This document shows positions 1-63,183 of a stretch of DNA of 63,183 nucleotides, piece by piece. Source of the DNA: Nitrospira sp. (GTDB lineage: Bacteria > Nitrospirota > Nitrospiria > Nitrospirales > Nitrospiraceae); contig VGXC01000019.1 of the NCBI GenBank assembly GCA_016873495.1, positions 1 to 63,183 of the forward strand, in the 5' to 3' direction. Within the stretch, counting starts at the first letter, position 1. Each line of letters begins with the position of its first letter. The position numbers were made by a program, and so were the translations under genes. Below the pieces are notes generated by a model. The model ran no database searches. It was not told where the DNA came from and saw only the letters and a program-made list of their open reading frames with translations.

Positions 1-19
1 GTCCTCTCCGACCATCCGG

Positions 20-100
20 CCCTCCTGGTGAAAGCCGACAGTCTAGCAATGAAGAGGACATTTCTATCTTGGCGAAAGCGGACATTCTCATGTTGGGATT
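20..100. repeat. possible IS terminus (IS21-like end repeats)
   Basis: Two imperfect direct copies of a word of the form GGYGAAAGCSGACAKT occur about 43 bp apart, at about 27-42 and 71-86. They sit among words such as GGACATTTCTATCTTGG and GGACATTCTCATGTTGG. Multiple short repeats of this style are typical of the ends of IS21-family elements. No transposase is visible here, so the element, if real, lies to the left of the window or is only a remnant. Assignment is from memory of the family's ends and is weak. Confidence 0.3.
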
Positions 101-226
101 ACATTCGGAATCGGCCCATTCCTACGCTTGCATTTCGGTATGATGAGCGACTACTGTTGACCCATCGTGCAGACCAATAGGCGGAACCGCCACCACAGCA
201 GCTGACCACCCCATGCGACGCGGCAC

Positions 227-1684
227 GTGAAACTCATCGACCTGATCCAGCACTATGCCCGAGCCCTGGCCGTGGAGCGCGACGCGGCCATCTCGCGCGG
301 GCTGGATGCGCCGATTCTCGCAAGTGGCGGAAGAAAATTGGCGGCGGCCGGCACCCTGCATCTGTACGGGTTCGACGTGCCGACATCGGCGCCCCTGGCC
401 GAAGATGTCCCGGTCACGATCATTCTACCGGGAGACCACGAGCCCACCGAAGGATTTGTCGTCGGCCGCGACGACCGCACCGCGCTCATCCAAACGTTCG
501 ACGCCTTCGGCCAGGCCGTCGAGTCGGCCAGCATTATTCCGGACGCCACGGCATTCTTCGACACCGCCTCGAAACGGCTCGCCGCAATGGTCGCCAAATC
601 AGATGCCTATACCCTAGGCCCAGCAGAACGACTCATTCCCTGGCTCTCCCCCAGGGCTTCCCGCGCCGAACTGCTGGCCCGCGGGCCCGTGACGACCGCG
701 GCCTTCGGCACCCTCTGGGAGGAAGACCCGGCAGCCAGACGGACCAGGCTGGCAACCCTGGCCATCGAATTGGCACGGAGCAACAAGCGCACCCTGCTCA
801 TCAGTCCGGGCCATCTCCGCTCCGACGACATCCTGGGCGCCATCGGACGAGCGATGAAGGCGGCCGGCTTGACGTTCAAGAGTCTGCTCTGCCGATACGA
901 GATGCCGCTGCAGGGCGAAGCTAACGGCATGGCCCTCCCCGAACTGGGATTCGAGGCCCAGATGCACCAATTCTATGCCCGGTCACGCGCCGACAAGGCC
1001 GCGTTGCGCCGCAAGTACGAGCGGTTCCGTGAGCTCACGCCCCTGCTGGCCTACAAGGCCCAAAAGCAACGGGACCTCGACGAGGTCAAGCTCCTGGAGT
1101 GGAGGCTCTTGACCCAACTCAGCGATTTGCAGCGCAAGATTAAAGAGATCGCAACGACCTTGGCCGAGTATGAGTCGCTGCCGATTTGGAAACGGTTGGC
1201 CATGCAGACAGGAGGCAAGAATGTCGCTTCCCTGAATGAATACAAAATCATTTATGAAGAACAGGTCCAGGGCCTGTTGCGAGAGCTGGAGATCGCCAAA
1301 CAACGGATCGACGAGCTCAGCCCTGAAGCCGCCATCCCCAAGGACCTACGCCCCGAATACGACGACCTGAGGGAAGACATCATGAAACTGGGCGGCACCA
1401 AACGGATCCGGGAAATGCTGGCCGCCGAAGAGGACACCAACCGCCAGGCCTTTCTGCAAAACAAACGGATCGTAGCCACCACAGCGGCTCGGGTCATCTC
1501 CGATCCTCTGTTCGGAAAGGTGCGCTTCGACGTGCTGATCGCGGACGAGGCGCCGCTAATCCCAGCCGCCTTGTTGCTAGCGGCCGCCGGGCTTGTACGG
1601 GAACGGATCGTCCTCAGCGGAGACCCGCGGGCTATCGCAGCGTCGAACGCATGGGAGACGAACTCGACGGCAGGCCCGGGCTAA
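227..1684 (+). CDS. SF1 (UPF1/DNA2-like) helicase-related protein, apparently 3'-truncated
   Basis: The 485-residue product starts with GTG. The C-terminal third reads like the core of an SF1 helicase of the UPF1/DNA2 group. A motif Ia-like stretch (TLLISPGHLRSDDIL) lies near residue 190. A DEAD-box-like Walker B (DVLIADEAP) is near 440 and a motif III-like LSGDPRAI is near 465. A long charged, probably coiled-coil region (about 250-390) is inserted between them, as in several relatives. No Walker A GxxGxGKT is visible where it would be expected before residue 190. The reading frame ends about 20 residues after motif III, so motifs IV-VI are missing. The end lies 180 bp from a tRNA-derived att repeat, so truncation by rearrangement is likely. 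Function is inferred only at fold level, and the product is probably inactive as a helicase. Confidence 0.55.
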   Translation: MKLIDLIQHYARALAVERDAAISRGLDAPILASGGRKLAAAGTLHLYGFDVPTSAPLAEDVPVTIILPGDHEPTEGFVVGRDDRTALIQTFDAFGQAVESASIIPDATAFFDTASKRLAAMVAKSDAYTLGPAERLIPWLSPRASRAELLARGPVTTAAFGTLWEEDPAARRTRLATLAIELARSNKRTLLISPGHLRSDDILGAIGRAMKAAGLTFKSLLCRYEMPLQGEANGMALPELGFEAQMHQFYARSRADKAALRRKYERFRELTPLLAYKAQKQRDLDEVKLLEWRLLTQLSDLQRKIKEIATTLAEYESLPIWKRLAMQTGGKNVASLNEYKIIYEEQVQGLLRELEIAKQRIDELSPEAAIPKDLRPEYDDLREDIMKLGGTKRIREMLAAEEDTNRQAFLQNKRIVATTAARVISDPLFGKVRFDVLIADEAPLIPAALLLAAAGLVRERIVLSGDPRAIAASNAWETNSTAGPG

Positions 1685-1864
1685 GACCAGGATAGCCCCG
1701 GCGAAAACACATGAGCGGGAGAGCCTCCGGCGGCGACACGAGTTCGGAACCTTGAATAGCCGCCGGCTCAAACGAAGGTTGGCGCGAAGAATCTCGGCCT
1801 ACTGGAGGCACAGTAACTATCCCCCCGACCAGGATCGAAGCGGGCGGTACACGCAAGCTAGGGA

Positions 1865-1919
1865 TGGTGCCGAAGGCGGGATTTGAACCCGCACACCCGT
1901 TAGGGCGCTAGACCCTGAA
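1865..1919. repeat. attL-like duplication of tRNA-Leu 3' half (55 bp)
   Basis: These 55 bp are identical to 3160-3214, the 3' part of the intact tRNA-Leu gene from the CCA end to the anticodon loop, in the same orientation. The 5' half of the tRNA is absent, so this is not a functional tRNA. The pair brackets 1.24 kb carrying higBA and an integrase remnant, the classic footprint of site-specific integration at a tRNA anticodon loop. The surrounding 1685-2045 stretch contains no other gene I can support. Confidence 0.85.
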
Positions 1920-2035
1920 GGGAGCGCAAGCCGTATTCCCTTATGCTCCCCGTATCCTACCGTTATGTTTCTCAAAGACTTTGCTTGCAGGCCTGATACG
2001 GGAAGACACGGCAGACTATAGCAGAACAGGGCAGC

Positions 2036-2057
2036 CACTTGACAGTTACTTGACAGT
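2036..2057. other. candidate integrase arm-type site, left copy
   Basis: The word CACTTGACAGTTACTTGACA contains the half-repeat ACTTGACA twice, 11 bp apart. A near-identical copy lies at 3043-3065. The copies are 116 bp (left) and 94 bp (right) inside the two 55-bp tRNA repeats and share orientation. That is where arm-type binding sites of a tyrosine integrase would be expected. It overlaps the 3' end of higA. Confidence 0.4.
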
Positions 2058-2354
2058 GGGAACGAGGTCGCCGTGATAGACCCTTTTGACTTTGAGCTTG
2101 GAGGCGGTCTTTTTGGTCTGTGCCAGATCATAGGCCATTTGGAGACGGAGCCAGAATTCCGGGGTCGAGCCAAAAGCCCGTGACAGCCGGCAGGCCATTT
2201 CCGGGGAAATGCCGTTCTTGCCGTTGAGCAGCTCGGACAGAGACACGCGGCTCACGCCCAGGGCTTCAGCCGCAGCAGTGACCGAGAGCTTCAACGGCTC
2301 CAAGCAAAGGTCCCGGACGGTGTGGCCGGGATGGGGAGGAGTCTTCATCGGCAT
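2046..2354 (-). CDS. higA: HigA-family antitoxin (XRE helix-turn-helix)
   Basis: This 102-residue protein begins with the PPHPG segment typical of HigA/VapI antitoxins. A helix-turn-helix follows at about residues 25-55 ([23 protein letters not shown]), then the [23 protein letters not shown] segment characteristic of the family. It should neutralise the HigB toxin encoded 14 bp upstream and repress the shared promoter. AAGGAA lies about 8 nt before the chosen ATG. The gene is cargo of the tRNA-Leu element remnant. Family assignment is confident; activity is inferred. Confidence 0.9.
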
Positions 2355-2368
2355 GGGGCACGTTCCTT

Positions 2369-2647
2369 TCAGTGATAGTCCACTAAGTCGAGGTCATACA
2401 CGGCTTTGTTGTGAAACCGGAACACAAGCCGCCAGTTCCCGGAGACGGAGACTGACCAATAGCCTGCGAGATCGCCCTTGAGCGGGTGAAGGCGCAAGCC
2501 GGGCAGAGCTACATCCTGCGGGCCTTCCGCCACATCCAGGGCGGCCAGGATGGTCGCGAGGCGTTTAACGAGCTTTTGGGGGAGCCCTTTTCGTTCGTCC
2601 GCCCGGTAAAATGCCTCAAGCCCCTTGTGGCGGATCGTCTCGATCAT
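2369..2647 (-). CDS. higB: HigB-family mRNA-interferase toxin (RelE/ParE fold)
   Basis: The 92-residue product matches the HigB/RelE superfamily. It has an N-terminal [11 protein letters not shown], a middle section [21 protein letters not shown], and the C-terminal core GNWRLVFRF...YDLDLVDYH. Members cleave ribosome-bound mRNA. It is upstream of higA in toxin-first order, as usual for higBA. A start three residues upstream would also be possible. The predicted -10 element ends only about 9 bp before this ATG, so the message would be nearly leaderless. Confidence 0.9.
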
Positions 2648-2652
2648 CCGAC

Positions 2653-2684
2653 ACAACTGTAAACGAATGGTTTACAGTTGTCAA
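2653..2684 (-). promoter_or_regulatory. higBA promoter with palindromic operator
   Basis: A perfect 12-bp inverted repeat (ACAACTGTAAAC, 5-bp spacer, GTTTACAGTTGT) spans 2653-2681. On the minus strand TTGACA (2679-2684) and TACAGT (2656-2661) are spaced by 17 bp, so the palindrome covers the core promoter. HigA-type antitoxins bind such palindromes to autoregulate, and this is the probable operator. Confidence 0.7.
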
Positions 2685-2765
2685 GAGGAGACAGGCGCGG
2701 CCAGCGACAGCGGGAGGCCGGGGGGGCTTTGTCTGCAGGCGGGGTGCCTTGTACGGACCCGACTT

Positions 2766-3206
2766 GACGTGCCTTGGGTATTCCATAATCCCGCCGGGCA
2801 TCGGTGGGAGGACGTGCGACATGCCTTTGGCCGAGCTTGTGAGGGCGCAGGACTGACGGATTTCCACTTCCACGACCTCCGGCATACCTTTGCCTCCTGG
2901 CTCATTATGCGGGCGGTCCCCTTAGCCACGGTCAGCAACCTCCTGTGGCATACATCTCAGACCATGACCCTCCGCTATGCTCACCTATCTCCCAAACACT
3001 TGACCTCAGCCGTGAGGGTCTTGGACCCTCGTTCGGACCGCTCACTTGACAATTACTTGACAATTGAGCCCAAACAGACGCCGGAAGGGGTCTTAGCCGG
3101 TGCTAGAAACGAAGAGAGTGAAATGCAAGAAAGCCTTGATAGAAGCGGAGAAAGTGAGTTGGTGCCGAAGGCGGGATTTGAACCCGCACACCCGTTAGGG
3201 CGCTAG
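2766..3206 (+). pseudogene. tyrosine integrase, 3' fragment
   Basis: The readable part (from about FHNPAGHRWEDVRHAF) is the C-terminal catalytic end of a phage-type tyrosine recombinase. HDLRHTFAS supplies the HxxR motif, the later His is in LLWHTSQTMTLRY, and the Tyr nucleophile is in RYAHLSPKHL. The family's LGH is replaced by LWH. The N-terminal domains and the first catalytic Arg are absent, and upstream sequence in this frame does not resemble the family. The frame runs on into the antisense of tRNA-Leu, giving the spurious tail AGFEPAHP. It lies next to the tRNA, as expected for the integrase that inserted this element. Confidence 0.8.
3043..3065. other. candidate integrase arm-type site, right copy
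   Basis: CACTTGACAATTACTTGACA is the counterpart of 2036-2057 (20 of 22 positions equal) and again holds two ACTTGACA half-sites. It lies inside the 3' end of the integrase fragment, about 95 bp from the intact tRNA gene. The role is inferred from symmetry only. Confidence 0.4.
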
Positions 3207-3214
3207 ACCCTGAA
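3160..3214. repeat. attR-like repeat (within intact tRNA-Leu)
   Basis: This is the second copy of the 55-bp perfect direct repeat at 1865-1919. It covers the tRNA from its CCA end to the anticodon loop. Crossover presumably occurred in this block. Confidence 0.85.
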
Positions 3215-3246
3215 TCTAGTGCGTCTGCCAGTTTCGCCACTTCGGC
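3160..3246 (-). tRNA. tRNA-Leu (anticodon CAG)
   Basis: The 87-nt minus-strand sequence folds as a class II tRNA. The acceptor stem is GCCGAAG/CTTCGGC and the D stem GCG/CGC. The anticodon stem-loop is CTAGA-TTCAGGG-TCTAG with anticodon CAG. A long variable arm (CGCCC TAAC GGGTG) and the T arm GCGGG-TTCAAAT-CCCGC follow. The discriminator is A, and CCA is genomically encoded at 3160-3162. The gene is intact and serves as the attachment site of the adjacent element. Confidence 0.95.
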
Positions 3247-3312
3247 ACAGGGAGGCATTATCACTGAATCTGACACAAGCCGTCAAGCGACGGAGGGTGG
3301 GTCTTCTAGAAT

Positions 3313-4713
3313 TCAGACCGGTTTGGCCGGCGGAATCTGATACCGCTTCATCTTGAGATAGAGGGTCTTGTAATCCACCTGCAAGCGTCGAGCGGCTTCG
3401 GCTTTGTTCCAACCGGCTTCTTCCAGCGTCTTGAGAATAGTGGCCCGTTCCGCCTCCCCCGATGTCCTCCGGCGGAGTTGCGAGAGCGACTCTCCCGGCT
3501 TCATCGCGGGCTTCGGCATCTCCACCGGTTCACCGGACTGGGCCCGTATTTGTTGCGGTAAATGCGTTGGCTCAATCAGATAGTCGGCCAGAATCACCGC
3601 CGAACGAACAGCATTGTCCAGTTCCCGCACATTCCCCGGCCACCGATAGGCCTCCAACGTGGCCATCGCTTCGGCGCTCAGACCACGGATCGATTTCTGA
3701 TAGGCCCGGTTGGCTTTCATCAGCATGTAGTGGGCCAGGAGCGGAATGTCTTCTTTCCGCTCGCGCAGCGGAGGCACCGTCAATGTCACCGTGTTCAGGC
3801 GGTGAAAGAGATCCAGGCGAAAACTGCCTTCGTCCACGCGCTGTTGGAGACAGGAATTAGTCGCCGAGAGGACCCGAACGTTCACGGACACCTGTTGGTT
3901 GCTCCCCAACCGTTCCACCATGCTGGTCTGCAGCACCCGCAGCAGCTTGGGTTGGCTGTGGAGGGGAATATTGCCGATCTCGTCCAGCAGGAGGGTGCCC
4001 GCTTCCGCAAGTTCCAGCTTCCCCGGCTTGGCCTGCGTGGCGCCGGAGAAGGCCCCGCGCGCATAGCCGAAGACCTCCGCTTCCACCAAGGTGTCGGGAA
4101 GCGCGCCGCAATCAAGCGGCACGAAGGGCCCCTTGCGCCGCGCACTCAGCGCGTGGATGGCCCGCGCCACCAATTCCTTGCCGGTTCCGCTCTCACCGAG
4201 GATCAATACCGGCACGTCGAAGGGCGCCACCCGCTTGATCTGGTCCCGCAACGCTTGCATCGGCGCACTGGCCCCCACCAAGTCCCGCAAGGATACGGGC
4301 AGGACCGCCCCCCCGGACAACTCTTCCATCTCCGCGCTCAGGTACTGCAACCGCAAGCAATTGCGGACGGCGATTGCCAGACGTGACAAGGCCACCGGCT
4401 TGGTCAGATAATCGAACGCACCGGCCATGACGGCGGCTTCGGCGTCCTGGCTGGTGCCATAGCCGGACAGCACGATGACGCGATAGTCTCCCAGTTCAGG
4501 CAGGAGCTGCTCTTTCAACAAGTCGAGACCGTTGGCGTCGGGGAGACGAATATCGAGCAGGAGGAGATCGGGGGGCTGTTGGCGGATCGCATCAAGCGCG
4601 GCGGCGGCGCTGCCGGCGACGAGTGGGGCATAGCCCTCCCCCCGGAGAAACTGCTCCAGCAGGTGCTGGACGATCGGATCGTCGTCGACGATGAGGATGC
4701 GTTCGTCAGCCAT
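3313..4713 (-). CDS. NtrC-family sigma-54-dependent response regulator
   Basis: The 466-residue protein has three domains. A receiver domain (1-120) carries the phospho-acceptor Asp54 in LLLLDIRLPD and the conserved Lys in YLTKPV. An AAA+ domain (about 145-385) has Walker A GESGTGKE, Walker B TLLLDEIGNI and an arginine-rich LFHRLN...LRER region. A Fis-type helix-turn-helix sits at the end (about 420-460). The sigma-54 contact loop reads GAFSGA instead of the usual GAFTGA. No cognate histidine kinase is adjacent, so the signal and regulon cannot be told. It is a monocistronic unit convergent on nothing obvious; tRNA-Leu lies downstream on the same strand. Confidence 0.92.
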   Translation of the reverse strand: MADERILIVDDDPIVQHLLEQFLRGEGYAPLVAGSAAAALDAIRQQPPDLLLLDIRLPDANGLDLLKEQLLPELGDYRVIVLSGYGTSQDAEAAVMAGAFDYLTKPVALSRLAIAVRNCLRLQYLSAEMEELSGGAVLPVSLRDLVGASAPMQALRDQIKRVAPFDVPVLILGESGTGKELVARAIHALSARRKGPFVPLDCGALPDTLVEAEVFGYARGAFSGATQAKPGKLELAEAGTLLLDEIGNIPLHSQPKLLRVLQTSMVERLGSNQQVSVNVRVLSATNSCLQQRVDEGSFRLDLFHRLNTVTLTVPPLRERKEDIPLLAHYMLMKANRAYQKSIRGLSAEAMATLEAYRWPGNVRELDNAVRSAVILADYLIEPTHLPQQIRAQSGEPVEMPKPAMKPGESLSQLRRRTSGEAERATILKTLEEAGWNKAEAARRLQVDYKTLYLKMKRYQIPPAKPV

Positions 4714-4833
4714 CACGCCCGCGCCACACGGGAAAATTTGGGGCCTATCCCCGATGAGCCTTCCAGTGCCTGATCTTTACCAGAACCTCGCCGAAATTGC
4801 GAGACGCAACGGACTGCGCATGAGCGAGGCTGC

Positions 4834-5153
4834 TTACCGGTCCCTCTGGCGGTCGTGTTTCTCCTTCGCGATGTGGCGGCTGGATCGGTCGAGGTCTCGA
4901 TGCAGCTTCCTCCGCTCGGCCCATCCAGCTTCCCATCGGCTTTCATCGCGGCCTCCTCATGACGGATCCGGGCCTGTTGATGTTCCAACCGCGCGGCCTC
5001 CTTCGAGGTCAGCTGACCGCTTTGAATCCCCTGCTGAATCCGCTGTTGCTGCCGTTATTCCCGTTGGTCGACGCCCGGCGATGACGTCTGCGCGAAGGCC
5101 GGCAGGGCCACGCATGTCACGAACAGGCCCCACATGAGGGGACGCATGTCCAT
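4834..5153 (-). pseudogene. small exported coiled/charged protein, frameshifted
   Basis: A signal peptide (MDMRPLMWGLFVTCVALPAFA, cleavage near AFA-QT) is followed by an in-frame TAA. The same frame then continues as RQQQRIQQGIQSGQLTSKEAARLEHQQARI...MKADGKLD. After a one-base shift it carries on as ERRKLHRDLDRSSRHIAKEKHDRQRDR and a stop. Read across both lesions it resembles the family of small secreted Gln/Arg-rich proteins that repeat 'QxGxLTxxEA...RxEAxxxADGKL'. Length 320 nt fits loss of one base. Two independent lesions argue for decay, although sequencing error cannot be excluded. The rest of 4714-5269 shows nothing else. Confidence 0.65.
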
Positions 5154-5269
5154 GGCTGACTCTTTTCTTGATCCGGATGAACGGCTCACCTTGCCGAATC
5201 GAACACCGCTACCGCCTCGACTCGCAATGATCAAGCATGACCGCGATTATATCCAGTGGCACATGACTG

Positions 5270-5299
5270 GTGACACCTGTCCCTGCTTCCCGTTATACT
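5270..5299 (+). promoter_or_regulatory. candidate sigma-70 promoter of pyrE
   Basis: GTGACA (5270-5275) and TATACT (5294-5299) are 18 bp apart, each one mismatch from consensus. They lie about 38 bp before the pyrE ATG, which has GAGGG about 5 nt upstream. No attenuator hairpin is evident in the short leader. Confidence 0.6.
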
Positions 5300-5336
5300 C
5301 CCCATCCAACAATCGAACTTCGACCTGAGGGATCGC

Positions 5337-5900
5337 ATGCTGACGCACGACTTGGCCAAGGCCTTTGTGACCACGCAAGCCTTCAAATGGGACCCGGCCG
5401 GCGGATTCACGCTGGCCTCCGGCGCCACCAGTCCCTTCTACGTGGACTGTCGCGTGGTCATGGCCCATCCCGGTCCACGCCAGCTTGTCGCGCAAGCGGC
5501 CTACGAAGCCCTCCGCGAGGTGAACTGCGACTGCATCGGCGGCTTGGAGATCGGGGCCATCGCCATCGCCACAGCCATTTCCGCCTATGCCTATGGCGCC
5601 GCGCCGCGCCGGGACTGGCGCACCTTCGTCGTCCGCAAACAGCCCAAAGATCATGGGCTCGGAAAGTTGATCGAAGGGGCCATGCAACCAGGCGACCGGG
5701 CGGTGATCGTGGACGACGTGCTGACCAGCGGAGGGTCGCTCCTTAAGGCGGTGGCGGCGGCGCGGTCCGCCGGACTCACAGTCGACCATGCCTTGGTGAT
5801 CGTGGATCGAAAGGAACAGGAAGGACGGGCGAAGGTCGAAGCCCAGGGCATTACGCTCCTAAGCCTGCTGACGATCGACGACCTGCTGGCGGCCAGATGA
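5337..5900 (+). CDS. pyrE: orotate phosphoribosyltransferase
   Basis: The 187-residue enzyme converts orotate and PRPP into OMP in pyrimidine synthesis. The PRPP-binding loop AVIVDDVLTSGGS is at about residues 121-133. The flexible-loop lysines are in VVRKQPKDHG, and the N-terminal FTLASGATSPFYVDCR is typical of the family. Length is normal. A close GAGGG and a good upstream promoter support the ATG start. It stands alone, with no other pyr gene nearby. Confidence 0.95.
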   Translation: MLTHDLAKAFVTTQAFKWDPAGGFTLASGATSPFYVDCRVVMAHPGPRQLVAQAAYEALREVNCDCIGGLEIGAIAIATAISAYAYGAAPRRDWRTFVVRKQPKDHGLGKLIEGAMQPGDRAVIVDDVLTSGGSLLKAVAAARSAGLTVDHALVIVDRKEQEGRAKVEAQGITLLSLLTIDDLLAAR

Positions 5901-5921
5901 GGCGCAGAGGAGACGTCGACC

Positions 5922-6000
5922 GTGAATAGTGATCGATTCTCCGTTTCAGGCGGAACCCTTCTTCTCGATTCTGACCACTGATCACTGTTGACCGTTCACC
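5922..6000. repeat. degenerate heptamer repeats facing each other (pyrE 3' spacer)
   Basis: Heptad-spaced words GTGAATA-GTGATCG are followed by the opposite-sense series CTGACCA-CTGATCA-CTGTTGA-CCGTTCA. The two halves can pair imperfectly as a hairpin. The spacer separates two convergent genes. Confidence 0.55.
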
Positions 6001-6002
6001 TC

Positions 6003-6323
6003 TCACTTGCATCTGAACTGGATGCCCCACCGGCGTTCGGCGATCGCTTCTTGCGTCCCGGCAAGTTCCTGGATCCGGACACGCCCCTTTGCCTCCGCTT
6101 CCTTCACGACCGTATAGCCGGCCGGACACCGCAGCTCGATGATCTCGAAGGCGTCTTTCCGGAACGTCGAATACATGTATCCGCTCTGCCCTTTGAACGG
6201 GTACACGACAACCCCTCCGGTTTCCGTTTCCTGCATCAACTTGGCTCCTTCCGAACAGCCCATCGCTGCCCCCATCCAGACCAACAGGATCAGCACTCGC
6301 AAGGGCCTTGACCATCGTTTCAT
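6003..6323 (-). CDS. small predicted lipoprotein, function unknown
   Basis: The 106-residue product has a basic start MKRWSRPLRV, a hydrophobic stretch and a lipobox ending AMGC at about residue 22, so it should be lipid-anchored. The mature part (YPFKGQSGYMYSTF, ELRCPAGYTVVKEAEAKGR, RWGIQFRCK) has two conserved-looking cysteines and a beta-rich character. I do not recognise a family with confidence. The start was chosen at the Met immediately before the signal sequence; a longer frame upstream has no signal character. It is divergent from the rhodanese gene. Confidence 0.75.
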   Translation of the reverse strand: MKRWSRPLRVLILLVWMGAAMGCSEGAKLMQETETGGVVVYPFKGQSGYMYSTFRKDAFEIIELRCPAGYTVVKEAEAKGRVRIQELAGTQEAIAERRWGIQFRCK

Positions 6324-6404
6324 GGGGACTTTATGATATCTCATCATGCGCTCGACATGAGGCCTCGGTCTGCCGGACCAGGCCTCGGCAAGAGGAGGCA
6401 CTCC

Positions 6405-6842
6405 ATGACGCACCGACGATTAGCTCTCCAAATCGGCGCCTGGCTTGGGCTGGCCCTATGGTGTTTGGTCGAGAGCGGACCGGTCGGCGCATACCATTCC
6501 TACCTGCTCACGGTCCAACAACTCAAAGCCGGCCTGTCTAAGGCCCCCACCCCCTCGGCCAAAGGATTCTTCCTGATCGACGTCCGATCCCCGGAAGAGC
6601 ATGGCACCGGAGTCATCCCCGGCACGGACCACAATATCGAATTCACAGAAATCAAGGCCCGCCATCGGGAAATCGGTGCGAAGCTTGACGACCATATCGT
6701 CGTCTACTGTCAGAGCGGACACCGCAGCAACATCGCGGCCGAGACATTAGCCGACCTCGGCTACACTCACGTCTACAACGTGGCCGGCAGCATGAATGCC
6801 TGGTTAGACGCCGGTTATCAGGTCGCGCAACCGGGACGCTGA
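6405..6842 (+). CDS. periplasmic rhodanese-domain protein
   Basis: The 145-residue protein has a cleavable-looking signal peptide (about 1-29, ending VGA-YH). A single rhodanese domain follows. FFLIDVRSPEEHGTGVIPG is the entry motif. The active-site loop VYCQSGHRS has the catalytic Cys near residue 105. It should be a sulfurtransferase or redox-type domain in the periplasm; the substrate is unknown. AGAGGAGG sits 6 nt before the ATG, which decides this start over an in-frame Met 24 codons upstream. Confidence 0.88.
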   Translation: MTHRRLALQIGAWLGLALWCLVESGPVGAYHSYLLTVQQLKAGLSKAPTPSAKGFFLIDVRSPEEHGTGVIPGTDHNIEFTEIKARHREIGAKLDDHIVVYCQSGHRSNIAAETLADLGYTHVYNVAGSMNAWLDAGYQVAQPGR

Positions 6843-6887
6843 GGGAAAAGGCGCGATCGGTTGTCGGTCTTCTGTCCTCGGTGTTTC

Positions 6888-6925
6888 ACTGACCACGGAC
6901 TACCGTGAACTGAGGACTTTCTGTT
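6888..6925. repeat. degenerate heptamer repeat
   Basis: The series CTGACCA-CGGACTA-CCGTGAA-CTGAGGA lies between the convergent rhodanese gene and the next minus-strand gene, whose stop begins at 6924. Confidence 0.45.
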
Positions 6926-7805
6926 ACTTTCTCGGAAACAGCCCGATCACGGCCGGCAACGGAATATGCTCTCCCCTGCCTCCTTCGACTAATGGCTCCC
7001 AGAGCCTTGGGCGGCTGCGCGGCTCAGCCCTGGCCAGCAGTTCTTCGCCGATCAATAAGTCCGAGGACGATCCTCCATCCATGGCCATGGCGTGCCGTAC
7101 CGCTGGATAGTCCACCCGCAGACAATTGGCCAAGCCATAAAGTCCGGCCGGTTCGGCTGTTTTCATCACCAGGATTTGGCCGTCGCCATCCTCCCCCACC
7201 ACCGTCTGGTAGGCACGCTTGCCGCTTTGGCGAACCCGGATCTTGCCCGTTCGGTCCAGGAGCATGAGGGACTGGGCCGCCTCCAGATAGGTAGGATGCG
7301 CCTCTGAAAACAGGTCCACCGCCAAGTCCAGCACGCGCGCTTTTCTGAGTCCCGGGTCAAGCGGTTCGGCCACAAACAGCCCGAGCCACTGGGGATGTCT
7401 CTTGCTTCCCAGCGACCGTCCGTCCTTAAACAGCAAGCCCAGGTAGGCGAAGTTTTCGCGAAAGAGTCCGGCATTGAACAGCACGGCTGCCCTGGTACGA
7501 CGGTGCCACTCTTGGATCGGGAGCGGCTCGGCCAATTGTTCCTGCCGGAAGTGGTGGGTCGAGAATCGAATTTTGGCCGGATCCGCACGGACCACATACA
7601 CAGGCGGCACGTCGTCCTGACACCGAGGCCCCGGCGTCCAGATCGCCGCCTCAACGCCATCCAAGACCTGATCCCAGACCAGGTCTTGCGCCATGACCAA
7701 TCCTGACAATCCACCCCATAAGCCCATCAGCATCAAGATGGAGAAGACCGAGCACAGGGCCAGCCGAAGGCCGGCACCAGGTCCTCTTTCGGAGTCACAT
7801 CGCAT
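6924..7805 (-). CDS. exported phosphodiester glycosidase (NAGPA/DUF2233-like)
   Basis: The 293-residue product has an N-terminal signal/anchor (about 12-38). A domain of the phosphodiester glycosidase family follows, with VLFNAGLFRENFAYLGLLFKDGR and the hallmark AMAMDGGSSSDLL. Relatives hydrolyse sugar-phosphodiester links, but many are uncharacterised. The start is set at 7805 because GAAGGG precedes it and because a strong promoter at 7834-7862 would start transcription near 7827. That is downstream of the longer alternative Met at 7850. It is divergent from the CBS gene. Confidence 0.82.
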   Translation of the reverse strand: MRCDSERGPGAGLRLALCSVFSILMLMGLWGGLSGLVMAQDLVWDQVLDGVEAAIWTPGPRCQDDVPPVYVVRADPAKIRFSTHHFRQEQLAEPLPIQEWHRRTRAAVLFNAGLFRENFAYLGLLFKDGRSLGSKRHPQWLGLFVAEPLDPGLRKARVLDLAVDLFSEAHPTYLEAAQSLMLLDRTGKIRVRQSGKRAYQTVVGEDGDGQILVMKTAEPAGLYGLANCLRVDYPAVRHAMAMDGGSSSDLLIGEELLARAEPRSRPRLWEPLVEGGRGEHIPLPAVIGLFPRK

Positions 7806-7833
7806 ACGCCCTTCGCTCCGCCGATGCAGGTCG

Positions 7834-7862
7834 AGTATAGAGAGGCGCATCGAGAGCGTCAA
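7834..7862 (-). promoter_or_regulatory. candidate sigma-70 promoter (DUF2233-like gene)
   Basis: On the minus strand TTGACG (7857-7862) and TATACT (7834-7839) are separated by 17 bp, with only one mismatch in each hexamer. The predicted start point is about 22 nt before the chosen ATG. Confidence 0.65.
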
Positions 7863-7911
7863 TGCGCCGCCATGGCCCGGTAGCACATCCAGACCATGGT
7901 CCGCAGCAAAG

Positions 7912-7940
7912 TTGACAGAGCCTGGGGACAAGGCCAAAAT
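7912..7940 (+). promoter_or_regulatory. candidate sigma-70 promoter (CBS gene)
   Basis: A perfect TTGACA (7912-7917) lies 17 bp from CAAAAT (7935-7940), about 40 bp before the CBS-protein ATG. It is divergent from the promoter at 7834-7862. Confidence 0.55.
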
Positions 7941-7981
7941 GCAGGTCTGGCCTGAGGCCTGGCACCTTCCTTGGAGCGGCT

Positions 7982-8407
7982 ATGATCAAATCAAGCGGCC
8001 CCCAACCGAAAGCGCGCTCTTCGGTGGCCGACTATGCCCATCGTGAGGTTAAGACGATTGAGGAGGAGGCGACGATTCAGGAGGCGGGCAAGCGCATGGC
8101 CCGATTCAACATCGGCTCCTTGTTGGTGACAAACAACGGGGCCTATGTGGGAATGCTGACCGACACCGATCTTGCCCGAGTCGCCGCGGCCCGAGGGCTG
8201 AACCCGACCACCGAACCGGTGCGATCAATCATGAGCCGTGAGATCGCGGCGATCGAAGGACACCGGTCCATGGAAGAAGCCCAAACGTTCATGAAGTCCA
8301 GGGGTCTCAGACATCTGGCCGTCCTTGCGCAAGGCACGATCGTGGGGGTTGTGACGCTCAGCGACGTGCTCCACTATTATCAGACCCGACCGGCCACTCA
8401 TGCGTAA
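7982..8407 (+). CDS. two-CBS-domain protein
   Basis: The 141-residue protein is essentially a Bateman module. CBS1 is about 14-75 (KTIEEEATIQEAGKRM...VGMLTDTDLARVAAARG) and CBS2 about 80-135 (VRSIMSREIAAIEGHRSMEEA...GVVTLSDVLHYY). Such stand-alone pairs bind adenine nucleotides and regulate partner proteins. No catalytic domain is fused and no partner is evident nearby. GGAG lies about 6 nt before the ATG. Confidence 0.9.
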   Translation: MIKSSGPQPKARSSVADYAHREVKTIEEEATIQEAGKRMARFNIGSLLVTNNGAYVGMLTDTDLARVAAARGLNPTTEPVRSIMSREIAAIEGHRSMEEAQTFMKSRGLRHLAVLAQGTIVGVVTLSDVLHYYQTRPATHA

Positions 8408-8430
8408 TTTGCTGAGTCCCCCTCATCTGT

Positions 8431-9885
8431 CTACTGTCGCTGAATCAGCTTGACCGGCGGCTGAGCGGAGAGCGCCGGAGGAATAATGAGCTGCGGCACC
8501 TGCTCGGTGTTGTAGGTGCGGCGCGCGATCCGCTGGACCTGGGGTTTGAGATACTCGAACAGCTCTTGCACATCGATCGTTCCGTCGCCGTTGGCGTCGG
8601 CCTCACCGCCCATCCCTTGCAACGCATAGTAGGTGAAGAGCCCGTGGCCCTTCTCCTGGTCGGCCAGACTGATGTGAGAGCCTGACGTTGCGGCCAAAAC
8701 CACGGCTTTCGTCGAGGTGGCGATGCCTTCGGTGGTCAGAACCATCGGCCTCGCGCCTTTGGCCAAGACCGACCGGCCCCCCGCGCCGGAAAAGCAGGAG
8801 TCCAGCATCACAACGACGTTCCGCGTTGGTAGCTTGTCGAGGGTTTGATAGAGCCGCTTGAGCGGATAGCCCGTCTGCTCGATGAACGCCGGATCGCCGT
8901 CATAGGGCACCAGGTAAGCGTCGCCGGTCGCCGCCTGGGGCGCGCCATGGCCTGAAAAATAGATGACCAGACTGGAGTTGGCGTCCACGTTGTTTTTGAG
9001 CCAGGCTTCGAAATACTTCTCCATATCCGACTTGGTGGCCTGCTCGTTCAGCCGCACGATCACGTTCTCTTCGCGATACCCCCCCTGTTTGGTGAGAAAC
9101 TGCGCCACGTCTTTGGCGTCCTGCACGGCGAAGTCGGCCTTGGGAATCCGCTCACGATACTGTTCGATGCCGACGACGATGGCATAACGATTGGCCACCG
9201 CCGGAACCGCCGCCGAGGCGGCGCCGCTGAATTTGGCGACCGGCGCGGCAACCGATCCGGGCCGGTACGTCGCCAGTTCCTTCTTCATGGTGTCGAAGGC
9301 CTTCACCAAGGCATTTTCCAGTCCGCGCTTCGCCAACTCCGGCACTTTCTCGCTGATTGCGGTCGGGCTAAAGTGGTCGGTGGCGAGCGTCGGTTCCGTC
9401 TTGGCCCACACCAGGCGACCGGTTCTGGTATCCCGCAATGTCGCTTCCAGCCAGACCGTATGCTCGATGGTCGCGATCGGCATGTACGTCATAAAATACA
9501 TCAAGGGGATGCTCGCGCCAAAGAGCGCGTTGATGCCCCCGCCGACTTTGGTGTCCGCAATCTGGAGTTGGAGGACCAAATCCACGCCGAACTGCTCCAG
9601 CAAATCTTGTGGGGCCACATACCTGGTGTCCGGCGGCAGGATGCGTACGTCGAGAAAATATTGGCCGGGAGCCAAACCGAGTCTGGTCCGGTCCGGATCG
9701 GAGAAGCCTTTTTTCAGCGCTTCCCCGGATAGGTGCACGCCGAGCTTGGCCGGAATGGGAGTCGAAGGGGGACTGGGCTTGGCCTCTTCCGTGACATCGA
9801 GCGTCGCGCAGGCGCTCAGCAGCAGCAACGGAGCCGCAAGCAGCCCCCAGCCGTATCCAATCCGCATCCGTTCGCGATAACGCAT
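8431..9885 (-). CDS. caspase-like (C14 family) lipoprotein with EF-hand-like loop
   Basis: The 484-residue lipoprotein has a lipobox (LLLLSAC) near residue 26. About 200 residues that look like a lipoprotein domain follow (DVRILPPDTRY...LVLQLQIADTKVG). A caspase p20-like domain then spans about 233-480. The catalytic dyad is visible: His313 in IYFSGHGAP and Cys364 in VMLDSCFSGAGG. Near the end DANGDGTIDVQEL fits an EF-hand calcium loop. Prokaryotic metacaspase-type peptidases often cleave after Arg/Lys and some need calcium; both are inference here. GGGAGG six nt before the ATG sets the start. It lies 87 bp downstream of nuoN in the same orientation. Confidence 0.88.
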   Translation of the reverse strand: MRYRERMRIGYGWGLLAAPLLLLSACATLDVTEEAKPSPPSTPIPAKLGVHLSGEALKKGFSDPDRTRLGLAPGQYFLDVRILPPDTRYVAPQDLLEQFGVDLVLQLQIADTKVGGGINALFGASIPLMYFMTYMPIATIEHTVWLEATLRDTRTGRLVWAKTEPTLATDHFSPTAISEKVPELAKRGLENALVKAFDTMKKELATYRPGSVAAPVAKFSGAASAAVPAVANRYAIVVGIEQYRERIPKADFAVQDAKDVAQFLTKQGGYREENVIVRLNEQATKSDMEKYFEAWLKNNVDANSSLVIYFSGHGAPQAATGDAYLVPYDGDPAFIEQTGYPLKRLYQTLDKLPTRNVVVMLDSCFSGAGGRSVLAKGARPMVLTTEGIATSTKAVVLAATSGSHISLADQEKGHGLFTYYALQGMGGEADANGDGTIDVQELFEYLKPQVQRIARRTYNTEQVPQLIIPPALSAQPPVKLIQRQ

Positions 9886-9971
9886 TCGTACCTCCCGTTT
9901 GGGACCTGCCATTGCAGGGACAGATGTATCCCAATTCACAAAAGGATTGCAAGAACGCGCGTCGAGGGAGG

Positions 9972-11483
9972 CTATCCGCCGAAGGGCAGGGCAGTGGGAG
10001 GCGCGGAAGGTGGAATGGCGGCTGCCGCGGGAGCTTCAAACTGGGAGAACATCATGCCGGCGGAGACCACCCAGTCGATGAAGGGCTGGGGGTAGATGCC
10101 CAGGATCACCGTGCCGGCCAGGCTGACGTAGATGACCGCTTGCATGGGCGCGGAGACGGTCAGCGGGGACGGATCGACCGGCTCGTTGATATACATCTTC
10201 TTGACCACGATCAAATAGTAGTACATCGAGATCACGATGTTGATGAGTCCGACGAGGATCAGGGTGTAGAGTCCTTCGTTCATCGCCGCGACGAAAATAT
10301 ACAGCTTGCCCAGGAATCCGGCCAGCGGGGGGACGCCGGCCAGCGAGAGCAGGAACATGATCATGGCGAAGGCCAGGAAGGGTGACCGCCGGTTCAACCC
10401 GCTGTAATCTTCGATTTCGTCGCTCTGAATCTGGTTGCCGACGGCAATCACGACGGCAAAGGCCCCGAGGTTGGCGAACAGATACGTCAGGAGATAGTAC
10501 AGAATCGCATCGCTGCCCATCTTGGTGCCGGCGGCAAGCCCGATCAGCAGGTTGCCGATCTGCGCGATGCCCGAATAGGCCAGCAGCCGCTTGATGTTCT
10601 TTTGCGCAATGGCCACGATGTTGCCGTAGGTCATCGAGAGGATCGAGGCCCCCACCAGCAGCAGGACCCAGGCCGGCTTGAACGTCGCCAGCGAGACAAA
10701 AAACATCCTCAGGAGGATCGCGAAGGCGGCTCCCTTGGGCGCGATCGAGAGGAACGCCGTCACCGGCGTAGGCGCGCCATGGTAGGTGTCCGGAATCCAG
10801 GAGTGGAACGGCACCGCCCCGATCTTGAACCCCAGCGCGGCAAAAATCAGCAGGAAGCCGATGATGAGGCCGGGCGTGGCCTTAGCCGAAGCGATGTCCG
10901 AGAAGACCAGCTTGCCCGTCTCTCCGAAGACCAGGCTGATGCCATAGGCCAGAAGCCCCGCGACGAAGACGCCGAGGATGAAGAATTTCAGGCCGGCTTC
11001 GTTGGACGACACTTCATCCCGCAAATACGCCACCAGCACATAGAAGCCGAACGTCGAGAACTCCAGCGTGATGAACATCGACAGGAGGTCGTTCGCCGAT
11101 GCCATGAACATCATGCCCAGGGCGGACATCAGCACCAGGAAATAATATTCGCCCTTGAAAAAGCGGAAGCGCCGGACATAGTCGATTGAGATCAGGACGA
11201 CCAGGGCGGTGGCGCCCACGATGAAGATCTTGAAAAAGATCGCCAGCCGGTCCACCACGAACATGTTGTTGAAGAGGACGCCGGTCACGCCGGCCTGGTC
11301 GAACCAGGCCAGGTTCAGCAGCACGGCCACCAGCCCGCCCACGCTCAGGTAGGCCAGCTGCTCCTTGGGCAGCCGCGGCATCGCGAAATCCACGATCAGG
11401 ACCACGCAGAGCCAGACGGTCAGCAGGATCTCCGGCAACATGAGCAGGAGATCGGCCCCGGACATGGAGAAGTTGAAGATCAT
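9972..11483 (-). CDS. nuoN: NADH-quinone oxidoreductase subunit N
   Basis: This 503-residue polytopic membrane protein is an antiporter-like subunit of complex I. The family signature FKIGAVPFHSWIPDTYHGAPTPVTAFLS, with the TM7 Lys, is present. So are SMTYGNIVAIAQKNIKRLLAYSGIAQIG and LLSLAGVPPLAGFLGKLYIF. Length is close to the usual 480-500. It is the last gene of the operon and its ATG overlaps the stop of the preceding nuoM copy as ATGA, implying translational coupling. Confidence 0.97.
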   Translation of the reverse strand: MIFNFSMSGADLLLMLPEILLTVWLCVVLIVDFAMPRLPKEQLAYLSVGGLVAVLLNLAWFDQAGVTGVLFNNMFVVDRLAIFFKIFIVGATALVVLISIDYVRRFRFFKGEYYFLVLMSALGMMFMASANDLLSMFITLEFSTFGFYVLVAYLRDEVSSNEAGLKFFILGVFVAGLLAYGISLVFGETGKLVFSDIASAKATPGLIIGFLLIFAALGFKIGAVPFHSWIPDTYHGAPTPVTAFLSIAPKGAAFAILLRMFFVSLATFKPAWVLLLVGASILSMTYGNIVAIAQKNIKRLLAYSGIAQIGNLLIGLAAGTKMGSDAILYYLLTYLFANLGAFAVVIAVGNQIQSDEIEDYSGLNRRSPFLAFAMIMFLLSLAGVPPLAGFLGKLYIFVAAMNEGLYTLILVGLINIVISMYYYLIVVKKMYINEPVDPSPLTVSAPMQAVIYVSLAGTVILGIYPQPFIDWVVSAGMMFSQFEAPAAAAIPPSAPPTALPFGG

Positions 11484-13159
11484 TGCCTGTAATCCGTGAT
11501 GGGTGATGAGTGATGGGTGATGAGCATGGACGGTTCCTTTATCCTCTGCGACTCCTCACTCATCGCTTCTAACTGATCACCGCCGTTCTGCGCGGTCAGC
11601 GGCGTCACCTGGGTAATACGGGACACCAGCGGGTCCGTGCCGGCCCGAATGACTTGGTAAAAATGGCCGGGAAAGAGGCCGAACGTGATGCTGCAGGTGA
11701 TCAACAGCACCAGCGGCACCCGATCCACCATTGCCACCGCATCGTGCGCATGGCTGTAATGCCCGTCCATCGGACCATAAAAGACCCCCCGCATCATACG
11801 GAACAAGTATGCCATGGTCAGGACGATGCCCACGACTGCGACGAACACCTGGAAGGGATACTTGTTCCAGCTGCCCACCAGGATCATCACTTCGGCAATG
11901 AAGTTCACGGTGCCCGGCATGCCGACCGAAGCCATGCAGGCGATCAGAAAACAGCCGGCCACAAAGGGCATGCGGTTGACCAATCCTCCCAGCGAGGGAA
12001 TGTCCCTAGTGTGGGTCTGGTCGTAGACCCAGCCGGCGATGGCGAAGAGCATGCTGGTGGCCAGCGCATGCGCGAACATGTAGAGGACCGCTCCGCTCAA
12101 ACTGATGTAATCCAGCGCCGCCATCCCAAGGAACACATAGCCCATGTGGCTGGAGCTGGAATAGCCGATCACGTACTTCGTATCTTTGGCATAGAAGGCC
12201 ACGAACCCGCCATACAACATGCTGAAGATACAGAGCACCGCCGCGATCGGCATTAACTCCCGGGTCGTGTCCGGAAGGATCTCAAAGGCGACCCGAATGA
12301 TCGAGAAGTGTCCGAGCTTCATCAACACACCCGCGTGCAGCATGCTGGTGGCCGCCGGGGCGGCCGCATGCCCGACCGGGGACCAGGAATGCAGCGGCCA
12401 AATCGGGGCGATCGAGGCGAAGCCGAAAAAGATCAGCAGCCAGATGAGATCGGCCAGCGGCCCCGAGAAATGCGCTTGCTCGCGCAGCACCAGAATATCG
12501 AACGTGTGCAAGCCGGAGAACTTGTAAATCAAGAGGATGCCCAAAAGCGAAAGGATGGCGCCGGCCGACAGGAAGAGGGTCAGCTTCATCGCCGCATATT
12601 CCTTGCTGTTTGAGCCGAAATTGAACAGGAACGCCACCGAGTCCCGCTGCTTCAACCCCTCCGGATCGGTCATCGAGAGGTACCCCTTGGTGTGGCTGCC
12701 CCACATGCCCAACAGCAGATACATCGGCAACACCGACATTTCGTAGAAGAAATAGAGGAAGAACAAGTCCAGCGACATGAAGACGCCGATGGTCGCGGCG
12801 GCCAAGATCAGGAGCACGATATAGAACTCTTTGGTTCGGTCTTTGATGTGCCAGGAAACGAAGATGCCCGCAAACAACAGGATCGAGGAGGCCAGCACCA
12901 GCGGGGTCCCGATTCCATCCACGCCGAGATGGAAGGCGATGCCCAGCTCCTTCGACCACTCGAAGCGCTGGATGAACTGGTATCCGCCCTTGTCCGTATC
13001 GAAGGCAAAGAACAGGTAGAAGGACGCCAGCAATGAGACGCCGGCAGAGGCGGCGGCGATCAGACGGACCGCCAGGGCCTTGCGGTTCGATACGAACAGC
13101 AAGGCAATGGCCCCGACGAAGGGCGCGAACAAAATATAGAGGAGTGCGTACTGGCCCAT
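11480..13159 (-). CDS. nuoM: complex I antiporter-like subunit M, second copy (NuoM2)
   Basis: The 559-residue protein is the second of two adjacent NuoM-type subunits. The TM5 Glu (LYFFYEMSVLPMYLL), the TM8 Lys (AGVLMKLG) and the TM12 Glu (FIAEVMILVG) are kept. The TM7 segment reads GFASIAPIWPLHSW, with Ile where NuoM1 has Lys (GLAFKAPMFPFHTW). The WLPDAH motif has become WSPVGH. Extra subunits of this kind define the '2M' complex I reported for Nitrospira and thought to add a proton channel. The last ~20 residues are encoded by a heptamer DNA repeat and are probably junk. GC-rich context and 1-bp spacing from nuoM1 indicate one operon. Confidence 0.93.
   Translation of the reverse strand: MGQYALLYILFAPFVGAIALLFVSNRKALAVRLIAAASAGVSLLASFYLFFAFDTDKGGYQFIQRFEWSKELGIAFHLGVDGIGTPLVLASSILLFAGIFVSWHIKDRTKEFYIVLLILAAATIGVFMSLDLFFLYFFYEMSVLPMYLLLGMWGSHTKGYLSMTDPEGLKQRDSVAFLFNFGSNSKEYAAMKLTLFLSAGAILSLLGILLIYKFSGLHTFDILVLREQAHFSGPLADLIWLLIFFGFASIAPIWPLHSWSPVGHAAAPAATSMLHAGVLMKLGHFSIIRVAFEILPDTTRELMPIAAVLCIFSMLYGGFVAFYAKDTKYVIGYSSSSHMGYVFLGMAALDYISLSGAVLYMFAHALATSMLFAIAGWVYDQTHTRDIPSLGGLVNRMPFVAGCFLIACMASVGMPGTVNFIAEVMILVGSWNKYPFQVFVAVVGIVLTMAYLFRMMRGVFYGPMDGHYSHAHDAVAMVDRVPLVLLITCSITFGLFPGHFYQVIRAGTDPLVSRITQVTPLTAQNGGDQLEAMSEESQRIKEPSMLITHHSSPITDYRQ
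11496..11523. repeat. heptamer tandem repeat inside the 3' end of nuoM2
   Basis: Four near-perfect 7-nt units (GTGATGG-GTGATGA-GTGATGG-GTGATGA) lie within the coding frame of nuoM2. They give the tail residues ITHHSSPIT. An opposite-sense series (ACTCCTC-ACTCATC, about 11549-11580) follows, so the pair could form a hairpin. Confidence 0.7.
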
Positions 13160-13160
13160 G

Positions 13161-14765
13161 CTATCCTTCGTGAGGCGCAGAAGAGCGCGAGGGCGATTGC
13201 GCCGCCCCTAACGCCTCACCTCGCACCCCTAACGATCGCTCCGCCACCGCGCCCCGGTCCAACCGCTCAACCAATGCCTGCACCGAGCCGTTCATCATCT
13301 TGAGGAACGGCGATGGATACAGCCCGATCCAGAAAATCATCACCGACAGGGACACGGCGATGATCAACTCGCGGGGGCTGAGGTCTGCGATGGCTTGACC
13401 CGCCGACTGCGCCAACGGCCCCAACATCGCTCGTTCGTAGTACCAGAGGAAATACGCCGCCCCGAAAACCACCCCGGTCACCGCGACCGCGCCGTACAGC
13501 CAGTGCGCCTGGAAAGCGCCCAATAGGATCAGAAACTCGCCGACGAACCCATTCGTCCCGGGCAGGCCGATCGAGGCCAATCCGACGATCAACAAATAGG
13601 TCGCGAGCAGCGGCACCTTCTTGGCCAGCCCGCCGAACGCCGCTAATTGCGTGCTGTGCCGCCGCTGGTAGAGGAAACCGGCCAGGAAGAACAATCCGGC
13701 CGTGCTGAAACCGAGGTTGATCATCGTCAGCAGGCTCCCTTGCAAGCCCTGGAAGTTCAACGCAAACAAGCCGGCCACCACGAAGCCCAGGTGGCTGATG
13801 CTGCTGAAGGCCAACAGCCGGCGGAAGTCCGGCTGGACCAGCGCCACGATCGCCCCGTAAATGATGGCCAGCAGCGCCAGCGTCATCATTGTGCTCGCCA
13901 CCCCGGAGCTTTTCGAGGCATCCGGCAGGAGCGGGAGGCTAAACCGGATGAAGCCGTAGGTGCCCAGCTTGATCCCGGCCAGAAACACCGCCATCCCGAT
14001 CGGCCCTTCCAGCAAGGCATCCGGCAGCCAGGTGTGGAACGGAAACATCGGCGCCTTGAACGCCAGGCCCATGAAGATCAACCAGAAGATCAGCACTTGC
14101 TTTTCGGCGGAAATCGGAATCGTCAGCAATTGCAGAAAATCGAATGAGTAGGCCGGCTCGATGTGATGGACCACGGCCCAGTCATGGTAGTTGAGATCCA
14201 GCAACACGATGCCGACCAGCATGAACACGCTGCCCAGCAAGGTATAGAGCACATACTTGAGCGCGGCATATTGCCGTTCCGCGCCGCCGCCCCAGAGCTT
14301 GATCAGGAAGTAGCTCGGAATCAACATCAGCTCCCAGAAGACGAAAAACAGGATCAAGTCCAGCGCCGCGAAGATGCCCATCATCGTCGTCTCGAGCGCC
14401 AGCAAGGCCACGAAATAGAGCTTGATCTGATGCCGGACCGTGTCCCAGGAGTAGAGCACGACCAGCACGGTCAAGAAGGCCGTGAGGCCGACGAACAACA
14501 CGCTGATCCCGTCCAGCCCCAAGTGGTAACTGATGCCCAGCGGCGGAATCCAGGCCAGGCGCTCGGAGAACTGCATCGCTGCGGAGTCGGGCACGAAGCG
14601 CAGCAAGACGATGACGGTGAGCACCAACTCCAGGAGGGAGATCCCCAGCACCGCATTCTTGATCAGATCCTCCTCCTCGAGCAGCGCGAGCAGGATCGCG
14701 CCCAGGAGGGGCAGAAACAGGATCAGCGACAGAATCGGAAATCCGAATGTGAGTTCTTGAAGCAT
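13161..14765 (-). CDS. nuoM: NADH-quinone oxidoreductase subunit M, first copy
   Basis: The 534-residue membrane protein has all expected NuoM charged residues. They are Glu in FFVFWELMLIPSYFL, Lys in LAFKAPMFPFHTWLPDA, Lys in LAGIKLGTYGF and Glu in GTNGFVGEFLIL. It should be a proton-translocating antiporter-like subunit of the membrane arm. It is 46 bp after nuoL and 1 bp before the second nuoM. It is diverged from that copy throughout, so this is not a recent duplication. Confidence 0.97.
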   Translation of the reverse strand: MLQELTFGFPILSLILFLPLLGAILLALLEEEDLIKNAVLGISLLELVLTVIVLLRFVPDSAAMQFSERLAWIPPLGISYHLGLDGISVLFVGLTAFLTVLVVLYSWDTVRHQIKLYFVALLALETTMMGIFAALDLILFFVFWELMLIPSYFLIKLWGGGAERQYAALKYVLYTLLGSVFMLVGIVLLDLNYHDWAVVHHIEPAYSFDFLQLLTIPISAEKQVLIFWLIFMGLAFKAPMFPFHTWLPDALLEGPIGMAVFLAGIKLGTYGFIRFSLPLLPDASKSSGVASTMMTLALLAIIYGAIVALVQPDFRRLLAFSSISHLGFVVAGLFALNFQGLQGSLLTMINLGFSTAGLFFLAGFLYQRRHSTQLAAFGGLAKKVPLLATYLLIVGLASIGLPGTNGFVGEFLILLGAFQAHWLYGAVAVTGVVFGAAYFLWYYERAMLGPLAQSAGQAIADLSPRELIIAVSLSVMIFWIGLYPSPFLKMMNGSVQALVERLDRGAVAERSLGVRGEALGAAQSPSRSSAPHEG

Positions 14766-14782
14766 CGTCGTCCGTACTATTT

Positions 14783-14808
14783 GCGATCCGCCATCAGCGA
14801 TCGGCTCT
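14783..14808. repeat. degenerate heptamer repeat (nuoL-nuoM gap)
   Basis: The units GCGATCC-GCCATCA-GCGATCG fill most of the 45-bp gap between nuoL and nuoM. Confidence 0.45.
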
Positions 14809-14810
14809 TC

Positions 14811-16805
14811 TCACCGCAGAATCCCGCCGGATCCGGTCCACCAAGCCAGAACAAGATGGACCAGGATGAACAAGCCGGCCACGATAATCGCGGCGTAGTG
14901 ATGCACCTGCCCGCTTTGAATCTTCCGCCAGGAACGCGCTAGGAGGTGGTTGGCATACCCGATCGCGTTGAGCCCTCCATAGATCACATACTTTTCCAGC
15001 CAGGTACTGGCCGCCGCACTCGAGTGGGTCAGGTCCCCGACCCCGACGACGAGCCGGTCGATGACGTGGCGGTCGAACCAATCCCAGACCAACCCCAGCC
15101 TCTTGGTCGGCTCCACGAACAGGGCATCATAGAGCTCGTCCACGTAGTATTTGTTCAGCAGCGTCCGATAGACATCCGGAGACCGTTCCGCCCAGGCCGC
15201 CGCGGTTTCGGTGCGGAGGCTGTAGAGATAATGGGCCAGTCCCCAGCCGGCCAAAGCAATGGCCGTGGCTGCCAGCATCAGCGTGACGACCAGTCCGGAC
15301 CCAGCGTCATGCCCCGAGACCTCCCCGCCGACTTGAGCCGTTACCTTGTGCAGGAAGTGATGGAACCACCCATCCTCCGGAGGCACACCGGGAAATCCGC
15401 CGATGACCGAGAGGGTCGCCAGCACCACCAGCGGTCCGAGCATGATGGGGGGCGACTCGTGGATATGTTCGGCCGTGTGATGATCCACCCGGGAGCGGCC
15501 GTAAAATGTGAGGTACGTCAGCCGGAACATGTAAAAGGCGGTCAGAAACGCCCCGACCGCCGCCATTCCATACAAGACAAAATGGCCGTGCAGGAAGGCG
15601 TGGGCCAGAATCTCGTCCTTGCTCCAAAACCCGGCCAACGGGAAGATGCCGGCGATCGCCAGCGTCCCGACGAGAAACAACCCATGAGTCCAGGGGATCT
15701 TCGATTTGAGCCCGCCCATTTTCATGATGTCCTGCTCGCCGTGCAGGGCATGGATCACCGAGCCGGCCGACAGGAACAGGAGGGCCTTAAAGAAGGCATG
15801 GGTCATCAGGTGGAACACCGCGGCCGTGTAGGCCCCGATCCCGCAAGCCAGAAACATGTACCCCAGCTGGCTGACCGTGGAATAGGCCAGCACACGTTTA
15901 ATGTCGGTCTGCACCAAACCGATCGTGGCCGCGAAGAGGGCCGTGACGCCCCCCACATAAGCCACCGTCGTCATGGCCATGGGAGCCATGTCATAGAGCA
16001 CATGGTTCCGCACGATCATGTAGACGCCGGCCGTCACCATGGTGGCCGCGTGGATGAGGGCGCTGACCGGGGTGGGACCCTCCATCGCATCCGGCAGCCA
16101 GGTGTAGAGGGGAAGCTGGGCCGACTTGCCCACGGCCCCGATGAGGAGACAGAGCGTGATCGCGGTGGCCATTTCGGTGGACAGCTGGCCCGCTTGGGCG
16201 AACACCTGCTGGTAATCCAGCGTCTTGAAATTCTGGAACACCAGAAAGATGGCGAGCAGAAAGCCTGCGTCCCCGATTCGATTGACCACGAAGGCCTTGG
16301 ATGCCGCCTTCGCCGCGGACACCTTGTCGTAGTAGTAGCCGATCAACAGATACGAGCAGAGGCCCACCCCTTCCCAGCCGATGAAGAGGACCAGGTAGTT
16401 GTTCCCCATCACCAGCAGAAGCATGGAAACCATGAAAAGGTTCATGTAGGTGAAGAAGCGGGTAAAGCCTTCCTCGCCATGCATGTACCCGACCGAATAG
16501 AGATGGATGAGGAAACCGACGCCGGTCACCACCAGCAGCATGATGCAGGTGAGGGGATCGATCAGGAAGGCCAGGTTGACCGTGAGGTCGCCGCCGAAGA
16601 TCCATTTATAGGCGACGACTTCCCTCGCCACGCCGGAGTTCAGCGTCTCCGCAAAGACCCCGATCGCGCAGAGAAACGAGAGGCCCACCGAACCCCAGGC
16701 CAACCGGTGCGCTACATCGTGGGAATATCGGCCGCCCAGCAGGCCGTTCAGGAGCACAGCCACCAGCGGGAAGATCGGGATGAGAATGACGATCAAATCG
16801 GACAC
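14811..16805 (-). CDS. nuoL: NADH-quinone oxidoreductase subunit L
   Basis: The 664-residue protein is the distal antiporter-like subunit and carries the lateral helix. Conserved features are GWEGVGLCSYLLIGYYYDK (TM5 Glu), VGKSAQLPLYTWLPDAMEGPTPVSALIHAATMVTAGVYM and DIKRVLAYSTVSQLGYMF. It is about 50 residues longer than the 613-residue E. coli protein. That is in keeping with a lengthened lateral helix needed to span an additional NuoM (inference). It starts with GTG, 1 nt after the nuoK stop. Confidence 0.97.
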   Translation of the reverse strand: MSDLIVILIPIFPLVAVLLNGLLGGRYSHDVAHRLAWGSVGLSFLCAIGVFAETLNSGVAREVVAYKWIFGGDLTVNLAFLIDPLTCIMLLVVTGVGFLIHLYSVGYMHGEEGFTRFFTYMNLFMVSMLLLVMGNNYLVLFIGWEGVGLCSYLLIGYYYDKVSAAKAASKAFVVNRIGDAGFLLAIFLVFQNFKTLDYQQVFAQAGQLSTEMATAITLCLLIGAVGKSAQLPLYTWLPDAMEGPTPVSALIHAATMVTAGVYMIVRNHVLYDMAPMAMTTVAYVGGVTALFAATIGLVQTDIKRVLAYSTVSQLGYMFLACGIGAYTAAVFHLMTHAFFKALLFLSAGSVIHALHGEQDIMKMGGLKSKIPWTHGLFLVGTLAIAGIFPLAGFWSKDEILAHAFLHGHFVLYGMAAVGAFLTAFYMFRLTYLTFYGRSRVDHHTAEHIHESPPIMLGPLVVLATLSVIGGFPGVPPEDGWFHHFLHKVTAQVGGEVSGHDAGSGLVVTLMLAATAIALAGWGLAHYLYSLRTETAAAWAERSPDVYRTLLNKYYVDELYDALFVEPTKRLGLVWDWFDRHVIDRLVVGVGDLTHSSAAASTWLEKYVIYGGLNAIGYANHLLARSWRKIQSGQVHHYAAIIVAGLFILVHLVLAWWTGSGGILR

Positions 16806-16806
16806 G

Positions 16807-17109
16807 TTACCACTTCAACAAGTTCATTTCGTCCACATTTGTCGATAGTCTTCCACGGAACACGACGATGATGATCGCCAGCCCCACGGCGGCTTCCCCG
16901 GCGGCGATGGCGATCACAAATAGGGCGACGATCTGTCCGGCCATGGACTCCAGATAATGGGAGAAGGCGACCAGATTGATGTTCGCGGCGTTGAGCATGA
17001 TCTCGACCGACATCAACACGATGATGAAATTGCGGCGGACCAGCACTCCGATCAGGCCGGTGGCGAACAGGATAGCACTGACGGCGACATATGCGCTTAA
17101 AGGAACCAT
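16807..17109 (-). CDS. nuoK: NADH-quinone oxidoreductase subunit K
   Basis: The 100-residue protein has three transmembrane helices. The conserved membrane glutamates are in [15 protein letters not shown] (helix 2) and [13 protein letters not shown] (helix 3), which form part of the central proton-transfer axis. Length is standard. It is tightly followed by nuoL. Confidence 0.96.
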
Positions 17110-17123
17110 AAGATCCTAATGTT

Positions 17124-17151
17124 CAATGCTCAATGTTGAATGTTCAATGAA
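17124..17151. repeat. heptamer tandem repeat (nuoJ-nuoK gap)
   Basis: Four 7-nt units (CAATGCT-CAATGTT-GAATGTT-CAATGAA) lie in the 107-bp spacer. An opposite-sense partial copy (AACATTGAAAATT, about 17179-17191) follows. Confidence 0.65.
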
Positions 17152-17216
17152 GAGAATCTCTGCATCGTCAGTTCCTATAACATTGAAAATTCCCCATTAA
17201 TAATTGCGCCGACGCG

Positions 17217-17735
17217 CTACTCCTCTGCGTCGGCGCTGGTCGGCGTTTTTGCCAGCACGATCGCCCCAATGATGGCGCCCAATAGAAACACCCCGACGAT
17301 TTCGAACGGGAGCAAATAATCGCTGAACATCTTGATGCCGACCGCGTAACTATCTCCGTCCTTCAACACGACCTCGGCCGGCGCATCGCCCTTCGCCCCT
17401 GCATAGGGAGACCGGAGCAGCAGGATCAGCAGTTCACCGCAAACCGCCGCCGCCGCAAACAGAATCACCGCGTAGCGGGAATGAAGATAGCGTTCGTCGG
17501 TCTTGAGGTTCAGCAGCATCAGCACGAAGAGATAGAGGACCAGAATCGCCCCCGCATAGACGATAACCTGCACGGCGAACAGAAATTCGGCATTCAGCAG
17601 GACGAATAGCCCCGCCACGTGCAACAGCAAAGTCAGCAACGCCAGGCCGCAATGGACCGGGTTGCGCAGTGCCACCGTGAGCAGGCCCGCGGCAATGCTC
17701 ACGAGCGAGAAGTAGACGAAAAAGAACAGTGCCAT
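17217..17735 (-). CDS. nuoJ: NADH-quinone oxidoreductase subunit J
   Basis: The 172-residue protein has five hydrophobic helices. It carries the typical NAEFLFAVQVIVYAGAILVLYLFVLMLLNL core, which includes the pi-bulge TM3 region of NuoJ. It ends with a short polar tail. The gene lies 13 bp after nuoI and before nuoK, the standard order. Confidence 0.95.
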   Translation of the reverse strand: MALFFFVYFSLVSIAAGLLTVALRNPVHCGLALLTLLLHVAGLFVLLNAEFLFAVQVIVYAGAILVLYLFVLMLLNLKTDERYLHSRYAVILFAAAAVCGELLILLLRSPYAGAKGDAPAEVVLKDGDSYAVGIKMFSDYLLPFEIVGVFLLGAIIGAIVLAKTPTSADAEE

Positions 17736-17748
17736 GAGCCTTTTGGGT

Positions 17749-18348
17749 TTATGTCAAATGCTTCGGCGGCGGCTGTGTCGCCTTCAGCACCGACTGGGGG
17801 AAAAAATACCGGTACTCCCGACTCGATTGGTCGTCCTTCTCCTGATGATGGGCGACCAAATATTTTTTTGCGTCGTCGATATATCGTTCGCCGATCTGAT
17901 ACAGCCGCTGCTTGTCGAATAGGAGGGTCCGCTTGTCGTGCGTGGAATACTCGTACATTTTGGTCATAGCCAGCGCGTTGACCGGGCAGGCCTCCACGCA
18001 ATAGCCGCAAAAGACGCATTTCGTGATGTCGATATAGAATTCGCTCGCATACCGCTGGAGCGGGCGGTCCCGATCCTCGGTGCTGATGACTTTGATGCAA
18101 TGGGACGGACAGGCGGCTTCGCACAGGTCACAGCCCACACACCGTTCCCGCCCGTCGTCGTACCGCAGCAGGCCCAGCGCCCCGCGATGGGTGTCGGGAA
18201 TGGTCCGCTGCTCCCGTGGGTACTGGAAGGTGATCGGCTTGTAGAACATGTGCTTGAACGTGACTTTCATCGCGTCCCAGATCTCATAGAACAGGGCGGC
18301 CTCAAGGAGCTTCTTGGTCAATGTTCCAACACTCACGTCAGACTCCAA
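17749..18348 (-). CDS. nuoI: NADH-quinone oxidoreductase subunit I (2x[4Fe-4S])
   Basis: The 199-residue protein carries two ferredoxin-type cluster sites. One is C70-x2-C73-x2-C76-x3-C80 and the other C111-x2-C114-x2-C117-x3-C121, corresponding to clusters N6a/N6b. The N-terminal amphipathic part MKVTFKHMFYKPITFQYP docks on the membrane arm. The frame starts at TTG, or at GTG four codons later. In the usual order nuoH precedes this gene; here the gap to nuoG is only 74 bp and holds no nuoH. Confidence 0.96.
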   Translation of the reverse strand: MESDVSVGTLTKKLLEAALFYEIWDAMKVTFKHMFYKPITFQYPREQRTIPDTHRGALGLLRYDDGRERCVGCDLCEAACPSHCIKVISTEDRDRPLQRYASEFYIDITKCVFCGYCVEACPVNALAMTKMYEYSTHDKRTLLFDKQRLYQIGERYIDDAKKYLVAHHQEKDDQSSREYRYFFPQSVLKATQPPPKHLT

Positions 18349-18352
18349 TCAA

Positions 18353-18430
18353 GGTTGAGGCTGAGGTTAAGGTTGAGTGAACCATGATGCTGCCCCCGCA
18401 TTTGCTCAACCTCAGTCTCAACCTAAACCT
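18353..18430. repeat. facing hexamer repeats (nuoG-nuoI gap)
   Basis: GGTTGA-GGCTGA-GGTTAA-GGTTGA at 18353-18378 is answered by the complementary series CTCAAC-CTCAGT-CTCAAC-CTAAAC at 18405-18430. The two can pair as a long stem across a ~26-nt loop. The period here is 6, unlike the 7 in the other gaps. The right arm runs into the last codons of nuoG. Confidence 0.7.
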
Positions 18431-21134
18431 TCTCGATTGATACCGCTGTCAGCTTGAACGAAGGCACACCGGTCACCGAGTCCACCTCGACGGCCATCAG
18501 ATCCTTGACCGGCGGTTCATTGAAATGTTCGGGGAAGAAGCAGGCCCCAGGCAACAGGGTCTGGTCCGCTTGCACTCCCAGCGCCAGCGAGCCCTGTTCC
18601 GAACTCACGCGCACCCGCGCCCCGTCGCCCAAGCCCAAGCGCTCCATGTCCTGCCCGTTCATACGGAGCTTGCCAGTATTCGGCGCGATCTTAATCAAGC
18701 CCGAGGCTTGGGTGGACAGTTTGCCCGAATGGTAGAGGAGCTGCCCCATCACAAGTCCGAAGGGACGGCCCTTGTCTCGCGCGGCCGCCGATGCGCCCCC
18801 TCCGTACCGACCAGCCAGGTTCGACACATAAGCGTTGGACAAGTACGCCTCCGGCTTCGGCCCGATTTTTTTGGGCTGCCCCAGGTTATAGTAGCCGGGC
18901 AGCAGCTTCATGATTTCGTTTTGAATATCCTGCGGGGATTCGTAGCTCAATTCATAGCCAAGCCCGCTGGCCAGCGCGGTCATGATGTGCCAGTCCGGCA
19001 GACTCTCTCCGATCGGGTCCATGGTCTGGCGAATACGCTGGACCTTGCCTTCCTGATTTGTCACCGTTCCGTCCTTTTCCGCGAAGGTGCAGGCCGGCAG
19101 AACGAAATGCGCCATCTTTGCCGTTTCGGTGAGAAACGGGTCCTGGACCACCAGCAAATCCAGTTTCGCCAGGGCTTCCTTGACACCAAACGAAGCCGGC
19201 AGCGTCGCCAACGGGTTTTCCCCGATGACATACAGCGCTTTGATCTGACCATTGCGACAGCGATTGAGGATTTCCGTCAAATGCGCGCCCTTGCCGGTCG
19301 GCGGAAGCATGGCCGGCTTGTCCTTGCCCCAAGCCTTGGAGAACTTGGCTCTTGCCGCTTCATCGTCGAACCGGGCCTGGCCCGGCAGGAACTCAGGCGC
19401 AGCACCCAAGTCCATCGCACCCTGCTCGTTGGCCTCCTCGACCACGGTGTTGATTCCACACCCGGGCCGGCCCAGCTTGCCGGTGATCCAGGCCAAGTCG
19501 ATCAGGGTCAACACGTCTTGATACCCGCCGGCACGGCGGACGATCCCCTCCCCACAGATGATCACAGCGCGCGGGGCTTCCGCAAAGACCGAAGCGGCTT
19601 CATGGATTTGTGCGACCGACACCCCCATCTGCGCGGCGATGGCATCCAGCGACAGCCCGGCCACCGCTTGCTTGAGAGCCGCAAAGGCCCCTGGGTACTT
19701 TCCGACCGCCTCGTCGTCCACCAGGTCCTGCTCGAGCACGGACTTGACGAGCCCCTGCGCGAACAGGCCCTCCGTGCCGGGCTTGACCAGCATCGGATGC
19801 GACGCGAGCTTGGCCATGTTGGTGTTAGCCGAGTCCACCACAATCACTTGAGCGTGATAGACGCGGATCGCTTCCTTAACCCGGATGCTCGCCACCGGGT
19901 TGGTTTCGGTGATGTTCGATCCGATCACAAGGATGGCCTTGGCCTTGGTGATGTCCTCGGAGTCGTTGGTCATCCGCCCGACGCCCAAGGCCTGCCGGAG
20001 CGCATGCACGAAGTTGGCGTGGCCGTAGCGCGCACTGCTGTCCAACTGGTTGGTCCCGATCGCCACGCGCATGACTTTCTGGAACAGATAGAGTTCCTCG
20101 TTGGTGCAGCGCGCCGTGATGAGCCCGGCGATCGCGTTCGGCCCATGCTGGGCCTTGATCGCCGCCAGACGATCCACGACCTGATGCATGGTCTCCAGCC
20201 AGGGGGCTTCGGACAACCGTCCATCCCGCCGCGCCAGCGGCTGGCGCAGCCGGGCCTGGCTGTCGATGAACTGGAACCCGAACCGGCCGCGCACGCAGAG
20301 GCCGCCGTGCCCTTTGGCCGTCTCGGCCCGGTCACCCCACTTGTTTTTCCAGGAAAGCGGAGCGGTCACGCGGACCACTTCCGTGTCCTTGGTCTCCACG
20401 TACATCTGGCAGCCGTCGCCGCAGTAATTGCAGGTGGTCGTGGTCTTTTTGAGCTGCCAGGGCTTGTAGAGATATTTGGAAAACTTGTTGGTGATCGCCC
20501 CCACGGGGCAGACCGCCAGGCAGTCGCCGCAGAATTCGCAGGAGAGGGCCACGTCCCCCTTCGCAACTACCTGGGTGAACCCGCCCTTTTTGGTGAACTG
20601 CAAGGCGTCGATCATCAGCACGTCCTTGCAGATGTTGATGCACTCGCCGCAGGCGATGCAGCGGTTCATGTTGAAATCCAGCACCAGGCTGCGGGTGTCC
20701 TCCGGGATCAGCTTTTGTTTGGCATTGGCCAGGTTGGTCACCTGATGCTGAAAAGCCATGTCTTGCAGCTCGCAATGCCCGTCCGCATCGCAGACCGGAC
20801 AGTCCAACGGGTGCACGGAGAGGTGCTTCTCCACGGCTTTCTTGCGGGCCAGGAAGAGATCGTCGCCTTCCGTCCGGATGATCATGCCGGCGGTCGCCTT
20901 GGCCGTGCAGGAACGGACCGGCGCCTTCTTGCCTTCCTGCATCACCAGGCACATGCCGCAGGAGCCGAACGGGTCGAACGTATAGTGGTAGCACATGGCC
21001 GGGATGATCTTGCCCGTGCTGGAGATGACGTCGTAGAGCGACACTCCGTCCTTGGCCGTGACCGTGAGACCGTCGATGGTCAGCTCGATCGTCGCCGCTT
21101 CGACGTCCGGATTGGTGGCTGGCTTCAGTCCCAT
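18423..21134 (-). CDS. nuoG: NADH-quinone oxidoreductase subunit G (molybdopterin-fold Fe-S subunit)
   Basis: The 903-residue subunit has an N-terminal [2Fe-2S] site (C48, C59, C62, C76). A His-Cys3 [4Fe-4S] site (H108, C112, C115, C121) follows. Two further [4Fe-4S] sites are C159/162/165/169 and C199/202/205/209. An N7-type site (C235, C238, C242, with C280 as a possible fourth ligand) opens a formate-dehydrogenase-like domain that runs to the C terminus. It passes electrons toward NuoI and NuoB. NuoE and NuoF, which would supply NADH electrons to it, are not in the window. The start has GAGG close upstream. Confidence 0.96.
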   Translation of the reverse strand: MGLKPATNPDVEAATIELTIDGLTVTAKDGVSLYDVISSTGKIIPAMCYHYTFDPFGSCGMCLVMQEGKKAPVRSCTAKATAGMIIRTEGDDLFLARKKAVEKHLSVHPLDCPVCDADGHCELQDMAFQHQVTNLANAKQKLIPEDTRSLVLDFNMNRCIACGECINICKDVLMIDALQFTKKGGFTQVVAKGDVALSCEFCGDCLAVCPVGAITNKFSKYLYKPWQLKKTTTTCNYCGDGCQMYVETKDTEVVRVTAPLSWKNKWGDRAETAKGHGGLCVRGRFGFQFIDSQARLRQPLARRDGRLSEAPWLETMHQVVDRLAAIKAQHGPNAIAGLITARCTNEELYLFQKVMRVAIGTNQLDSSARYGHANFVHALRQALGVGRMTNDSEDITKAKAILVIGSNITETNPVASIRVKEAIRVYHAQVIVVDSANTNMAKLASHPMLVKPGTEGLFAQGLVKSVLEQDLVDDEAVGKYPGAFAALKQAVAGLSLDAIAAQMGVSVAQIHEAASVFAEAPRAVIICGEGIVRRAGGYQDVLTLIDLAWITGKLGRPGCGINTVVEEANEQGAMDLGAAPEFLPGQARFDDEAARAKFSKAWGKDKPAMLPPTGKGAHLTEILNRCRNGQIKALYVIGENPLATLPASFGVKEALAKLDLLVVQDPFLTETAKMAHFVLPACTFAEKDGTVTNQEGKVQRIRQTMDPIGESLPDWHIMTALASGLGYELSYESPQDIQNEIMKLLPGYYNLGQPKKIGPKPEAYLSNAYVSNLAGRYGGGASAAARDKGRPFGLVMGQLLYHSGKLSTQASGLIKIAPNTGKLRMNGQDMERLGLGDGARVRVSSEQGSLALGVQADQTLLPGACFFPEHFNEPPVKDLMAVEVDSVTGVPSFKLTAVSIEKV

Positions 21135-21144
21135 AAAACCTCAG

Positions 21145-21193
21145 AGCTATGAGCCATCAGCTATCAGCCGTCAGCTCTTGGCTGAAGACTGAC
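21145..21193. repeat. heptamer tandem repeat (nuoD-nuoG gap)
   Basis: The units AGCTATG-AGCCATC-AGCTATC-AGCCGTC-AGCTCTT are followed by the opposite-sense GGCTGAA-GACTGAC. They occupy nearly all of the 69-bp spacer. Confidence 0.7.
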
Positions 21194-21203
21194 CGCTTCC
21201 TGG

Positions 21204-22451
21204 CTATCTATCGCACTCCCCCATCACGATGTCGTAAGTCCCAAAGATCGTGACCGCGTCCGCGATCATGTAGCCGCGCGACATGAAATCGAACGCCCCC
21301 ATATGAATAAATGACGGGGCGCGGATCTTCAACCGGTAGGGCTTCCCGCCCCCCTGGCTGACGATGTAGAAACCCAATTCGCCCTTGTGGGCCTCGGTCC
21401 CGCAATAGATCTCGCCCTTGGGCGCATCAAAGCCCTGCGAGAACAGCTTGAATTGCTGGATCATGGACTCCAGATTCGTGAAGACTCGATCCTTGGGCGG
21501 CAGGGTCACGCTAGGCACCTCGGCCATGACCGGGCCCTCCGCCGGCATCTGATCGAGACACTGTCTGATGATCTTGACGCTCTCGCGCATCTCCTCGATC
21601 CTGATCCAGTACCGGTCGTACGTGTCGCCGTTCTTGCCCACCGGCACGCTGAATTCGCAGCGGGGATAGGCCGCATAAGGCTCATATTTGCGGAGATCGT
21701 AGTCCACGCCCGAGCCGCGCAGCGTCGGTCCGCTGAGCCCGAAATTGACCGCGTCCTCCGCCGAAATCACCGCCACGCCCTTGGTGCGCGCGACCCAAAT
21801 CCGGTTCTTCTCCAGAAACACCACATACTCGTCGATCAAGGGCAGAAAGTAGTCCAGGAACCGTCGGAGCTTGTCGAGCAGGGACGGCGTAAAGTCCCGC
21901 TCCACCCCGCCAATCCGGTACCAGCTGGTCGTGAGGCGGGCGCCGCAGAGCTCGTCGAACCAATCCAGCAGAATCTCCCGGTCGCGGAAGGTGTAGAAGA
22001 AGACCGTCATCGCGCCGATGTCCAGCGCCTGAGTCCCTAACCAGAACTGGTGCCCGATGATCCGCTGCACCTCCGCCACGATCGTGCGCAGGTACTCGGC
22101 CCGCTCCGGCACCGTGATGTTCATCAGCTTCTCGACCGCGCGGCAGTATGCGAAGTTGTTGTACATCGCGCAGACGTAGTCCAACCGGTCCGTGTGCGGG
22201 ATGAACTGGTGGTAGGTCCCCTCCTCGGCCAGCTTCTCGACCCCCCGGTGCAGGAAGCCCATGACCGGCGTGGACTTGGTGATCCGCTCGCCCTCCAGTT
22301 CCAGAATCACCTTCAACACCCCGTGCGTGCTCGGATGCTGCGGCCCCATGTTCAGGAGCAGCTCTTCGGTGCGCACTAGGGGAAGCGACTCGGTTTCCGG
22401 CCGCTCCGGATCGACTTTATAGACGGTGGTCCGCTGGTCGTCGAGTTGCAT
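21204..22451 (-). CDS. nuoD: NADH-quinone oxidoreductase subunit D (49-kDa)
   Basis: The 415-residue quinone-site subunit has the family hallmarks NMGPQHPSTHGVLKVILELEGE, GFLHRGVEKLAE, YVCAMYNNFAYCRAVEKL and a C-terminal FDFMSRGYMIADAVTIFGTYDIVMGECDR. It is not fused to NuoC. It ends right before the nuoG spacer and begins 7 bp after nuoC. Confidence 0.97.
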   Translation of the reverse strand: MQLDDQRTTVYKVDPERPETESLPLVRTEELLLNMGPQHPSTHGVLKVILELEGERITKSTPVMGFLHRGVEKLAEEGTYHQFIPHTDRLDYVCAMYNNFAYCRAVEKLMNITVPERAEYLRTIVAEVQRIIGHQFWLGTQALDIGAMTVFFYTFRDREILLDWFDELCGARLTTSWYRIGGVERDFTPSLLDKLRRFLDYFLPLIDEYVVFLEKNRIWVARTKGVAVISAEDAVNFGLSGPTLRGSGVDYDLRKYEPYAAYPRCEFSVPVGKNGDTYDRYWIRIEEMRESVKIIRQCLDQMPAEGPVMAEVPSVTLPPKDRVFTNLESMIQQFKLFSQGFDAPKGEIYCGTEAHKGELGFYIVSQGGGKPYRLKIRAPSFIHMGAFDFMSRGYMIADAVTIFGTYDIVMGECDR

Positions 22452-22458
22452 GGCGCTG

Positions 22459-22956
22459 TTACTGGGCCCCTTCGTTCAGGAATTCGAACGTGTCCCGCCA
22501 GCCCTTCCCTTGCAACGGGAAATCTTTGCGCAGCGGATAGCCTTCCGTATACTCATCCGGCATCAGGATGCGGCGTAAATCCGGGTGGTTGCGGAAGCGG
22601 ATCCCCATCATGTCGTAGACTTCCCGCTCCATGAAATCCGCGCCCTTCCAGATGTCGGTCAAGGAATCCACCGTGCAATCCGCTTCGGACACGCGCGTCT
22701 TGAGCCGGATGCGATGCCGCTTCCGAATCGAGTAGAACTCCCAGACCACCTCGAACCGTTCGTCGTCATCGGGCCAGTCCACGGAGCTGACGTGCACGAT
22801 GTAATCGAAATCCATGCCGGGATCATCGTGCAGGAACCGCGCGACGTCGTGCAGCGCCTTGGGCGTCACGGTGACTGCCAGGTCGCCGCGCCACTCCACG
22901 GCCTTGACGAGGCCCTCGGGAAATTCCTGCTGGATGCGCTCCGCTAGTGCATGCAT
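22459..22956 (-). CDS. nuoC: NADH-quinone oxidoreductase subunit C (30-kDa)
   Basis: The 165-residue product (MHALAERIQQEFPEGL...) carries the NuoC signature YDMMGIRFRNHPDLRRILMPDEYTEGYPLRKDFPL. A longer frame reaches a TTG at 23010, but its 18 extra codons run through a heptamer DNA repeat and do not look like NuoC. The ATG at 22956 is therefore preferred although its ribosome site is weak. Confidence 0.94.
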   Translation of the reverse strand: MHALAERIQQEFPEGLVKAVEWRGDLAVTVTPKALHDVARFLHDDPGMDFDYIVHVSSVDWPDDDERFEVVWEFYSIRKRHRIRLKTRVSEADCTVDSLTDIWKGADFMEREVYDMMGIRFRNHPDLRRILMPDEYTEGYPLRKDFPLQGKGWRDTFEFLNEGAQ

Positions 22957-22970
22957 ACGGCAATGCTCAA

Positions 22971-23040
22971 TTGTGAATGATGAATTCGACAGAAAAGCCG
23001 CGATTTCCAATTAACCATTGAACATTCAACATTGAAAATT
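22971..23040. repeat. facing heptamer repeats (nuoB-nuoC gap)
   Basis: TGAATGA-TGAATTC near 22974-22987 faces AACCATT-GAACATT-CAACATT-GAAAATT at 23013-23040. The right series is a clean period-7 run ending at the nuoB stop. Confidence 0.65.
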
Positions 23041-23554
23041 ACGCCTTCACGGCGTCTGGCTGCTTGGTGAACACCCGCTTCTGCATGATGCGCTCCTGCA
23101 ACTTCAGGATCCCATCGAAGAGCGCCTCGGGAGTCGGCGGGCAGCCCGGAACATAAATGTCCACCGGCACGAACCGGTCCACCCCCTGCACCACACTGTA
23201 GCTGTCGTAGATATTGCCGGACGTGGCGCAGGAGCCCATGGCGATCACATACTTGGGCTCGGGCATTTGGTCGTAGATTTTCCGGATGACGGGCGCCATC
23301 CGCCGACAGACGGTTCCTGCCACGATCATCAGGTCCGATTGACGGGGAGAAGCCCGGAACACGCCGGCCCCGTAGCGATCCATGTCATAGCGTGAGGAAA
23401 CGGCCGCGATCATCTCGATCGCGCAGCACGCCAACCCGAAGGTCATCGGCCAGAGCGAGCCTTTGCGCGCCCAGTTGACAGCCTTCTCGACCGTCGTCGT
23501 GATGACATCCAGGTCCCCGTCCTTTTCGTGCCGCCCCAGCTGTATCAGTCCCAT
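23039..23554 (-). CDS. nuoB: NADH-quinone oxidoreductase subunit B (N2 cluster)
   Basis: The 171-residue subunit carries the N2 ligands: the adjacent Cys pair in [11 protein letters not shown], Cys in AMGSCATSG and Cys in [11 protein letters not shown]. It transfers electrons to quinone together with NuoD. Length and motif spacing are normal. Confidence 0.97.
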
Positions 23555-23577
23555 CTCTTACCTCTAACGGTGAACGC

Positions 23578-23642
23578 AGAATGATGAATGCCGAATTGAA
23601 GAACTCTTCCGTTCATCATTCATACTTCATCGTTCAGCATTC
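23578..23642. repeat. facing heptamer repeats (nuoA-nuoB gap)
   Basis: TGATGAA-TGCCGAA near 23583-23596 faces a clean series TTCATCA-TTCATAC-TTCATCG-TTCAGCA at 23612-23639. It lies directly upstream of nuoB. Confidence 0.65.
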
Positions 23643-23643
23643 C

Positions 23644-23848
23644 CATCAATCCCACTCCAGCGCCTTTGTACTGGCTCACTATTCTTGCTTCACCCGTCCT
23701 TCAGCGAGAAGGCGGATGGGTGGTCTCGTCGGCTCCAACTGCGCGCATGGAGCGAGCACCGCTGAGGTGGGGGCTCTGCGAGCAAAGGAGGCGACAAAGC
23801 CGCCCCTCCACGCCCCACACTAATCCCATTCGAGCGCCCCCTTTTTCC
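23644..23848. repeat. ~150-bp insertion bounded by duplicated nuoA 3' end
   Basis: On the minus strand the stop region of nuoA (KKGALEWD and stop, 23820-23848) is repeated at about 23646-23668 as KALEWD and stop with a few mismatches. Between the copies lie about 150 bp (roughly 23670-23818) with no gene, including GGCGGCTTTGTCGCCTCC. The arrangement looks like insertion of a small non-coding element with duplication of about 20 bp that preserved the nuoA stop. Confidence 0.45.
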
Positions 23849-24203
23849 AGGCGTAGACATAGGCAACGAGGAAGAGCGCGATGAAGATCAGCATCTCGAC
23901 CAGGCCGACAAATCCGATCTTGTAAAAGGTCACGGCCCAGGGATACAGAAAGATCACTTCGATGTCGAAGATCACGAACAGCATCGCAAAGATGTAGTAC
24001 CGGACAGGGAAGGGCATCCTGGCGTCGGAAAAGGGCTCGCTCCCGCACTCATAGGCGCTGAGCTTTTCCGCATCCGGATACTTGGGCTGGACCAGATAGC
24101 TGATCGCCAGCGTCACGACGCCGAAGGCCAGCGCGATGACGATGAAGAGCAGGATCGGGAAATAGCGAGTCAAATACTCGAGGAGCAACTCGGTGCCGCT
24201 CAC
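23820..24203 (-). CDS. nuoA: NADH-quinone oxidoreductase subunit A
   Basis: The 127-residue protein has three transmembrane helices. It carries the conserved loop KLSAYECGSEPFSDARMPFPVRYYIFAMLFVIFDIEVIFLYPWAV, including the quinone-site Cys/Glu region. It is first in the operon, with a candidate promoter 45-75 bp upstream. Confidence 0.96.
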   Translation of the reverse strand: MSGTELLLEYLTRYFPILLFIVIALAFGVVTLAISYLVQPKYPDAEKLSAYECGSEPFSDARMPFPVRYYIFAMLFVIFDIEVIFLYPWAVTFYKIGFVGLVEMLIFIALFLVAYVYAWKKGALEWD

Positions 24204-24227
24204 AAAACCCCCGCTCCCAACACCTTG

Positions 24228-24277
24228 ACTTCCAATGGAAGTTCGGCATTTTAGTCGTGCCCATCTGCCAATAGCAA
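24228..24277 (-). promoter_or_regulatory. candidate nuo operon promoter and operator
   Basis: On the minus strand TTGCTA (24272-24277) and TAAAAT (24248-24253) are 18 bp apart. Just downstream, over the expected start of transcription, lies a 7-bp-arm palindrome ACTTCCA-A-TGGAAGT (24228-24242) that could bind a regulator. No other promoter of similar quality was seen before nuoA. Confidence 0.45.
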
Positions 24278-24429
24278 GCGCACAAAGGACCTACGGCTTA
24301 GGAACCGAAAGCCCTAGCCCGGAACACGCCCCCCCTCTCATCGTTTTGTTTTTTAAGTGATCCTGGTCCGGAGGCGGATCGGAGTCGGCGGCGGTTGGCA
24401 AACCGATGGGGACCGTAACGGCAGGCTGA

Positions 24430-24639
24430 TCAGGCCTGCTCTGGTCGCTTGCGCATCTTGTCCTGAGGCGTCCGCAACCCCAGCGGAGCCTCGCCTGATG
24501 CGGCATCCCACTCGGCTTGGAGGGGGAGCCGCGCTTTCGCCTTGTTCCGCCGGTGAATTTGAGTTTCTATGCGACGGGGCTGCGGCCCGGGAAGGCTGGC
24601 TGGTTTCGGACGGTTGGGCTTGGGATCAGGGGCCATGGC
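24430..24639 (-). CDS. small basic proline-rich protein, unknown
   Basis: The 69-residue frame (MAPDPKPNRPKPASLPG...GLRTPQDKMRKRPEQA) has GAGGG six nt before its ATG and a codon choice like that of its neighbours. It contains no hydrophobic segment and is rich in Pro, Arg and Lys. I recognise no family. It is the only coding candidate in the 607-bp stretch between nuoA and the OmpA-family gene. The remainder of that stretch holds only the two promoters listed. Confidence 0.45.
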   Translation of the reverse strand, partial: AMAPDPKPNRPKPASLPGPQPRRIETQIHRRNKAKARLPLQAEWDAASGEAPLGLRTPQDKMRKRPEQA

Positions 24640-24747
24640 GTCCCTCACGAAGAGCATCCGATTACGCATCACGGGGCACTGCACGCTAGCACCAGCAGAA
24701 ACCGCCTGTCAAACCGTCGGATTGCGTAGGAGCATTGTCGTCTTGGC

Positions 24748-24775
24748 TTGACAATGATCGTCAGTTTGCTATGGT
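24748..24775 (+). promoter_or_regulatory. candidate promoter of the OmpA-family gene
   Basis: TTGACA (24748-24753) is followed after 16 bp by TATGGT (24770-24775). Transcription would start near 24782, which disfavours in-frame starts before that point. Confidence 0.5.
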
Positions 24776-24809
24776 TACGCCCATGTCCTGGCTTTGGCGT
24801 CAGCGGCCC

Positions 24810-26294
24810 ATGAATCGTCGCCTGTTTACGACCGTTTGCGCAACTTTGACCGTAGGTCTCTTGCTACTTCAGTCTCCCGCCTCGGCCGATCACCCCGACA
24901 TCGAGAGCGTGCGCATGGGGGAAGCAGCCCTGACCTATTCCGCCGGGTTTATCCGCCCCACCATGCCCATCGAAGGCGTCGTCGGCCCCTTGAACGCCGA
25001 CGCCCAGACAACCAGCAACAAAATGATCATGGGCACCGGCGATCTGTGCTACCTGCAATTGACCAAGGCCAGCACCCTCGAAGTCGGCGCCCATGTCACA
25101 ATCTACCGACGCATCAACGAAATATTTCACCCGGCCAAGGGCAAGTACCTGGGGGATCTGTTCACCAACGTCGGCATCGGGCTGGTCACGGAAGTGACGC
25201 AGAGGCTCGCCACCGTGCGCATCGTCCGCTCCTGGGGACCCATCATCGCCGGCGATCGCGCCACCCGCTTCGCTCCCCTGCCCCCGGAAGAACCGCCGGT
25301 GCCCGGACGTAGCCTGCCAAATATCCCTGGCTATATCATCGCATTTCCACCATCGCTCTCTTTGGTCGCCCAGACGCATATCGTCTATATCGACTGGGGA
25401 CGCAACGACGGTCTCCGAGTGGGAGACCGATTGGACGTGTTGCGGACTTCGGCGAACGTTCCCGTGCAGAGGATCGGCGAGTTGAAGGTGCTGGCCCTGG
25501 ACGATACGACCGCCACCGCCCTTGTCATCCGCTCCACCGTGCCCTTTCTCCGCGCCGACCGGATCGCGTTCCAGGAGCCGAGCCAACAGGTCGTCCGCCG
25601 CTCCTCTGCGGAAACCATCGCCGAAGAAATGGAGCGGCTGGCCAAAGCGGCCCCTCCCGAGAAGGAAGCCGCGCAGCCGGCGCTCGGCGCGCCGGCGCCC
25701 AAACTCGATCTCTCGCGCCTCGCCGTCCTGGCCAAGCAGCTGGAGTACGATCCGGGCAGCGCCCCGATCAAGCCGACCGGACAGGCCGCCTTGAAAGAGA
25801 TCGGCGAAATATTGAACGCCGTCTCCGACAAACAGATCCGCATCGAAGGCCATACGGACCGGATGCCGATCGGCCCTTCGCTCAAAGGGCAATATGCGAA
25901 TAACATCGCGCTCTCGAAAGCCCGGGCGCAAGAAATTGTCCGGTACCTCGCGGAAGAAGGCGGCGTGGACCCGGCCAACCTGATCGTCGTCGGACATGGC
26001 GACGCAAAACCAGTGGCCAGCAACAGCACCGAGGAGGGCCGGAAGCAGAATCGCCGGATCGAAATCGTGCTGACTCCCAAGGAACCGCCACCCGTTCTCT
26101 CCACCAGTCCGGCAGCCAAACGGGAACCGGACAGCCCGCCCGTCGTCTCGCCCTCACCAAGTCCGCCGGCCGCGGCCGACCCATCACCGTCCGGGGAAGC
26201 CATCCCCCAATCCCCTCCCGTCGGCGAGCCGCCGCCGCAAGAGAGCCCGACGGAGCTTGCGCCTCAGCCCAACGCCGCACCGCAAGCCCCGTAG
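24810..26294 (+). CDS. exported protein with C-terminal OmpA (peptidoglycan-binding) domain
   Basis: The 494-residue protein has a signal peptide (MNRRLFTTVCATLTVGLLLLQSPASA). The middle region, of unknown fold, has two 'VGDRLDVLR'-like beta segments that resemble LysM-adjacent or FlgT-like domains. An OmpA-like domain at about 310-430 carries IRIEGHTDRMPI and the hallmark NxxLSxxRAxxVxxYL in the form NNIALSKARAQEIVRYL. It ends RKQNRRIEIVLTP. The last 60 residues are a Pro/Ser-rich tail. It probably links the envelope to peptidoglycan. It sits near neither a porin nor a tol gene, and its role in the T6SS locus 7 kb away is not indicated. Confidence 0.85.
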   Translation: MNRRLFTTVCATLTVGLLLLQSPASADHPDIESVRMGEAALTYSAGFIRPTMPIEGVVGPLNADAQTTSNKMIMGTGDLCYLQLTKASTLEVGAHVTIYRRINEIFHPAKGKYLGDLFTNVGIGLVTEVTQRLATVRIVRSWGPIIAGDRATRFAPLPPEEPPVPGRSLPNIPGYIIAFPPSLSLVAQTHIVYIDWGRNDGLRVGDRLDVLRTSANVPVQRIGELKVLALDDTTATALVIRSTVPFLRADRIAFQEPSQQVVRRSSAETIAEEMERLAKAAPPEKEAAQPALGAPAPKLDLSRLAVLAKQLEYDPGSAPIKPTGQAALKEIGEILNAVSDKQIRIEGHTDRMPIGPSLKGQYANNIALSKARAQEIVRYLAEEGGVDPANLIVVGHGDAKPVASNSTEEGRKQNRRIEIVLTPKEPPPVLSTSPAAKREPDSPPVVSPSPSPPAAADPSPSGEAIPQSPPVGEPPPQESPTELAPQPNAAPQAP

Positions 26295-26408
26295 CCGGCA
26301 CGACCCGCGCCGCGCCCACGTGCCCGATTGTTCCCCTCGGACCCGACTGCTAGAATGTGCGCGCATCCCCTTGTTGCACGTGACGCTCCGCACAGCCAGG
26401 ATCAGCTT

Positions 26409-28769
26409 GTGACACAGTCCCCTGAATCGTCGAATCAAGACCCGGCGTTTGCGGACGTGCTGGTTCCCCGGCACTTGCGCCGGGCCTTTACCTATCGCGT
26501 GCCGGCCCCGCTCCGCCGACAACTCATGGTCGGCAGTCGGGTCCTGGTGCCCTTCGGCCCCAGCACCGTACAGGGCGTGGTGATTGCCCTGGCGGCGACA
26601 CCGCCCCCATCCTTCTTCAAGCCGGCAGCGCTCGGAGGCCTGAAGGAAATCCTGGCGCTTGCGGATGAACAGGAGGCCGGCGTCGCCGCTCCGGATCTCC
26701 TCGATCTGACCCGCCTCGTGGCGGAACGGTATCTGACGCCCTGGGGCCAATGTCTCCGGCTGGCGCTACCGCCTTCCACGCCATCCGTCAAGCCATCCCG
26801 ATACTACCGCATCACCGACGCGGGCAAGACGGCGGTCCAGGCGGCAAGCGGATCGCACTCCGCCAAGCTCTCGGCCCAGGCGCGCGAGCTGCTCACACGT
26901 CTGGCGGCGACGCCCAGACGCAAGGGCCTGACGCTGAACACGCTTAGCCGAGGCATGGAAGGGTCGCTGACCCGCACCCTCTCGGACCTGACACGCCGCG
27001 GCCTGTTGCAGGAAGGCGCGGCGGAAGCAGCCGATTCCGGCCAGCCTCGCTCGAAGGTCCGGCGAACCGGCCGCGACCAGGCTCCCGCCCCGACAGAGCC
27101 GGACCGATCCGCCGTCGCCTTTTCCCTCCCGCCGCTCCCCTCGCGCTGGGAGAAACCCCTCCTTGCGGCCTTCAAAGATGGAGCGCACCGGCCGTGGCTC
27201 CTGCAGGCGCCCTGGGCTTCCCGCATCGCCGGCTATCTCCGCGCCGGCGAAGAGACGCTCGCCCGGCACCGCACCGTCCTCATCGTCTCTCCGGACACAG
27301 CGCGCGCCGCGGCCATCGCCGGGGCGGCGCAGGCCAAGTGGGGCAAGCGGGTGGCCCTCTTGCACAGCAACTTGGCGCCGACGGCGCGCGAAGCAGCCTG
27401 GCACAGGATCCAGGCAGGGCAGGTGTCGGTCGTGGTGGGAACGAGATCGGCCGTCTTCGCGCCCCTGACGTCCCTCGGCCTCATCTGCGTGGATCAGGAA
27501 GACGATCCCTCGCTGAAGGAGGAACAGGAGCCCCGCTACCACGCGCGCGACGTGGCCGGACAACGCGCGATACAGCAAAGTGCCCTGCTGCTGCTCGGCT
27601 CGGCCCATCCGTCGCTGGAAACCTGGCAGACGATGGCGGACGGCGCGAAGGACACACGGATCTTATCGTGGCCCGCCGAGCAACCGGCCTCGGCCAGGCT
27701 CCCGGCCATCTACGTGATCGACTTGCGTCAGACTCCCTACGGGACGGTCCTTTCTCAATCCATGCTGGACGGCATCAAAGCGGCAGTGGATGCCAAAGCC
27801 GGAGCGGTTTTGTTTTTAAACCGCAAAGGATTTGCCTCCGCGCTGCTCTGCCGGGACTGCGGCCACGCCCCACGGTGTCCGCACTGTTCCGTGTCGCTGA
27901 CCTACTACCGCCAATCCGGCACCCTGGCCTGCCGCTACTGCGGCACCTCGGCGCCGCCGCCCGACATCTGTCCGACTTGCCAGGGTGCCAGATTGGAACC
28001 GGTGGGGTCCGGCACGGAACGGCTGGAAGAGATGCTGCGCCGTCTCTTACCCCAGGCCACCATTGCCAGACTCGACCGCGACCAGGCCAGGACACAGGCT
28101 CAAGCGGATCGGCTGCGGGCGGAAGCCGTGGCGGGCAAGTGGGACATCCTTATCGGCACGCAGATGTTGTTACAAGGGTTTCCGCTCCCGAGCGTGGGCT
28201 TCGTCGGCATCGCCAATGCGGATGCGGGACTCCACGCCGCGGACTTCCGCGCCGCCGAGCGCACCTACCATGCCCTGCTGGACGCGGTCTCCCTGGCCAA
28301 GCCGGCGGACGAAGGCGGGATGGTCCTGATTCAAACGTCCCTGCCGGGACACCATGCCATCACGGCCGTGGCCCAACAGAATCCGTCGCTCTTCTATGAG
28401 CAGGAGCTGCTCTCGCGGCAGGCCCTCGGCTATCCGCCGTTCACCCACTTGATCAGCTTGCAGGTATCCGGCACACAGGCAGGAGCCGTCAAACAGGCGG
28501 CGACCTCCTGGGCCAAGCTGCTCTACCAGGCGATGCCGGCCGCCCCCAAACCGGCGCCGGGCGCGACCGAGCCGGTGACGATACTCGGCCCGGTCCCGGC
28601 CCAGCATGCGCAACTGCGAGGGCGGCACCGGTATCAGCTGCTGGTCAAAGCCGGCAGCGCGGAGCAGGCCCGCCTGACGGTGAAGGCCACGTTGGACGAG
28701 ATGGAACGCACGAGGGGGAAAAGCGGGCTGCGGTTCGACGTGGACGTGGACCCGCTGGAGATGATCTAG
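26409..28769 (+). CDS. priA: PriA-type primosomal protein with degenerate ATPase motifs
   Basis: The 786-residue product has the N-terminal 3'-DNA-binding domain (FADVLVPRHLRRAFTYRVP...GSRVLVPFG). A helicase fold follows, with a perfect four-pair zinc site (CRDCGHAPRCPHCSVSL...CRYCGT...CPTCQG) and the PriA C-terminal domain (ALGYPPF...ILGPVPA). The motifs that hydrolyse ATP are altered. The Walker A GxTGSGKT position reads LLQAPWASRIAGYL, DEEH is DQED, and the motif VI QVAGRAGRG position reads DAVSLAKPADEGG. It should bind forks but is unlikely to be an ATP-driven helicase. GTG at 26409 is chosen because AGGA lies 7 nt before it. Confidence 0.88.
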   Translation: MTQSPESSNQDPAFADVLVPRHLRRAFTYRVPAPLRRQLMVGSRVLVPFGPSTVQGVVIALAATPPPSFFKPAALGGLKEILALADEQEAGVAAPDLLDLTRLVAERYLTPWGQCLRLALPPSTPSVKPSRYYRITDAGKTAVQAASGSHSAKLSAQARELLTRLAATPRRKGLTLNTLSRGMEGSLTRTLSDLTRRGLLQEGAAEAADSGQPRSKVRRTGRDQAPAPTEPDRSAVAFSLPPLPSRWEKPLLAAFKDGAHRPWLLQAPWASRIAGYLRAGEETLARHRTVLIVSPDTARAAAIAGAAQAKWGKRVALLHSNLAPTAREAAWHRIQAGQVSVVVGTRSAVFAPLTSLGLICVDQEDDPSLKEEQEPRYHARDVAGQRAIQQSALLLLGSAHPSLETWQTMADGAKDTRILSWPAEQPASARLPAIYVIDLRQTPYGTVLSQSMLDGIKAAVDAKAGAVLFLNRKGFASALLCRDCGHAPRCPHCSVSLTYYRQSGTLACRYCGTSAPPPDICPTCQGARLEPVGSGTERLEEMLRRLLPQATIARLDRDQARTQAQADRLRAEAVAGKWDILIGTQMLLQGFPLPSVGFVGIANADAGLHAADFRAAERTYHALLDAVSLAKPADEGGMVLIQTSLPGHHAITAVAQQNPSLFYEQELLSRQALGYPPFTHLISLQVSGTQAGAVKQAATSWAKLLYQAMPAAPKPAPGATEPVTILGPVPAQHAQLRGRHRYQLLVKAGSAEQARLTVKATLDEMERTRGKSGLRFDVDVDPLEMI

Positions 28770-28893
28770 CAGGATGTTGAAAAAGGCCCCCGGCTTCGTT
28801 CTCGCATCGCTCACGACCTCGACGTACCGCAAAGAGTACGCCTCGGCCTCTCGCTCGCTGTGGCCTTGCCGGAGCCCTTTTTGAACAACCTAC
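28768..28893. repeat. ~126-bp dispersed palindromic repeat, copy 1
   Basis: It begins AGCAGGATGTTGAAAAAGGC inside the priA stop region and ends GCCCTTTTTGAACAACCTAC. The ends are imperfect inverted repeats. It matches 62898-63024 over its whole length with roughly 75-80% identity in the same orientation. It has no coding capacity that is conserved between copies. Possible natures are a MITE or a structured transcript end. Confidence 0.8.
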
Positions 28894-28928
28894 GGGAAGC
28901 GGAGAACGATGAGTGATAAACGTAGCAG

Positions 28929-29453
28929 CTAGCGTTTCAACCCTGCCAAGAATTCCCGATATTTGGGATTTTGATCGATCCCGCCGCCTCGGTGGACCAA
29001 CTGAATGTTCCCCTGTGAGTCCAGCAGGATAAAGGTCGGCGTCGCCGTCACCTTGAAGGCCTGGGCCGTCCAATTCTCCTCTTCGTAGGCGGTCGGAAAC
29101 ACGAACGTCTCAGGATGGGATTTCACATAGGCTTCCACATTCCCCCGCATATCGGAAAACCCAACAGCGACGACCTGCAGCGATGCCGACTTCTCCTGTT
29201 CATAGAACCGGGCTAGAATCGGCAGCTCCTTCCGACAGACCGGACACCAGGGAGCCCAGAACACCAGCAGCGCCGGACGCCCCTTGAGAGACTCCTTGCT
29301 ATAGGCTTCACCGGCCAACGTGACGAGATCGAACCGGGGCGCCGTGGAGGCTGCGGGCTCAGCCGCAGCCTCCACAGTCTGCCCAGCCTGAAAGAGGACG
29401 CTCAGGCCAGCCGCAACGAGCACCAGCACGATCAACCGTGCCTTGCGTCTCAT
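28929..29453 (-). CDS. TlpA-like thioredoxin-fold protein
   Basis: The 174-residue protein has an N-terminal signal or anchor (MRRKARLIVLVLVAAGLSVLF). A thioredoxin fold of the TlpA/ResA type follows, with the redox motif CPVC at 70-73 (VFWAPWCPVCRKELP) and the cis-Pro segment TATPTFILLDSQGN. It would act in periplasmic thiol reduction. GAGGAGA precedes the ATG. It lies 14 bp after the DsrE-like gene and is probably co-transcribed with it. Confidence 0.88.
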   Translation of the reverse strand: MRRKARLIVLVLVAAGLSVLFQAGQTVEAAAEPAASTAPRFDLVTLAGEAYSKESLKGRPALLVFWAPWCPVCRKELPILARFYEQEKSASLQVVAVGFSDMRGNVEAYVKSHPETFVFPTAYEEENWTAQAFKVTATPTFILLDSQGNIQLVHRGGGIDQNPKYREFLAGLKR

Positions 29454-29467
29454 GCCCCGGTCTCTCC

Positions 29468-29932
29468 TCACGGCTTGATATAGATGTAGCCCTGTCGCTG
29501 AAGATCGGCAATTCGCTTGACCGCCACCGGGTGCAAGGTCGCGACAAAGCCTTTGGCGATCTTCTCCAGCGGCGTGCCATACAGCTTCATGGAGATTTGG
29601 CACATTTCCGCATGGAGCCCCTTGTCGATCGCCTGGTCGAATCGCGTCTTCAATTCAGGATCCATCTTGTCCTGTTCAAACAGAACAAGCGCCGGACCGT
29701 GGACGACCAGCTCCACGTCGATCTTGTCCGGTCCACCCTCGGCGTCAATGTGTTTGTTGATGAGCGCGAGGGCATACTTGGCGACCTCCGGGTCCTTGCC
29801 GTCCACGTGGTACAGCACTTTCACCTTGCCCTGAGCATGCGGCTCTTCAGCTTGCAGCCAGGCAGGACCGGCCAGTAGCGACGCCATCACGGCACAGACG
29901 AACAACCCCCTCAGTATGAAGCTCTTGGACAT
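29468..29932 (-). CDS. exported DsrE/DsrF-like protein
   Basis: The 154-residue product has a signal peptide (MSKSFILRGLFVCAVMASLLAGPAWLQA). A DsrE/F-like domain (KVLYHVDGKDPEVAKYALALINKHID...VELVVHGPAL) follows. One Cys lies in MCQISMKLYG, and DsrE-type proteins can carry sulfur on such a Cys. The pairing with a TlpA-like thioredoxin suggests a periplasmic sulfur or thiol function, which is inference. AAGGAGAA defines the start. Confidence 0.82.
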   Translation of the reverse strand: MSKSFILRGLFVCAVMASLLAGPAWLQAEEPHAQGKVKVLYHVDGKDPEVAKYALALINKHIDAEGGPDKIDVELVVHGPALVLFEQDKMDPELKTRFDQAIDKGLHAEMCQISMKLYGTPLEKIAKGFVATLHPVAVKRIADLQRQGYIYIKP

Positions 29933-30052
29933 GATGTTCTCCTTGGGTTGAGGCGTAGGCACAGAAACCTTGCCGTTCATCGTACACCCAGGTCCAGAGG
30001 AATGACAGAGAGGAAGAGACACAACCGCGATTAGACAACGGCAAGGAGCGAG

Positions 30053-30367
30053 CTATGGCTGAAGCCGGTTGAGCCAGTAGCCAGGCTCTCGTTTCAGGTG
30101 CGCGATAGCAAGCACGCGCACCTCTTCGTCCAGAGCAAGAAACAGCACGGCGTATGGGAACCGCGCCAACAGCGCCCGATGAATCTGAAAATCAGGCATG
30201 AGGTCGCGGATGCAAGGGAAAGAAGCAGGGCGCGTTTGAACGGCTTCCAGCGTCTGCTCGACTTCTTCAAGAAACCGCTGCGGCAAACCCGGTCCCTGAG
30301 TCGCGTACCATGCTACCGCCTCGGCCAGTTCGTCCGAGAACTCGGGGGCAAACCGAACCGGCTTCAC
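30053..30367 (-). CDS. ParE/RelE-superfamily toxin
   Basis: The 104-residue protein reads as a ParE-type toxin. It has MKPVRFAPEFSDELAEAVAWY, FLEEVEQTLEAVQTRPASFP and the C-terminal strand pair RALLARFPYAVLFLALDEEVRVLAIAHLKREPGYW. Targets in the family are gyrase (ParE) or translation (RelE); which applies here is not visible. Its start overlaps the antitoxin stop by 4 nt. Confidence 0.88.
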   Translation of the reverse strand: MKPVRFAPEFSDELAEAVAWYATQGPGLPQRFLEEVEQTLEAVQTRPASFPCIRDLMPDFQIHRALLARFPYAVLFLALDEEVRVLAIAHLKREPGYWLNRLQP

Positions 30368-30603
30368 CGTCGAGCGAGGCGATCGGTTACGCGCTGGACC
30401 GTCTCACCCCACGTCAAGCCCGGCTTCCCCGATAGCGCGTCCTGAGCCCGCCGCTTCAGTTCGGCCAGCCATTCTTGCTCACTACGCCGTTGGCTCGGAC
30501 CGGGGGGTTCCAGACTCTCAAGGAGTTCGCCGGCCAGCGCGGCACGCTCTTCCTGAGGAAGTTGGAGCGCGTCCTTCAGCAGCTGTTTCCCGCTTGGAGA
30601 CAT
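30364..30603 (-). CDS. antitoxin of the ParE-type module
   Basis: The 79-residue protein has the pattern of the 'putative addiction module component' family: LLKDALQLPQEERAALAGELLESL, then a polar linker and SGKPGLTWGETVQRV. It is upstream of and coupled to the toxin gene by ATGA overlap. It should neutralise the toxin. Confidence 0.86.
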   Translation of the reverse strand: MSPSGKQLLKDALQLPQEERAALAGELLESLEPPGPSQRRSEQEWLAELKRRAQDALSGKPGLTWGETVQRVTDRLARR

Positions 30604-30773
30604 AGCGTCAGTGTATGCCTTTCCTGGGGAAAAGTGAAGCGGGCAGGTCCACGGCTAGCACAAGGAACCAGTTACTGACGGCCTTGCCAGCGAGCTGAAA
30701 CGGTCTTGTTTCACAACGGCCTCAGACTCATTGGTTCCAGATGTCATTATCTCCGTTGCACTTTGGTTCGCTA

Positions 30774-31325
30774 TCATTTCATCCGTTTCTCAATCTCACT
30801 CCATCCGTTCAGGAAGGAAGTAAAATCTCGGTCCCTACTGGTGAAACGGTCGAAGGCGATCCGTTCCTGATCTGGATTCGTCAAACCTCTTGCTTCCCAG
30901 CATCGGCCTGTCTTCGTGACCCAAAGGTACGAGTGAATGCGTTTTCCAGCCCTGCCGTGGATTGTACGAAACCGCCGCAGAAGCTCTTTCGGCTGGATGA
31001 TTATGAAGCTAGTCTCGCGCTCCATGAACGATGGAAGGACAAAAACCCAGAAGTCCGCATGTGAGTCCTTGATCTTCTTCTCCTGGTGAGTCCACCATCC
31101 AGCTGCCATAAGCTTACTCTGGAGCAGAATCGGGCGGTGGGTGGGATTAAAGTCCTTCGAGAATTTTACTTGGAGAGACACGGCTTTCGTGGCTTGTGCA
31201 TTCGTCACGAGCAGATCAACTCCCGTATCTTTTGACGGAACCCACACATTCCACTTTGGGTAATGCGCCTCGATGTGTGACCCAACGAGGTATTCACCGG
31301 CATGGACTGTAAACAGTGGTTTCAT
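30774..31325 (-). CDS. PD-(D/E)xK nuclease-like orphan protein
   Basis: The 183-residue protein opens with GEYLVGSHIEAHYPKWNVWVPSKDTGVDLLVTN and continues with SLQVKFSKDF. This spacing (GE...GVDLLV...QVK) is that of PD-(D/E)xK nuclease folds with Asp, Gln and Lys as candidate metal-site residues. The rest (ADFWVFVLPSFMERETSFIIIQPKELL) is compatible with the DUF4365-like group. Base composition is more AT-rich than its neighbours and it lies beside a toxin-antitoxin pair, so acquisition by transfer is likely. No methylase or other restriction component is adjacent. Confidence 0.6.
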   Translation of the reverse strand: MKPLFTVHAGEYLVGSHIEAHYPKWNVWVPSKDTGVDLLVTNAQATKAVSLQVKFSKDFNPTHRPILLQSKLMAAGWWTHQEKKIKDSHADFWVFVLPSFMERETSFIIIQPKELLRRFRTIHGRAGKRIHSYLWVTKTGRCWEARGLTNPDQERIAFDRFTSRDRDFTSFLNGWSEIEKRMK

Positions 31326-31337
31326 CCTCTATCAGCA

Positions 31338-31364
31338 AACTATCGACTATGGATTATCCGATCC
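31338..31364. repeat. degenerate heptamer repeat
   Basis: The series AACTATC-GACTATG-GATTATC lies just upstream of the nuclease-like gene. It resembles the period-7 spacers of the nuo operon. Confidence 0.45.
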
Positions 31365-31458
31365 CGTATAAACGCCCTGACCCGTTCCGCTCAGTATAAG
31401 ACCCCCCTAACTCCTCCGGCATGCAAACGGACAAGGGGTGGTGTAGCAAGGTTCAGGT

Positions 31459-31887
31459 TCAGCGCTTACCCTTATCCTGCTTGTCCCGTTTCGCTTCGCC
31501 AGCCGGCTCGGCCGACTCCGGCTGCTTCCACACCATCCGTTTGAAGAGACCGTAGGAAAACGTGAGCCAGAAGATGGAGGAGAAGAGGCCGAAGAGGACC
31601 GCGGTGAGGATGAGGCCCATCTGCTCGTCAGTCGGCTGCGCCCCCTGATCGCTGCTCAGCTTCACTTGCACCATGGTCGCCACCGGCCAGGCGAAACTTT
31701 CCACCCCCAGCAGAAGCGTGGCCCAGGCCCAGACGGCGCCGATGGTCTCGGCCCGCCAGAGGAGAAAGGCTGCGACGCCCACGCCCGCCAACGCAAAAAG
31801 CGCCGCCGGCAACTGTCCCCAGACGAGCCAAAACCCCAGCGTCACCACCAGACTGCCGAGGACCGCGTTGAGTTGGAGCATGCCCAT
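31459..31887 (-). CDS. small integral membrane protein, unknown
   Basis: The 142-residue protein has four predicted transmembrane helices (LNAVLGSLVVTLGFWLVWG, ALFALAGVGVAAFLLW, VWAWATLLLGVESFAWPV and ILTAVLFGLFSSIFWLTFSYGLF). A charged tail (KRDKQDKGKR) follows. I recognise no family. The ribosome site is unclear and the start could also be Met3. It is divergent from the antiporter gene. Confidence 0.7.
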   Translation of the reverse strand: MGMLQLNAVLGSLVVTLGFWLVWGQLPAALFALAGVGVAAFLLWRAETIGAVWAWATLLLGVESFAWPVATMVQVKLSSDQGAQPTDEQMGLILTAVLFGLFSSIFWLTFSYGLFKRMVWKQPESAEPAGEAKRDKQDKGKR

Positions 31888-31984
31888 CGGGCAAGGAGTC
31901 TGAGGGTTTCAGCACCTCAAGTCAATCCTCCCTTCCACTAATCGTTGCCTTGCATTCCTTGCTTCAGTATGGTGTAGCCTGCGC

Positions 31985-33160
31985 ATGGAACTTCAGAGCT
32001 TCCTCCTCAGCCTCATCATCGTCTACGCCTCGGCCCGCCTCCTGGGCGAAGCGGCCGATCGTCTCGGGCAGCCGGTCGTGTTGGGCGAGTTGCTCGCCGG
32101 CGTCCTCATCGGCGGCAGCCTCCTGGGCTGGGTCGAGGCCACCGAACCCCTGCGATTGCTCGGCGACATCGGCGTGATGCTGCTGCTCTTCGAGATCGGG
32201 TTGGAATCTGACCTGCAGTCGTTTCTGCGCGTCGGCAAGACCGCTTCGCTGGTGGCGACGATCGGCGTGGCCGCTCCGTTCGCTTTGGGCTACCTGCTCG
32301 GGCTGGCGCTTGACCTGAGCCACTTGCAGGCGGTCTTCATCGGCGCGACCCTCACCGCGACCAGCATCGCCATCTCGGCCCGCACGCTGACCGAGCTGGG
32401 CCGCCTGAAGACAGCCGAAGGGCAGATCATCCTGGGCGCGGCGGTCATCGACGACATTCTGGGCCTGATCGTCCTCTCGGTCGTGATCGGCCTGGCCACC
32501 TCCGGCACCGTGTCCTGGCTGGACGCCGGATGGACGGCCGGGCTGGCCACCTCTCTGCTCGCTGCGGCCATTCTGGTCGGCACCCGCTATGCCTACCGGA
32601 TCAGCCGACTGTTGGGCCTGATGAAGGCGCGCGGCAGTCTGATCGTCGCCGCCGTCACCTTTGCCCTGTCGTTGGGGTACCTGGCGGGCCTCCTCCACAT
32701 CGCGCCGTTGCTCGGCGCCTTCGCGGCCGGGTTGGTGCTCGCCAGGACGGAGCATCAGGCTCACATCGGGGAGGCGATCAAGCCGGTGGCCGACGTGTTC
32801 GTGCCGATCTTTTTCGTCCTGGTCGGCATGGCCGTGGACCTGCGGCGATTGAATCCGATGGAGACAGAGAACTGGCCGGTCTTGCTCCTGGCCGGAGGGC
32901 TGGTCATTGCCGCCGTACTCGGCAAGCTCGCCGCCGGGTTCGGGACCGTTGGCCAGAAGGCCGACCGGTGGCTAGTGGGGATCGGAATGTTGCCGCGCGG
33001 AGAAGTGGGCTTGATCTTTGCGGGAACCGGCCTGTCTCAGCGGATCATCGGAGAGGGCGAGTACGGGGCCATCCTGCTGGTCGTGGCGTTCACCACCTTC
33101 CTGGCCCCCGTCCTGCTCAAGTGGCGCGGCCGACACATAGGATGTGAACCCTCCCGTTGA
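31985..33160 (+). CDS. CPA2-type cation:proton antiporter
   Basis: The 391-residue protein with about 12 helices matches the Na+/H+ exchanger domain of the KefB/NapA group. It has LGQPVVLGELLAGVLIGGSLLG, LLLFEIGLESDL, TATSIAISARTL and the ion-site GAAVIDDILGLIVL with its Asp-Asp pair, and a late MLPRGEVGLIFAGTGL. There is no C-terminal TrkA-N domain. Substrate ion (Na+ or K+) is not determinable. It converges on tssM with an 18-bp gap. Confidence 0.92.
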   Translation: MELQSFLLSLIIVYASARLLGEAADRLGQPVVLGELLAGVLIGGSLLGWVEATEPLRLLGDIGVMLLLFEIGLESDLQSFLRVGKTASLVATIGVAAPFALGYLLGLALDLSHLQAVFIGATLTATSIAISARTLTELGRLKTAEGQIILGAAVIDDILGLIVLSVVIGLATSGTVSWLDAGWTAGLATSLLAAAILVGTRYAYRISRLLGLMKARGSLIVAAVTFALSLGYLAGLLHIAPLLGAFAAGLVLARTEHQAHIGEAIKPVADVFVPIFFVLVGMAVDLRRLNPMETENWPVLLLAGGLVIAAVLGKLAAGFGTVGQKADRWLVGIGMLPRGEVGLIFAGTGLSQRIIGEGEYGAILLVVAFTTFLAPVLLKWRGRHIGCEPSR

Positions 33161-33178
33161 CGTCTGTATCCTGCTACC

Positions 33179-36100
33179 CTAGCTGGACGGGGCCAGTTCG
33201 CGCACGATCGCAGGCAACTGCTCGTACCCCTTGTAGTCTTCCGCCGCCTGGTACGCTCGCACCCGGTCCATGTCCCAGCCGATGAGCACGGTATACCAGT
33301 CCCGCTGTTTTCCGTCCTGCTCGATCAGGATCGTGGTCGTATAGCCCTTCGATTCCAACTGCTTCCGCAATGTTTCGGCATTGGTTTCCGCTAAGAAGGC
33401 GCCCACTTGCACGGCGAACGTGCCCTCGGGCGCGACCGAGAGCATCGCCACCGTCATCACCTGAGACCGGTCCGGCATCGGCAGGTCGGCCGTCGCCATA
33501 GGCCGGTTCGCAGGAACAGAGCTGGTCGGTTCGGCCGGTCTGGCCGCCGTATGCATCCCGCCCTTGGGCATGCCGTTCCCCGGTTGATCCCAACAGGCCG
33601 CGATCCTGGCCGGGACGGACACTTTGATCTGTGGCTTCTGGCGGAGTTCCTTCTGCTTCTCTTTCGCTTCCTGCGCTAGCATCTGGTCGTGCTGGTCTTC
33701 CAGCAGGAGTCGGAGTTGCTGCCGACGACGCTCCTGTTGCTCCAGCCGATCCGTCTGCCGGAGCTGCTCCAGGATCGTCTCCTGACCGGAGATCTCGTAG
33801 CGTACGCGAAGGGTTTTCATGCCCACGAGTTCCAGCCGCTGTTTTTGCTGGGGAAAATCGGCGGGCACGAACAGGTGGTCGCCGGAGTAGAAGTCTTGCA
33901 GGAACCGCGCGAAACCTTCGGGACCCGGATATTTCCTGGTCAACGTGAGACCATCGAGGACCACCTGCAAGGTCGTGTCGCCGCAGGTGTTGGGCGACCA
34001 TTGGAAACTGCCCACAACGGGAAAGTTGTAATTGGGAATCGTATTGATCCCGGCAGCGCATTGCACGGTCAGGGTGGTGGCGGAGGGATTGACTTTGGCC
34101 TCCGGATTAACGCTGGTCGGCAATCCGCTGATCGTCACCTGGGTCACGCGGTCCTTCAGCGTTTCCAGCGACCCCTTCAAGTCGGCCAACGACTGGTCCA
34201 GGTCTTTCAGCATGGCGGCGATGGTCGCGCTGGTGAGCTGCCCGTTGGCCGCGGCCCGGGACACTGCCTCCAGATTCTGTTCTTCCAACTTGTCCTGTTG
34301 CGCTTGCAGAGCCCGCTTCGCCTCCTGTCGGCGCTTTTCTTCCTGCTCGAGCTGATCGAGCTTCTTGGCCTGGCCCAGGATCGCCTCCTGCCCGGTGATC
34401 TCGTACCGCACGCGGATGGTCGTGATCCCCAGCAACTCCAGCCGTTGCTGCTGCTGCGGGAACTCGACCGGCGTGAAGCTGCGCTCCCCGTCGTAGAAGT
34501 CCTGCAGGAACCGGGCGAAGCCCTTGCCGCCCGAATACCGTTTCACAAGCGTGAAGTCCTCCAGCTTGATCTGGAGCGTCACGTCCCCACAGGTCAGGGG
34601 CGACCACTTGAACGTGTCCGTGACGGGGAAATTGTAGTTGGGGATCGCGCGCGCCCCGCCGACACATTCGACCGTGAGCACGGTCGCGAAGGGACTGGCC
34701 TTGGCGTCGGGATTGACCCCGGTCGGCAATCCTTTGATCGTCACGTTGGTAACAGCCTGTTTCAATTGCTCCATCGACCCCTTGAGATCGCCCAGCGCCG
34801 CTTCGACGCCGGCCATCTTCTTCTGGGATTCGAGCTTGAGCTGTTTCTGTTCGATCTCCACCGCCTTGGTCTCGACTTTCTGCTCCACCACCCGGTTCAA
34901 GGCCTCGTTCATGAAAGGCAGGAACTGGTCGGTAAAGGGCACCCGGGCGCCCAGCGTCTCGATGAAATGGTAGGCCCGCGCGTCCCGCAAGACAAACGGT
35001 TTGGCCGATCCGTCCGCAAAGGCCCAGACCACGCCCTTCTGCCCATACAGCACGTCATGCAGGTCGCTCGTGCTGGCCGCGCCCTGCGTCGGGTAGAGCA
35101 CCTTCGCTTCCCATTCTTTCTGTAGCGTGCAGGCCGTTTCTTCTTCCACGAACTCTATGGAGAAGCGGAGCGGTCCCTCGATCAGCGCCCAGACCGCGCG
35201 GTTTTCGAAATCGTCCCGCGCCCCCAGCAGCTGCTTGATGGCCGCCAGGGCATCGTGGGCGGCATGGAGCGGTGAAGCCTTGACGGTGGGGTCCAGGGAG
35301 AAGGAGTGGAAATCGGAGGCGATCTTGTAGGCGCGGCCCTGGCCCAACACCGCCTCCTTCCAGACTCCCTCCAATTCCGCTTGATAGGTCCGGAACGTCT
35401 TGGCCGCGTTGAGCTGGTTTTCGAACAGCTCCTTCCCCTTTCCCGGTCCTCCGGACAGGGCCCGGCGGATCATCTCTCCACCGGTCCGGTTGATGACCCC
35501 GGTCACCACCCCAGCCTTCTCCAACATCCCGGGTTTGGTGGTGGCAGGCCGGATGGCCTCGAGGCGGCGGGCCAGCCGGACCCAATCGGGCAGCTGCTGT
35601 TCGTCGCGATAGTCTCCGAACTCCTGATCCAGCCTGGCGAGCAACGCATAGTAGGGACTGTGATCGGTGGTGATCTTCTCCATGAAGACCTTCCACTCCA
35701 GTTCGCCCGCCAGCATGTTTTTGCCCAAGTCGAAGTTGCGGAGGAAGACGTACCAGGCCTTGATCTTCTCGCTCAAGTACCACGTTTCCAGCACCGCCTT
35801 TGCTTCGGCCAGGCCGGCCGGATCGGCCACAGCGCCTTCCAATTCCCCAACAAACCGGTCGATGGCCTCCTTGCCCTGCTTCGTGAATACGGCCTCCACC
35901 ATCGCCTGTTCCGCCACCGGCCGGCTCCCGTACCAGAAGTCCTTCAGCGCGACCGGTTCCGAGCCGGCTCGTTGGTTGGCCCAGCTCCGCAGCCAGCCCA
36001 GGCCGCTGGTATTCAACGTATACTGATTCAGCCAGCCCTGCAGCGTGTCCAGCTCGAACCGGAGTTGTTCCGGATGCTGTTCCCAGGCCACATAGGCGGC

Positions 36101-37909
36101 GTAGAGATAGCCGAACTGCTGCATCTCTTCGGGAGTCGCCTCCGCGTTCGGATCGCTCGCTCTGGCCAAGGTCACCCCTTCGGCAAACGGATTGGGCATC
36201 GTCTCCAGCTTGTCCAGCCCCTCGCCCGCCTGACGGGCCTTGATCAAATTGATGCGCCGGACGATCAACTGCAAGAGCAGCGGGCGGATATTCTGCGGGT
36301 CCTGGACGGCGAGGGCCTCAAGTCCCCTCGCTATTCTGGTATCGATATCCGCAAGCAGGAGTGTGCGGAAGTCGTCGGCATAGACCTGCTGCAGTTGATC
36401 TTCGAGTTCCACGACTTGCCCGTTGAACGGCACCAGTCGCACGAACCAATTCCGATCCCACTCCTCCATCTGCCGGAGCAGCGGAATGTACTGGCCCATG
36501 GCCGGCAGGTCGTATTTCAGTTTCCCGGTCAGCTGCGCCCGCTTGCCCGGATACTCGCTGCGCAGATGGCTCATCGTGCCGAAGCTGTAGGCAAAGGAAA
36601 TGGTCAGCCCGACGATGGCCACCAGCCCGAACGCCAGCCACGTGGTCAGACCCACGTTCCGCATCATGCGCTCCCACCGCGGCACATAGCCCAGAGGCTT
36701 GAAGTAACCCCGGTCCTCCGGCAACGTGACGTGGAAAAAATCGCGCAGGAACAGCCCGCGTGAGACGCCGGCCTCCGGACCCGGCTGAGCGGTCAGTCCT
36801 AGGTCCTTGAGCACGAGGGAGGCGCCCGCCTCCTGCTGCCGGCTGCTGCAGAAGAAGAGTCCGCGGAGCAGCGGCGAGTCGAGGTAGGGGTCGCTCGCGA
36901 ACCCGCCCCCCCAGAACGCGTCCAGCCCCGGCCGCAACCGCTCGAACTCCTGCGGAAAGAGCAACAGCCGCACGTCCATCCCGCCGAGCCGATGGGCCAC
37001 CACCAGCCGCATGTCCTTCAGCCGTTCGGTGATATTCTGGAAGGCCGTCTCCAGAAACGCTTTCCCGTCGGCGGACTCGTCCCCGCTGACATAGCCCATG
37101 GCCTGTTCCAGCGCCTTGTCGGGCAGGTGCCGGCTCCACTCGCTCAAGCCGAACAGCGCATCGCATTTGGTGACCACGACGTAGACGGGAAATTTCACAT
37201 CGAGCAGCCGCATCAACTGGTCGATGCGCTTTCTGATGAAGCGCCCCTCTTCCGCCAGCGCCTCCGCCCCGGCCATGAGCAGCCGGTCGGCCGGCAGCGT
37301 CACGACGAGGCCGTTCAGGGGTTCCTTCTTGCGGTACTTGCCCAGGAGGTCCAGCAGCTGCTCCCACTCCTCACGGTCCTGCCCTTCCTGGGCGGGCACC
37401 GCGTAGCTCCCAGCCGCCTCGATCACGATGCCGCTGCTCAGGTACCACCATTCGCCGCGGTTGGATCCGGATGTCTCGCCGGTTCCGGCAATGTCTTTGA
37501 GCGGAGAGGCGGACCGGGCCTGGCTCAGGATGGCGGATTTGCCCGAGCCGGGCGCGCCGAGCACCAAATACCAGGGCAGGACGTAGAGCGGGTCTCCCAA
37601 TCTGCGCAGATTGGACTGCCGGAGCGTCGCGACGGCCTCCTCCCACTGTTCCCGTAGCGTGATCGCCTGGCTGGGCGCTTGCGGCAGGGCTTCGCTCTGC
37701 GCCATGGATCGTGCGATCTGCTGCTTGGCCCGATAGGCGATGAACTGCCGCTTGAGGAAGCGGGCGAGCCACAGGGCGCCCAGGGTGCCGAAGAAGAGGA
37801 TGAAGGTGGAGGGAGGGGCCCAAGCGAAGTAGAGCGTCACCCCCCAGCACACGAGGGCCAGCAGGATCGACGCGAGAACATAGAGAATGACTGTGAGGAG
37901 CTTGTTCAT
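33179..37909 (-). CDS. tssM: TssM (IcmF) with duplicated C-terminal domain and SPOR domain
   Basis: The 1576-residue protein is the inner-membrane spine of the T6SS envelope complex. Two helices lie at about 5-50, and a cytoplasmic GTPase-like domain has Walker A GAPGSGKS at 118-125. A third helix is near 422-445, followed by a long periplasmic part. The C-terminal beta-domain appears twice. YNFPVTDTFKWSPLTCGDVTLQI is near 1090 and YNFPVVGSFQWSPNTCGDTTLQV near 1298, each followed by GFARFLQDFY. A Gln/Glu-rich linker separates them. After a Pro-rich linker comes a SPOR-like domain (about 1493-1570, FAVQVGAFLAETNAETLRKQLESKGY). Usual TssM length is 1100-1300. It is last in the locus. Confidence 0.95.
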   Translation of the reverse strand: MNKLLTVILYVLASILLALVCWGVTLYFAWAPPSTFILFFGTLGALWLARFLKRQFIAYRAKQQIARSMAQSEALPQAPSQAITLREQWEEAVATLRQSNLRRLGDPLYVLPWYLVLGAPGSGKSAILSQARSASPLKDIAGTGETSGSNRGEWWYLSSGIVIEAAGSYAVPAQEGQDREEWEQLLDLLGKYRKKEPLNGLVVTLPADRLLMAGAEALAEEGRFIRKRIDQLMRLLDVKFPVYVVVTKCDALFGLSEWSRHLPDKALEQAMGYVSGDESADGKAFLETAFQNITERLKDMRLVVAHRLGGMDVRLLLFPQEFERLRPGLDAFWGGGFASDPYLDSPLLRGLFFCSSRQQEAGASLVLKDLGLTAQPGPEAGVSRGLFLRDFFHVTLPEDRGYFKPLGYVPRWERMMRNVGLTTWLAFGLVAIVGLTISFAYSFGTMSHLRSEYPGKRAQLTGKLKYDLPAMGQYIPLLRQMEEWDRNWFVRLVPFNGQVVELEDQLQQVYADDFRTLLLADIDTRIARGLEALAVQDPQNIRPLLLQLIVRRINLIKARQAGEGLDKLETMPNPFAEGVTLARASDPNAEATPEEMQQFGYLYAAYVAWEQHPEQLRFELDTLQGWLNQYTLNTSGLGWLRSWANQRAGSEPVALKDFWYGSRPVAEQAMVEAVFTKQGKEAIDRFVGELEGAVADPAGLAEAKAVLETWYLSEKIKAWYVFLRNFDLGKNMLAGELEWKVFMEKITTDHSPYYALLARLDQEFGDYRDEQQLPDWVRLARRLEAIRPATTKPGMLEKAGVVTGVINRTGGEMIRRALSGGPGKGKELFENQLNAAKTFRTYQAELEGVWKEAVLGQGRAYKIASDFHSFSLDPTVKASPLHAAHDALAAIKQLLGARDDFENRAVWALIEGPLRFSIEFVEEETACTLQKEWEAKVLYPTQGAASTSDLHDVLYGQKGVVWAFADGSAKPFVLRDARAYHFIETLGARVPFTDQFLPFMNEALNRVVEQKVETKAVEIEQKQLKLESQKKMAGVEAALGDLKGSMEQLKQAVTNVTIKGLPTGVNPDAKASPFATVLTVECVGGARAIPNYNFPVTDTFKWSPLTCGDVTLQIKLEDFTLVKRYSGGKGFARFLQDFYDGERSFTPVEFPQQQQRLELLGITTIRVRYEITGQEAILGQAKKLDQLEQEEKRRQEAKRALQAQQDKLEEQNLEAVSRAAANGQLTSATIAAMLKDLDQSLADLKGSLETLKDRVTQVTISGLPTSVNPEAKVNPSATTLTVQCAAGINTIPNYNFPVVGSFQWSPNTCGDTTLQVVLDGLTLTRKYPGPEGFARFLQDFYSGDHLFVPADFPQQKQRLELVGMKTLRVRYEISGQETILEQLRQTDRLEQQERRRQQLRLLLEDQHDQMLAQEAKEKQKELRQKPQIKVSVPARIAACWDQPGNGMPKGGMHTAARPAEPTSSVPANRPMATADLPMPDRSQVMTVAMLSVAPEGTFAVQVGAFLAETNAETLRKQLESKGYTTTILIEQDGKQRDWYTVLIGWDMDRVRAYQAAEDYKGYEQLPAIVRELAPSS

Positions 37910-37975
37910 GCCCGGGATTGTGCGTCCCTCGCCCCGGCGGCGCGACCTGTCAGGCCAGTCGTCACGGCGCGCTCC

Positions 37976-38644
37976 CTATTTCAAGAGTACGGAGAAGTCC
38001 TGGGCCATGCGGCTCAAGACCGTGTAATAGGTGAGGTACAGGACAAGCGCCACCACAGGCGGCGTCACCACCAGATTGATCGTCAGCGCGGACCAGCGCT
38101 GGCCGATGCCCTTAGGCGCATCCGCCGCGCGCGCGCCCGGATAGGCGCCCGGGAACAACCGGTGTCCGCCTTCCAGCTTGAGCAGCGCCGGATCGTCCAC
38201 CAGCAGCGCCACCTGCTTCTGCTGGGCGGCGATCAGCATCCCGCGGTCGGTCTGGTAAACATACCGTCCCTTGAAGCCCAGGAGCAGGCAGAGGACATAG
38301 ACCTCCCGGATCTCCCGTTGCTGCGGCGACAACGTATCGAGACGCGTAAAGAATTCCAGGCCCGCGCGCGCCGTCCTGAAATAGATCGCCTGCAGCGGCT
38401 CCTTCTGCCAGCGCCCGACCTCGCTCCAGGCGGAGCTCAAAACCGCCTCATCCAGCCAGGCCACCACGGCGAACAGGGCCGCGTCGCATTCCTCGTTTGA
38501 AAACCCATGCTCCAGGCCCCGGGCACCGGCCTCGCCGATCAACTGGACGATGCGCGCGCGGAACGCCGAATAGTCCTGGGTGGGCTGCTGAAGATACTGC
38601 TTGGCAAAGGCGAGGAGCTCAGTGAAACAGTCAACAAGCCGCAT
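37976..38644 (-). CDS. tssL: TssL (DotU/IcmH) T6SS membrane protein
   Basis: The 222-residue cytoplasmic-hook protein has one C-terminal helix (LTINLVVTPPVVALVLYLTYYTVL). The family pattern FAVVAWLDEAVLSSAWSEVGRWQKEPLQAIYF and CLLLGFKGRY is present. No peptidoglycan-binding extension is fused, unlike specialised TssL forms. In this locus that function appears on TssM instead. GGAG seven nt upstream and 2 bp spacing from tssK define the start. Confidence 0.93.
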   Translation of the reverse strand: MRLVDCFTELLAFAKQYLQQPTQDYSAFRARIVQLIGEAGARGLEHGFSNEECDAALFAVVAWLDEAVLSSAWSEVGRWQKEPLQAIYFRTARAGLEFFTRLDTLSPQQREIREVYVLCLLLGFKGRYVYQTDRGMLIAAQQKQVALLVDDPALLKLEGGHRLFPGAYPGARAADAPKGIGQRWSALTINLVVTPPVVALVLYLTYYTVLSRMAQDFSVLLK

Positions 38645-38646
38645 GC

Positions 38647-40047
38647 CTATCTCCGCAACGCTACGAGTTCGACCCGCAAGTCGGCCGGAGCCTCCCCCCA
38701 ATAGAGGGCGATGCTGCAGCTGCGCTCCACGAAATCCCATTGCTCGCTAAGTTGCTCGATGCGAAAGTAGAGGGAGTTGGCACGCCGCGGCAGCCCTTGC
38801 GGCGCCACCGGCATCTGGATGAGCTCCACGCCCGGCAGAGCCCGGCTGATCAGCACCGGCACCTGATCGCGCGCGCCGAGCTTTGCTTGGGATTCAAAGG
38901 ATTCGAGTACGCCTTCCGACGCGCTCTCCGTCCGCATCACCAGATAAAACCGGTTGCGCTGCGCGAAAAAATTCTTGGGCAGATCGGCGACGTAATAACC
39001 GTCCTGCAGTTCGAGCCGAACCAGAAATTCCGGCCCGATGGTGATCTCGTTCAGCAACTGGGCGATGAGATTCCGCACCGCGGCCATGCACTTACCAAGG
39101 TCCTCGTGGACATAGGCCGGCACCGCTCCGCTGCCGGACGCCGGGCCGCTTTGCGTTTCACCCAGCATGTTGAACCGCTCCGAGAACGAGCTCAGCTCCC
39201 CCACCATCTGCCGCAGGGCTCCGTAGACCACCCAGGGGTGCACCTGCCTGGTTTCCGTGTAATGGACCAGCAGCGGGACGTAGCGGTTCAGCGACCGCAA
39301 CGCCAGCAGATAGATCATGTGACCGGCGTCGAACTCCGCCTTCTGCGCCTCGCGTGGACTCTTGTACTCCTCCAACTGGCGGGCCCGGCCCGCAATCTCG
39401 TCGCGGATGTCCTTGATCACGTTCATCAGCACACCGGACGCGGAGACGGCTACGCAGGGCGGAATGAACTTGCCGGAGAGCTTGATCACCTCCCCATCCC
39501 GCTCCAGTCGCGCCACCGGGATCGTCTCGTAATCGTCCAGGCGGTCCAGCTCGGTCTCCCAGAAGACCTTCACCACGTAGTTCAAGGTCTGGACCATGGC
39601 GGTGGCCCCGCCCTGGTAGAGATCCCGCACTTCATTCGGATCCGCCGTCGTCACGAAGCGGCTCGTCACCCCGGACAGGTCGTCGTAGGATTTCACCACC
39701 GTCACGTTCGGTTCGACCTGACTGAGCCTTTTCAGGCCCAGGTAGACGGTAAAGGGTTTGTCTCCCTCGACCCAGTCCGTCTTGAACGAGCGGGGCTTGA
39801 TGAGGGCGTTGCCAGGAAATTCCACGTAGGTCCCGTCGCGGAACAGCAGTTGAGCCGTGGCGATCTCGACCGACAAGTTCCCGATGGCGGCGGGGGAGAG
39901 GTCCAGCGCCCCGACCCCCCAGAAGTGCGGCAGTCCCAGGTCGGACAGGGGACGCTGGAGAAATCCTGCATAGAGGTCGGAGAGTTGGAAATGCTGAGGC
40001 TGGAGAAACAGGCCTTGATGCCAGTAGATCGGCTTCTTGCTGTCCAC
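38647..40047 (-). CDS. tssK: TssK baseplate protein
   Basis: The 466-residue protein begins with the TssK signature IYWHQGLFLQPQHFQLSD. It keeps the C-terminal receptor-binding-like domain (YVADLPKNFFAQRNRFYLVMR ... YFRIEQLSEQWDFV). It links the baseplate wedge (TssEFG) to the membrane complex. Translation starts at GTG with AAGGG about 7 nt before. It is first of a tssK-L-M group behind its own candidate promoter. Confidence 0.95.
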   Translation of the reverse strand: MDSKKPIYWHQGLFLQPQHFQLSDLYAGFLQRPLSDLGLPHFWGVGALDLSPAAIGNLSVEIATAQLLFRDGTYVEFPGNALIKPRSFKTDWVEGDKPFTVYLGLKRLSQVEPNVTVVKSYDDLSGVTSRFVTTADPNEVRDLYQGGATAMVQTLNYVVKVFWETELDRLDDYETIPVARLERDGEVIKLSGKFIPPCVAVSASGVLMNVIKDIRDEIAGRARQLEEYKSPREAQKAEFDAGHMIYLLALRSLNRYVPLLVHYTETRQVHPWVVYGALRQMVGELSSFSERFNMLGETQSGPASGSGAVPAYVHEDLGKCMAAVRNLIAQLLNEITIGPEFLVRLELQDGYYVADLPKNFFAQRNRFYLVMRTESASEGVLESFESQAKLGARDQVPVLISRALPGVELIQMPVAPQGLPRRANSLYFRIEQLSEQWDFVERSCSIALYWGEAPADLRVELVALRR

Positions 40048-40454
40048 GCGTTAACCCTTACTGCGTCCGCGCATCGAGGACGCCGGCGCAAGCGGGCACT
40101 CGGACCCGAGACGGAAGCGGGGAGAAATGGAGACGGCGCGACCCGGACAGGGGTGCGGCTTCGGCAGAGGGAATGGTCCGACCGGCCCGAATGTGGAGCA
40201 CTGACCTGTCCCCAGACACTGCTCCCGTCACTATGGCGTTTTCGGTTCAGCCACAGGCTTAAAATTCACTTGGCTATAGCAAATCGACCCCTTGAAGTCA
40301 AGCTGAATTACCATATATGGGGCTCGATTCTAGTTTATCTATCAATATCTTGGGGAGAGACTGGCTGTCAGACCTGCCTGTGGACAAGATGTGAGAGACA
40401 CTTCCGGATGGCGGGGCGTGCTTGAGCGGGTGGCGGACGAGGACCTGGGGATCG
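40048..40454. other. AT-rich regulatory gap upstream of tssK
   Basis: The 407 bp between tssJ and tssK hold no convincing gene. The stretch from about 40255 to 40365 is markedly AT-rich compared with the surroundings. It contains the promoter listed separately and the perfect palindrome CCATATATGG (40311-40320), located just upstream of the -35 element. The tssK-proximal 200 bp show nothing I can identify. Confidence 0.5.
40273..40301 (-). promoter_or_regulatory. candidate sigma-70 promoter for tssK-tssL-tssM
   Basis: On the minus strand TTGACT (40296-40301) and TATAGC (40273-40278) are exactly 17 bp apart. The AT-rich sequence upstream could act as an UP element. The leader would be about 220 nt long. 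Confidence 0.6.
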
Positions 40455-41123
40455 TTACTTGCCGCCTTCAGTCGGGGTGAGAAGATTGATCTGACCTGTT
40501 TCGACCTCGGCTTCGCCCTCCTTAGGCTTGCCCTCCTCAGGCTGACGGATCCGGAGCGCGTTGACCAGTTGTTCGGTGCCGAGCAACAGATTGATTACCA
40601 CGTTGCCGGGGCTGGCGACGCGGGTATGGATGATCCACCCGCTAGTCTTCACTACGACCGGAATCTGGAACAGGCGGGCCGTGTTTTGGGGGTCCATCTT
40701 GAAATAGCCGGCGACGATGCCGACGTACTTCGCGTTCTGGGCCCGATCCACCGTGATCGTTTTCGGTTTGCCCGGCTCGATGATGTACCGGGTAAAGCCC
40801 AGAGTCCCCGCGCTCGCATAGCCGGTGGCAAAGAGCTTGCCGATGGCGGCCGGATCGTTCAGCAGGGAAATGAAGGTGTTCGGATCGGCGGTTTGATAGA
40901 CGCCCAGTGCCAGCGTATGCGGCTGGCCTCCAAACAGGTTCAGGTTGGGGTCCGGCTTGATTTCGACGGTGATCGCGTTGGACCCATAGGTCCACTGCAT
41001 CTGCTTGCGGGCATCTTCTTCGGAGTTCCCGCCGAACCAGGAATTCATGGTGGAGCAAGCGGGAAGCGCGGAGGCCAGAACGCACGTGAACAACAGGCTG
41101 AGGGATCGGCGCATGCGGCCCAT
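40455..41123 (-). CDS. tssJ: TssJ outer-membrane lipoprotein
   Basis: The 222-residue lipoprotein (lipobox ASALPAC, Cys near residue 23) has the TssJ transthyretin-like core. Elements seen are WTYGSNAITVEIKPDPNLNLFGGQPHTLALGVYQTADPNTF, the LGFTRYIIEPGKPKTITVDRAQNAKYVGIVAGYF stretch, and INLLLGTEQLVNAL. It anchors TssM to the outer membrane. It is longer than typical TssJ (about 150-180) because of a Glu/Lys-rich C-terminal tail. Confidence 0.92.
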   Translation of the reverse strand: MGRMRRSLSLLFTCVLASALPACSTMNSWFGGNSEEDARKQMQWTYGSNAITVEIKPDPNLNLFGGQPHTLALGVYQTADPNTFISLLNDPAAIGKLFATGYASAGTLGFTRYIIEPGKPKTITVDRAQNAKYVGIVAGYFKMDPQNTARLFQIPVVVKTSGWIIHTRVASPGNVVINLLLGTEQLVNALRIRQPEEGKPKEGEAEVETGQINLLTPTEGGK

Positions 41124-41141
41124 TATTTCAAATGGCCCGCA

Positions 41142-41918
41142 TTATTGCAATTGCAGGGCAAAGACGTCGGCCTCCTGACCTTCGGCATACTGGCTGAACA
41201 GAAGGGAGGACGGCTGACCCTTCACACGGATAAAGTAGGATTGGCTTTCATCCACCATGTTCTTGACCGCCCAGGCGACGAACTTCTTGCCCCCCAGGGC
41301 CAATTCAAAACCTTTTTGTTCATACTCGAGCACCGTCCGTTCCGGCAGCTTCCCCTTGGCCCCCACCGCATGGAACGTGATCTCCGCGCCGGCCACGCCG
41401 AACAGGGCGCCGGTCCAGGCTCCTTGCGCGGGGCCGACTTCGAACCACTGCCCCAGGTTCGGATCGCCATAGACGTCCAGCCGATAGTCCTGGCTCACCG
41501 GCGCCTGAGGCTTGTTCACCTGGGCCACCAGTTTGGCCTGCCAGGCCGGAGTCGCGTCCGACAAGACCGTCGCGCCGCGCAGCGGCGTCGGCAAGGTCGC
41601 CGGCGCCACGCTTTCTTTCCCGCTGAACAGAAAGACCACCGGGAATCCGGTTCCGTTGGCGGCATAGATCGAGAGCGCCATCAGCGAGAGCCCATATCGG
41701 ATCGAGGGTTGGGCCAGCTCCTTCTCCGAGGCCAGCACCAGCCACAGGGAAGCCTTGCTGTTCTTCATTTCGTCGCGCGCGCCCATCCAGGCCATCTTCT
41801 CCAGATTGTCGATCCAGAAATGGCCGTTGGGAGCGAGCCCGTACGTCTTGAGCTGTCCCATGACCTGCTGGACCCGGGCCTCGTCCTTCGCCAATGCGGT
41901 GACCCAGACGGTTTTCAT
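41142..41918 (-). CDS. unknown T6SS-locus protein (two-domain)
   Basis: The 258-residue soluble protein has no signal peptide. The first ~115 residues (MKTVWVTALAKDEARVQQVMGQLKTYGL ... WIDNLEKMAWMGARDEMKNSKASLWLVLAS) look like an alpha/beta fold with a faint TIR-like rhythm. The second half (DYRLDVYGDPNLGQWFEVGPAQGAWTGALFGV...ITFHAVG) is beta-rich. I do not recognise a family. It sits between a vgrG (22 bp) and tssJ (18 bp), so it is co-transcribed with T6SS genes and probably a component, accessory factor or cargo. Good Shine-Dalgarno GGAGAGG. Confidence 0.6.
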   Translation of the reverse strand: MKTVWVTALAKDEARVQQVMGQLKTYGLAPNGHFWIDNLEKMAWMGARDEMKNSKASLWLVLASEKELAQPSIRYGLSLMALSIYAANGTGFPVVFLFSGKESVAPATLPTPLRGATVLSDATPAWQAKLVAQVNKPQAPVSQDYRLDVYGDPNLGQWFEVGPAQGAWTGALFGVAGAEITFHAVGAKGKLPERTVLEYEQKGFELALGGKKFVAWAVKNMVDESQSYFIRVKGQPSSLLFSQYAEGQEADVFALQLQ

Positions 41919-41940
41919 GTAGCCCCCCTCTCCTGTCGTC

Positions 41941-44148
41941 CTACCCGAGCAAGATGATGCCGCTTTGATTCAAGTGTGCGGACGCGGACTCAAGAGCAAC
42001 CCCGGCCTTCTGGATGTGCACATCGGAGTTTTCAATGTCCGCTCCCGCATCCATCAGGGAGACTCCGGCCTCCTCGATCATGGCGGCACAGGACGTCACC
42101 TGGCTCCCGATCGTCTGGATCTTCGACTTCAGCGCCTCGATCACACTCCCCTGCGCCTTGATCGTACTGGAGGTAGCATCGACGACGAAGTTGTTCACCC
42201 GGGTCACCGATCCGAGGCGGAGGTCGAAGGACTTGCCGACATTGACAGCGGTGGAAAGGCCGACATTGACGCCCGTGGAAGCCCCCACATTGATCGTCGT
42301 GGACAAGGGCCCGATGACGGCCAATTTTCCTCCGACCACGACCTCGGCCTTGAAGCCCCCCACGGTCTCGGCTTTGGCTCCGGCCGTGACTTGTGTTCGC
42401 AGCCCCCCCAGCATGATGTCGGTTGCGCCCTGATGGCGGACGACGACCTCGTTTCCGAATATCCTCCTGGCGACGTCCCCCGAAACGGCTATCGACTGGT
42501 TCCCTTCTGTCGTTTCCTGTTTGTTCCCGCCGGTGGACTCGATCCTGTCGCCGTCCGTGCTGAGAGTCAGCCCCGTTGGCGCCCCATCAGCCGCGCCGAG
42601 CACGATCGCTGTATGGGCGGCGGGAGACTCGATGCGAATGGCCTCGTGCCCCTGCCGGTCTTCAAAGATGACGTGGTTGTCTCCGGCCGTATGGATGACG
42701 CTCTGGGTCTCGTTTTTCCGCGTCACCACGCTGGCGGCCAGGGAATTGGGCACGGCGGCCGTGATAATCGGCCGGTCCGGGTCCCCATCCACGAAGGACA
42801 ATAACACCTCCGTGCCCTTGTGTAGAGGAAAATGCATGCCTGCGTCCTTGCCGGCATAGGGGGTCGCCATCCTGATCCAAGCCGAGCCACGGCCGGCGGC
42901 CTTGTCCGTGACGTCGAACGGCACCTGAATTTTGTATCGACCCTGTTCGTCCACCTCCGCATAGGCGCCGGCCCCTTCCGCGTCCACAAACGCCGTCAGC
43001 GTCCCTGAGACTTTGGGTTTGGGCGTCCGCCGCTCCGGCCTGAACTGCACGTCGGCGGGAATCGCCGTGAATTCCGCATAGTACCCGCCCGTGCGCTCGT
43101 GGGGCGCATCCGGCTCCGACGCCCCGCCCAACAAGGCACTGGCCTGCGTGCCCTTGTGGCGAACGCCCGCCACCAGATATTTGCCGTTGTAGTCCGATCG
43201 AAAATGCTGCGAAAGGGTCAGAAAATCGCCGGCCCACAATAAGGCAGAGTGACTTTCGCCGTGGAATACGTTCGCACGACAGGCCAGTTCCTCCGCGCGG
43301 ACCCTGGCCAGGGCCTGCCCCTCCTCCTTCGTCTCGTAATGTTCGCCGTACAAGGCCATCTCGCCGAACCCCTGAGACGACACCTCTGCGGACACAGTCA
43401 GGTCGGCGCTGGCCCGGTCCGGAGTGTAATTGCGCAACGTCACCGCCCTGGGCGTCGGACGCCGCCGGCAGACAAAGGCCTGGATCGTCCGGTCCGTCAA
43501 GCCGGTTTCCGACACCGGATCGTTCGGCCGATAGGAAACGTTCCGCGCCGTGGCTGCATGGTACCGCCGGTCGTCCACGAGCACGAGCAGGTCCCGCCCG
43601 TCCTTTTCGTCGAAGAAATAGTAAATGCCCTCGCGCTCCAGGAGCCGCGACAGAAAATCGAGGTCGGACTCCTCATACTGACACAAGGCCGGCCAGACTT
43701 TCCGCTTCGACGGCCCGCCGAGCTTCCATTCGAAGTCCAGTCCGGCCTTGCGCAACAACGACTCTACGACCTGGGGGATCGTCTGGTTGACATAGATTTC
43801 CGACTGCTTGATCAGCGACAGACGCCACAGCCTCGGCACCAGCACCGCCCGGTAGAGACAGTACCCATGGGTTTGCCCCATTTGCTCCAGCGTACGCAGG
43901 ATGCCGGAGCAGGTGACGGGCTTGAATCGCTTGTCCTTGGGGTAGGCGGTGAGGGTGGCCGGATGGGACAAGACCTTTTCCAGGTCCACGTCGGCATCCT
44001 CCGAGATCAGAGTAACCGTGAACTCGTAGAGGCAGGAGAGCGCATCGTACCCGTCGAAATCCAAGACCGCGAAGGTCCCGGCCGCCGCCCCCTTCGAGGC
44101 AAAGGACAGGAACTTGTTCTCCCCCAACGCCTGATCGAGCGTCCCCAT
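41941..44148 (-). CDS. vgrG: VgrG spike protein (copy 1, nearest tssJ)
   Basis: The 735-residue protein has the gp27-like N-terminal domains (GTFAVLDFDGYDALSCLYEFTVTLIS...) and the gp5 OB domain (GAGAYAEVDEQGRYKIQVPFD). The conserved HFPLHKGTEVLLSFVDGDPDRPIITAAVPNS follows. The C-terminal ~150 residues are a polar beta-repeat tail that ends in 7-residue units (AGVSLMD-AGADIEN-SDVHIQK-AGVALES) and the hydrophobic cap GIILLG. No catalytic extension is seen. It trimerises as the puncturing tip on Hcp. The Met after AGGAGG is used as the start. Confidence 0.94.
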   Translation of the reverse strand: MGTLDQALGENKFLSFASKGAAAGTFAVLDFDGYDALSCLYEFTVTLISEDADVDLEKVLSHPATLTAYPKDKRFKPVTCSGILRTLEQMGQTHGYCLYRAVLVPRLWRLSLIKQSEIYVNQTIPQVVESLLRKAGLDFEWKLGGPSKRKVWPALCQYEESDLDFLSRLLEREGIYYFFDEKDGRDLLVLVDDRRYHAATARNVSYRPNDPVSETGLTDRTIQAFVCRRRPTPRAVTLRNYTPDRASADLTVSAEVSSQGFGEMALYGEHYETKEEGQALARVRAEELACRANVFHGESHSALLWAGDFLTLSQHFRSDYNGKYLVAGVRHKGTQASALLGGASEPDAPHERTGGYYAEFTAIPADVQFRPERRTPKPKVSGTLTAFVDAEGAGAYAEVDEQGRYKIQVPFDVTDKAAGRGSAWIRMATPYAGKDAGMHFPLHKGTEVLLSFVDGDPDRPIITAAVPNSLAASVVTRKNETQSVIHTAGDNHVIFEDRQGHEAIRIESPAAHTAIVLGAADGAPTGLTLSTDGDRIESTGGNKQETTEGNQSIAVSGDVARRIFGNEVVVRHQGATDIMLGGLRTQVTAGAKAETVGGFKAEVVVGGKLAVIGPLSTTINVGASTGVNVGLSTAVNVGKSFDLRLGSVTRVNNFVVDATSSTIKAQGSVIEALKSKIQTIGSQVTSCAAMIEEAGVSLMDAGADIENSDVHIQKAGVALESASAHLNQSGIILLG

Positions 44149-44217
44149 TTCTCCCCACCTCCTGGCCGATTGCCCAAGTCTGTGACCCATACAGGCCGGG
44201 GCACGGCGCCCGCCTTG

Positions 44218-46590
44218 TTATCCCAGAAACGCCACGCCTGCGTCGTTCACCATGATCGGCGCGTCTTGGATGGCCACGCCGAGCGACCGCGTCACCCGGC
44301 TGCCCGACTCGTCCACCACCACGCCGGAGTTGCTTACGCCGACGCTCCGATCGGTGACTTCCGTGCCCATGCTGGCCAGGCGCATCGCAGCCAGTTGCGC
44401 GTTCATCTCGATCATTTCGGCGGACAGATCGTAGGCTTCGACCCGGCTGTTGCCGGCGGCGATCCTGGTGGCCGCAACGCCGATCTTGGTGGCGATCGAT
44501 TCGACCTTGCTCCCGAGGGCCTGAATTTTTTGGGCCATCGCCCCCAAATACTGGCCGAAGCTCTGCACCTGGATCGCGCCGACATTCAGCAAGCCGCCTA
44601 CGTACAGGTGGGTCGTGCCGGCGGCGACGTAGGTGTCGGTATGGGCGGTGCCGATGGCCGTCCGGCTCATGTTGCCCATGACGGTCTGGCTGTGCCCGCC
44701 CCAGATCATCTCCTGATTGGTGGTTTGGAAATGCGCGGCGACGGACTTGACGTGCGGGCCCACCGCGCTCACGCCGGGAATGAATTGTCCGGCTTCCGAC
44801 GCGGCCAGGCCCGGCGTGCCCCAGGTGCAGTTGCGCTGGCCCTTGATGGTTTCCTGATAAGCCCCGTCGATCTCCGTCGTCGTATTGCCGGTAATTGTCG
44901 CCTCTTTCTTTCCGCCCACCGTTTCGTTCCAGTTGGCGTCGGTCTTGAAGGTGAACCCGTCCTGGCCCGTGAAGGCGGTGCCGTTCGATGCCGCCTGCGC
45001 CCCCACCGTAGATTGCGGGCCGGTCCCCATGCGGAGCGTCGTCCCGGCTTTGGGCGTGCTGAAGTGGAGATATTCTCGGTCGAGCAAGTCTTCGAACTGC
45101 ATGCGATTGCCGCCGGCCGTGTGCAGCACCATCTGCGTCTGATTGTCGCGCGTCACCACGTTGGGATGCTCCGAGTTCGAGACCGTGCCCATGATCACGG
45201 GACGGTCCGGATCGCCGTTTTCAAATCCCAGCAGCACCTCGGCACCCTTGTGCAGGGGATAGTGCAGGCCGTGATCCTTGCCGGAATATTGCGAGGCCTT
45301 GCGGATCCAGAAGGAGCTCTTGCCCGCCGCCTTCTCCGTCTTGTCGAAGGGCACTTGCACCTTGTAGCGGCCCTGGTCGTCGATCTCGGCGTATTCGCCG
45401 CTGCCTTCCGCGTCGATGAAGGCGTTGATCAACCCGTGAATTTTCGGCCGCGGCGTCGTCCGCTCGGGGCGGAACTGCAAGGCGCCCGGAATGGCCGCAA
45501 AAGTCGTGCGATAGTGGTCTTCGCGGGGTTGCGACACGGCACCGGCCGCCGCGCCCAGCCCCGCCAGCAGAGTCCCGGCCTGCGAACCCTCGTGCCGGAC
45601 CTCCGTGATCAAATACTGGCCGTTGAAGTCGCCGCGATAATGGCCCGTGAGGTCGAGCAGATAGCCGGCCTTGAGTCCCGTGGCCGTGCTCTCCCCGTGG
45701 AAAACCTTGGCCCGGCAGGCCAATTCTTGCGCCCGGAGTTCCGCCAGCTTGGCCGACCACTCCTGCGTCCACCAATGTTCGCCGTAGTGCCAGATTTCTC
45801 CTTCCCCTTTGGACGACACCTCGGCCTCGCCGACCAACTCCATGGAGGCCACGTGGTAGTCGTATTCCTTCACGCCCACCTTGCGGGGCATCGGCCTCTG
45901 CGTGCAGATGAAGGCCTGGACGGATTCGTCGCGCGCGCCCGTGTCGAGTTGCTCGGCCGGCCGGTACGAGACGACGCCGCGGGCGGCCGTGTGGATCGTC
46001 CGGGTATCGGCGAAGACGAGCTTTTCCCGGTCCGGCCCCTGCTCGAAGAAGTAATAGATGCCCCGCCATTCCATCCAACGGTGGATGAAGTTCAGATAGG
46101 TCTCGTCGAACTGACAGACGAAGGGCAGCACCTTGTAATCCCGGCGGAGGAGCCGAAACTCGTAATCGGCCAAGGTCAACTGGGCCTGCTTCAACACGGT
46201 TTCGACGACATGGGGAACGTCCGGCTGCAAGTAGACTTCGGAATATTGGTGCAGGGCCAGCCGTTGCATCCGCGGCGCGAGCGTCGCCTGATAAAACGTC
46301 CACCCGTTCGATATTTGCTGGAGCTGAGTGAATTCCGTCAACACGCCGTGATAGAGAACCGGCGGCTGACCAGGCAGCCGCGAATAAATCGCCAGTTTCG
46401 CCGGCTTGGCCAGTAACTCGTCGAGGTCGAGATCGGCGCGTTCGGACACCAGAGTGAGCGTGAACACATAGGGCTTCGAGATGGCTTCGAAGCCCTGCAA
46501 GTCCACCACCGCGAAGGTGTCGACGGCGACGGCGTGCGACGTGAAGGAAAACCGTTTATCCCGTCCCAATTTCTCATCGAGCGTCGCCAT
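44218..46590 (-). CDS. vgrG: VgrG spike protein (copy 2)
   Basis: The 790-residue VgrG has the same core as its neighbours (GSGEYAEIDDQGRYKVQVPFDKTEKAAG, HYPLHKGAEVLLGFENGDPDRPVIMGTVSN). Its longer C-terminal region includes an Asn-Thr beta stretch (about 540-700) and a tail of 7-residue units (GTEVTDR-SVGVSNS-GVVVDES-GSRVTRS). The end cap is AGVAFLG. AAGGAGA precedes the ATG. It is followed by copy 1 at 69 bp. Confidence 0.94.
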   Translation of the reverse strand: MATLDEKLGRDKRFSFTSHAVAVDTFAVVDLQGFEAISKPYVFTLTLVSERADLDLDELLAKPAKLAIYSRLPGQPPVLYHGVLTEFTQLQQISNGWTFYQATLAPRMQRLALHQYSEVYLQPDVPHVVETVLKQAQLTLADYEFRLLRRDYKVLPFVCQFDETYLNFIHRWMEWRGIYYFFEQGPDREKLVFADTRTIHTAARGVVSYRPAEQLDTGARDESVQAFICTQRPMPRKVGVKEYDYHVASMELVGEAEVSSKGEGEIWHYGEHWWTQEWSAKLAELRAQELACRAKVFHGESTATGLKAGYLLDLTGHYRGDFNGQYLITEVRHEGSQAGTLLAGLGAAAGAVSQPREDHYRTTFAAIPGALQFRPERTTPRPKIHGLINAFIDAEGSGEYAEIDDQGRYKVQVPFDKTEKAAGKSSFWIRKASQYSGKDHGLHYPLHKGAEVLLGFENGDPDRPVIMGTVSNSEHPNVVTRDNQTQMVLHTAGGNRMQFEDLLDREYLHFSTPKAGTTLRMGTGPQSTVGAQAASNGTAFTGQDGFTFKTDANWNETVGGKKEATITGNTTTEIDGAYQETIKGQRNCTWGTPGLAASEAGQFIPGVSAVGPHVKSVAAHFQTTNQEMIWGGHSQTVMGNMSRTAIGTAHTDTYVAAGTTHLYVGGLLNVGAIQVQSFGQYLGAMAQKIQALGSKVESIATKIGVAATRIAAGNSRVEAYDLSAEMIEMNAQLAAMRLASMGTEVTDRSVGVSNSGVVVDESGSRVTRSLGVAIQDAPIMVNDAGVAFLG

Positions 46591-46677
46591 AACGATCTCC
46601 TTGTGGGATGGCCGCAACCAGACAGATGCAGGGCTGTTCCTCCGGCCGCCGACCGCGACGGGCCGGATCCGGAGCAG

Positions 46678-47082
46678 TCAACCGAGCGCCAGGACCGTCA
46701 CTTGACTGGGCGCCAGGGTCGCGCCGGGACAGTTCATCGCCATGCCGTTGTGGCCGGTCATCGTCGTGAGGTGCTGGACCGGCGTGCCCTCGAACAGCAC
46801 GGTCGGGGCGCCCAGCAGGTGCTCCGTCGGCCCCATGACCATCTGGGACACCACGCCCATCAGCACGCCGGCGTCGTCGCCCTGACTCAGCATGATTTCC
46901 GTGATCTGCGTCACCGAGGGCATGGCCGAGGTCAGGACCGTCATCGCGCAGGTCCCGGGGTTCGCCATCACGCCGGTGGAGATGTTGGGATAGGGAATCG
47001 GCGTGATGACCGGCCCGACCGGCGTCTTGCAGACGTCCGGCATGCCCATGTTCATACCGCCTTCCATCGTCGAAACAAACAT
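46678..47082 (-). CDS. PAAR-like DUF4150 spike-tip protein
   Basis: The 134-residue protein has the DUF4150/PAAR-like signature: MNMGMPDVCKTPVGPVITPIPYPNIS at the start, GMAMNCPGATLAPSQVTVLALG at the end. It would sharpen the VgrG tip and carry cargo. No toxin domain is fused. AGGAGG lies 5 nt before the ATG. It lies between a DUF3540 gene and a vgrG. Confidence 0.9.
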   Translation of the reverse strand: MFVSTMEGGMNMGMPDVCKTPVGPVITPIPYPNISTGVMANPGTCAMTVLTSAMPSVTQITEIMLSQGDDAGVLMGVVSQMVMGPTEHLLGAPTVLFEGTPVQHLTTMTGHNGMAMNCPGATLAPSQVTVLALG

Positions 47083-47104
47083 CGCAACCTCCTATGAGCC
47101 AATG

Positions 47105-47192
47105 GCAGATGGCTGATAGCCGAAGGCAAGAAAGTTCGATTCTGGCAACTCCCTTTCAGGCCATACGCTATCCGCCATACGCCATTCGCTCT
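47105..47192. repeat. facing heptamer repeats (T6SS spacer)
   Basis: ATGGCAG-ATGGCTG-ATAGCCG at about 47102-47123 faces GCCATAC-GCTATCC-GCCATAC-GCCATTC at 47160-47187. This is the same period-7 design as in the nuo gaps, and the two arms could pair over a ~37-nt loop. Confidence 0.7.
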
Positions 47193-47845
47193 TATCCGAG
47201 ATGAATCTGTCCCGCGTCCACTTTCACATGCTCTTCGGCGATCAGGTTGGTGTTCTTCGCATGGATCGTCATGGTCCCGTCCACGAGCTGTCGCAGGCTG
47301 GCCGCCTGGATTTCTTCCGCTTCCGACACATACCGCACGTTGGTCTTCAGTTTCTGCGTCATGCGGCTGATCACGGAGTCCCAGGCCTCGGCCACGACCG
47401 TAATCTGCTCGGCCTGCGTCTGAAGGTAGCGTCCGATCGTCGCGAACATGCCGACCCGCGCCTCCCCTTCCTGCGCGGCGACGGACAAGCGCTCGGCTGC
47501 CACAGTCAGGTCCTTGTCGGAAGAGAGCGACAGCCCTTCCGCGGACGTCAGGTTCAGCCGGCCTTCCCGCGCCGCCAAGGTGAGGGCCCCCTCGTAGGAG
47601 AGGGTGCCGGCTTGGTCGCCCCGCCGCTCCAGCACGGACAGGATGTAGGCCCACCCCTTCGGCCCGTAGGACAGCAGGACGAGGTCGGACGGGACCGGCT
47701 CCAGCAGGCAGCCGGTGGCCCGCTTGGCCTCCACCAACCCGCTGTCCGTCCGCACGAGCCACAGACTTCCCTCGACCTTCTCGACCAGGCCGAGCTCCAT
47801 ATAGGCTTCACCGTACTTGGGTTTCTTCGCCAGATTCGTCTTCAT
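47192..47845 (-). CDS. DUF3540 T6SS-associated protein
   Basis: The 217-residue protein is a DUF3540-type component commonly found with DUF2169, pentapeptide and DUF4150 genes. An OB-like N-terminal part (VRTDSGLVEAKRATGCLLEPVPSDLVLLSYGPKGWAYILSVLER) is followed by a beta-rich middle. The end has 7-residue units (TMTIHAK-NTNLIAE-EHVKVDA-GQIHLG) like the tails of three VgrGs here. The function is not established. GGAGGGG sets the start. Confidence 0.85.
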   Translation of the reverse strand: MKTNLAKKPKYGEAYMELGLVEKVEGSLWLVRTDSGLVEAKRATGCLLEPVPSDLVLLSYGPKGWAYILSVLERRGDQAGTLSYEGALTLAAREGRLNLTSAEGLSLSSDKDLTVAAERLSVAAQEGEARVGMFATIGRYLQTQAEQITVVAEAWDSVISRMTQKLKTNVRYVSEAEEIQAASLRQLVDGTMTIHAKNTNLIAEEHVKVDAGQIHLG

Positions 47846-47903
47846 GATTCCCCTCCGTTGTGTCGTTCGTCTCTCGTGTCCGGAAACCGTTTCCCGTCGC
47901 GCG

Positions 47904-49019
47904 TCAGTACGGCGGCCGCCAGGCCTCCGCCAGCGACAACTCCGCGTCCTCTCCCAGGGCTGCGGCCTTGCCGGTCGCATCCCAGATCGTCTGGTCCTCC
48001 TTGACCTTGTGCAGCTTCGTCCGGAACAGCTTCGCGCCGGTGAAATTCGCCTTGGTCAGGTCCGCATGGGAGAGGTCGCTGTAGGTCACGTCGGCCTCGT
48101 TCAGCTTCGCTTCCACGGCTTTGAGGCCGGTCAGGGTGCTGCGGCTCAAATCGGCGCCGCTCAAATCGGCCTTGGTCAGGTCCGCGTCCGAAAAGCAGGA
48201 TTGCGTGAGCCAGGCCTTTTTGAAGCTGGCCCCGGCCAGCTTCGCCTCCATGAAGACCGCACCCAGTCCCTTGACCTGGTCGAATTTTACGCCGGCCAGG
48301 TCGCCTTGCATGAAATTCGACTGCGTGATCTCGGCGCCGGTAAAGTCCGAGCCCTTGAAATCCGACCCGCCCGCCTGCACCTTGACGAAGGAGGCGTTCT
48401 TGAAATCCTGGTTCGTCAGGATACAGTTCCGCAGAAACGCCTTGTGGATCTGGGCCCCGGCCAGCGACGCCCCGCTCAGGTCGGCCTGGTAGAACACGGT
48501 GCCGTCCAGATTGCACTTGGCCAGCTTGGCCCCGTTCAGCTTGGCTTTGACCAGGGCGGTCTTGAACAGGTTCGCCCCGGAGAGATCGGCCTGGCTCAGG
48601 TCCGCGTCCGGCAACACGGTTTTGGTCAGATTGGCCCCGGCGAACTTGGCGCCCTTCAGGTTCGTCTTGTTCATCACCGCCTGGGTCAGATCGGCCCCGG
48701 CGAAGTCCGCGCCGGCCAGGTCCGCCTCCGTCAGGACCGCCTTGACGAGCTTCGCCTGCTTGAAACCGGCCCCGGTCAGTTTCAGCTTCACCCAGATGAC
48801 TTTCTCCAGGTCGCAGCCGTCGAATTTGGCCCCGGACAGATCGCAGTCGCGGAAGACCGTCTTCTTGACGATGGCGCCGGACAAGTTGACGTTTTTCAGG
48901 ATGGTCTTCTGGAAAAACCCCTTGGAGAGGTCGGCCCGGGAAAGGTCCATGCCGGTGAGGTCGGCGCCGACGATGCGCTCGTTCTTGTTGACCTTGGCCA
49001 GCAGCTCGTCGCGAGTCAT
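47904..49019 (-). CDS. pentapeptide-repeat protein, T6SS cargo module
   Basis: The 371-residue protein consists almost wholly of A(D/N)LxX pentapeptide repeats (ADLTGMDLSRADLSKGFF ... ADLSGADLSRSTL). It should form a right-handed quadrilateral beta-helix. A short N-terminal lead (MTRDELLAKVNKNERIVG) is present. No catalytic domain is fused. Its ATG overlaps the stop of the DUF2169 gene (ATGA), so the two are translationally coupled. Confidence 0.9.
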   Translation of the reverse strand: MTRDELLAKVNKNERIVGADLTGMDLSRADLSKGFFQKTILKNVNLSGAIVKKTVFRDCDLSGAKFDGCDLEKVIWVKLKLTGAGFKQAKLVKAVLTEADLAGADFAGADLTQAVMNKTNLKGAKFAGANLTKTVLPDADLSQADLSGANLFKTALVKAKLNGAKLAKCNLDGTVFYQADLSGASLAGAQIHKAFLRNCILTNQDFKNASFVKVQAGGSDFKGSDFTGAEITQSNFMQGDLAGVKFDQVKGLGAVFMEAKLAGASFKKAWLTQSCFSDADLTKADLSGADLSRSTLTGLKAVEAKLNEADVTYSDLSHADLTKANFTGAKLFRTKLHKVKEDQTIWDATGKAAALGEDAELSLAEAWRPPY

Positions 49020-51883
49020 TTCTGGCCCTCCCGTTGCTGCTGTTTGAGCTTCGTCATGGTCAGGATCGCATCGTTCAGCTTCGTGTCCTTGACCTCCGCC
49101 CGCAGGGTCTCGGCGGCATAGAGGTTGGACCCGCGCAGGTCGGTGTTCACCAGCTTGGCCTTGCGCAGGGACGCCTTGAACAGGTTGGCGCCCACCATGT
49201 TCGCCCCGCTCAGGTCGGACTTGGTGAACTGGGCCTGGACCGCTTTGATGTGGTAGAGGTTCGCGCGGCCGAGCTGGCAACTGTCCACCATGGCCCGCTT
49301 CAGCTCGCAGTCCTGGAAATTGCCGCCGGTGAAGTCGGTCTTCATCAGGCTGGCCTTGGGCATGGTGGACTCCTTGAACTCCGCGCCGGGGAGCGTCGAG
49401 TTGCCGATGCGGAGATTCGTCAGGTCCGACTGGCCGAACTTGACCTGCTCGCCGGAGACTTCCCAGAAGATGGCGCCCTTGGCCCGCGTCTTGCTGAAGT
49501 CCGCCTTGTCCACGTTGCTTTTCATGAAGACCGCCTTCTCCAGATTCGCCCCGGCGAAGGTGGCCCCGCTCACGTCGGCAGTGAGGAAGTAGCCCTTGGA
49601 GGCGGCCGCTTTCGACACATCGGCCCCCTTGAGCGTCGCCTGTTCGAACAGGGTCCCTTCGTAGGTCCCGCCGGCCATCTTGGCGCCGGTGAAGTCCGCC
49701 TGGCTGCAGACCCCCTTCGACAAATCGACGCCGGTCAGGTCGGCTTGCGGGAGTTTGGCCTTCATGAGGAGGGCCTTCGGCAGCTTCGCGCCTTTCAAAT
49801 TGGCGCGGGAGAAGTCCGCTTCCCCGGCGATGGCCTTCGTCAGATTGGCCCCGGACAGATTGGCCCCGGACAGCTTGGTCTTCGACAAGTTCGCGCCGGT
49901 CAGATCGGCCCCGTGCAAATCGAGTCCGGAGAGGTCGAGTTCCGCCAACTTCTTGCCGGCGAGGCTCTTGCCCGCGCGATAGCGGGCGACCACCTCGTCC
50001 CGCGTGAGGGGCTTCATGTCGTCCACGTCGATCCCGGCCTTCTTGAGCTGTTCCCTGGCCCAATCGGGAATGGGATTGGCCTTAAGTTCCTCGGCCTTGG
50101 CCATTGCCGCCTCGTACTTGACCTTGGCGTCGGCCATCATGGCCTTGGCCTTCTCTTCCTGCTCCAAGACCATCTGCAGCTGATCCGGGGGCAGTTTGGC
50201 CTTGACCTCGTCCGGAATGCCGGGAAAGTCGAAACTGGGCGGACCGGCCGGAGGGGGCGCGTTCAAGGCGTCCAGCAGTTGCTTGGGATCCTGCCCGGCC
50301 TTCTGCATGGCCTCGGTCGCCTGGGCCATGGCCTTCTGTTTGGCCTCTTCGACCTGGACCATGATCTCGTCTTTGGTCGGAATCTTGTCGGGCGGCGGGG
50401 GGGGCGGCGGATTGAAGAGCTTCTCGACATCGACGTTCTTGGCCGCTTCGGGATTCTTGGCCAGGGCGTCCATGAGCTGTTGCTTGGCCTGGGCCTTGGC
50501 CGCATCGACCTTGGCCATGGCGTCGGCGATCTGGCCCTTCGCCTCGGCCATCTTGGCCTGCGCCTCGCGAATCGGGGCTGTGTCCACATAACCCATCGGG
50601 CCCATCTTGTCCTGCAACCCGGCCAACTTCTCGGCCGCCGCGCCCAGTTGGGCCGCGCCTGCGTCCAAGCTCGCGGCGGGATCGCCTTTCGGGGCATTCT
50701 TGACGATGTCGGGGACTTCGCCCTTGGCCAGTTGCTCCTTGATCTTGGCCACGTCCGCCTTGGCCTGCGCGATCTTGGCCTTGGCCTCCGCCATCTTGGC
50801 GTCTGCGTCTGCCTTGATGGCGGCGATGTCCGCCGGAACCTTCCGGTCCAGCCGCTTTTGGAACTCTTCCTTGTAGAACTCAAAACTCTGGGGCCGGTCG
50901 GTCATCTTCTCCGTGACCAGGAACAGCTTGATCACATCGGAGGCCTCGTCGTCCGCCGCCGGAGCTGTGTTGCGGTAAAGCACCAACCCCTTCTCGATGG
51001 ACGGGAACAGCCAGACCGTATCCAGGTCGAGCGTGAACTCGCTGAAGACCTCGCCGTCCTTTTTTTGATGGACCAGGAAGAGCCGCGGCCGGACGCCGGG
51101 CAGTTGCGAGCGCAGCCGGGCCTTCTCGGCGTGCATGCCCTCGATTTCGACCCCTTCGTCGCCCTTGAAAAATTTCGGCGTCCCCGTCAGCCACTGGTCC
51201 TTCGGCGCCACGTTGAAGAAGCTGTAATCCATGTCGTCGGGGAAGTAGGGCCAGCGCTCCTTCAACCAGCGCTCGTCGTAGGTCCCCGTCTTTTTCATCC
51301 GCTGGGGCCACATGACGTCGTAAGGCAGAAAGCCGGCCGGTTCGCGCCGGTCCGCGGGGCTGCCGATCAAGCTATTCGGCGACTCGACGTTCGGCAGAGG
51401 CAGGTTCTGGTCCGCCGCCCGATCCGGGTCCGCGAGGAACCCCTTGCCGATCGGGTTCTGGTCATAGCCCTTGCCGCCGTAGGCCCGCTCGTACACGAGG
51501 TCCATCTCGGCGAAGGGCTCCGGTTCGGAAGGGATCTGGACTCCGCCCCGCTTGACCCATGTCCGGTTGCCGAACACGGCCAGGCTTTTCGAGAGGGACC
51601 CGACTTTCGCCGTCACTTTGGCGGCGGGGATGGTTTTGCCCTTGGGCGCGTAGCACTTGCCGCGGACCAGGATTTCGCCGCCGACTTTCGGCATGCCCGC
51701 GTCCAGGATCGCGTCCTTCCCCAGTTCCTTGGTGACGAGCGGCCAGAGTTGCTGTTCGGTGAGGGGCTTATCCGGATCGTTGAAGTCGAAGCAATACATG
51801 ACCGTGGTGGCAAAGGCGAAGTGGCCCGCCTTGCCGAACCGGTACAGCAGCAACCCCTGGTCGAGATCTTTAATGACTTTCAT
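49016..51883 (-). CDS. DUF2169 adaptor fused to Ala/Lys-rich segment and pentapeptide helix
   Basis: The 955-residue protein has three parts. An N-terminal DUF2169 domain (about 1-350; MKVIKDLDQGLLLYRF, PEPFAEMDLVYERAYGGKGYDQNPIGKGF) belongs to a family that includes VgrG-effector adaptors. A long Ala/Lys/Glu-rich, probably coiled region (about 350-640) carries a PPPPPPP break near 500. A pentapeptide-repeat domain (about 650-930) follows. It may load cargo on VgrG. AAGGGAG precedes the start. The recurring DUF2169-pentapeptide-DUF3540-DUF4150 set is known as a T6SS-linked module. Confidence 0.88.
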   Translation of the reverse strand: MKVIKDLDQGLLLYRFGKAGHFAFATTVMYCFDFNDPDKPLTEQQLWPLVTKELGKDAILDAGMPKVGGEILVRGKCYAPKGKTIPAAKVTAKVGSLSKSLAVFGNRTWVKRGGVQIPSEPEPFAEMDLVYERAYGGKGYDQNPIGKGFLADPDRAADQNLPLPNVESPNSLIGSPADRREPAGFLPYDVMWPQRMKKTGTYDERWLKERWPYFPDDMDYSFFNVAPKDQWLTGTPKFFKGDEGVEIEGMHAEKARLRSQLPGVRPRLFLVHQKKDGEVFSEFTLDLDTVWLFPSIEKGLVLYRNTAPAADDEASDVIKLFLVTEKMTDRPQSFEFYKEEFQKRLDRKVPADIAAIKADADAKMAEAKAKIAQAKADVAKIKEQLAKGEVPDIVKNAPKGDPAASLDAGAAQLGAAAEKLAGLQDKMGPMGYVDTAPIREAQAKMAEAKGQIADAMAKVDAAKAQAKQQLMDALAKNPEAAKNVDVEKLFNPPPPPPPDKIPTKDEIMVQVEEAKQKAMAQATEAMQKAGQDPKQLLDALNAPPPAGPPSFDFPGIPDEVKAKLPPDQLQMVLEQEEKAKAMMADAKVKYEAAMAKAEELKANPIPDWAREQLKKAGIDVDDMKPLTRDEVVARYRAGKSLAGKKLAELDLSGLDLHGADLTGANLSKTKLSGANLSGANLTKAIAGEADFSRANLKGAKLPKALLMKAKLPQADLTGVDLSKGVCSQADFTGAKMAGGTYEGTLFEQATLKGADVSKAAASKGYFLTADVSGATFAGANLEKAVFMKSNVDKADFSKTRAKGAIFWEVSGEQVKFGQSDLTNLRIGNSTLPGAEFKESTMPKASLMKTDFTGGNFQDCELKRAMVDSCQLGRANLYHIKAVQAQFTKSDLSGANMVGANLFKASLRKAKLVNTDLRGSNLYAAETLRAEVKDTKLNDAILTMTKLKQQQREGQK

Positions 51884-52002
51884 AATCTCCCTTGCCCCGG
51901 CGGCCTATCGGCAGGATGCGGAATCTCGAAAATCCAGTCAACTGAAAAGCCCGCGCTTTCCGCGCCGCCGCCAAGCGCCCTCCCGGCGCGGCGCGGGCCG
52001 GC

Positions 52003-54339
52003 TCAGCTGATGATAAAGATCGCCGCGTTGACGATGACGGACTCCTTGTCCGCCAGATCCGTCGCGACATTGACGATGCTGGTTTCGCAATCCTGGATGT
52101 CCGTGGCCATGGTGCCAATGTTCGTTTCGGCCGTTGTAATCCGCTGGCCGTGCGTCCCGATCGTGGTTTCAGCCGTCGTAATCCGGTTGCCGTGCGCTCC
52201 AATCGTCGTCTCCGTCGTCGTGATGCGCTGCTCGGCCGCGGTGAGTTGCTGGGCCGCCGCGATGATCTGATTGGTATGGGTCCCGATGTCTTGCTCGGCC
52301 GCCGTAATCCGGGCGCCATGGGCCTCGATCGTCGTGCTAATGGCCTTGATTTCATTGTCCGTGGCGTTGACGTGGAAGTTGTGCACTTCCGTCGAGACTC
52401 CGACGGCGAATTCGAGCATCCACACCCCAAGGAAGAAATCGATACTGACGCCCAGGGCCGTATCCACCCTGGGACCCGCAACAATGTAGGTATCGGCCCC
52501 CAGTATCACTTCGCCGTTGTAGCCGCCTTTGATCAGCGAAAAACTGTTGCCGCCGACCGTTTCCCGGAAATTGCCGCCGATCGTTTCGACGCTGTCGCCG
52601 CCGACCGTTTCGACCATCTTGCCATCGACCGTCTCGGTGCTGTCGCCCTTGATGATCTCGATGCTGTTGCCTCCGACTTTGGTGTACGAATGGGCCTCGG
52701 TTTCGAAGCAGAGCCCGTTGATTTTTTCCTCCCCCTTTTCGCATGCGCCCGGCTCCGCGGACGGGGTGTCGGTTTTGGCGGCGCCCATCCGGATATGGGT
52801 CTGGGCCTTCGGTGTCTTGAGGTAGATGCGCTCCGATCCTTCTTTGTCCTCGAAGGTCAGCAAGTTGCTCCCCGCCGTGTGGATGGCGCTCTGGGTCTGG
52901 TTGCTGCGCGTGACCAGGTTCGGGTTGTCGGAATTCGGCACCGCCGCCGTGATTACCGGCCAGTTCGGGTCCCCGTCCTGGAACGACAGGAGCACCTCCG
53001 CGCCCTTGTGCAACGGGAAATGCATGCCATGGTCTTTGCCCGAGTAGGGCGTCGCCATGCGAATCCAGGCCGAGGCCTTCGTCGGTTCCTTGTCCGTCTT
53101 ATCGAACGGCAACTGCACCTTGTACCGACCCTGGTCGTCCAGCTCGGCGTACTGGCCGCTGCCTTCTGCGTCCACAAAGGCCGTCATGGTGCCGTGAATC
53201 ACCGGCTTGGGCGTCAGCCGTTCGGGACGGAACTGGATGTCGGCCGGTATGGCCGCGCACTCGTTACGGTAGAAGTCCTCACGGGCTCGCCCGCCCGTCG
53301 CGCCCCCCTCCAGACCGGCCAGCAGGGTGCCGGCCTGAGCCCCTTCGTGGCGCACCTCGGTCACCAGATAGCGTCCGTTGAAATCCGCGCGGTAATGACC
53401 GTGCATCTCCATGAAGAACCCGGCGCGCAGCCCCGTCGCGGTTCCATCTCCCTGGAACGTTTTTTTCCGGCAGGCCAGTTCCTGGGCGCGGACCATCGCC
53501 AGGGCCTTGCCCTCCTGCTGGGTCTCGAACGCCTCCCCGTAGATTCGCATCTCGCCCTTGCCGGAGAGCGCGACGTCCGCCTCGGCCGAAAGGGCCAGCG
53601 ATGCGGTGCGATAGTTGTAGTCCTGCAAGACCACTTTTCGGGGAACCGGCTTCTGCCGGCAGACCCAGGCCTGCATGGATTCCTCGCTGACGCCCGTCTC
53701 CATCTGCGCCGCCGGCCGGTAGGACACTTGCCGCACCGACGCAGCTTGCATCGCTTTCGCATCGATGATGATGAGTTTCTCGCGATCCGTCCCCTGCTCG
53801 AAAAAGAAATAGATCCCGTCCCGTTCCATCAGGCGGGTGATGAACGCCAGATCCGTCTCCTGGTACTGGCAGACATAGGGCCAGGGCTTGTAGGTACTGG
53901 CCAGCTTCAATTCGTAGTCCTGGCTCGTCAGTCCGTTCTCTTTCAGCTTGAGGTCGAGAATTTGGGGAATCGTCCGGTCCAAATACACCTCGGAAATCCG
54001 GTCCAGGGAGAGGCCCCACACACGCGGCGCCAGCGACACCCGATAGAAGGTGTAGGGCCCGACCTGGTGCGCCTGCTCCAATTGTTTGACCAGGCCGTGA
54101 TACGGAATCGGCTGGGGGTCACCGGCCCTGGGGTGAATCGTCAGCGTGGCCGGCTGGTCGAGCACCGCCTCCATCGAAAGGTTGGCGTCTCCGGAAACCA
54201 GCAGGAGATCGAATTCGTACGGGCGAGAAATCGCCTCCGTGCCCGACAGCTCCGCCACGGCAAAGGTGCCGGGCGGCAGGGCCTTCGAGGTGAACCCAAA
54301 GCGCTTCTGTGTCCCGAGCTTGTCTTCAAGCGTCGTCAT
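52003..54339 (-). CDS. vgrG: VgrG spike protein (copy 3) with coiled-coil-like tail
   Basis: The 778-residue VgrG has a standard core (GSGQYAELDDQGRYKVQLPFDKTDKEPTKASAW, HFPLHKGAEVLLSFQDGDPNWPVITAAVPNS). After the beta-stalk (repeated ETVGGDSVETIGGN) comes a tail of five 14-residue units of the type RITTAETTIGTHGQ. The period of two heptads suggests a trimeric coiled coil. The end cap is IFIIS. GGAGG marks the start. A short intergenic word next to it (51904-51935) recurs at 54397-54425, beyond the other end of the gene, as expected for cassette duplication. Confidence 0.94.
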   Translation of the reverse strand: MTTLEDKLGTQKRFGFTSKALPPGTFAVAELSGTEAISRPYEFDLLLVSGDANLSMEAVLDQPATLTIHPRAGDPQPIPYHGLVKQLEQAHQVGPYTFYRVSLAPRVWGLSLDRISEVYLDRTIPQILDLKLKENGLTSQDYELKLASTYKPWPYVCQYQETDLAFITRLMERDGIYFFFEQGTDREKLIIIDAKAMQAASVRQVSYRPAAQMETGVSEESMQAWVCRQKPVPRKVVLQDYNYRTASLALSAEADVALSGKGEMRIYGEAFETQQEGKALAMVRAQELACRKKTFQGDGTATGLRAGFFMEMHGHYRADFNGRYLVTEVRHEGAQAGTLLAGLEGGATGGRAREDFYRNECAAIPADIQFRPERLTPKPVIHGTMTAFVDAEGSGQYAELDDQGRYKVQLPFDKTDKEPTKASAWIRMATPYSGKDHGMHFPLHKGAEVLLSFQDGDPNWPVITAAVPNSDNPNLVTRSNQTQSAIHTAGSNLLTFEDKEGSERIYLKTPKAQTHIRMGAAKTDTPSAEPGACEKGEEKINGLCFETEAHSYTKVGGNSIEIIKGDSTETVDGKMVETVGGDSVETIGGNFRETVGGNSFSLIKGGYNGEVILGADTYIVAGPRVDTALGVSIDFFLGVWMLEFAVGVSTEVHNFHVNATDNEIKAISTTIEAHGARITAAEQDIGTHTNQIIAAAQQLTAAEQRITTTETTIGAHGNRITTAETTIGTHGQRITTAETNIGTMATDIQDCETSIVNVATDLADKESVIVNAAIFIIS

Positions 54340-54499
54340 AAGAACCTCCGCTGTATCGTCGAGGAGAGATCGGACCGTGACTACGTGACTAGGGGGTAGG
54401 ATGCGGAATTCGGAGACTCTAGTCAACCAAGTACATCAGCGTCTGCACAGAGACAGCGTACGGTGGCGGTCTCCGCGCGCCCATGACTTTTAGCGCAGC

Positions 54500-56884
54500 T
54501 TATCCTATCATCGTCACGCCGAAGGTGGTCATCTCGATATCGCCGCTCTTGATGTCGGTGGCCGTCTCGTCCACGCGGACCTCGGAGGACCGCACCTCGG
54601 TCTCCGTCTCGTCGACGTTTACCCCGGTGGTGCCCACCCGAGTGCCCAGTTCGGTCATCTCGATCTCCGTGGCTTCAATGTTCGTCTGGGTCGAGCACAG
54701 GGATTGCACTCTGGCCACCACTTCCTGCCCGAACGATTTGATCTTCGATCCGACGGCCTCGAGCTTCTGGCCGACCTGTTCGAGCTTTTCTCCCGCCACA
54801 TGGAGCTTGGAGGTGACGAATTCGGTCACCGGACCCAGGTTCGTGTTCCGTTCGGTGCCGATCACCATCTTGCCGCCGACCCCGACATACATGTCGATCC
54901 ATTCGCCGAAATACATGTGCCCGGCGGCGGTCAACAGCGGCACCTGCGCCTTTCCGGGCAGCACCACGTAGAGGTTTCCCGCCACCCCGATGAACATGTC
55001 CCCTTGGATGCCGATCACAGTCTTGGCAGATTTGCCGATGACCGTTTGGGATTCGGCGCCGTAGATCGTCATTTTCGAGATGGGCGACTCAATGGCGGAC
55101 CCGATAAGAGGCACGTAATTGCCGGCGTCCGTCAGGCTGGACAGCGGCGAGCCCAGGGTCACTTCCCGCTGGCCGATGGTTTCCGTCTGGGTGCCCGTCA
55201 CTTTGAGCGTGTCGCTCTTCAGGGTGGTGCTCGCGTCCGTGGCGCTGACCGTCCAGTTGGCGTCCGTGTTGAACGTGAAGCCGTCCGTGCTGGCGCCGGC
55301 CGCCTGGGCGCCCACCGTCGATTGCATGCCGGTGCCCATCCGCAATATCGTATTGGCCTTGGGTGTATTGAGGTGAATGTGCTCGTTGTCGATCAGATCC
55401 TCCATCACCATCCGGTTGCTGCCGCCGGTGTGCAACACGGTCTGAGTTTGATTGACGCGGGTCACGATGTTGGGAGTTTCTGAGTTATGCACGGCTCCGA
55501 CGATCACCGGTTGGTTGAGGTCTCCGTTCACGAAGCTCAGCAACACCTCCGTGCCCTTATGGAGGGGATAATGCATGCCGTGGTCCTTGCCGGAGTATTG
55601 AGACGTCTTCCTAATCCAGGTCGAGGCCTTCCCGGCCTGCTTGTCGGTCTTGTCGAAGGGCACCTGGACTTTGTAGCGACCCTGGTCGTCGATCTCCGCA
55701 TACTGGCCGCTGCCCTCCGCGTCTACGAACGCGCTGATCGTGCCTTCGATCCGCGGAGAGGGTGTTCGTCGCTCGGGCCTGAATTGCGTGGCGGCCGGAA
55801 TGGCCGTGAACTCCTGGCGATAGAAGGGCTCCCGCTCGCCCTGCTGCCCCTCTGGGATCAACCCGCTGAAGAGGGCGGCGGCCTGCGACCCCTCGTGCCG
55901 GACGCGAGTCGTCAGATAGGTGGCGTTAAAGTCCGTCCGGTAATGCCGGTCGAGCTGAAAAAAATAGCCCGCGCGCAACCCCGTGGCGGCGCCCTCTCCG
56001 TAAAATTGTATCCGGCGACACAAAAACTCCTGGGCACGGATGTCGGCCAACCGCCTGCCCTCTTCCGGATTTTCATAATGTTCCCCGAAGATTCGCTCCT
56101 CGCCGATGCCATTGGGGCCCACCGCCGCCTCTGCGGTCAATTCCATCGCCGCTTTCTCGTAGTTGTAGTCCTGCAGCACGATCTGTTTCGGCATCGGCTC
56201 CTGTTTGCACACAAAGGCCTGGATACCGCCCTCGCGCTTCGCCAGCGCCGGATCGCCGGACGCGAGATAGGGCACGACCTGCTTGGTGTGATCGTGGAAC
56301 GTGAGGGAGTCCACCAGCCTGAGTTTCTCTGCGCCGCGGCTCTGTTCGAAAAAGTAATAGATCCCGACCCGCTCCATCAGCCTGGAAATGAACGCGAAGT
56401 TGGTCTCCTGATACTGGCAATAGTAGGACCAGACCTTGTAGCGCGCGTTGAGTTGCAACGCATGGTTGTCGCCCCCCAGCCCGGCGTCCGTCAGTACGCG
56501 CTCGATCATCTGCGGGATCGTCATGCCCACGTACACCTCGGATTCGCGGGATCGCGAGAGCCGCCAGAGCCGGGGAACCAACACCACCCGGTAGAGGGTG
56601 TACGGACCGGCCTGATGCAATTGCTCGCAGGCCCGGATGACGCCATGATACGGCACCGGGGCGCCGCCCGGCTTCCCGTAGATCGTGAACGTCGCCGATC
56701 GATTGAGCAACGTCTCCACGGGGACGTCCGCCCGTTCGGCGATGAGCGTGAGCGTGAATTCGTAGGGTTGCGAGAGGGCCTCGATCCCTTCCATCTTCAC
56801 CACGCCGAAGGTGCCGGCGGGAACGGCGGTCGAGGCGAAGGCGAAGCGACGCTGATCCCCCAATTGTTCGTCGAATGTGGGCAT
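54500..56884 (-). CDS. vgrG: VgrG spike protein (copy 4)
   Basis: The 794-residue VgrG has the usual core (GSGQYAEIDDQGRYKVQVPFDKTDKQAGKAS, HYPLHKGTEVLLSFVNGDLNQPVIVGAVHNS). A beta tail is formed of 7-residue units near the end (LGTRVGT-TGVNVDE-TETEVRS-SEVRVDE-TATDIKS) and capped FGVTMIG. GGAGG is 5 nt before the ATG. It is the first vgrG after clpV. The 160-bp gap to copy 3 holds only a duplicated vgrG-linked word and nothing else recognised. Confidence 0.94.
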   Translation of the reverse strand: MPTFDEQLGDQRRFAFASTAVPAGTFGVVKMEGIEALSQPYEFTLTLIAERADVPVETLLNRSATFTIYGKPGGAPVPYHGVIRACEQLHQAGPYTLYRVVLVPRLWRLSRSRESEVYVGMTIPQMIERVLTDAGLGGDNHALQLNARYKVWSYYCQYQETNFAFISRLMERVGIYYFFEQSRGAEKLRLVDSLTFHDHTKQVVPYLASGDPALAKREGGIQAFVCKQEPMPKQIVLQDYNYEKAAMELTAEAAVGPNGIGEERIFGEHYENPEEGRRLADIRAQEFLCRRIQFYGEGAATGLRAGYFFQLDRHYRTDFNATYLTTRVRHEGSQAAALFSGLIPEGQQGEREPFYRQEFTAIPAATQFRPERRTPSPRIEGTISAFVDAEGSGQYAEIDDQGRYKVQVPFDKTDKQAGKASTWIRKTSQYSGKDHGMHYPLHKGTEVLLSFVNGDLNQPVIVGAVHNSETPNIVTRVNQTQTVLHTGGSNRMVMEDLIDNEHIHLNTPKANTILRMGTGMQSTVGAQAAGASTDGFTFNTDANWTVSATDASTTLKSDTLKVTGTQTETIGQREVTLGSPLSSLTDAGNYVPLIGSAIESPISKMTIYGAESQTVIGKSAKTVIGIQGDMFIGVAGNLYVVLPGKAQVPLLTAAGHMYFGEWIDMYVGVGGKMVIGTERNTNLGPVTEFVTSKLHVAGEKLEQVGQKLEAVGSKIKSFGQEVVARVQSLCSTQTNIEATEIEMTELGTRVGTTGVNVDETETEVRSSEVRVDETATDIKSGDIEMTTFGVTMIG

Positions 56885-56963
56885 GGCCCCTCCTTCTCAA
56901 ACAGGTGCGCCCGCTCCCCAGACGGCGAGCGGGCGACACCTAGAACGTTTTCGACCAATCCGA

Positions 56964-59597
56964 TCAAGCCTTGAACGTGAGCGCGAAGTTCCCGTCGGCG
57001 GCCACGTCCAGGTTCACGCTCGACGGCATGGCCCCGTCGGCCATGTGCGTGAGAATCTCCTGCGAGAGCTGGGGCATGATCGTTCCCCGCAGGATGAAGT
57101 CGATGTTCCGCGCGCCGGTTTCGGACTCTGTGCAGCGCGCCGTGATCTGATCCACGACCTTGTCCGTATAGGTCATCGTCATCTTGTTGTTGTCGGCCAG
57201 GCGCGACACGAGCTTGTTGAGCTTCAACCGCACGATCCCCTTCATCGCCTCCGGGTCCAGCAGGTAATAAGGGATGACCGTCATGCGGGCCAGCAGCGCC
57301 GGCTTGAAGTGGTTGCTGAGCAGGGGCCGGACCGCGCCCATCACCGTTTCCAGCGGCGGCCGCGTCCCGCCCTGGGTGAGTTCCGCGATCACGTCGGTCG
57401 CCAGGTTGCTCGTCAGGAACAGCACCGTGTTCCGAAAGTTGATCAGCCGCCCCTCGCCGTCGGCGCAAGCGCCCTTGTCGAAGATCTGATAGAAGAGATT
57501 CAGCACGTCCAGATGCCCCTTCTCGACCTCGTCCAGCAGGACGACGGAATAGGGCCGCTGGCGCACCCCCTCGGTAAGCACGCCCCCCTCCCCGTAGCCG
57601 ACGTAACCGGGCGGCGAGCCGATCAGGCGGCTGACCGTGTGCTTCTCCTGGAACTCGCTCATGTTGATCGTGATGACCGACTGCTCGCCGCCGAACATCA
57701 TGTCGGCCACGGTCAAGGCCGTCTCGGTCTTGCCCGTGCCGCTGGGGCCGACCAGCAGGAAGACCCCCTCCGGCAGGTTGGGGTCCTTGACCCCCGATTT
57801 GGCGGCCTTGAGAATCTCCGCGATCTGGTCCATGGCATGGTCCTGTCCCCGGATACGCTTCTTGAGGAGCTGGTCCATGTGCAGGGTGTTGTGAGCCTGG
57901 TCGCGGAGCACCTTGCCCAGCGGGATGCCGGTCCAATCGGAGACGACCTTCGCCACCACGTCCGGGTCCACCTCCACGCGGATCAACGGGGTTTCGCCCT
58001 GGAGTTTTTTGAACTCCTCCATGGCCTTCTCCGCCTCGCCCTGGAGCTTGGTGATCTGGGCCGCTTGCTCGCCCACGGCCCTGGCCTCCGCCAGTTTGCG
58101 CCGGAGCTGGACGACCTTTTCGCCGGCGGCCTTCTCCTTCTGCCAGCGTACGCGAAGGTCCTCGACCTCCTTGGTCAGTGACGCGACTTCCGCCTTGATC
58201 TCCTTGAGCCGGGCCTCGTCCACCTGCTGGCCGTTGTCGCGGTCCCGCTCCAGCGCCCGCTGCTCCCGTTGAATGGCCTGGATGCGGCGCTCCTTGTCCT
58301 CCACCACGTCGGGGGTGGAGGAGAGGTTCACCTTCACCCGCGCGGCGCTCGTATCCAGCAGGTCCACGGCCTTGTCCGGCAGCTGGCGGCCGCTGATGTA
58401 GCGGCTGGACAACTCCGCCGCCGCCACGATGGCGTCGTCCCGCATCACCACCTTGTGCGCCGCCTCGTAGTTGTCGCGAAGCCCGCGCAGGATGACGACC
58501 GCCGTGTCCACGGAGGGTTCGTCCAGCTTCACCAGCTGGAACCGGCGGGCCAGGGCCGGGTCCTTTTCGAAATATTTCTTGTACTCGCTCCAGGTCGTGG
58601 CCGCGATCGTGCGCAGTTCCCCGCGCGCCAGCGCCGGCTTGAGCAGGTTGGCGGCGTCGCCGCCGCCGGCCGATCCGCCCGCGCCGATCAGCGTGTGGGC
58701 CTCGTCGATGAACAGGATGATGGGCTTGGGGGAGGCCTTGATCTCGTTGATCACGCCTTTCAGGCGGTTCTCGAATTCGCCCTTCACGCCGGCGCCGGCC
58801 TCCAACAATCCCATGTCCAGCCCCAGCAGCGTCACGTCCTTGATGATGTCCGGCACGTCGCCCTGCACGATCCGGAGCGCGAGCCCCTCCACCAGCGCGG
58901 TCTTGCCCACGCCGGGGTCGCCGACCGCGATCGGGTTGTTCTTCCGCCGCCGCGCCAGAATGTCCACCATCTGCCGGATCTCCTGGTCGCGTCCGAACAC
59001 CGGATCGATGTCGCCCGCCTTGGCCTTGGCGGTGAAGTCGGTGCAGAACCGGCTCAAGGCCGTGCCCCCGGCTGCGCCGGCTTGTGCCTCGCCCGCAACC
59101 GCGGCGCCGCCCGACGTCGAAGTCTCGACCGAGCCCCTGGTCCAGTCCCCGAACTTCGCGAGCAGCATGTCCCGATTGACGGACTTGAGCATGTCCACGT
59201 AGTTACCGGAGGCGAAGAAGGCGGCCCGGCTCAAAAAGGCCAGGAGCAGGGCCCCGGACCGGATGCGCGGCTCCAGTAGGTTGATCGAAGACACCAGCCA
59301 GGCGTCCTGGATCAGCTCCAGCAGGAGCGGCGAGAAGACCGGCTTCCCGCTATTGCCCGTCCGGAAATCCTCGATGGCCTGATCGATCGCCCGCTTGGCC
59401 AGGGCCGCGTCGAGGTCGCTCTGACGGAGGATCAGCGAGAAGTCGGCCTGCAGGTCCTCGAGCAGCTTGCTGAAGAAATGCTCGACGGTCACTTCGTAAT
59501 TGCTGCGGGACAGGCAGAGCCCCGCCGCCCCTTCCAATGCCTGGGTGCAATAGGGGTTCAAGCGGGAGATCAACGGTTTCAATTCAACGAGAATCAT
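56964..59597 (-). CDS. clpV: ClpV (TssH) T6SS AAA+ ATPase
   Basis: The 877-residue double-AAA+ protein recycles the contracted TssB/TssC sheath. The N domain (1-160) and D1 Walker A GDPGVGKTAL, Walker B IILFIDEAHTLIG, a middle coiled-coil region (about 410-530), and D2 Walker A GPSGTGKTET with VVLLDEVEKGH are all visible. The first Met with a nearby GAGGG is used. Its sheath substrates are not encoded in the window. Confidence 0.95.
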   Translation of the reverse strand: MILVELKPLISRLNPYCTQALEGAAGLCLSRSNYEVTVEHFFSKLLEDLQADFSLILRQSDLDAALAKRAIDQAIEDFRTGNSGKPVFSPLLLELIQDAWLVSSINLLEPRIRSGALLLAFLSRAAFFASGNYVDMLKSVNRDMLLAKFGDWTRGSVETSTSGGAAVAGEAQAGAAGGTALSRFCTDFTAKAKAGDIDPVFGRDQEIRQMVDILARRRKNNPIAVGDPGVGKTALVEGLALRIVQGDVPDIIKDVTLLGLDMGLLEAGAGVKGEFENRLKGVINEIKASPKPIILFIDEAHTLIGAGGSAGGGDAANLLKPALARGELRTIAATTWSEYKKYFEKDPALARRFQLVKLDEPSVDTAVVILRGLRDNYEAAHKVVMRDDAIVAAAELSSRYISGRQLPDKAVDLLDTSAARVKVNLSSTPDVVEDKERRIQAIQREQRALERDRDNGQQVDEARLKEIKAEVASLTKEVEDLRVRWQKEKAAGEKVVQLRRKLAEARAVGEQAAQITKLQGEAEKAMEEFKKLQGETPLIRVEVDPDVVAKVVSDWTGIPLGKVLRDQAHNTLHMDQLLKKRIRGQDHAMDQIAEILKAAKSGVKDPNLPEGVFLLVGPSGTGKTETALTVADMMFGGEQSVITINMSEFQEKHTVSRLIGSPPGYVGYGEGGVLTEGVRQRPYSVVLLDEVEKGHLDVLNLFYQIFDKGACADGEGRLINFRNTVLFLTSNLATDVIAELTQGGTRPPLETVMGAVRPLLSNHFKPALLARMTVIPYYLLDPEAMKGIVRLKLNKLVSRLADNNKMTMTYTDKVVDQITARCTESETGARNIDFILRGTIMPQLSQEILTHMADGAMPSSVNLDVAADGNFALTFKA

Positions 59598-59627
59598 AGT
59601 GCCCTCGATTGAGACAAGTGAAGATGA

Positions 59628-60653
59628 TTACTGGTAGAGCGCGAACGGCACCCGTCCCTCCTGCTCATACGTGCCCGAGAAGATCCAGGTGTCCAATCCC
59701 AGCCGGCCCCACTGTACCACGCCCAGACAGGCCGGTTGCTGAAGGCTCCCGGCCTTGAGCACCAGTTCCAGCGAGCTGCCCAGACAGCCGACCTGATACA
59801 ACCGGATCAGATACTTCAACCATCCGTACTGGGGCTGGCCGGGCAACAGCTGATGGTACTGCTCGGCGGACACGGGCCCGATGCGGACCAGGAAATGATT
59901 CATGCGATCGTCCAAGGACTGCCCCAGCCAGGCCCCTTGCCCCAGCCGGCCCTGCTCCGCCTCGCGACTCTCGCCCAGGATCAGCCGCTGGTCCGCCGGA
60001 ATGTCCATCCTCTTGGGCACGCAGGACTCGACCGACACGGGAACCTGCTCCAGCGCGTCGCTCAACAGCGTCTCCATTCCCATGGCCGACCGGGGAAACT
60101 GGGTGAAGAGGCCGGCGTAGCGCAGGAGCTGATAGGCGTGGGGCTGCCGGTCGCGGATGGACGGCTCGCCGAGCCCGATCAGCGCATAGAGGCGGTCGAG
60201 GTGGGCTGCGTCGCCTTCCTCGAACACGGTCAGGTACTGTCGATTTTTCGCCCAGGCCGCGAAGAAGATCGGATAGATGGCGTAGTGGAAGATGTCCAGA
60301 AACGCCCGGACCGCGCGCTTGTCGGCCCGCCGCTCCTCGATCAGGTCTTCGGTGTAAAAGGTCGGAAGCGGCGACGACACGCCGTAGAGCCCGAAGAAAT
60401 TCGCCGTGACCCGATAGCCCTTCCCATCGGGCAGGACCTCGATCGCGTCGAGATCGGTTTCGGGAAAGGCCAGGCTCAGGTTCGGCCGGATGTGGATCTT
60501 GTCCCAGACATCAGCCGGCGGCCCGCCCTCGCCCCCTTCGTGGCGCAGCGTGTCCTGCAGGAGTCGGATCGCCTGAAAAAACGTGAACGAGGGGGCGTCC
60601 CGGAGGAGCCTGTCAGTCAAATCAGTTGTTGCTGTCCGATCCGTTCCGGCCAT
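59628..60653 (-). CDS. tssG: TssG baseplate protein
   Basis: The 341-residue protein has the TssG pattern: SFTFFQAIRLLQ at the start, FPETDLDAIEV, NFFGLYGVSSPLPTFYTEDL, RAFLDIFHYAIYPIFFAAW and a C-terminal LGLDTWIFSGTYEQ. Its start lies 37 nt inside tssF, implying coupled translation. It forms the baseplate wedge with TssE, TssF and TssK. Confidence 0.94.
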   Translation of the reverse strand: MAGTDRTATTDLTDRLLRDAPSFTFFQAIRLLQDTLRHEGGEGGPPADVWDKIHIRPNLSLAFPETDLDAIEVLPDGKGYRVTANFFGLYGVSSPLPTFYTEDLIEERRADKRAVRAFLDIFHYAIYPIFFAAWAKNRQYLTVFEEGDAAHLDRLYALIGLGEPSIRDRQPHAYQLLRYAGLFTQFPRSAMGMETLLSDALEQVPVSVESCVPKRMDIPADQRLILGESREAEQGRLGQGAWLGQSLDDRMNHFLVRIGPVSAEQYHQLLPGQPQYGWLKYLIRLYQVGCLGSSLELVLKAGSLQQPACLGVVQWGRLGLDTWIFSGTYEQEGRVPFALYQ

Positions 60654-62347
60654 CGGTACCGTTCTCCCGTATACGCGTCTTCGATCTCAAAGCGGGTGTA
60701 GGAATTGAGCCCCGCATAACAGCCCAGGAAACGATCCAGAATACAGCCGAAGAGGAATAGGTCCCCTTCGCCGGCGAAGTGGTCCGGCTGGCATTTGACC
60801 CGGATGTTCCAGCCCCGCATCATGTAGCCGGAGACCAGGCGGCTGGCCGTTTCGGCCTTGACCTCCAAAATGCTGTCGATCCGCTTCCGGTTCGCCACGT
60901 CGAGGCCCCGTTCGTGCGCCTCCGAAAACAAATAGAGCGACAGAAGGGTCTTCAGGTTCTGCGCCGTGGCCAGCGAGAAATAATTCAAGGTCAGGTGCGA
61001 GAGCAACCGCCAGAGCAGGGCATCGTTGGCCGGCGCCATCTGAAAGGCGCTCGGCGGGCGGATGTTCCTGAACGACAGCCGCTCGGGCGAGGTGCCGCTG
61101 GGCTTGGAGATGTCCCCCATCAGCAGATTCTCCGGCAGGGTGCCGTTCGTGCAGGTCAGCTTGATGGAGAGCGTTTCCTCGCCGGGAATTTCCTCCGGCG
61201 CATAGATGACCGACAGGTACACGTCCGTGCCGCGCGTCACCGCCGATGGCTTGAGCACCGTGTGGTAGGTGCCGCATTCCTCCTCCGTCGGCTGCCGGAA
61301 GAACCCGAACGGATAGTAGGGCTTTTCCTGCGTCACGCCCTGCCGAAACCCGACGACCTGGTCGATCGTGTGGATCTGGTAATGCGTCTTCGAGGCGCCG
61401 GCCGGCGCAACCTCGTACTCGCTCCGCTGATGCTCCAGCGAAATCGGGCTGGCATCGTAGGGGAACAGGTTGATCGCCGGCGTCGCGTGCAGCACGAAAC
61501 TGTCGCGCCGGATCTCCGGCATCCAGTCGGGGGTCTCGTGCAGGCGGAACTCCACGTCGAACTTGGTTCCCGTCCCCCGGTTCTCCCAGCGATCCAGCCC
61601 CTCCAGGTCGAGAAAGAAGAACTTTTCGGGCAGGATAAAATATTCCTGTAAAAGCCGGTAGCCGGGATAGATGTGCGGCGGATAGGGGAGCAGGGACTGT
61701 TCGCCGGAAAACCCGACCGGCTTCAATGCGTCGGGAGGCAGCGTGTGCGTCCCGGCATTGGGCGCGCTGATAACGATGTTCTGGAGGTGCCGGTTCAGCA
61801 GAAGAAACAGCTTGGAGGCGTCGGGAAACGCTCCGGCCAGGAACAGGCGCAGGCTGGAGGCCTTCCATTGCGGCAGGGCCATGCCGCTCAACTCGAAGGA
61901 CAGCTTGATCGAGGCCGGGGCGCCGGGCTTCTTCACCAGTTGCGCGTCCTGCAGCGTGAGCGGATAGACCTCGACTTCGTAGCAGGTGCGAAAGATGCAG
62001 GAAGTCCCTTCCACCGGCACCGAGTTGATCTCCACGCCTGCGGCCACACGCGCCGGCTCGTTAAGTTTGCCCGTGGCGGCAAAGACGATGACGGTGGTGC
62101 AAGGGATCGGGCGGAGATACTGCGGGAACAGCAGGCGCGCCAGTTCCTGGATGAACTCCGGGAACCCGTCCGCGAGTTTGCGCCGGGCCATGCCGACCAG
62201 AAACGCGACGCCTTCCAACAGGCGCTCGACGTCCGGATCGGACGAGGGCCCGCTGAGCATCGGGGCCAAGGCCGGATTTTCTTTAGAGAACTGGACGGAC
62301 AGGTCCCGGAGGTGCTGGAGTTCTTGTTCGTAGTAGCGGTCCAGCAT
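60617..62347 (-). CDS. tssF: TssF baseplate protein
   Basis: The 576-residue protein begins with the TssF signature MLDRYYEQELQHLRDLSVQFSKENPALA. DPDVERLLEGVAFLVGMARRKLADGFPEFIQELARLLFPQYLRPIP follows. FASRLVSGYMMRGWNIRVKCQPDHFAGEGDLFLFG-like closing elements are near the C terminus. Length is normal. It lies 125 bp after tssE; that gap shows nothing recognisable. Confidence 0.94.
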   Translation of the reverse strand: MLDRYYEQELQHLRDLSVQFSKENPALAPMLSGPSSDPDVERLLEGVAFLVGMARRKLADGFPEFIQELARLLFPQYLRPIPCTTVIVFAATGKLNEPARVAAGVEINSVPVEGTSCIFRTCYEVEVYPLTLQDAQLVKKPGAPASIKLSFELSGMALPQWKASSLRLFLAGAFPDASKLFLLLNRHLQNIVISAPNAGTHTLPPDALKPVGFSGEQSLLPYPPHIYPGYRLLQEYFILPEKFFFLDLEGLDRWENRGTGTKFDVEFRLHETPDWMPEIRRDSFVLHATPAINLFPYDASPISLEHQRSEYEVAPAGASKTHYQIHTIDQVVGFRQGVTQEKPYYPFGFFRQPTEEECGTYHTVLKPSAVTRGTDVYLSVIYAPEEIPGEETLSIKLTCTNGTLPENLLMGDISKPSGTSPERLSFRNIRPPSAFQMAPANDALLWRLLSHLTLNYFSLATAQNLKTLLSLYLFSEAHERGLDVANRKRIDSILEVKAETASRLVSGYMMRGWNIRVKCQPDHFAGEGDLFLFGCILDRFLGCYAGLNSYTRFEIEDAYTGERYRWPERIGQQQLI

Positions 62348-62472
62348 GGCGGGGCTAAGACGACTGCTGCGGTGCGGCCAGGCTCCCCTCTCGTGCCGTC
62401 ATCCGTGGCTCCTCAAGCTGCCGCCGAGACTCGAAGGGAGGGTCGCGGCAGGACGCCCGACTCAGGGCCTGA

Positions 62473-62889
62473 TCAGTGGTAGACCGAAACCTTGCCGTTC
62501 GCCGACACCACCGTGGACAGATGGACCGGAATGTCCCGATCGTCCACGGCGACCGTGCCGGACAGTTCGAACCGAAGCGACAGGGGATCGTCCCCGCCGG
62601 AGATTAGCCTGACTTGCGGAGACTTGAGGCGGGGCTCAAACCGCTCGATCACCTGCTTGAGCCCCACCTCGATTTCCTGCGGCGTGCCCGGGACCAGGGA
62701 GCCGGCCAGATTCGTGTAGTCCGGCACCCCGAACGTGTCGTCGATCGGCACGCTGCCCTGTTTCGTGTTCAAAATCCGCTGCAAATGGCGGAGCAACGAC
62801 CGGACCAACGTGTCCGCGCTGGGAGACGCCGTGTAGTCCGCCCCCTCTTCCCAGTGCGAAATCCGCTCCAGCAGTCGTTGCTCGCTCAT
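62473..62889 (-). CDS. tssE: TssE (gp25-like) baseplate protein
   Basis: The 138-residue protein has the gp25-like core. It includes LLRHLQRILNTKQGSVPIDDTFGVPDYTNL, QVIERFEPRLKSPQVRL, and the late FELSGTVAVDDRDIPVHLSTVV. The start at MSEQRLLERI is usual for the family. Its ribosome site (GGACG) is weak, and a dispersed repeat ends 8 bp upstream, so the 5' leader is largely repeat DNA. Confidence 0.93.
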   Translation of the reverse strand: MSEQRLLERISHWEEGADYTASPSADTLVRSLLRHLQRILNTKQGSVPIDDTFGVPDYTNLAGSLVPGTPQEIEVGLKQVIERFEPRLKSPQVRLISGGDDPLSLRFELSGTVAVDDRDIPVHLSTVVSANGKVSVYH

Positions 62890-62897
62890 CGTCGTCC

Positions 62898-63024
62898 AGC
62901 AGGATGTTGAAAAAGCCCCCCAGCGTCGTTCTCGCATCGCTCAGAGGCTCCACGTACGGCAGAGAGTACGCGTCGCCTCCTCGCTCGTTGCGGCCTTGCT
63001 GGACGGTCTTTTTGACCATCCTAC
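62898..63024. repeat. ~127-bp dispersed palindromic repeat, copy 2
   Basis: It begins AGCAGGATGTTGAAAAAGCC and ends GGTCTTTTTGACCATCCTAC. Its ends pair imperfectly (a GTAGGATGGTCAAAAAGACC arm against AGCAGGATGTTGAAAAAGCC). It matches 28768-28893 along its full length. It sits between hcp and tssE. Confidence 0.8.
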
Positions 63025-63056
63025 AAGACATGCCGACTCAGCAACCTACTGCAATT

Positions 63057-63183
63057 TCAGGAGGGCACCTTCCAGTTGTCCTCGCCCTCGATGCCGTCCT
63101 TCACCCAGGTCCAGGTCACCTTTTCGTAGGTGAACGAATACTCGACCATGTGGCCCATCGTCGAATTGGTCTGGTCCAGGCAG
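63057..63183 (-). CDS. hcp: Hcp tube protein, C-terminal end (partial at window edge)
   Basis: The last 41 codons and stop are present. They include NSTMGHMVEYSFTYEKVTWTWVKDG and the end EGEDNWKVPS, characteristic of the Hcp1-type T6SS tube protein. The gene continues beyond the window. It is upstream of tssE, with the dispersed repeat in between. Confidence 0.92.
   Translation of the reverse strand, partial: CLDQTNSTMGHMVEYSFTYEKVTWTWVKDGIEGEDNWKVPS

Follow-up and report, generated by a model that had tools for sequence, protein, structure and literature searches.

The window analysed here is the whole of a 63,183-nucleotide stretch, contig VGXC01000019.1 of the Nitrospira sp. assembly GCA_016873495.1. 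It carries a gene of the priA family (Table 1), the frame of which is also open from an alternative TTG start at 26328 to the same stop. The product scores 448.3 bits against TIGR00595, the model for the replication restart protein PriA (cut-off 230.35), which places it in the PriA family, and the profiles for the 3'-DNA-binding (PF17764), zinc ribbon or cysteine-rich (PF18319) and C-terminal (PF18074) domains are each matched over their cut-offs. Other, narrower PriA models give up to 502 bits, yet this lies under their high cut-offs. These matches bear out the identification as PriA, with its DNA-binding N-terminus kept, that had been made by inspection of the letters (below, the original prediction). 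The neighboring genes, which code for an OmpA-family protein upstream and for thioredoxin-like and DsrE-like proteins on the opposite strand, have no bearing on the PriA question.

Table 1. The priA-family gene of the window and the protein features it encodes (positions are those of the window)
Feature	Position	Strand	Basis and remarks
priA-family pseudohelicase gene (predicted)	26409..28769	+	786 aa from GTG 26409; ORF translation, TIGR00595, PF17764, PF18319, PF18074
3'-DNA-binding domain, retained	26454..26771	+	PF17764, 79.8 bits (profile 1-96 of 96) and 74.9 bits in a second search
Degenerate P-loop region QAPWASRIAGYL	27204..27239	+	alignment; Arg in the E. coli K230 column
Degenerate motif II VDQEDDP (canonical DEEH)	27489..27509	+	alignment; third-position Glu kept
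Motif III region LGSAHPS (canonical GSATP), Thr lost	27594..27614	+	alignment
Cysteine-rich region, all eight zinc cysteines	27849..27980	+	PF18319, alignment
DFRAAER, conserved lobe-2 element, kept	28242..28262	+	alignment
Degenerate motif VI region DAVSLAKPADEGG	28281..28319	+	alignment; both arginines lost, Leu in the R584 column
C-terminal domain, retained	28434..28754	+	PF18074, 67.6 bits, profile 1-95 of 95

The motor motifs were compared with those of E. coli K-12 PriA (P-loop GVTGSGKT, DEEH, GSATP and QVAGRAGR). All three signatures of an active PriA helicase, namely the Walker A sequence GxTGSGKT, the DEEH box and the motif VI sequence QxxGRxGR, are replaced in the window protein, which displays the failed Walker A and B boxes that define a PriA pseudohelicase. 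In the P-loop, where the alignment is uncertain by one residue, A-PWASRIA stands in place of GVTGSGKT and the loop is one residue shorter. The replacing strings (APWASRIAG, DQED and, for the motif VI region, DAVSLAKPADEGG) agree with the original prediction, and the zinc site that it described as intact has 8/8 cysteines (at 481, 484, 490, 493, 508, 511, 521 and 524 in the 786-aa numbering), each of them unchanged across the 33 sequences of alignment A1. A helicase-dead PriA, as then proposed, is strongly supported at the level of sequence, and the protein is most likely unable to use ATP; motif loss alone is not proof that no ATP is bound. An AlphaFold2 model built with a 33-sequence alignment has the fold of a complete PriA (pLDDT 85.8, pTM 0.82), and its five best matches among solved structures are PriA chains, the top one being 8fak_H of a PriA-PriB-fork complex (Z 31.1, rmsd 4.0, 625 aligned). 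From this model and its matches, both helicase lobes are predicted to fold still.

The genome of origin, which is 99.97% complete, was searched with PF17764 and TIGR00595 for a second, canonical PriA that would have spoken against the original prediction, and none was found, PF17764 giving a single match and TIGR00595 a single one over its cut-off. A weaker TIGR00595 match in this genome (C16) was rejected as a second PriA since it is RecG, and another (C32, 1150 aa) is probably Mfd, judging by its length and its score with the RecG model. Three other genomes of the genus that were searched code for PriA proteins with 91, 80 and 77% identity and no stops, which share the same DQED and close variants of the other two replaced motifs; the loss can therefore not be put down to chance or to base-calling error.

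Pairwise comparisons among four species of the genus (Nei-Gojobori with Jukes-Cantor) give a dN/dS of 0.22-0.26 for the whole gene, which is under purifying selection. By part, the values are 0.30-0.37 for lobe 1, 0.31-0.49 for the linker and winged helix, 0.06-0.10 for lobe 2 after the zinc region and 0.12-0.19 for the C-terminal domain. Constraint is not uniformly stronger in the retained parts, as the 3'-binding domain (0.18-0.46) and the zinc region (0.09-0.45) indicate. Within the genus only the old P-loop looks relaxed (0.28-0.57), and the constraint on the stretches that replace motif II (0.06-0.10, one pair identical) and motif VI (0.11-0.23) suggests a structural role for both.

The alignment of PriA across the phylum that the original prediction had proposed found the loss throughout the order Nitrospirales. 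The order set comprises 58 loci from distinct genomes in four families, 51 of them from the 59 matching genomes and 7 from a wider search; the other 8 of the 59, one of which (G049) is a fragment, are outside the residue-level reading. A Walker A motif occurs in none of the 58 loci, a single one (L026) having a lysine in the aligned column without the surrounding motif, and all eight cysteines are present in 57, the exception (L047) stopping at a contig edge. In the motif II columns the aspartate of D320 is kept in 25/58, the glutamate of E321 in 11/58 and that of E322 in 55/58; the last figure and the constraint on the motif II and VI stretches argue that the ATP cleft retains some role. The same motif loss is seen in the complete genome of Nitrospira moscoviensis NSP M-1 (L161), so it is not an assembly artefact. 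In a panel of named records, for which 80 loci were kept from at least 594 matching stretches and which overlaps the main genome set (L154 with G022:C1, L199 with G061:C43), 70 loci among the matches listed are intact and 10 degenerate, all of the latter in records labelled Nitrospira, Nitrospirae or Nitrospirales; for one degenerate locus (L160) the Walker A columns are blank, and its state was read from motifs II and VI. In family f4, three loci (L049, L050 and L153) have DEEH, with Walker A and motif VI gone. As f4 is the first branch within the order, both in the PriA tree and, through one genome, in the rpoB tree, it suggests an order of decay in which motif II was probably the last to go.

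Beyond the order, family f9 of the same class (2 loci) is also degenerate, and 7 loci from six further families of that class (f5 to f8, f10 and f11) have intact motifs. A second degenerate set in the phylum comprises 42 loci from 13 families (L088-L117 and L134-L145), with the eight cysteines in 42/42. The P-loop region of this set has no deletion in 39/42 rows, and glutamate occupies the lysine column in 37/42; the groups were split by the motif itself, so uniform counts within them are partly by construction. No family read mixes intact and degenerate states. Within the intact group, one locus (L127, genome G237, family f38) has the Walker A sequence GIAGSGKT and DEEQ, but its motif VI sequence, QLAEKVGT, is without both arginines, which makes it a possible intermediate of motor loss.

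The number of losses was read from two trees. A PriA tree of 144 of 147 rows, made by a quick method with SH-aLRT support only and leaving out the incomplete L013, L030 and L047, unites Nitrospirales with f9 (99) and gathers the second set in a clade of its own (100). It needs two changes of state, although its well-supported branches alone force one, and it contains long branches. A more careful rpoB tree of 30 genomes recovers Nitrospirales (100/99), and also the second clade (100/98), which sits within a group of intact relatives; here two changes are forced by the starred branches, and 0% of 200 bootstrap trees place the intact rows on one side of a branch. If the ATPase site is never regained, there were therefore at least two losses in this sample. 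The union of Nitrospirales with f9 has only 85/85 in the rpoB tree, where the G077 row sits on a long branch, and f9 could be a third independent loss.

Conservation was further compared column by column between 115 canonical rows and 64 Nitrospirales rows, with L013, L030, L047 and L160 left out. Columns at least 95% uniform in the canonical rows (n=84) were taken as conserved, and as lost where this fell below 20%. In Nitrospirales 13/16 such columns are lost in motifs I, II and VI vs 10/68 elsewhere, and in the second clade 15/16 vs 12/68, both groups being motif-defined and the difference thus partly by construction. Arginine fills the P-loop lysine column in 54/64 Nitrospirales rows. Mean identity within Nitrospirales is 0.37 in lobe 1 and 0.49 in lobe 2, vs 0.50 and 0.54 in canonical PriA, whereas the likeness of the 3'-binding, zinc and C-terminal domains is not reduced; as the canonical rows span more taxa, these identities are a guide only. 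Nitrospirales has newly fixed residues at a few positions, among them C115, L118, L629 and W701 (786-aa form). Residues that contact PriB in E. coli are found at D438 in 58/64, T482 in 10/64 and H483 in 8/64 Nitrospirales rows, and are variable in canonical PriA too. The positions taken for the SSB-tail pocket (82, 86, 370, 697 and 701), in a numbering that is probably wrong, are not on conserved columns of the canonical rows.

The partner genes named in the original prediction were searched for. PriC was found over cut-off in 0/60 genomes, with one sub-threshold match, and in a set of 10 genomes, one of them from an intact-PriA lineage, DnaT was found in 0/10 and PriB over cut-off in 0/10. 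Weak matches to the PriB model TIGR04418 occur in 10/10, all of them under cut-off and probably SSB. DciA is present in all 60 genomes searched, intact and degenerate alike. In E. coli, RecG has been argued to restrain the PriA helicase (PMC4752480), so it might be dispensable where PriA is dead. A loss of RecG alongside the dead PriA is not seen in this order: RecG is over cut-off in 25/25 Nitrospirales and f9 genomes, and in 52/60 overall. As DciA, PriC and RecG do not distinguish intact from degenerate lineages, none of them explains the motor loss. In five genomes from both kinds of lineage (G062, G081, G116, G143 and G191) the best RecG-model matches reach about 345-380 bits, a level like that of Mfd, and RecG may be missing there.

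PriA itself seems to be missing from some genomes. Among 9 suspects, chosen since their PriA seemed missing or broken, the PF17764 3'-binding domain was not found in 8, three of them in Nitrospirales, and was found in all of 3 controls; some of the suspects without this domain belong to families with intact PriA. If these absences are real, priA is dispensable in some genomes. Further genomes, many of them less complete, have only weak matches to TIGR00595. In one genome of family f1, to which the window's genome also belongs (G155, 2.0 Mb, 99% complete), PriA was not found by TIGR00595 or PF17764; its assembly has a gap there, or else this small genome has lost the pseudohelicase.

Several known PriA proteins resemble that of the window. 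PriA of E. coli (8fak, 6dcr) and that of structures 4nl4 and 6dgd, which we take to be from Klebsiella pneumoniae, are alike in whole-length fold, sequence match and the eight zinc cysteines, but differ in having the P-loop (GVTGSGKT in E. coli), DEEH and the GRAGR arginines, and are known active helicases. Actinobacterial PriA, to which the original prediction pointed, also lacks helicase motifs to our knowledge. The best of the NCBIfam PRK14873 models, presumably derived from actinobacterial PriA, gives 190 bits on the window protein, under cut-off and far below its scores with general PriA models. The likeness to Deinococcus radiodurans PriA includes the failed Walker A and B boxes and the change of the P-loop lysine to arginine; that species, too, has no clear priB or dnaT homologue (PMC4504706). 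Judged against the published description of that protein, which comes from another phylum, the Nitrospirales protein has in addition lost the arginines of motif VI and the glycines of the P-loop.

Experiments on these relatives bear on what a PriA of this kind might do. The K230R change abolishes the ATPase of E. coli PriA, ATPase-dead priA alleles of that species support both viability and primosome assembly on model substrates, and D. radiodurans PriA, with no measurable ATPase and negligible unwinding, binds ssDNA, forks and DnaB (PMC4504706). In the E. coli fork complex, a pore round the lagging-strand ssDNA is framed by the zinc region, lobe 2 and the C-terminal domain, and a DnaB-loading assay was run with K230A variants (PMC10175261). 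Given that the pore-forming parts are kept in Nitrospirales and the ATP site is lost, the protein most likely serves to recognise forks and to reload DnaB on them without unwinding. It is thus quite probable, in our view, that the only PriA found in this genome is a pseudohelicase acting as an ATP-independent fork-recognition platform at which DnaB is reloaded, probably with DciA. Its DNA-binding surfaces would most likely recognise abandoned forks and D-loops, and a pore holding the lagging-strand ssDNA would be built from the zinc region, lobe 2 and the C-terminal domain. The replicative helicase DnaB might then be reloaded there on forks already bearing a single-stranded lagging arm, with other enzymes supplying any unwinding needed. 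For Nitrospirales such loading without unwinding, which the original prediction had implied, is inferred, and so are the handover from PriA to DnaB and any role that DciA has there.

Could the gene instead be a decaying priA, functionless and en route to loss? The helicase lobes are indeed less alike than in canonical PriA, and the 3'-binding domain was not found in most suspects vs present in all controls, albeit with only three of those 8 in the order. Such decay is hardly credible in view of the low dN/dS in the genus, the zero stop codons in the matches listed, the eight cysteines of 57/58 loci, and the domains outside the lobes, which are as alike as those of canonical rows or more so. 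A departure from replication restart to a new job, such as that of a structural or regulatory binder of DNA junctions, would fit the newly fixed positions and the PriB, PriC and DnaT that were not found; we regard it as unlikely, as the domains that remain are the ones that recognise forks and form the pore, the genome yielded no other PriA to serve restart, and DnaB binding persists in the Deinococcus pseudohelicase (PMC4504706).

A weak, atypical nucleotide-binding role, with arginine replacing lysine in the P-loop column, appears very unlikely. Besides the lysine, the flanking glycines and the residues T231, E321, R584 and R587 have largely disappeared, and the lack of ATPase in both E. coli K230R and D. 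radiodurans PriA described above speaks against it, even though the arginine recurs in most Nitrospirales rows, the same change has been reported for Deinococcus-Thermus (PMC4504706) and the stretches replacing motifs II and VI are constrained.

The reading as an ATP-independent platform for DnaB reloading does not introduce a new kind of protein, as a PriA pseudohelicase is already known and was shown by experiment in D. radiodurans (PMC4504706). The new elements are the lineages concerned, how deep the loss goes in the order, the second clade, and the fact that much the same residues were lost more than once. No report of a dead PriA in Nitrospira or Nitrospirae was found in the literature searched, nor any mention of one in the available portions of PMC5720831 and PMC3290774. 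More tentatively, and with less than even confidence, PriA might have given up its helicase function repeatedly and irreversibly to become a fork sensor that works without ATP. In addition to Deinococcus-Thermus, this would have happened twice in a single phylum, once in Nitrospirales together with one sister family and once in the 13-family clade. The ATP-site residues that go are largely the same in each case, and the parts of the ssDNA pore stay; this pore might pass ssDNA straight to DnaB-DciA in DciA-bearing lineages where PriB, PriC and DnaT were not found, and PriA unwinding would then be an optional extra rather than the core of restart.

The conserved helicase motifs of PriA have been read as a sign that unwinding pays (PMC4504706). 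Two clades of one phylum manage without them, and one of these takes in each of the four families that were sampled from the order of the nitrite-oxidising Nitrospira. Such a natural separation-of-function PriA may offer a route to the roles of PriA besides unwinding, and to the enzyme that prepares blocked forks.

Follow-up and report, generated by a model that had tools for sequence, protein, structure and literature searches.

In many T6SSs, the membrane complex is held to the cell wall through a peptidoglycan-binding domain, which is carried either by TssL or by an accessory protein, for example, TagL (PMC8253398, PMC10433429). In TagL, this domain is OmpA-like (PMC8253398). EAEC TssM contacts TssJ at the outer membrane through a C-terminal beta domain, with a 1:1 ratio in solution (PMC3213119). 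SPOR domains, which occur in RlpA, FtsN, and CwlC-type amidases, bind denuded glycan, which is enriched at septa (PMC6895207). There is a precedent for such a domain on a secretion machine in LspD, the T2SS secretin of Legionella (PMC9239104).

We analyzed a 63,183-nucleotide stretch of Nitrospira sp. DNA (referred to here as the window) that carries a T6SS gene cluster. The TssM protein encoded in this cluster belongs to the same subfamily as TssM of the Burkholderia T6SS-5 (TssM-5; e.g., Burkholderia savannae plasmid pMSMB0266 and Caballeronia sp. NK8 pNK81), with 33 to 37% identity over 84 to 91% of the query. The T6SS-5 proteins have the same C-terminal domain with a CW end motif, but this domain is present in one copy and is not followed by a SPOR domain (1229 aa in B. 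savannae). Likewise, other Nitrospirota TssM proteins of the subfamily (families f21, f34, and f22; open frames of 1162 to 1318 aa) have the same domain order through a CW or related end motif, but with one copy and no SPOR domain. The Nitrospira protein differs from all of these in having two copies and a C-terminal SPOR domain. As with evolved TssL and TagL (OmpA/Pal/MotB-type anchors), a peptidoglycan-binding domain is found on the membrane complex, but here it is of the SPOR type and is located on TssM.

Gene cluster

The minus-strand gene order was tssE, tssF, tssG, tssH, vgrG, vgrG, tagAB-like, pentapeptide, DUF3540, PAAR-like, vgrG, vgrG, an unknown gene, tssJ, tssK, tssL, and tssM (Table 1). 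This order matches that of T6SS-5 (tssE-F-G-H-vgrG-tagAB-tagB-tagC-tagD-tssJ-K-L-M; PMC6335564), except for extra vgrG genes (four versus one) and the insertion of the unknown gene. On the basis of gene order and the presence of tagAB-, tagB-, tagC-, and tagD-type genes, the system is of the Burkholderia T6SS-5 type, in one Nitrospiraceae genus. Given that tssC was located on another contig, near the contig end, the cluster was probably broken by assembly. TssL was of the short form, in line with the first-pass annotation, which had described it as lacking a peptidoglycan anchor; its true start probably lies inside the listed ORF. The VgrG proteins of the cluster (41941-62937, minus strand) bear C-terminal extensions, and the first half of the protein encoded between vgrG and tssJ has a putative TIR-like fold as judged by eye.

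Table 1. Features of TssM and of neighboring T6SS genes in the window
Feature	TssM residues	Position	Strand	Basis or remark
tssM	1576 aa	33179..37909	-	One intact frame, without internal stop
N-terminal transmembrane segment(s)	~3-31	37817..37903	-	Kyte-Doolittle scan
Walker A motif GAPGSGKS	118-125	37535..37558	-	Sequence
IcmF-related_N domain (PF14331), cytoplasmic		36641..37384	-	Pfam, E = 5e-55
Third membrane segment	419-446	36572..36655	-	Hydropathy
Repeat copy 1	1035-1190	34340..34807	-	Conserved core, 1052-1180 (34370-34756)
Repeat copy 2	1237-1392	33734..34201	-	Conserved core, 1254-1382 (33764-34150)
QIKVSVPARIAACWDQ motif	1427-1442	33584..33631	-	Near natural end of single-copy TssM of the subfamily
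Pro/Ala-rich linker	1443-1494	33428..33583	-	Tested part (1451-1490) weakly constrained
SPOR domain (PF05036)	1495-1560	33230..33427	-	Pfam, E = 6.5e-11
tssL (DotU)		37976..38740	-	DotU domain only, no peptidoglycan-binding domain
tssK		38647..40047	-	Domain match
tssJ, lipoprotein		40455..41123	-	Only PF12790 match in genome
258-aa gene between vgrG and tssJ		41142..41918	-	No Pfam match
vgrG (four genes)		41941, 44218, 52003, 54500 (block 41941..56884)	-	Domain matches
PAAR-like tagD		46678	-	Domain match
DUF3540 tagC		47192	-	Domain match
Pentapeptide tagB-like		47904	-	Domain match
DUF2169-pentapeptide tagAB-like		49016	-	Domain match
tssH/clpV, tssG, tssF, tssE		56964..62937	-	Domain matches

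Integrity and identity of TssM

The coordinates, strand, and length of tssM were exactly those of the first-pass annotation. Full-length orthologues were present in two other species of the genus (88 to 89% and 81% identity, respectively), both of them in MAGs (one Nitrospiraceae and one Nitrospirota). Because these two species carry the same full-length layout, a frame or assembly error, such as one joining two separate genes, was excluded.

The designation of the protein as a genuine TssM within a T6SS cluster was well founded, as it has the IcmF-related_N domain, the P loop, and the N-terminal membrane segments, and its gene neighbors include tssJ, tssK, tssL, and further core genes. The Walker A residues G118, G123, and K124 were invariant across the 26 TssM proteins compared (22 from Nitrospirota and four from plasmids of Caballeronia, Burkholderia, Rahnella, and Serratia). 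Regarding the NCBIfam VI_IcmF equivalog (TIGR03348), the match was limited to residues 11 to 541 and scored 242 bits against a cutoff of 388, which places the protein outside the canonical equivalog, as fits a divergent subfamily. On the basis of hydropathy and homology to the topology of EAEC TssM (PMC3213119), the protein is predicted to be periplasmic beyond residue 446.

Between the window and the relative L008, the N-terminal 460 residues of TssM (36530-37909 and 10001-11380, respectively) were only 64% identical (dS, 0.94), whereas the subsequent domains were 86 to 94% identical (dS, 0.5 to 0.8). This contrast points to possible recombination within tssM.

Duplicated C-terminal domain

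The two repeat copies were 61% identical in an ungapped alignment of 156 aa (E = 2e-72) with a period of 202 aa, and the motifs WSP, FARFLQDFY, FPQQ, and VRYEI each occurred twice at a spacing of 202. The tandem duplication proposed earlier was thus upheld, with one refinement of the suggested copy length of about 200 residues: by profile, the conserved core of each copy comprised about 130 aa. The remainder of the 202-aa unit outside the core was a coiled-coil-like helix. Among 23 positions that single-copy relatives conserve, copy 1 retained 19 and copy 2 retained 18, and the changes at the others were mostly conservative, indicating that neither copy is decaying. Both copies are under purifying selection, with dN/dS values of 0.07 to 0.20 for the cores among the three species (pairwise comparisons; Nei-Gojobori-style script count).

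In a domain tree based on a short alignment and with moderate support, the copy 1 sequences from the three species clustered together (99/95; bootstrap/SH-aLRT), as did the copy 2 sequences (89/95), and these two groups were sisters, apart from all single-copy relatives (86/96). This grouping suggests that the duplication most likely predates the three species and postdates their split from the other sampled lines.

The relationship of the repeat domain to the C terminus of canonical TssM was less clear-cut. There was no match to Pfam IcmF_C in this TssM or in other T6SS-5-type TssM proteins. At the IcmF_C position of canonical TssM, the repeat profile gave a P value of 3e-4 with a probability of 39%, which is a weak match; in a second profile comparison at this position, the E value of the best canonical protein was 0.035, and that of the best of 160 shuffled sequences was 0.45. 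Together with the C-terminal place of the repeats, these profile matches weakly suggest that the repeat domain may be the TssJ-binding C2-like domain of canonical TssM. The repeat profile had no match among PDB sequences, and the AlphaFold2 models of residues 850 to 1576 (three sequences; pLDDT, 42.7) and of the repeat (six sequences; pLDDT, 44.4) were too poor for use.

Two consequences of the duplication were considered. If both copies bind TssJ, each TssM could dock up to two TssJ molecules, resulting in a different outer ring. This arrangement is in keeping with the retention of conserved positions and the purifying selection in both copies and with the TssJ binding of the EAEC beta domain, and the 3:2:2 ratio of J:M:L in the full EAEC complex provides a precedent for extra TssJ sites (PMC10433429). 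However, the genome has a single TssJ gene, the homology to the canonical TssJ-binding domain is weak by sequence, and the copies, which are 39% different, may have diverged in role; we therefore consider double docking doubtful. Alternatively, the duplication may mainly lengthen the periplasmic arm (helix-domain-helix-domain), with one copy alone contacting TssJ. The long coiled-coil-like helix within the repeat unit favors such a spacer, as does the layout of the single-copy relatives, in which the CW end motif, or a diverged version of it, comes after a single unit. The strong constraint on both domain cores, beyond the helix, counts against this explanation, which we likewise consider doubtful.

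C-terminal SPOR domain

Copy 2 is followed by a helix, the sequence VPARIAACWDQ ("CWDQ" end motif), the Pro/Ala-rich linker, and the SPOR domain. The SPOR domain, which had been proposed from the letters of the sequence to follow a Pro-rich linker, was recovered by profile search with a score (42.9 bits) twice the gathering cutoff (21). Among solved SPOR domains, it matched 1x60, from an amidase (E = 4e-9), and there was a weak match to 1uta, from FtsN (E = 0.05). Since the single-copy TssM relatives stop at or near the CW motif (or its diverged form) soon after the domain, the linker and the SPOR domain most likely extend an ancestral C terminus.

In the same three pairwise comparisons, the dN/dS of the SPOR domain was 0.10 to 0.13, compared with 0.48 to 0.75 in the linker that separates this domain from the CWDQ motif, and the identity among the three species was 91 to 92% and 45 to 60%, respectively. 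This difference from the adjoining linker indicates that the SPOR domain is maintained by selection.

Positions of FtsN important for septal localization are Q251, S254, W283, R285, and I313, although the side chain of S254 is dispensable (PMC6895207). The SPOR domain of TssM has the same glycan-contacting Gln at the position of Q251 (Q270 in RlpA), the same Trp at that of W283, and, as in RlpA, Ala at that of S254. At the position of the glycan-contacting Arg (FtsN R285; RlpA R309), it differs from both proteins in having Thr, and this was the case in all three species. Glycan binding is thus plausible but, considering this replacement, not assured. The sole other SPOR protein found in the genome was RlpA-like, and no FtsN-like SPOR protein was found there. 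Because the ligand of RlpA is denuded glycan, this ligand probably exists in the organism. Recent copying from the RlpA SPOR domain was rejected as the source of the TssM SPOR domain because the similarity was very low, and a comparison of the SPOR tail with plasmids gave no T6SS-linked match.

Search for another wall anchor

Among the T6SS genes scanned, including those for TssL, TssJ, and TssK, the SPOR domain of TssM was the only peptidoglycan-binding domain found. An OmpA-domain ORF in the window (24735-26294, plus strand) was rejected as an alternative anchor: it is on the opposite strand and outside the T6SS genes, it adjoins a primosomal-helicase-like gene (as judged by eye), and the genus has similar OmpA proteins in its other genomes, one of which lacks a T6SS. 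Within contig reach, these similar proteins were located away from tssM in the genus. In L008, a species-specific OmpA-domain lipoprotein gene (16172-17359, minus strand) adjoins tssM; neither the genome of the window nor any other genome of the genus had a full-length counterpart. Near tssM in the 12 single-copy Nitrospirota relatives, no gene with an OmpA domain was detected within contig reach.

Proposed role of the SPOR domain

The explanation that we favor, with confidence somewhat above even, is that this protein is a T6SS-5-type TssM with a tandemly duplicated C-terminal domain and a SPOR domain added after the ancestral C terminus, by which it anchors itself to peptidoglycan. TssM would span the inner membrane and the periplasm and would meet the outer membrane lipoprotein TssJ via its C-terminal domain or domains. 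Flexibly tethered past the TssJ-binding region, the SPOR domain would grip the glycan of peptidoglycan. Each TssM would thus carry its own wall anchor, replacing the evolved TssL or TagL used elsewhere. The location of the SPOR domain at the end of TssM that is expected to be periplasmic supports this explanation, as do the shared layout and the low SPOR dN/dS in three species, the retained Gln and Trp, the probable presence of denuded glycan, and the lack of any further peptidoglycan-binding domain among the scanned T6SS genes; we infer glycan binding, wall anchoring, and TssJ contact by one or both copies. Counting against it are the Arg-to-Thr replacement in all three species and the low confidence of the structure models. 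In addition, T6SS-5-type systems related to this one seem to function with no anchor encoded in the cluster, which argues against a strict need for one.

Alternatively, the SPOR domain might act less as a mechanical anchor than as a targeting device, so that the membrane complex is assembled on peptidoglycan processed (denuded) by amidases at division sites, where the wall would already be in the process of being opened. The septal enrichment of the SPOR ligand and the RlpA-like protein in the genome are consistent with this role, and there is a parallel in the type IVa pilus machine, which is preinstalled at division sites via the peptidoglycan-binding AMIN domains of PilQ (PMC5285504). Thr at the R285/R309 position and the lack of a detected FtsN-like SPOR protein that would indicate a septal SPOR pathway in the genome make septal targeting rather improbable. 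The combined proposal, in which the membrane complex both installs and anchors itself at amidase-processed septal peptidoglycan via the SPOR domain of each TssM and has an outer ring with two TssJ per TssM, is quite improbable. Despite the Thr at the glycan-contacting position, it is very unlikely that the SPOR domain is a passive fusion without function in the secretion system, given its low dN/dS and high identity relative to the linker.

The proposed self-anchoring of TssM bears on how T6SS complexes that lack both an evolved TssL and TagL stay attached to the wall when firing exerts force on them. With a natural fusion of TssM and SPOR, the anchor would prove transferable to the core channel protein, and a one-protein system would be available for asking at which cellular site the machine is assembled. 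Similarly, the duplicated domain would be a natural experiment on the number of TssJ per complex.

Distribution

A match to IcmF-related_N was present in 32 of 396 Nitrospirota genomes. Both the SPOR domain and the second copy of the C-terminal domain were confined to 3 of the 26 TssM proteins compared, namely, the same three from this genus. In a search of 236 genomes of the order with the domain profile, two copies were detected in the same three genomes and in none of the rest. A fourth genome of the genus, which is nearly complete, was without matches to IcmF-related_N and TssC, and no relatives were found among viral contigs. The layout is thus rare among the Nitrospirota and plasmid proteins compared, and the first-pass annotation had known of no described TssM with this architecture. 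In agreement, we found no TssM with a SPOR domain or a doubled C-terminal domain described in the open-access papers searched, although SPOR may already have been mentioned for T6SS proteins. The distribution is best read as that of a lineage-specific form of TssM.

Two further observations were made. A Caballeronia plasmid carries an unannotated TssM of the same subfamily (L058 11449-15867, plus strand) in a region for which PLSDB lists no genes. Elsewhere in the window, the gene for a caspase-domain (Peptidase_C14) protein (8431-9939, minus strand) adjoins an NADH dehydrogenase gene cluster.
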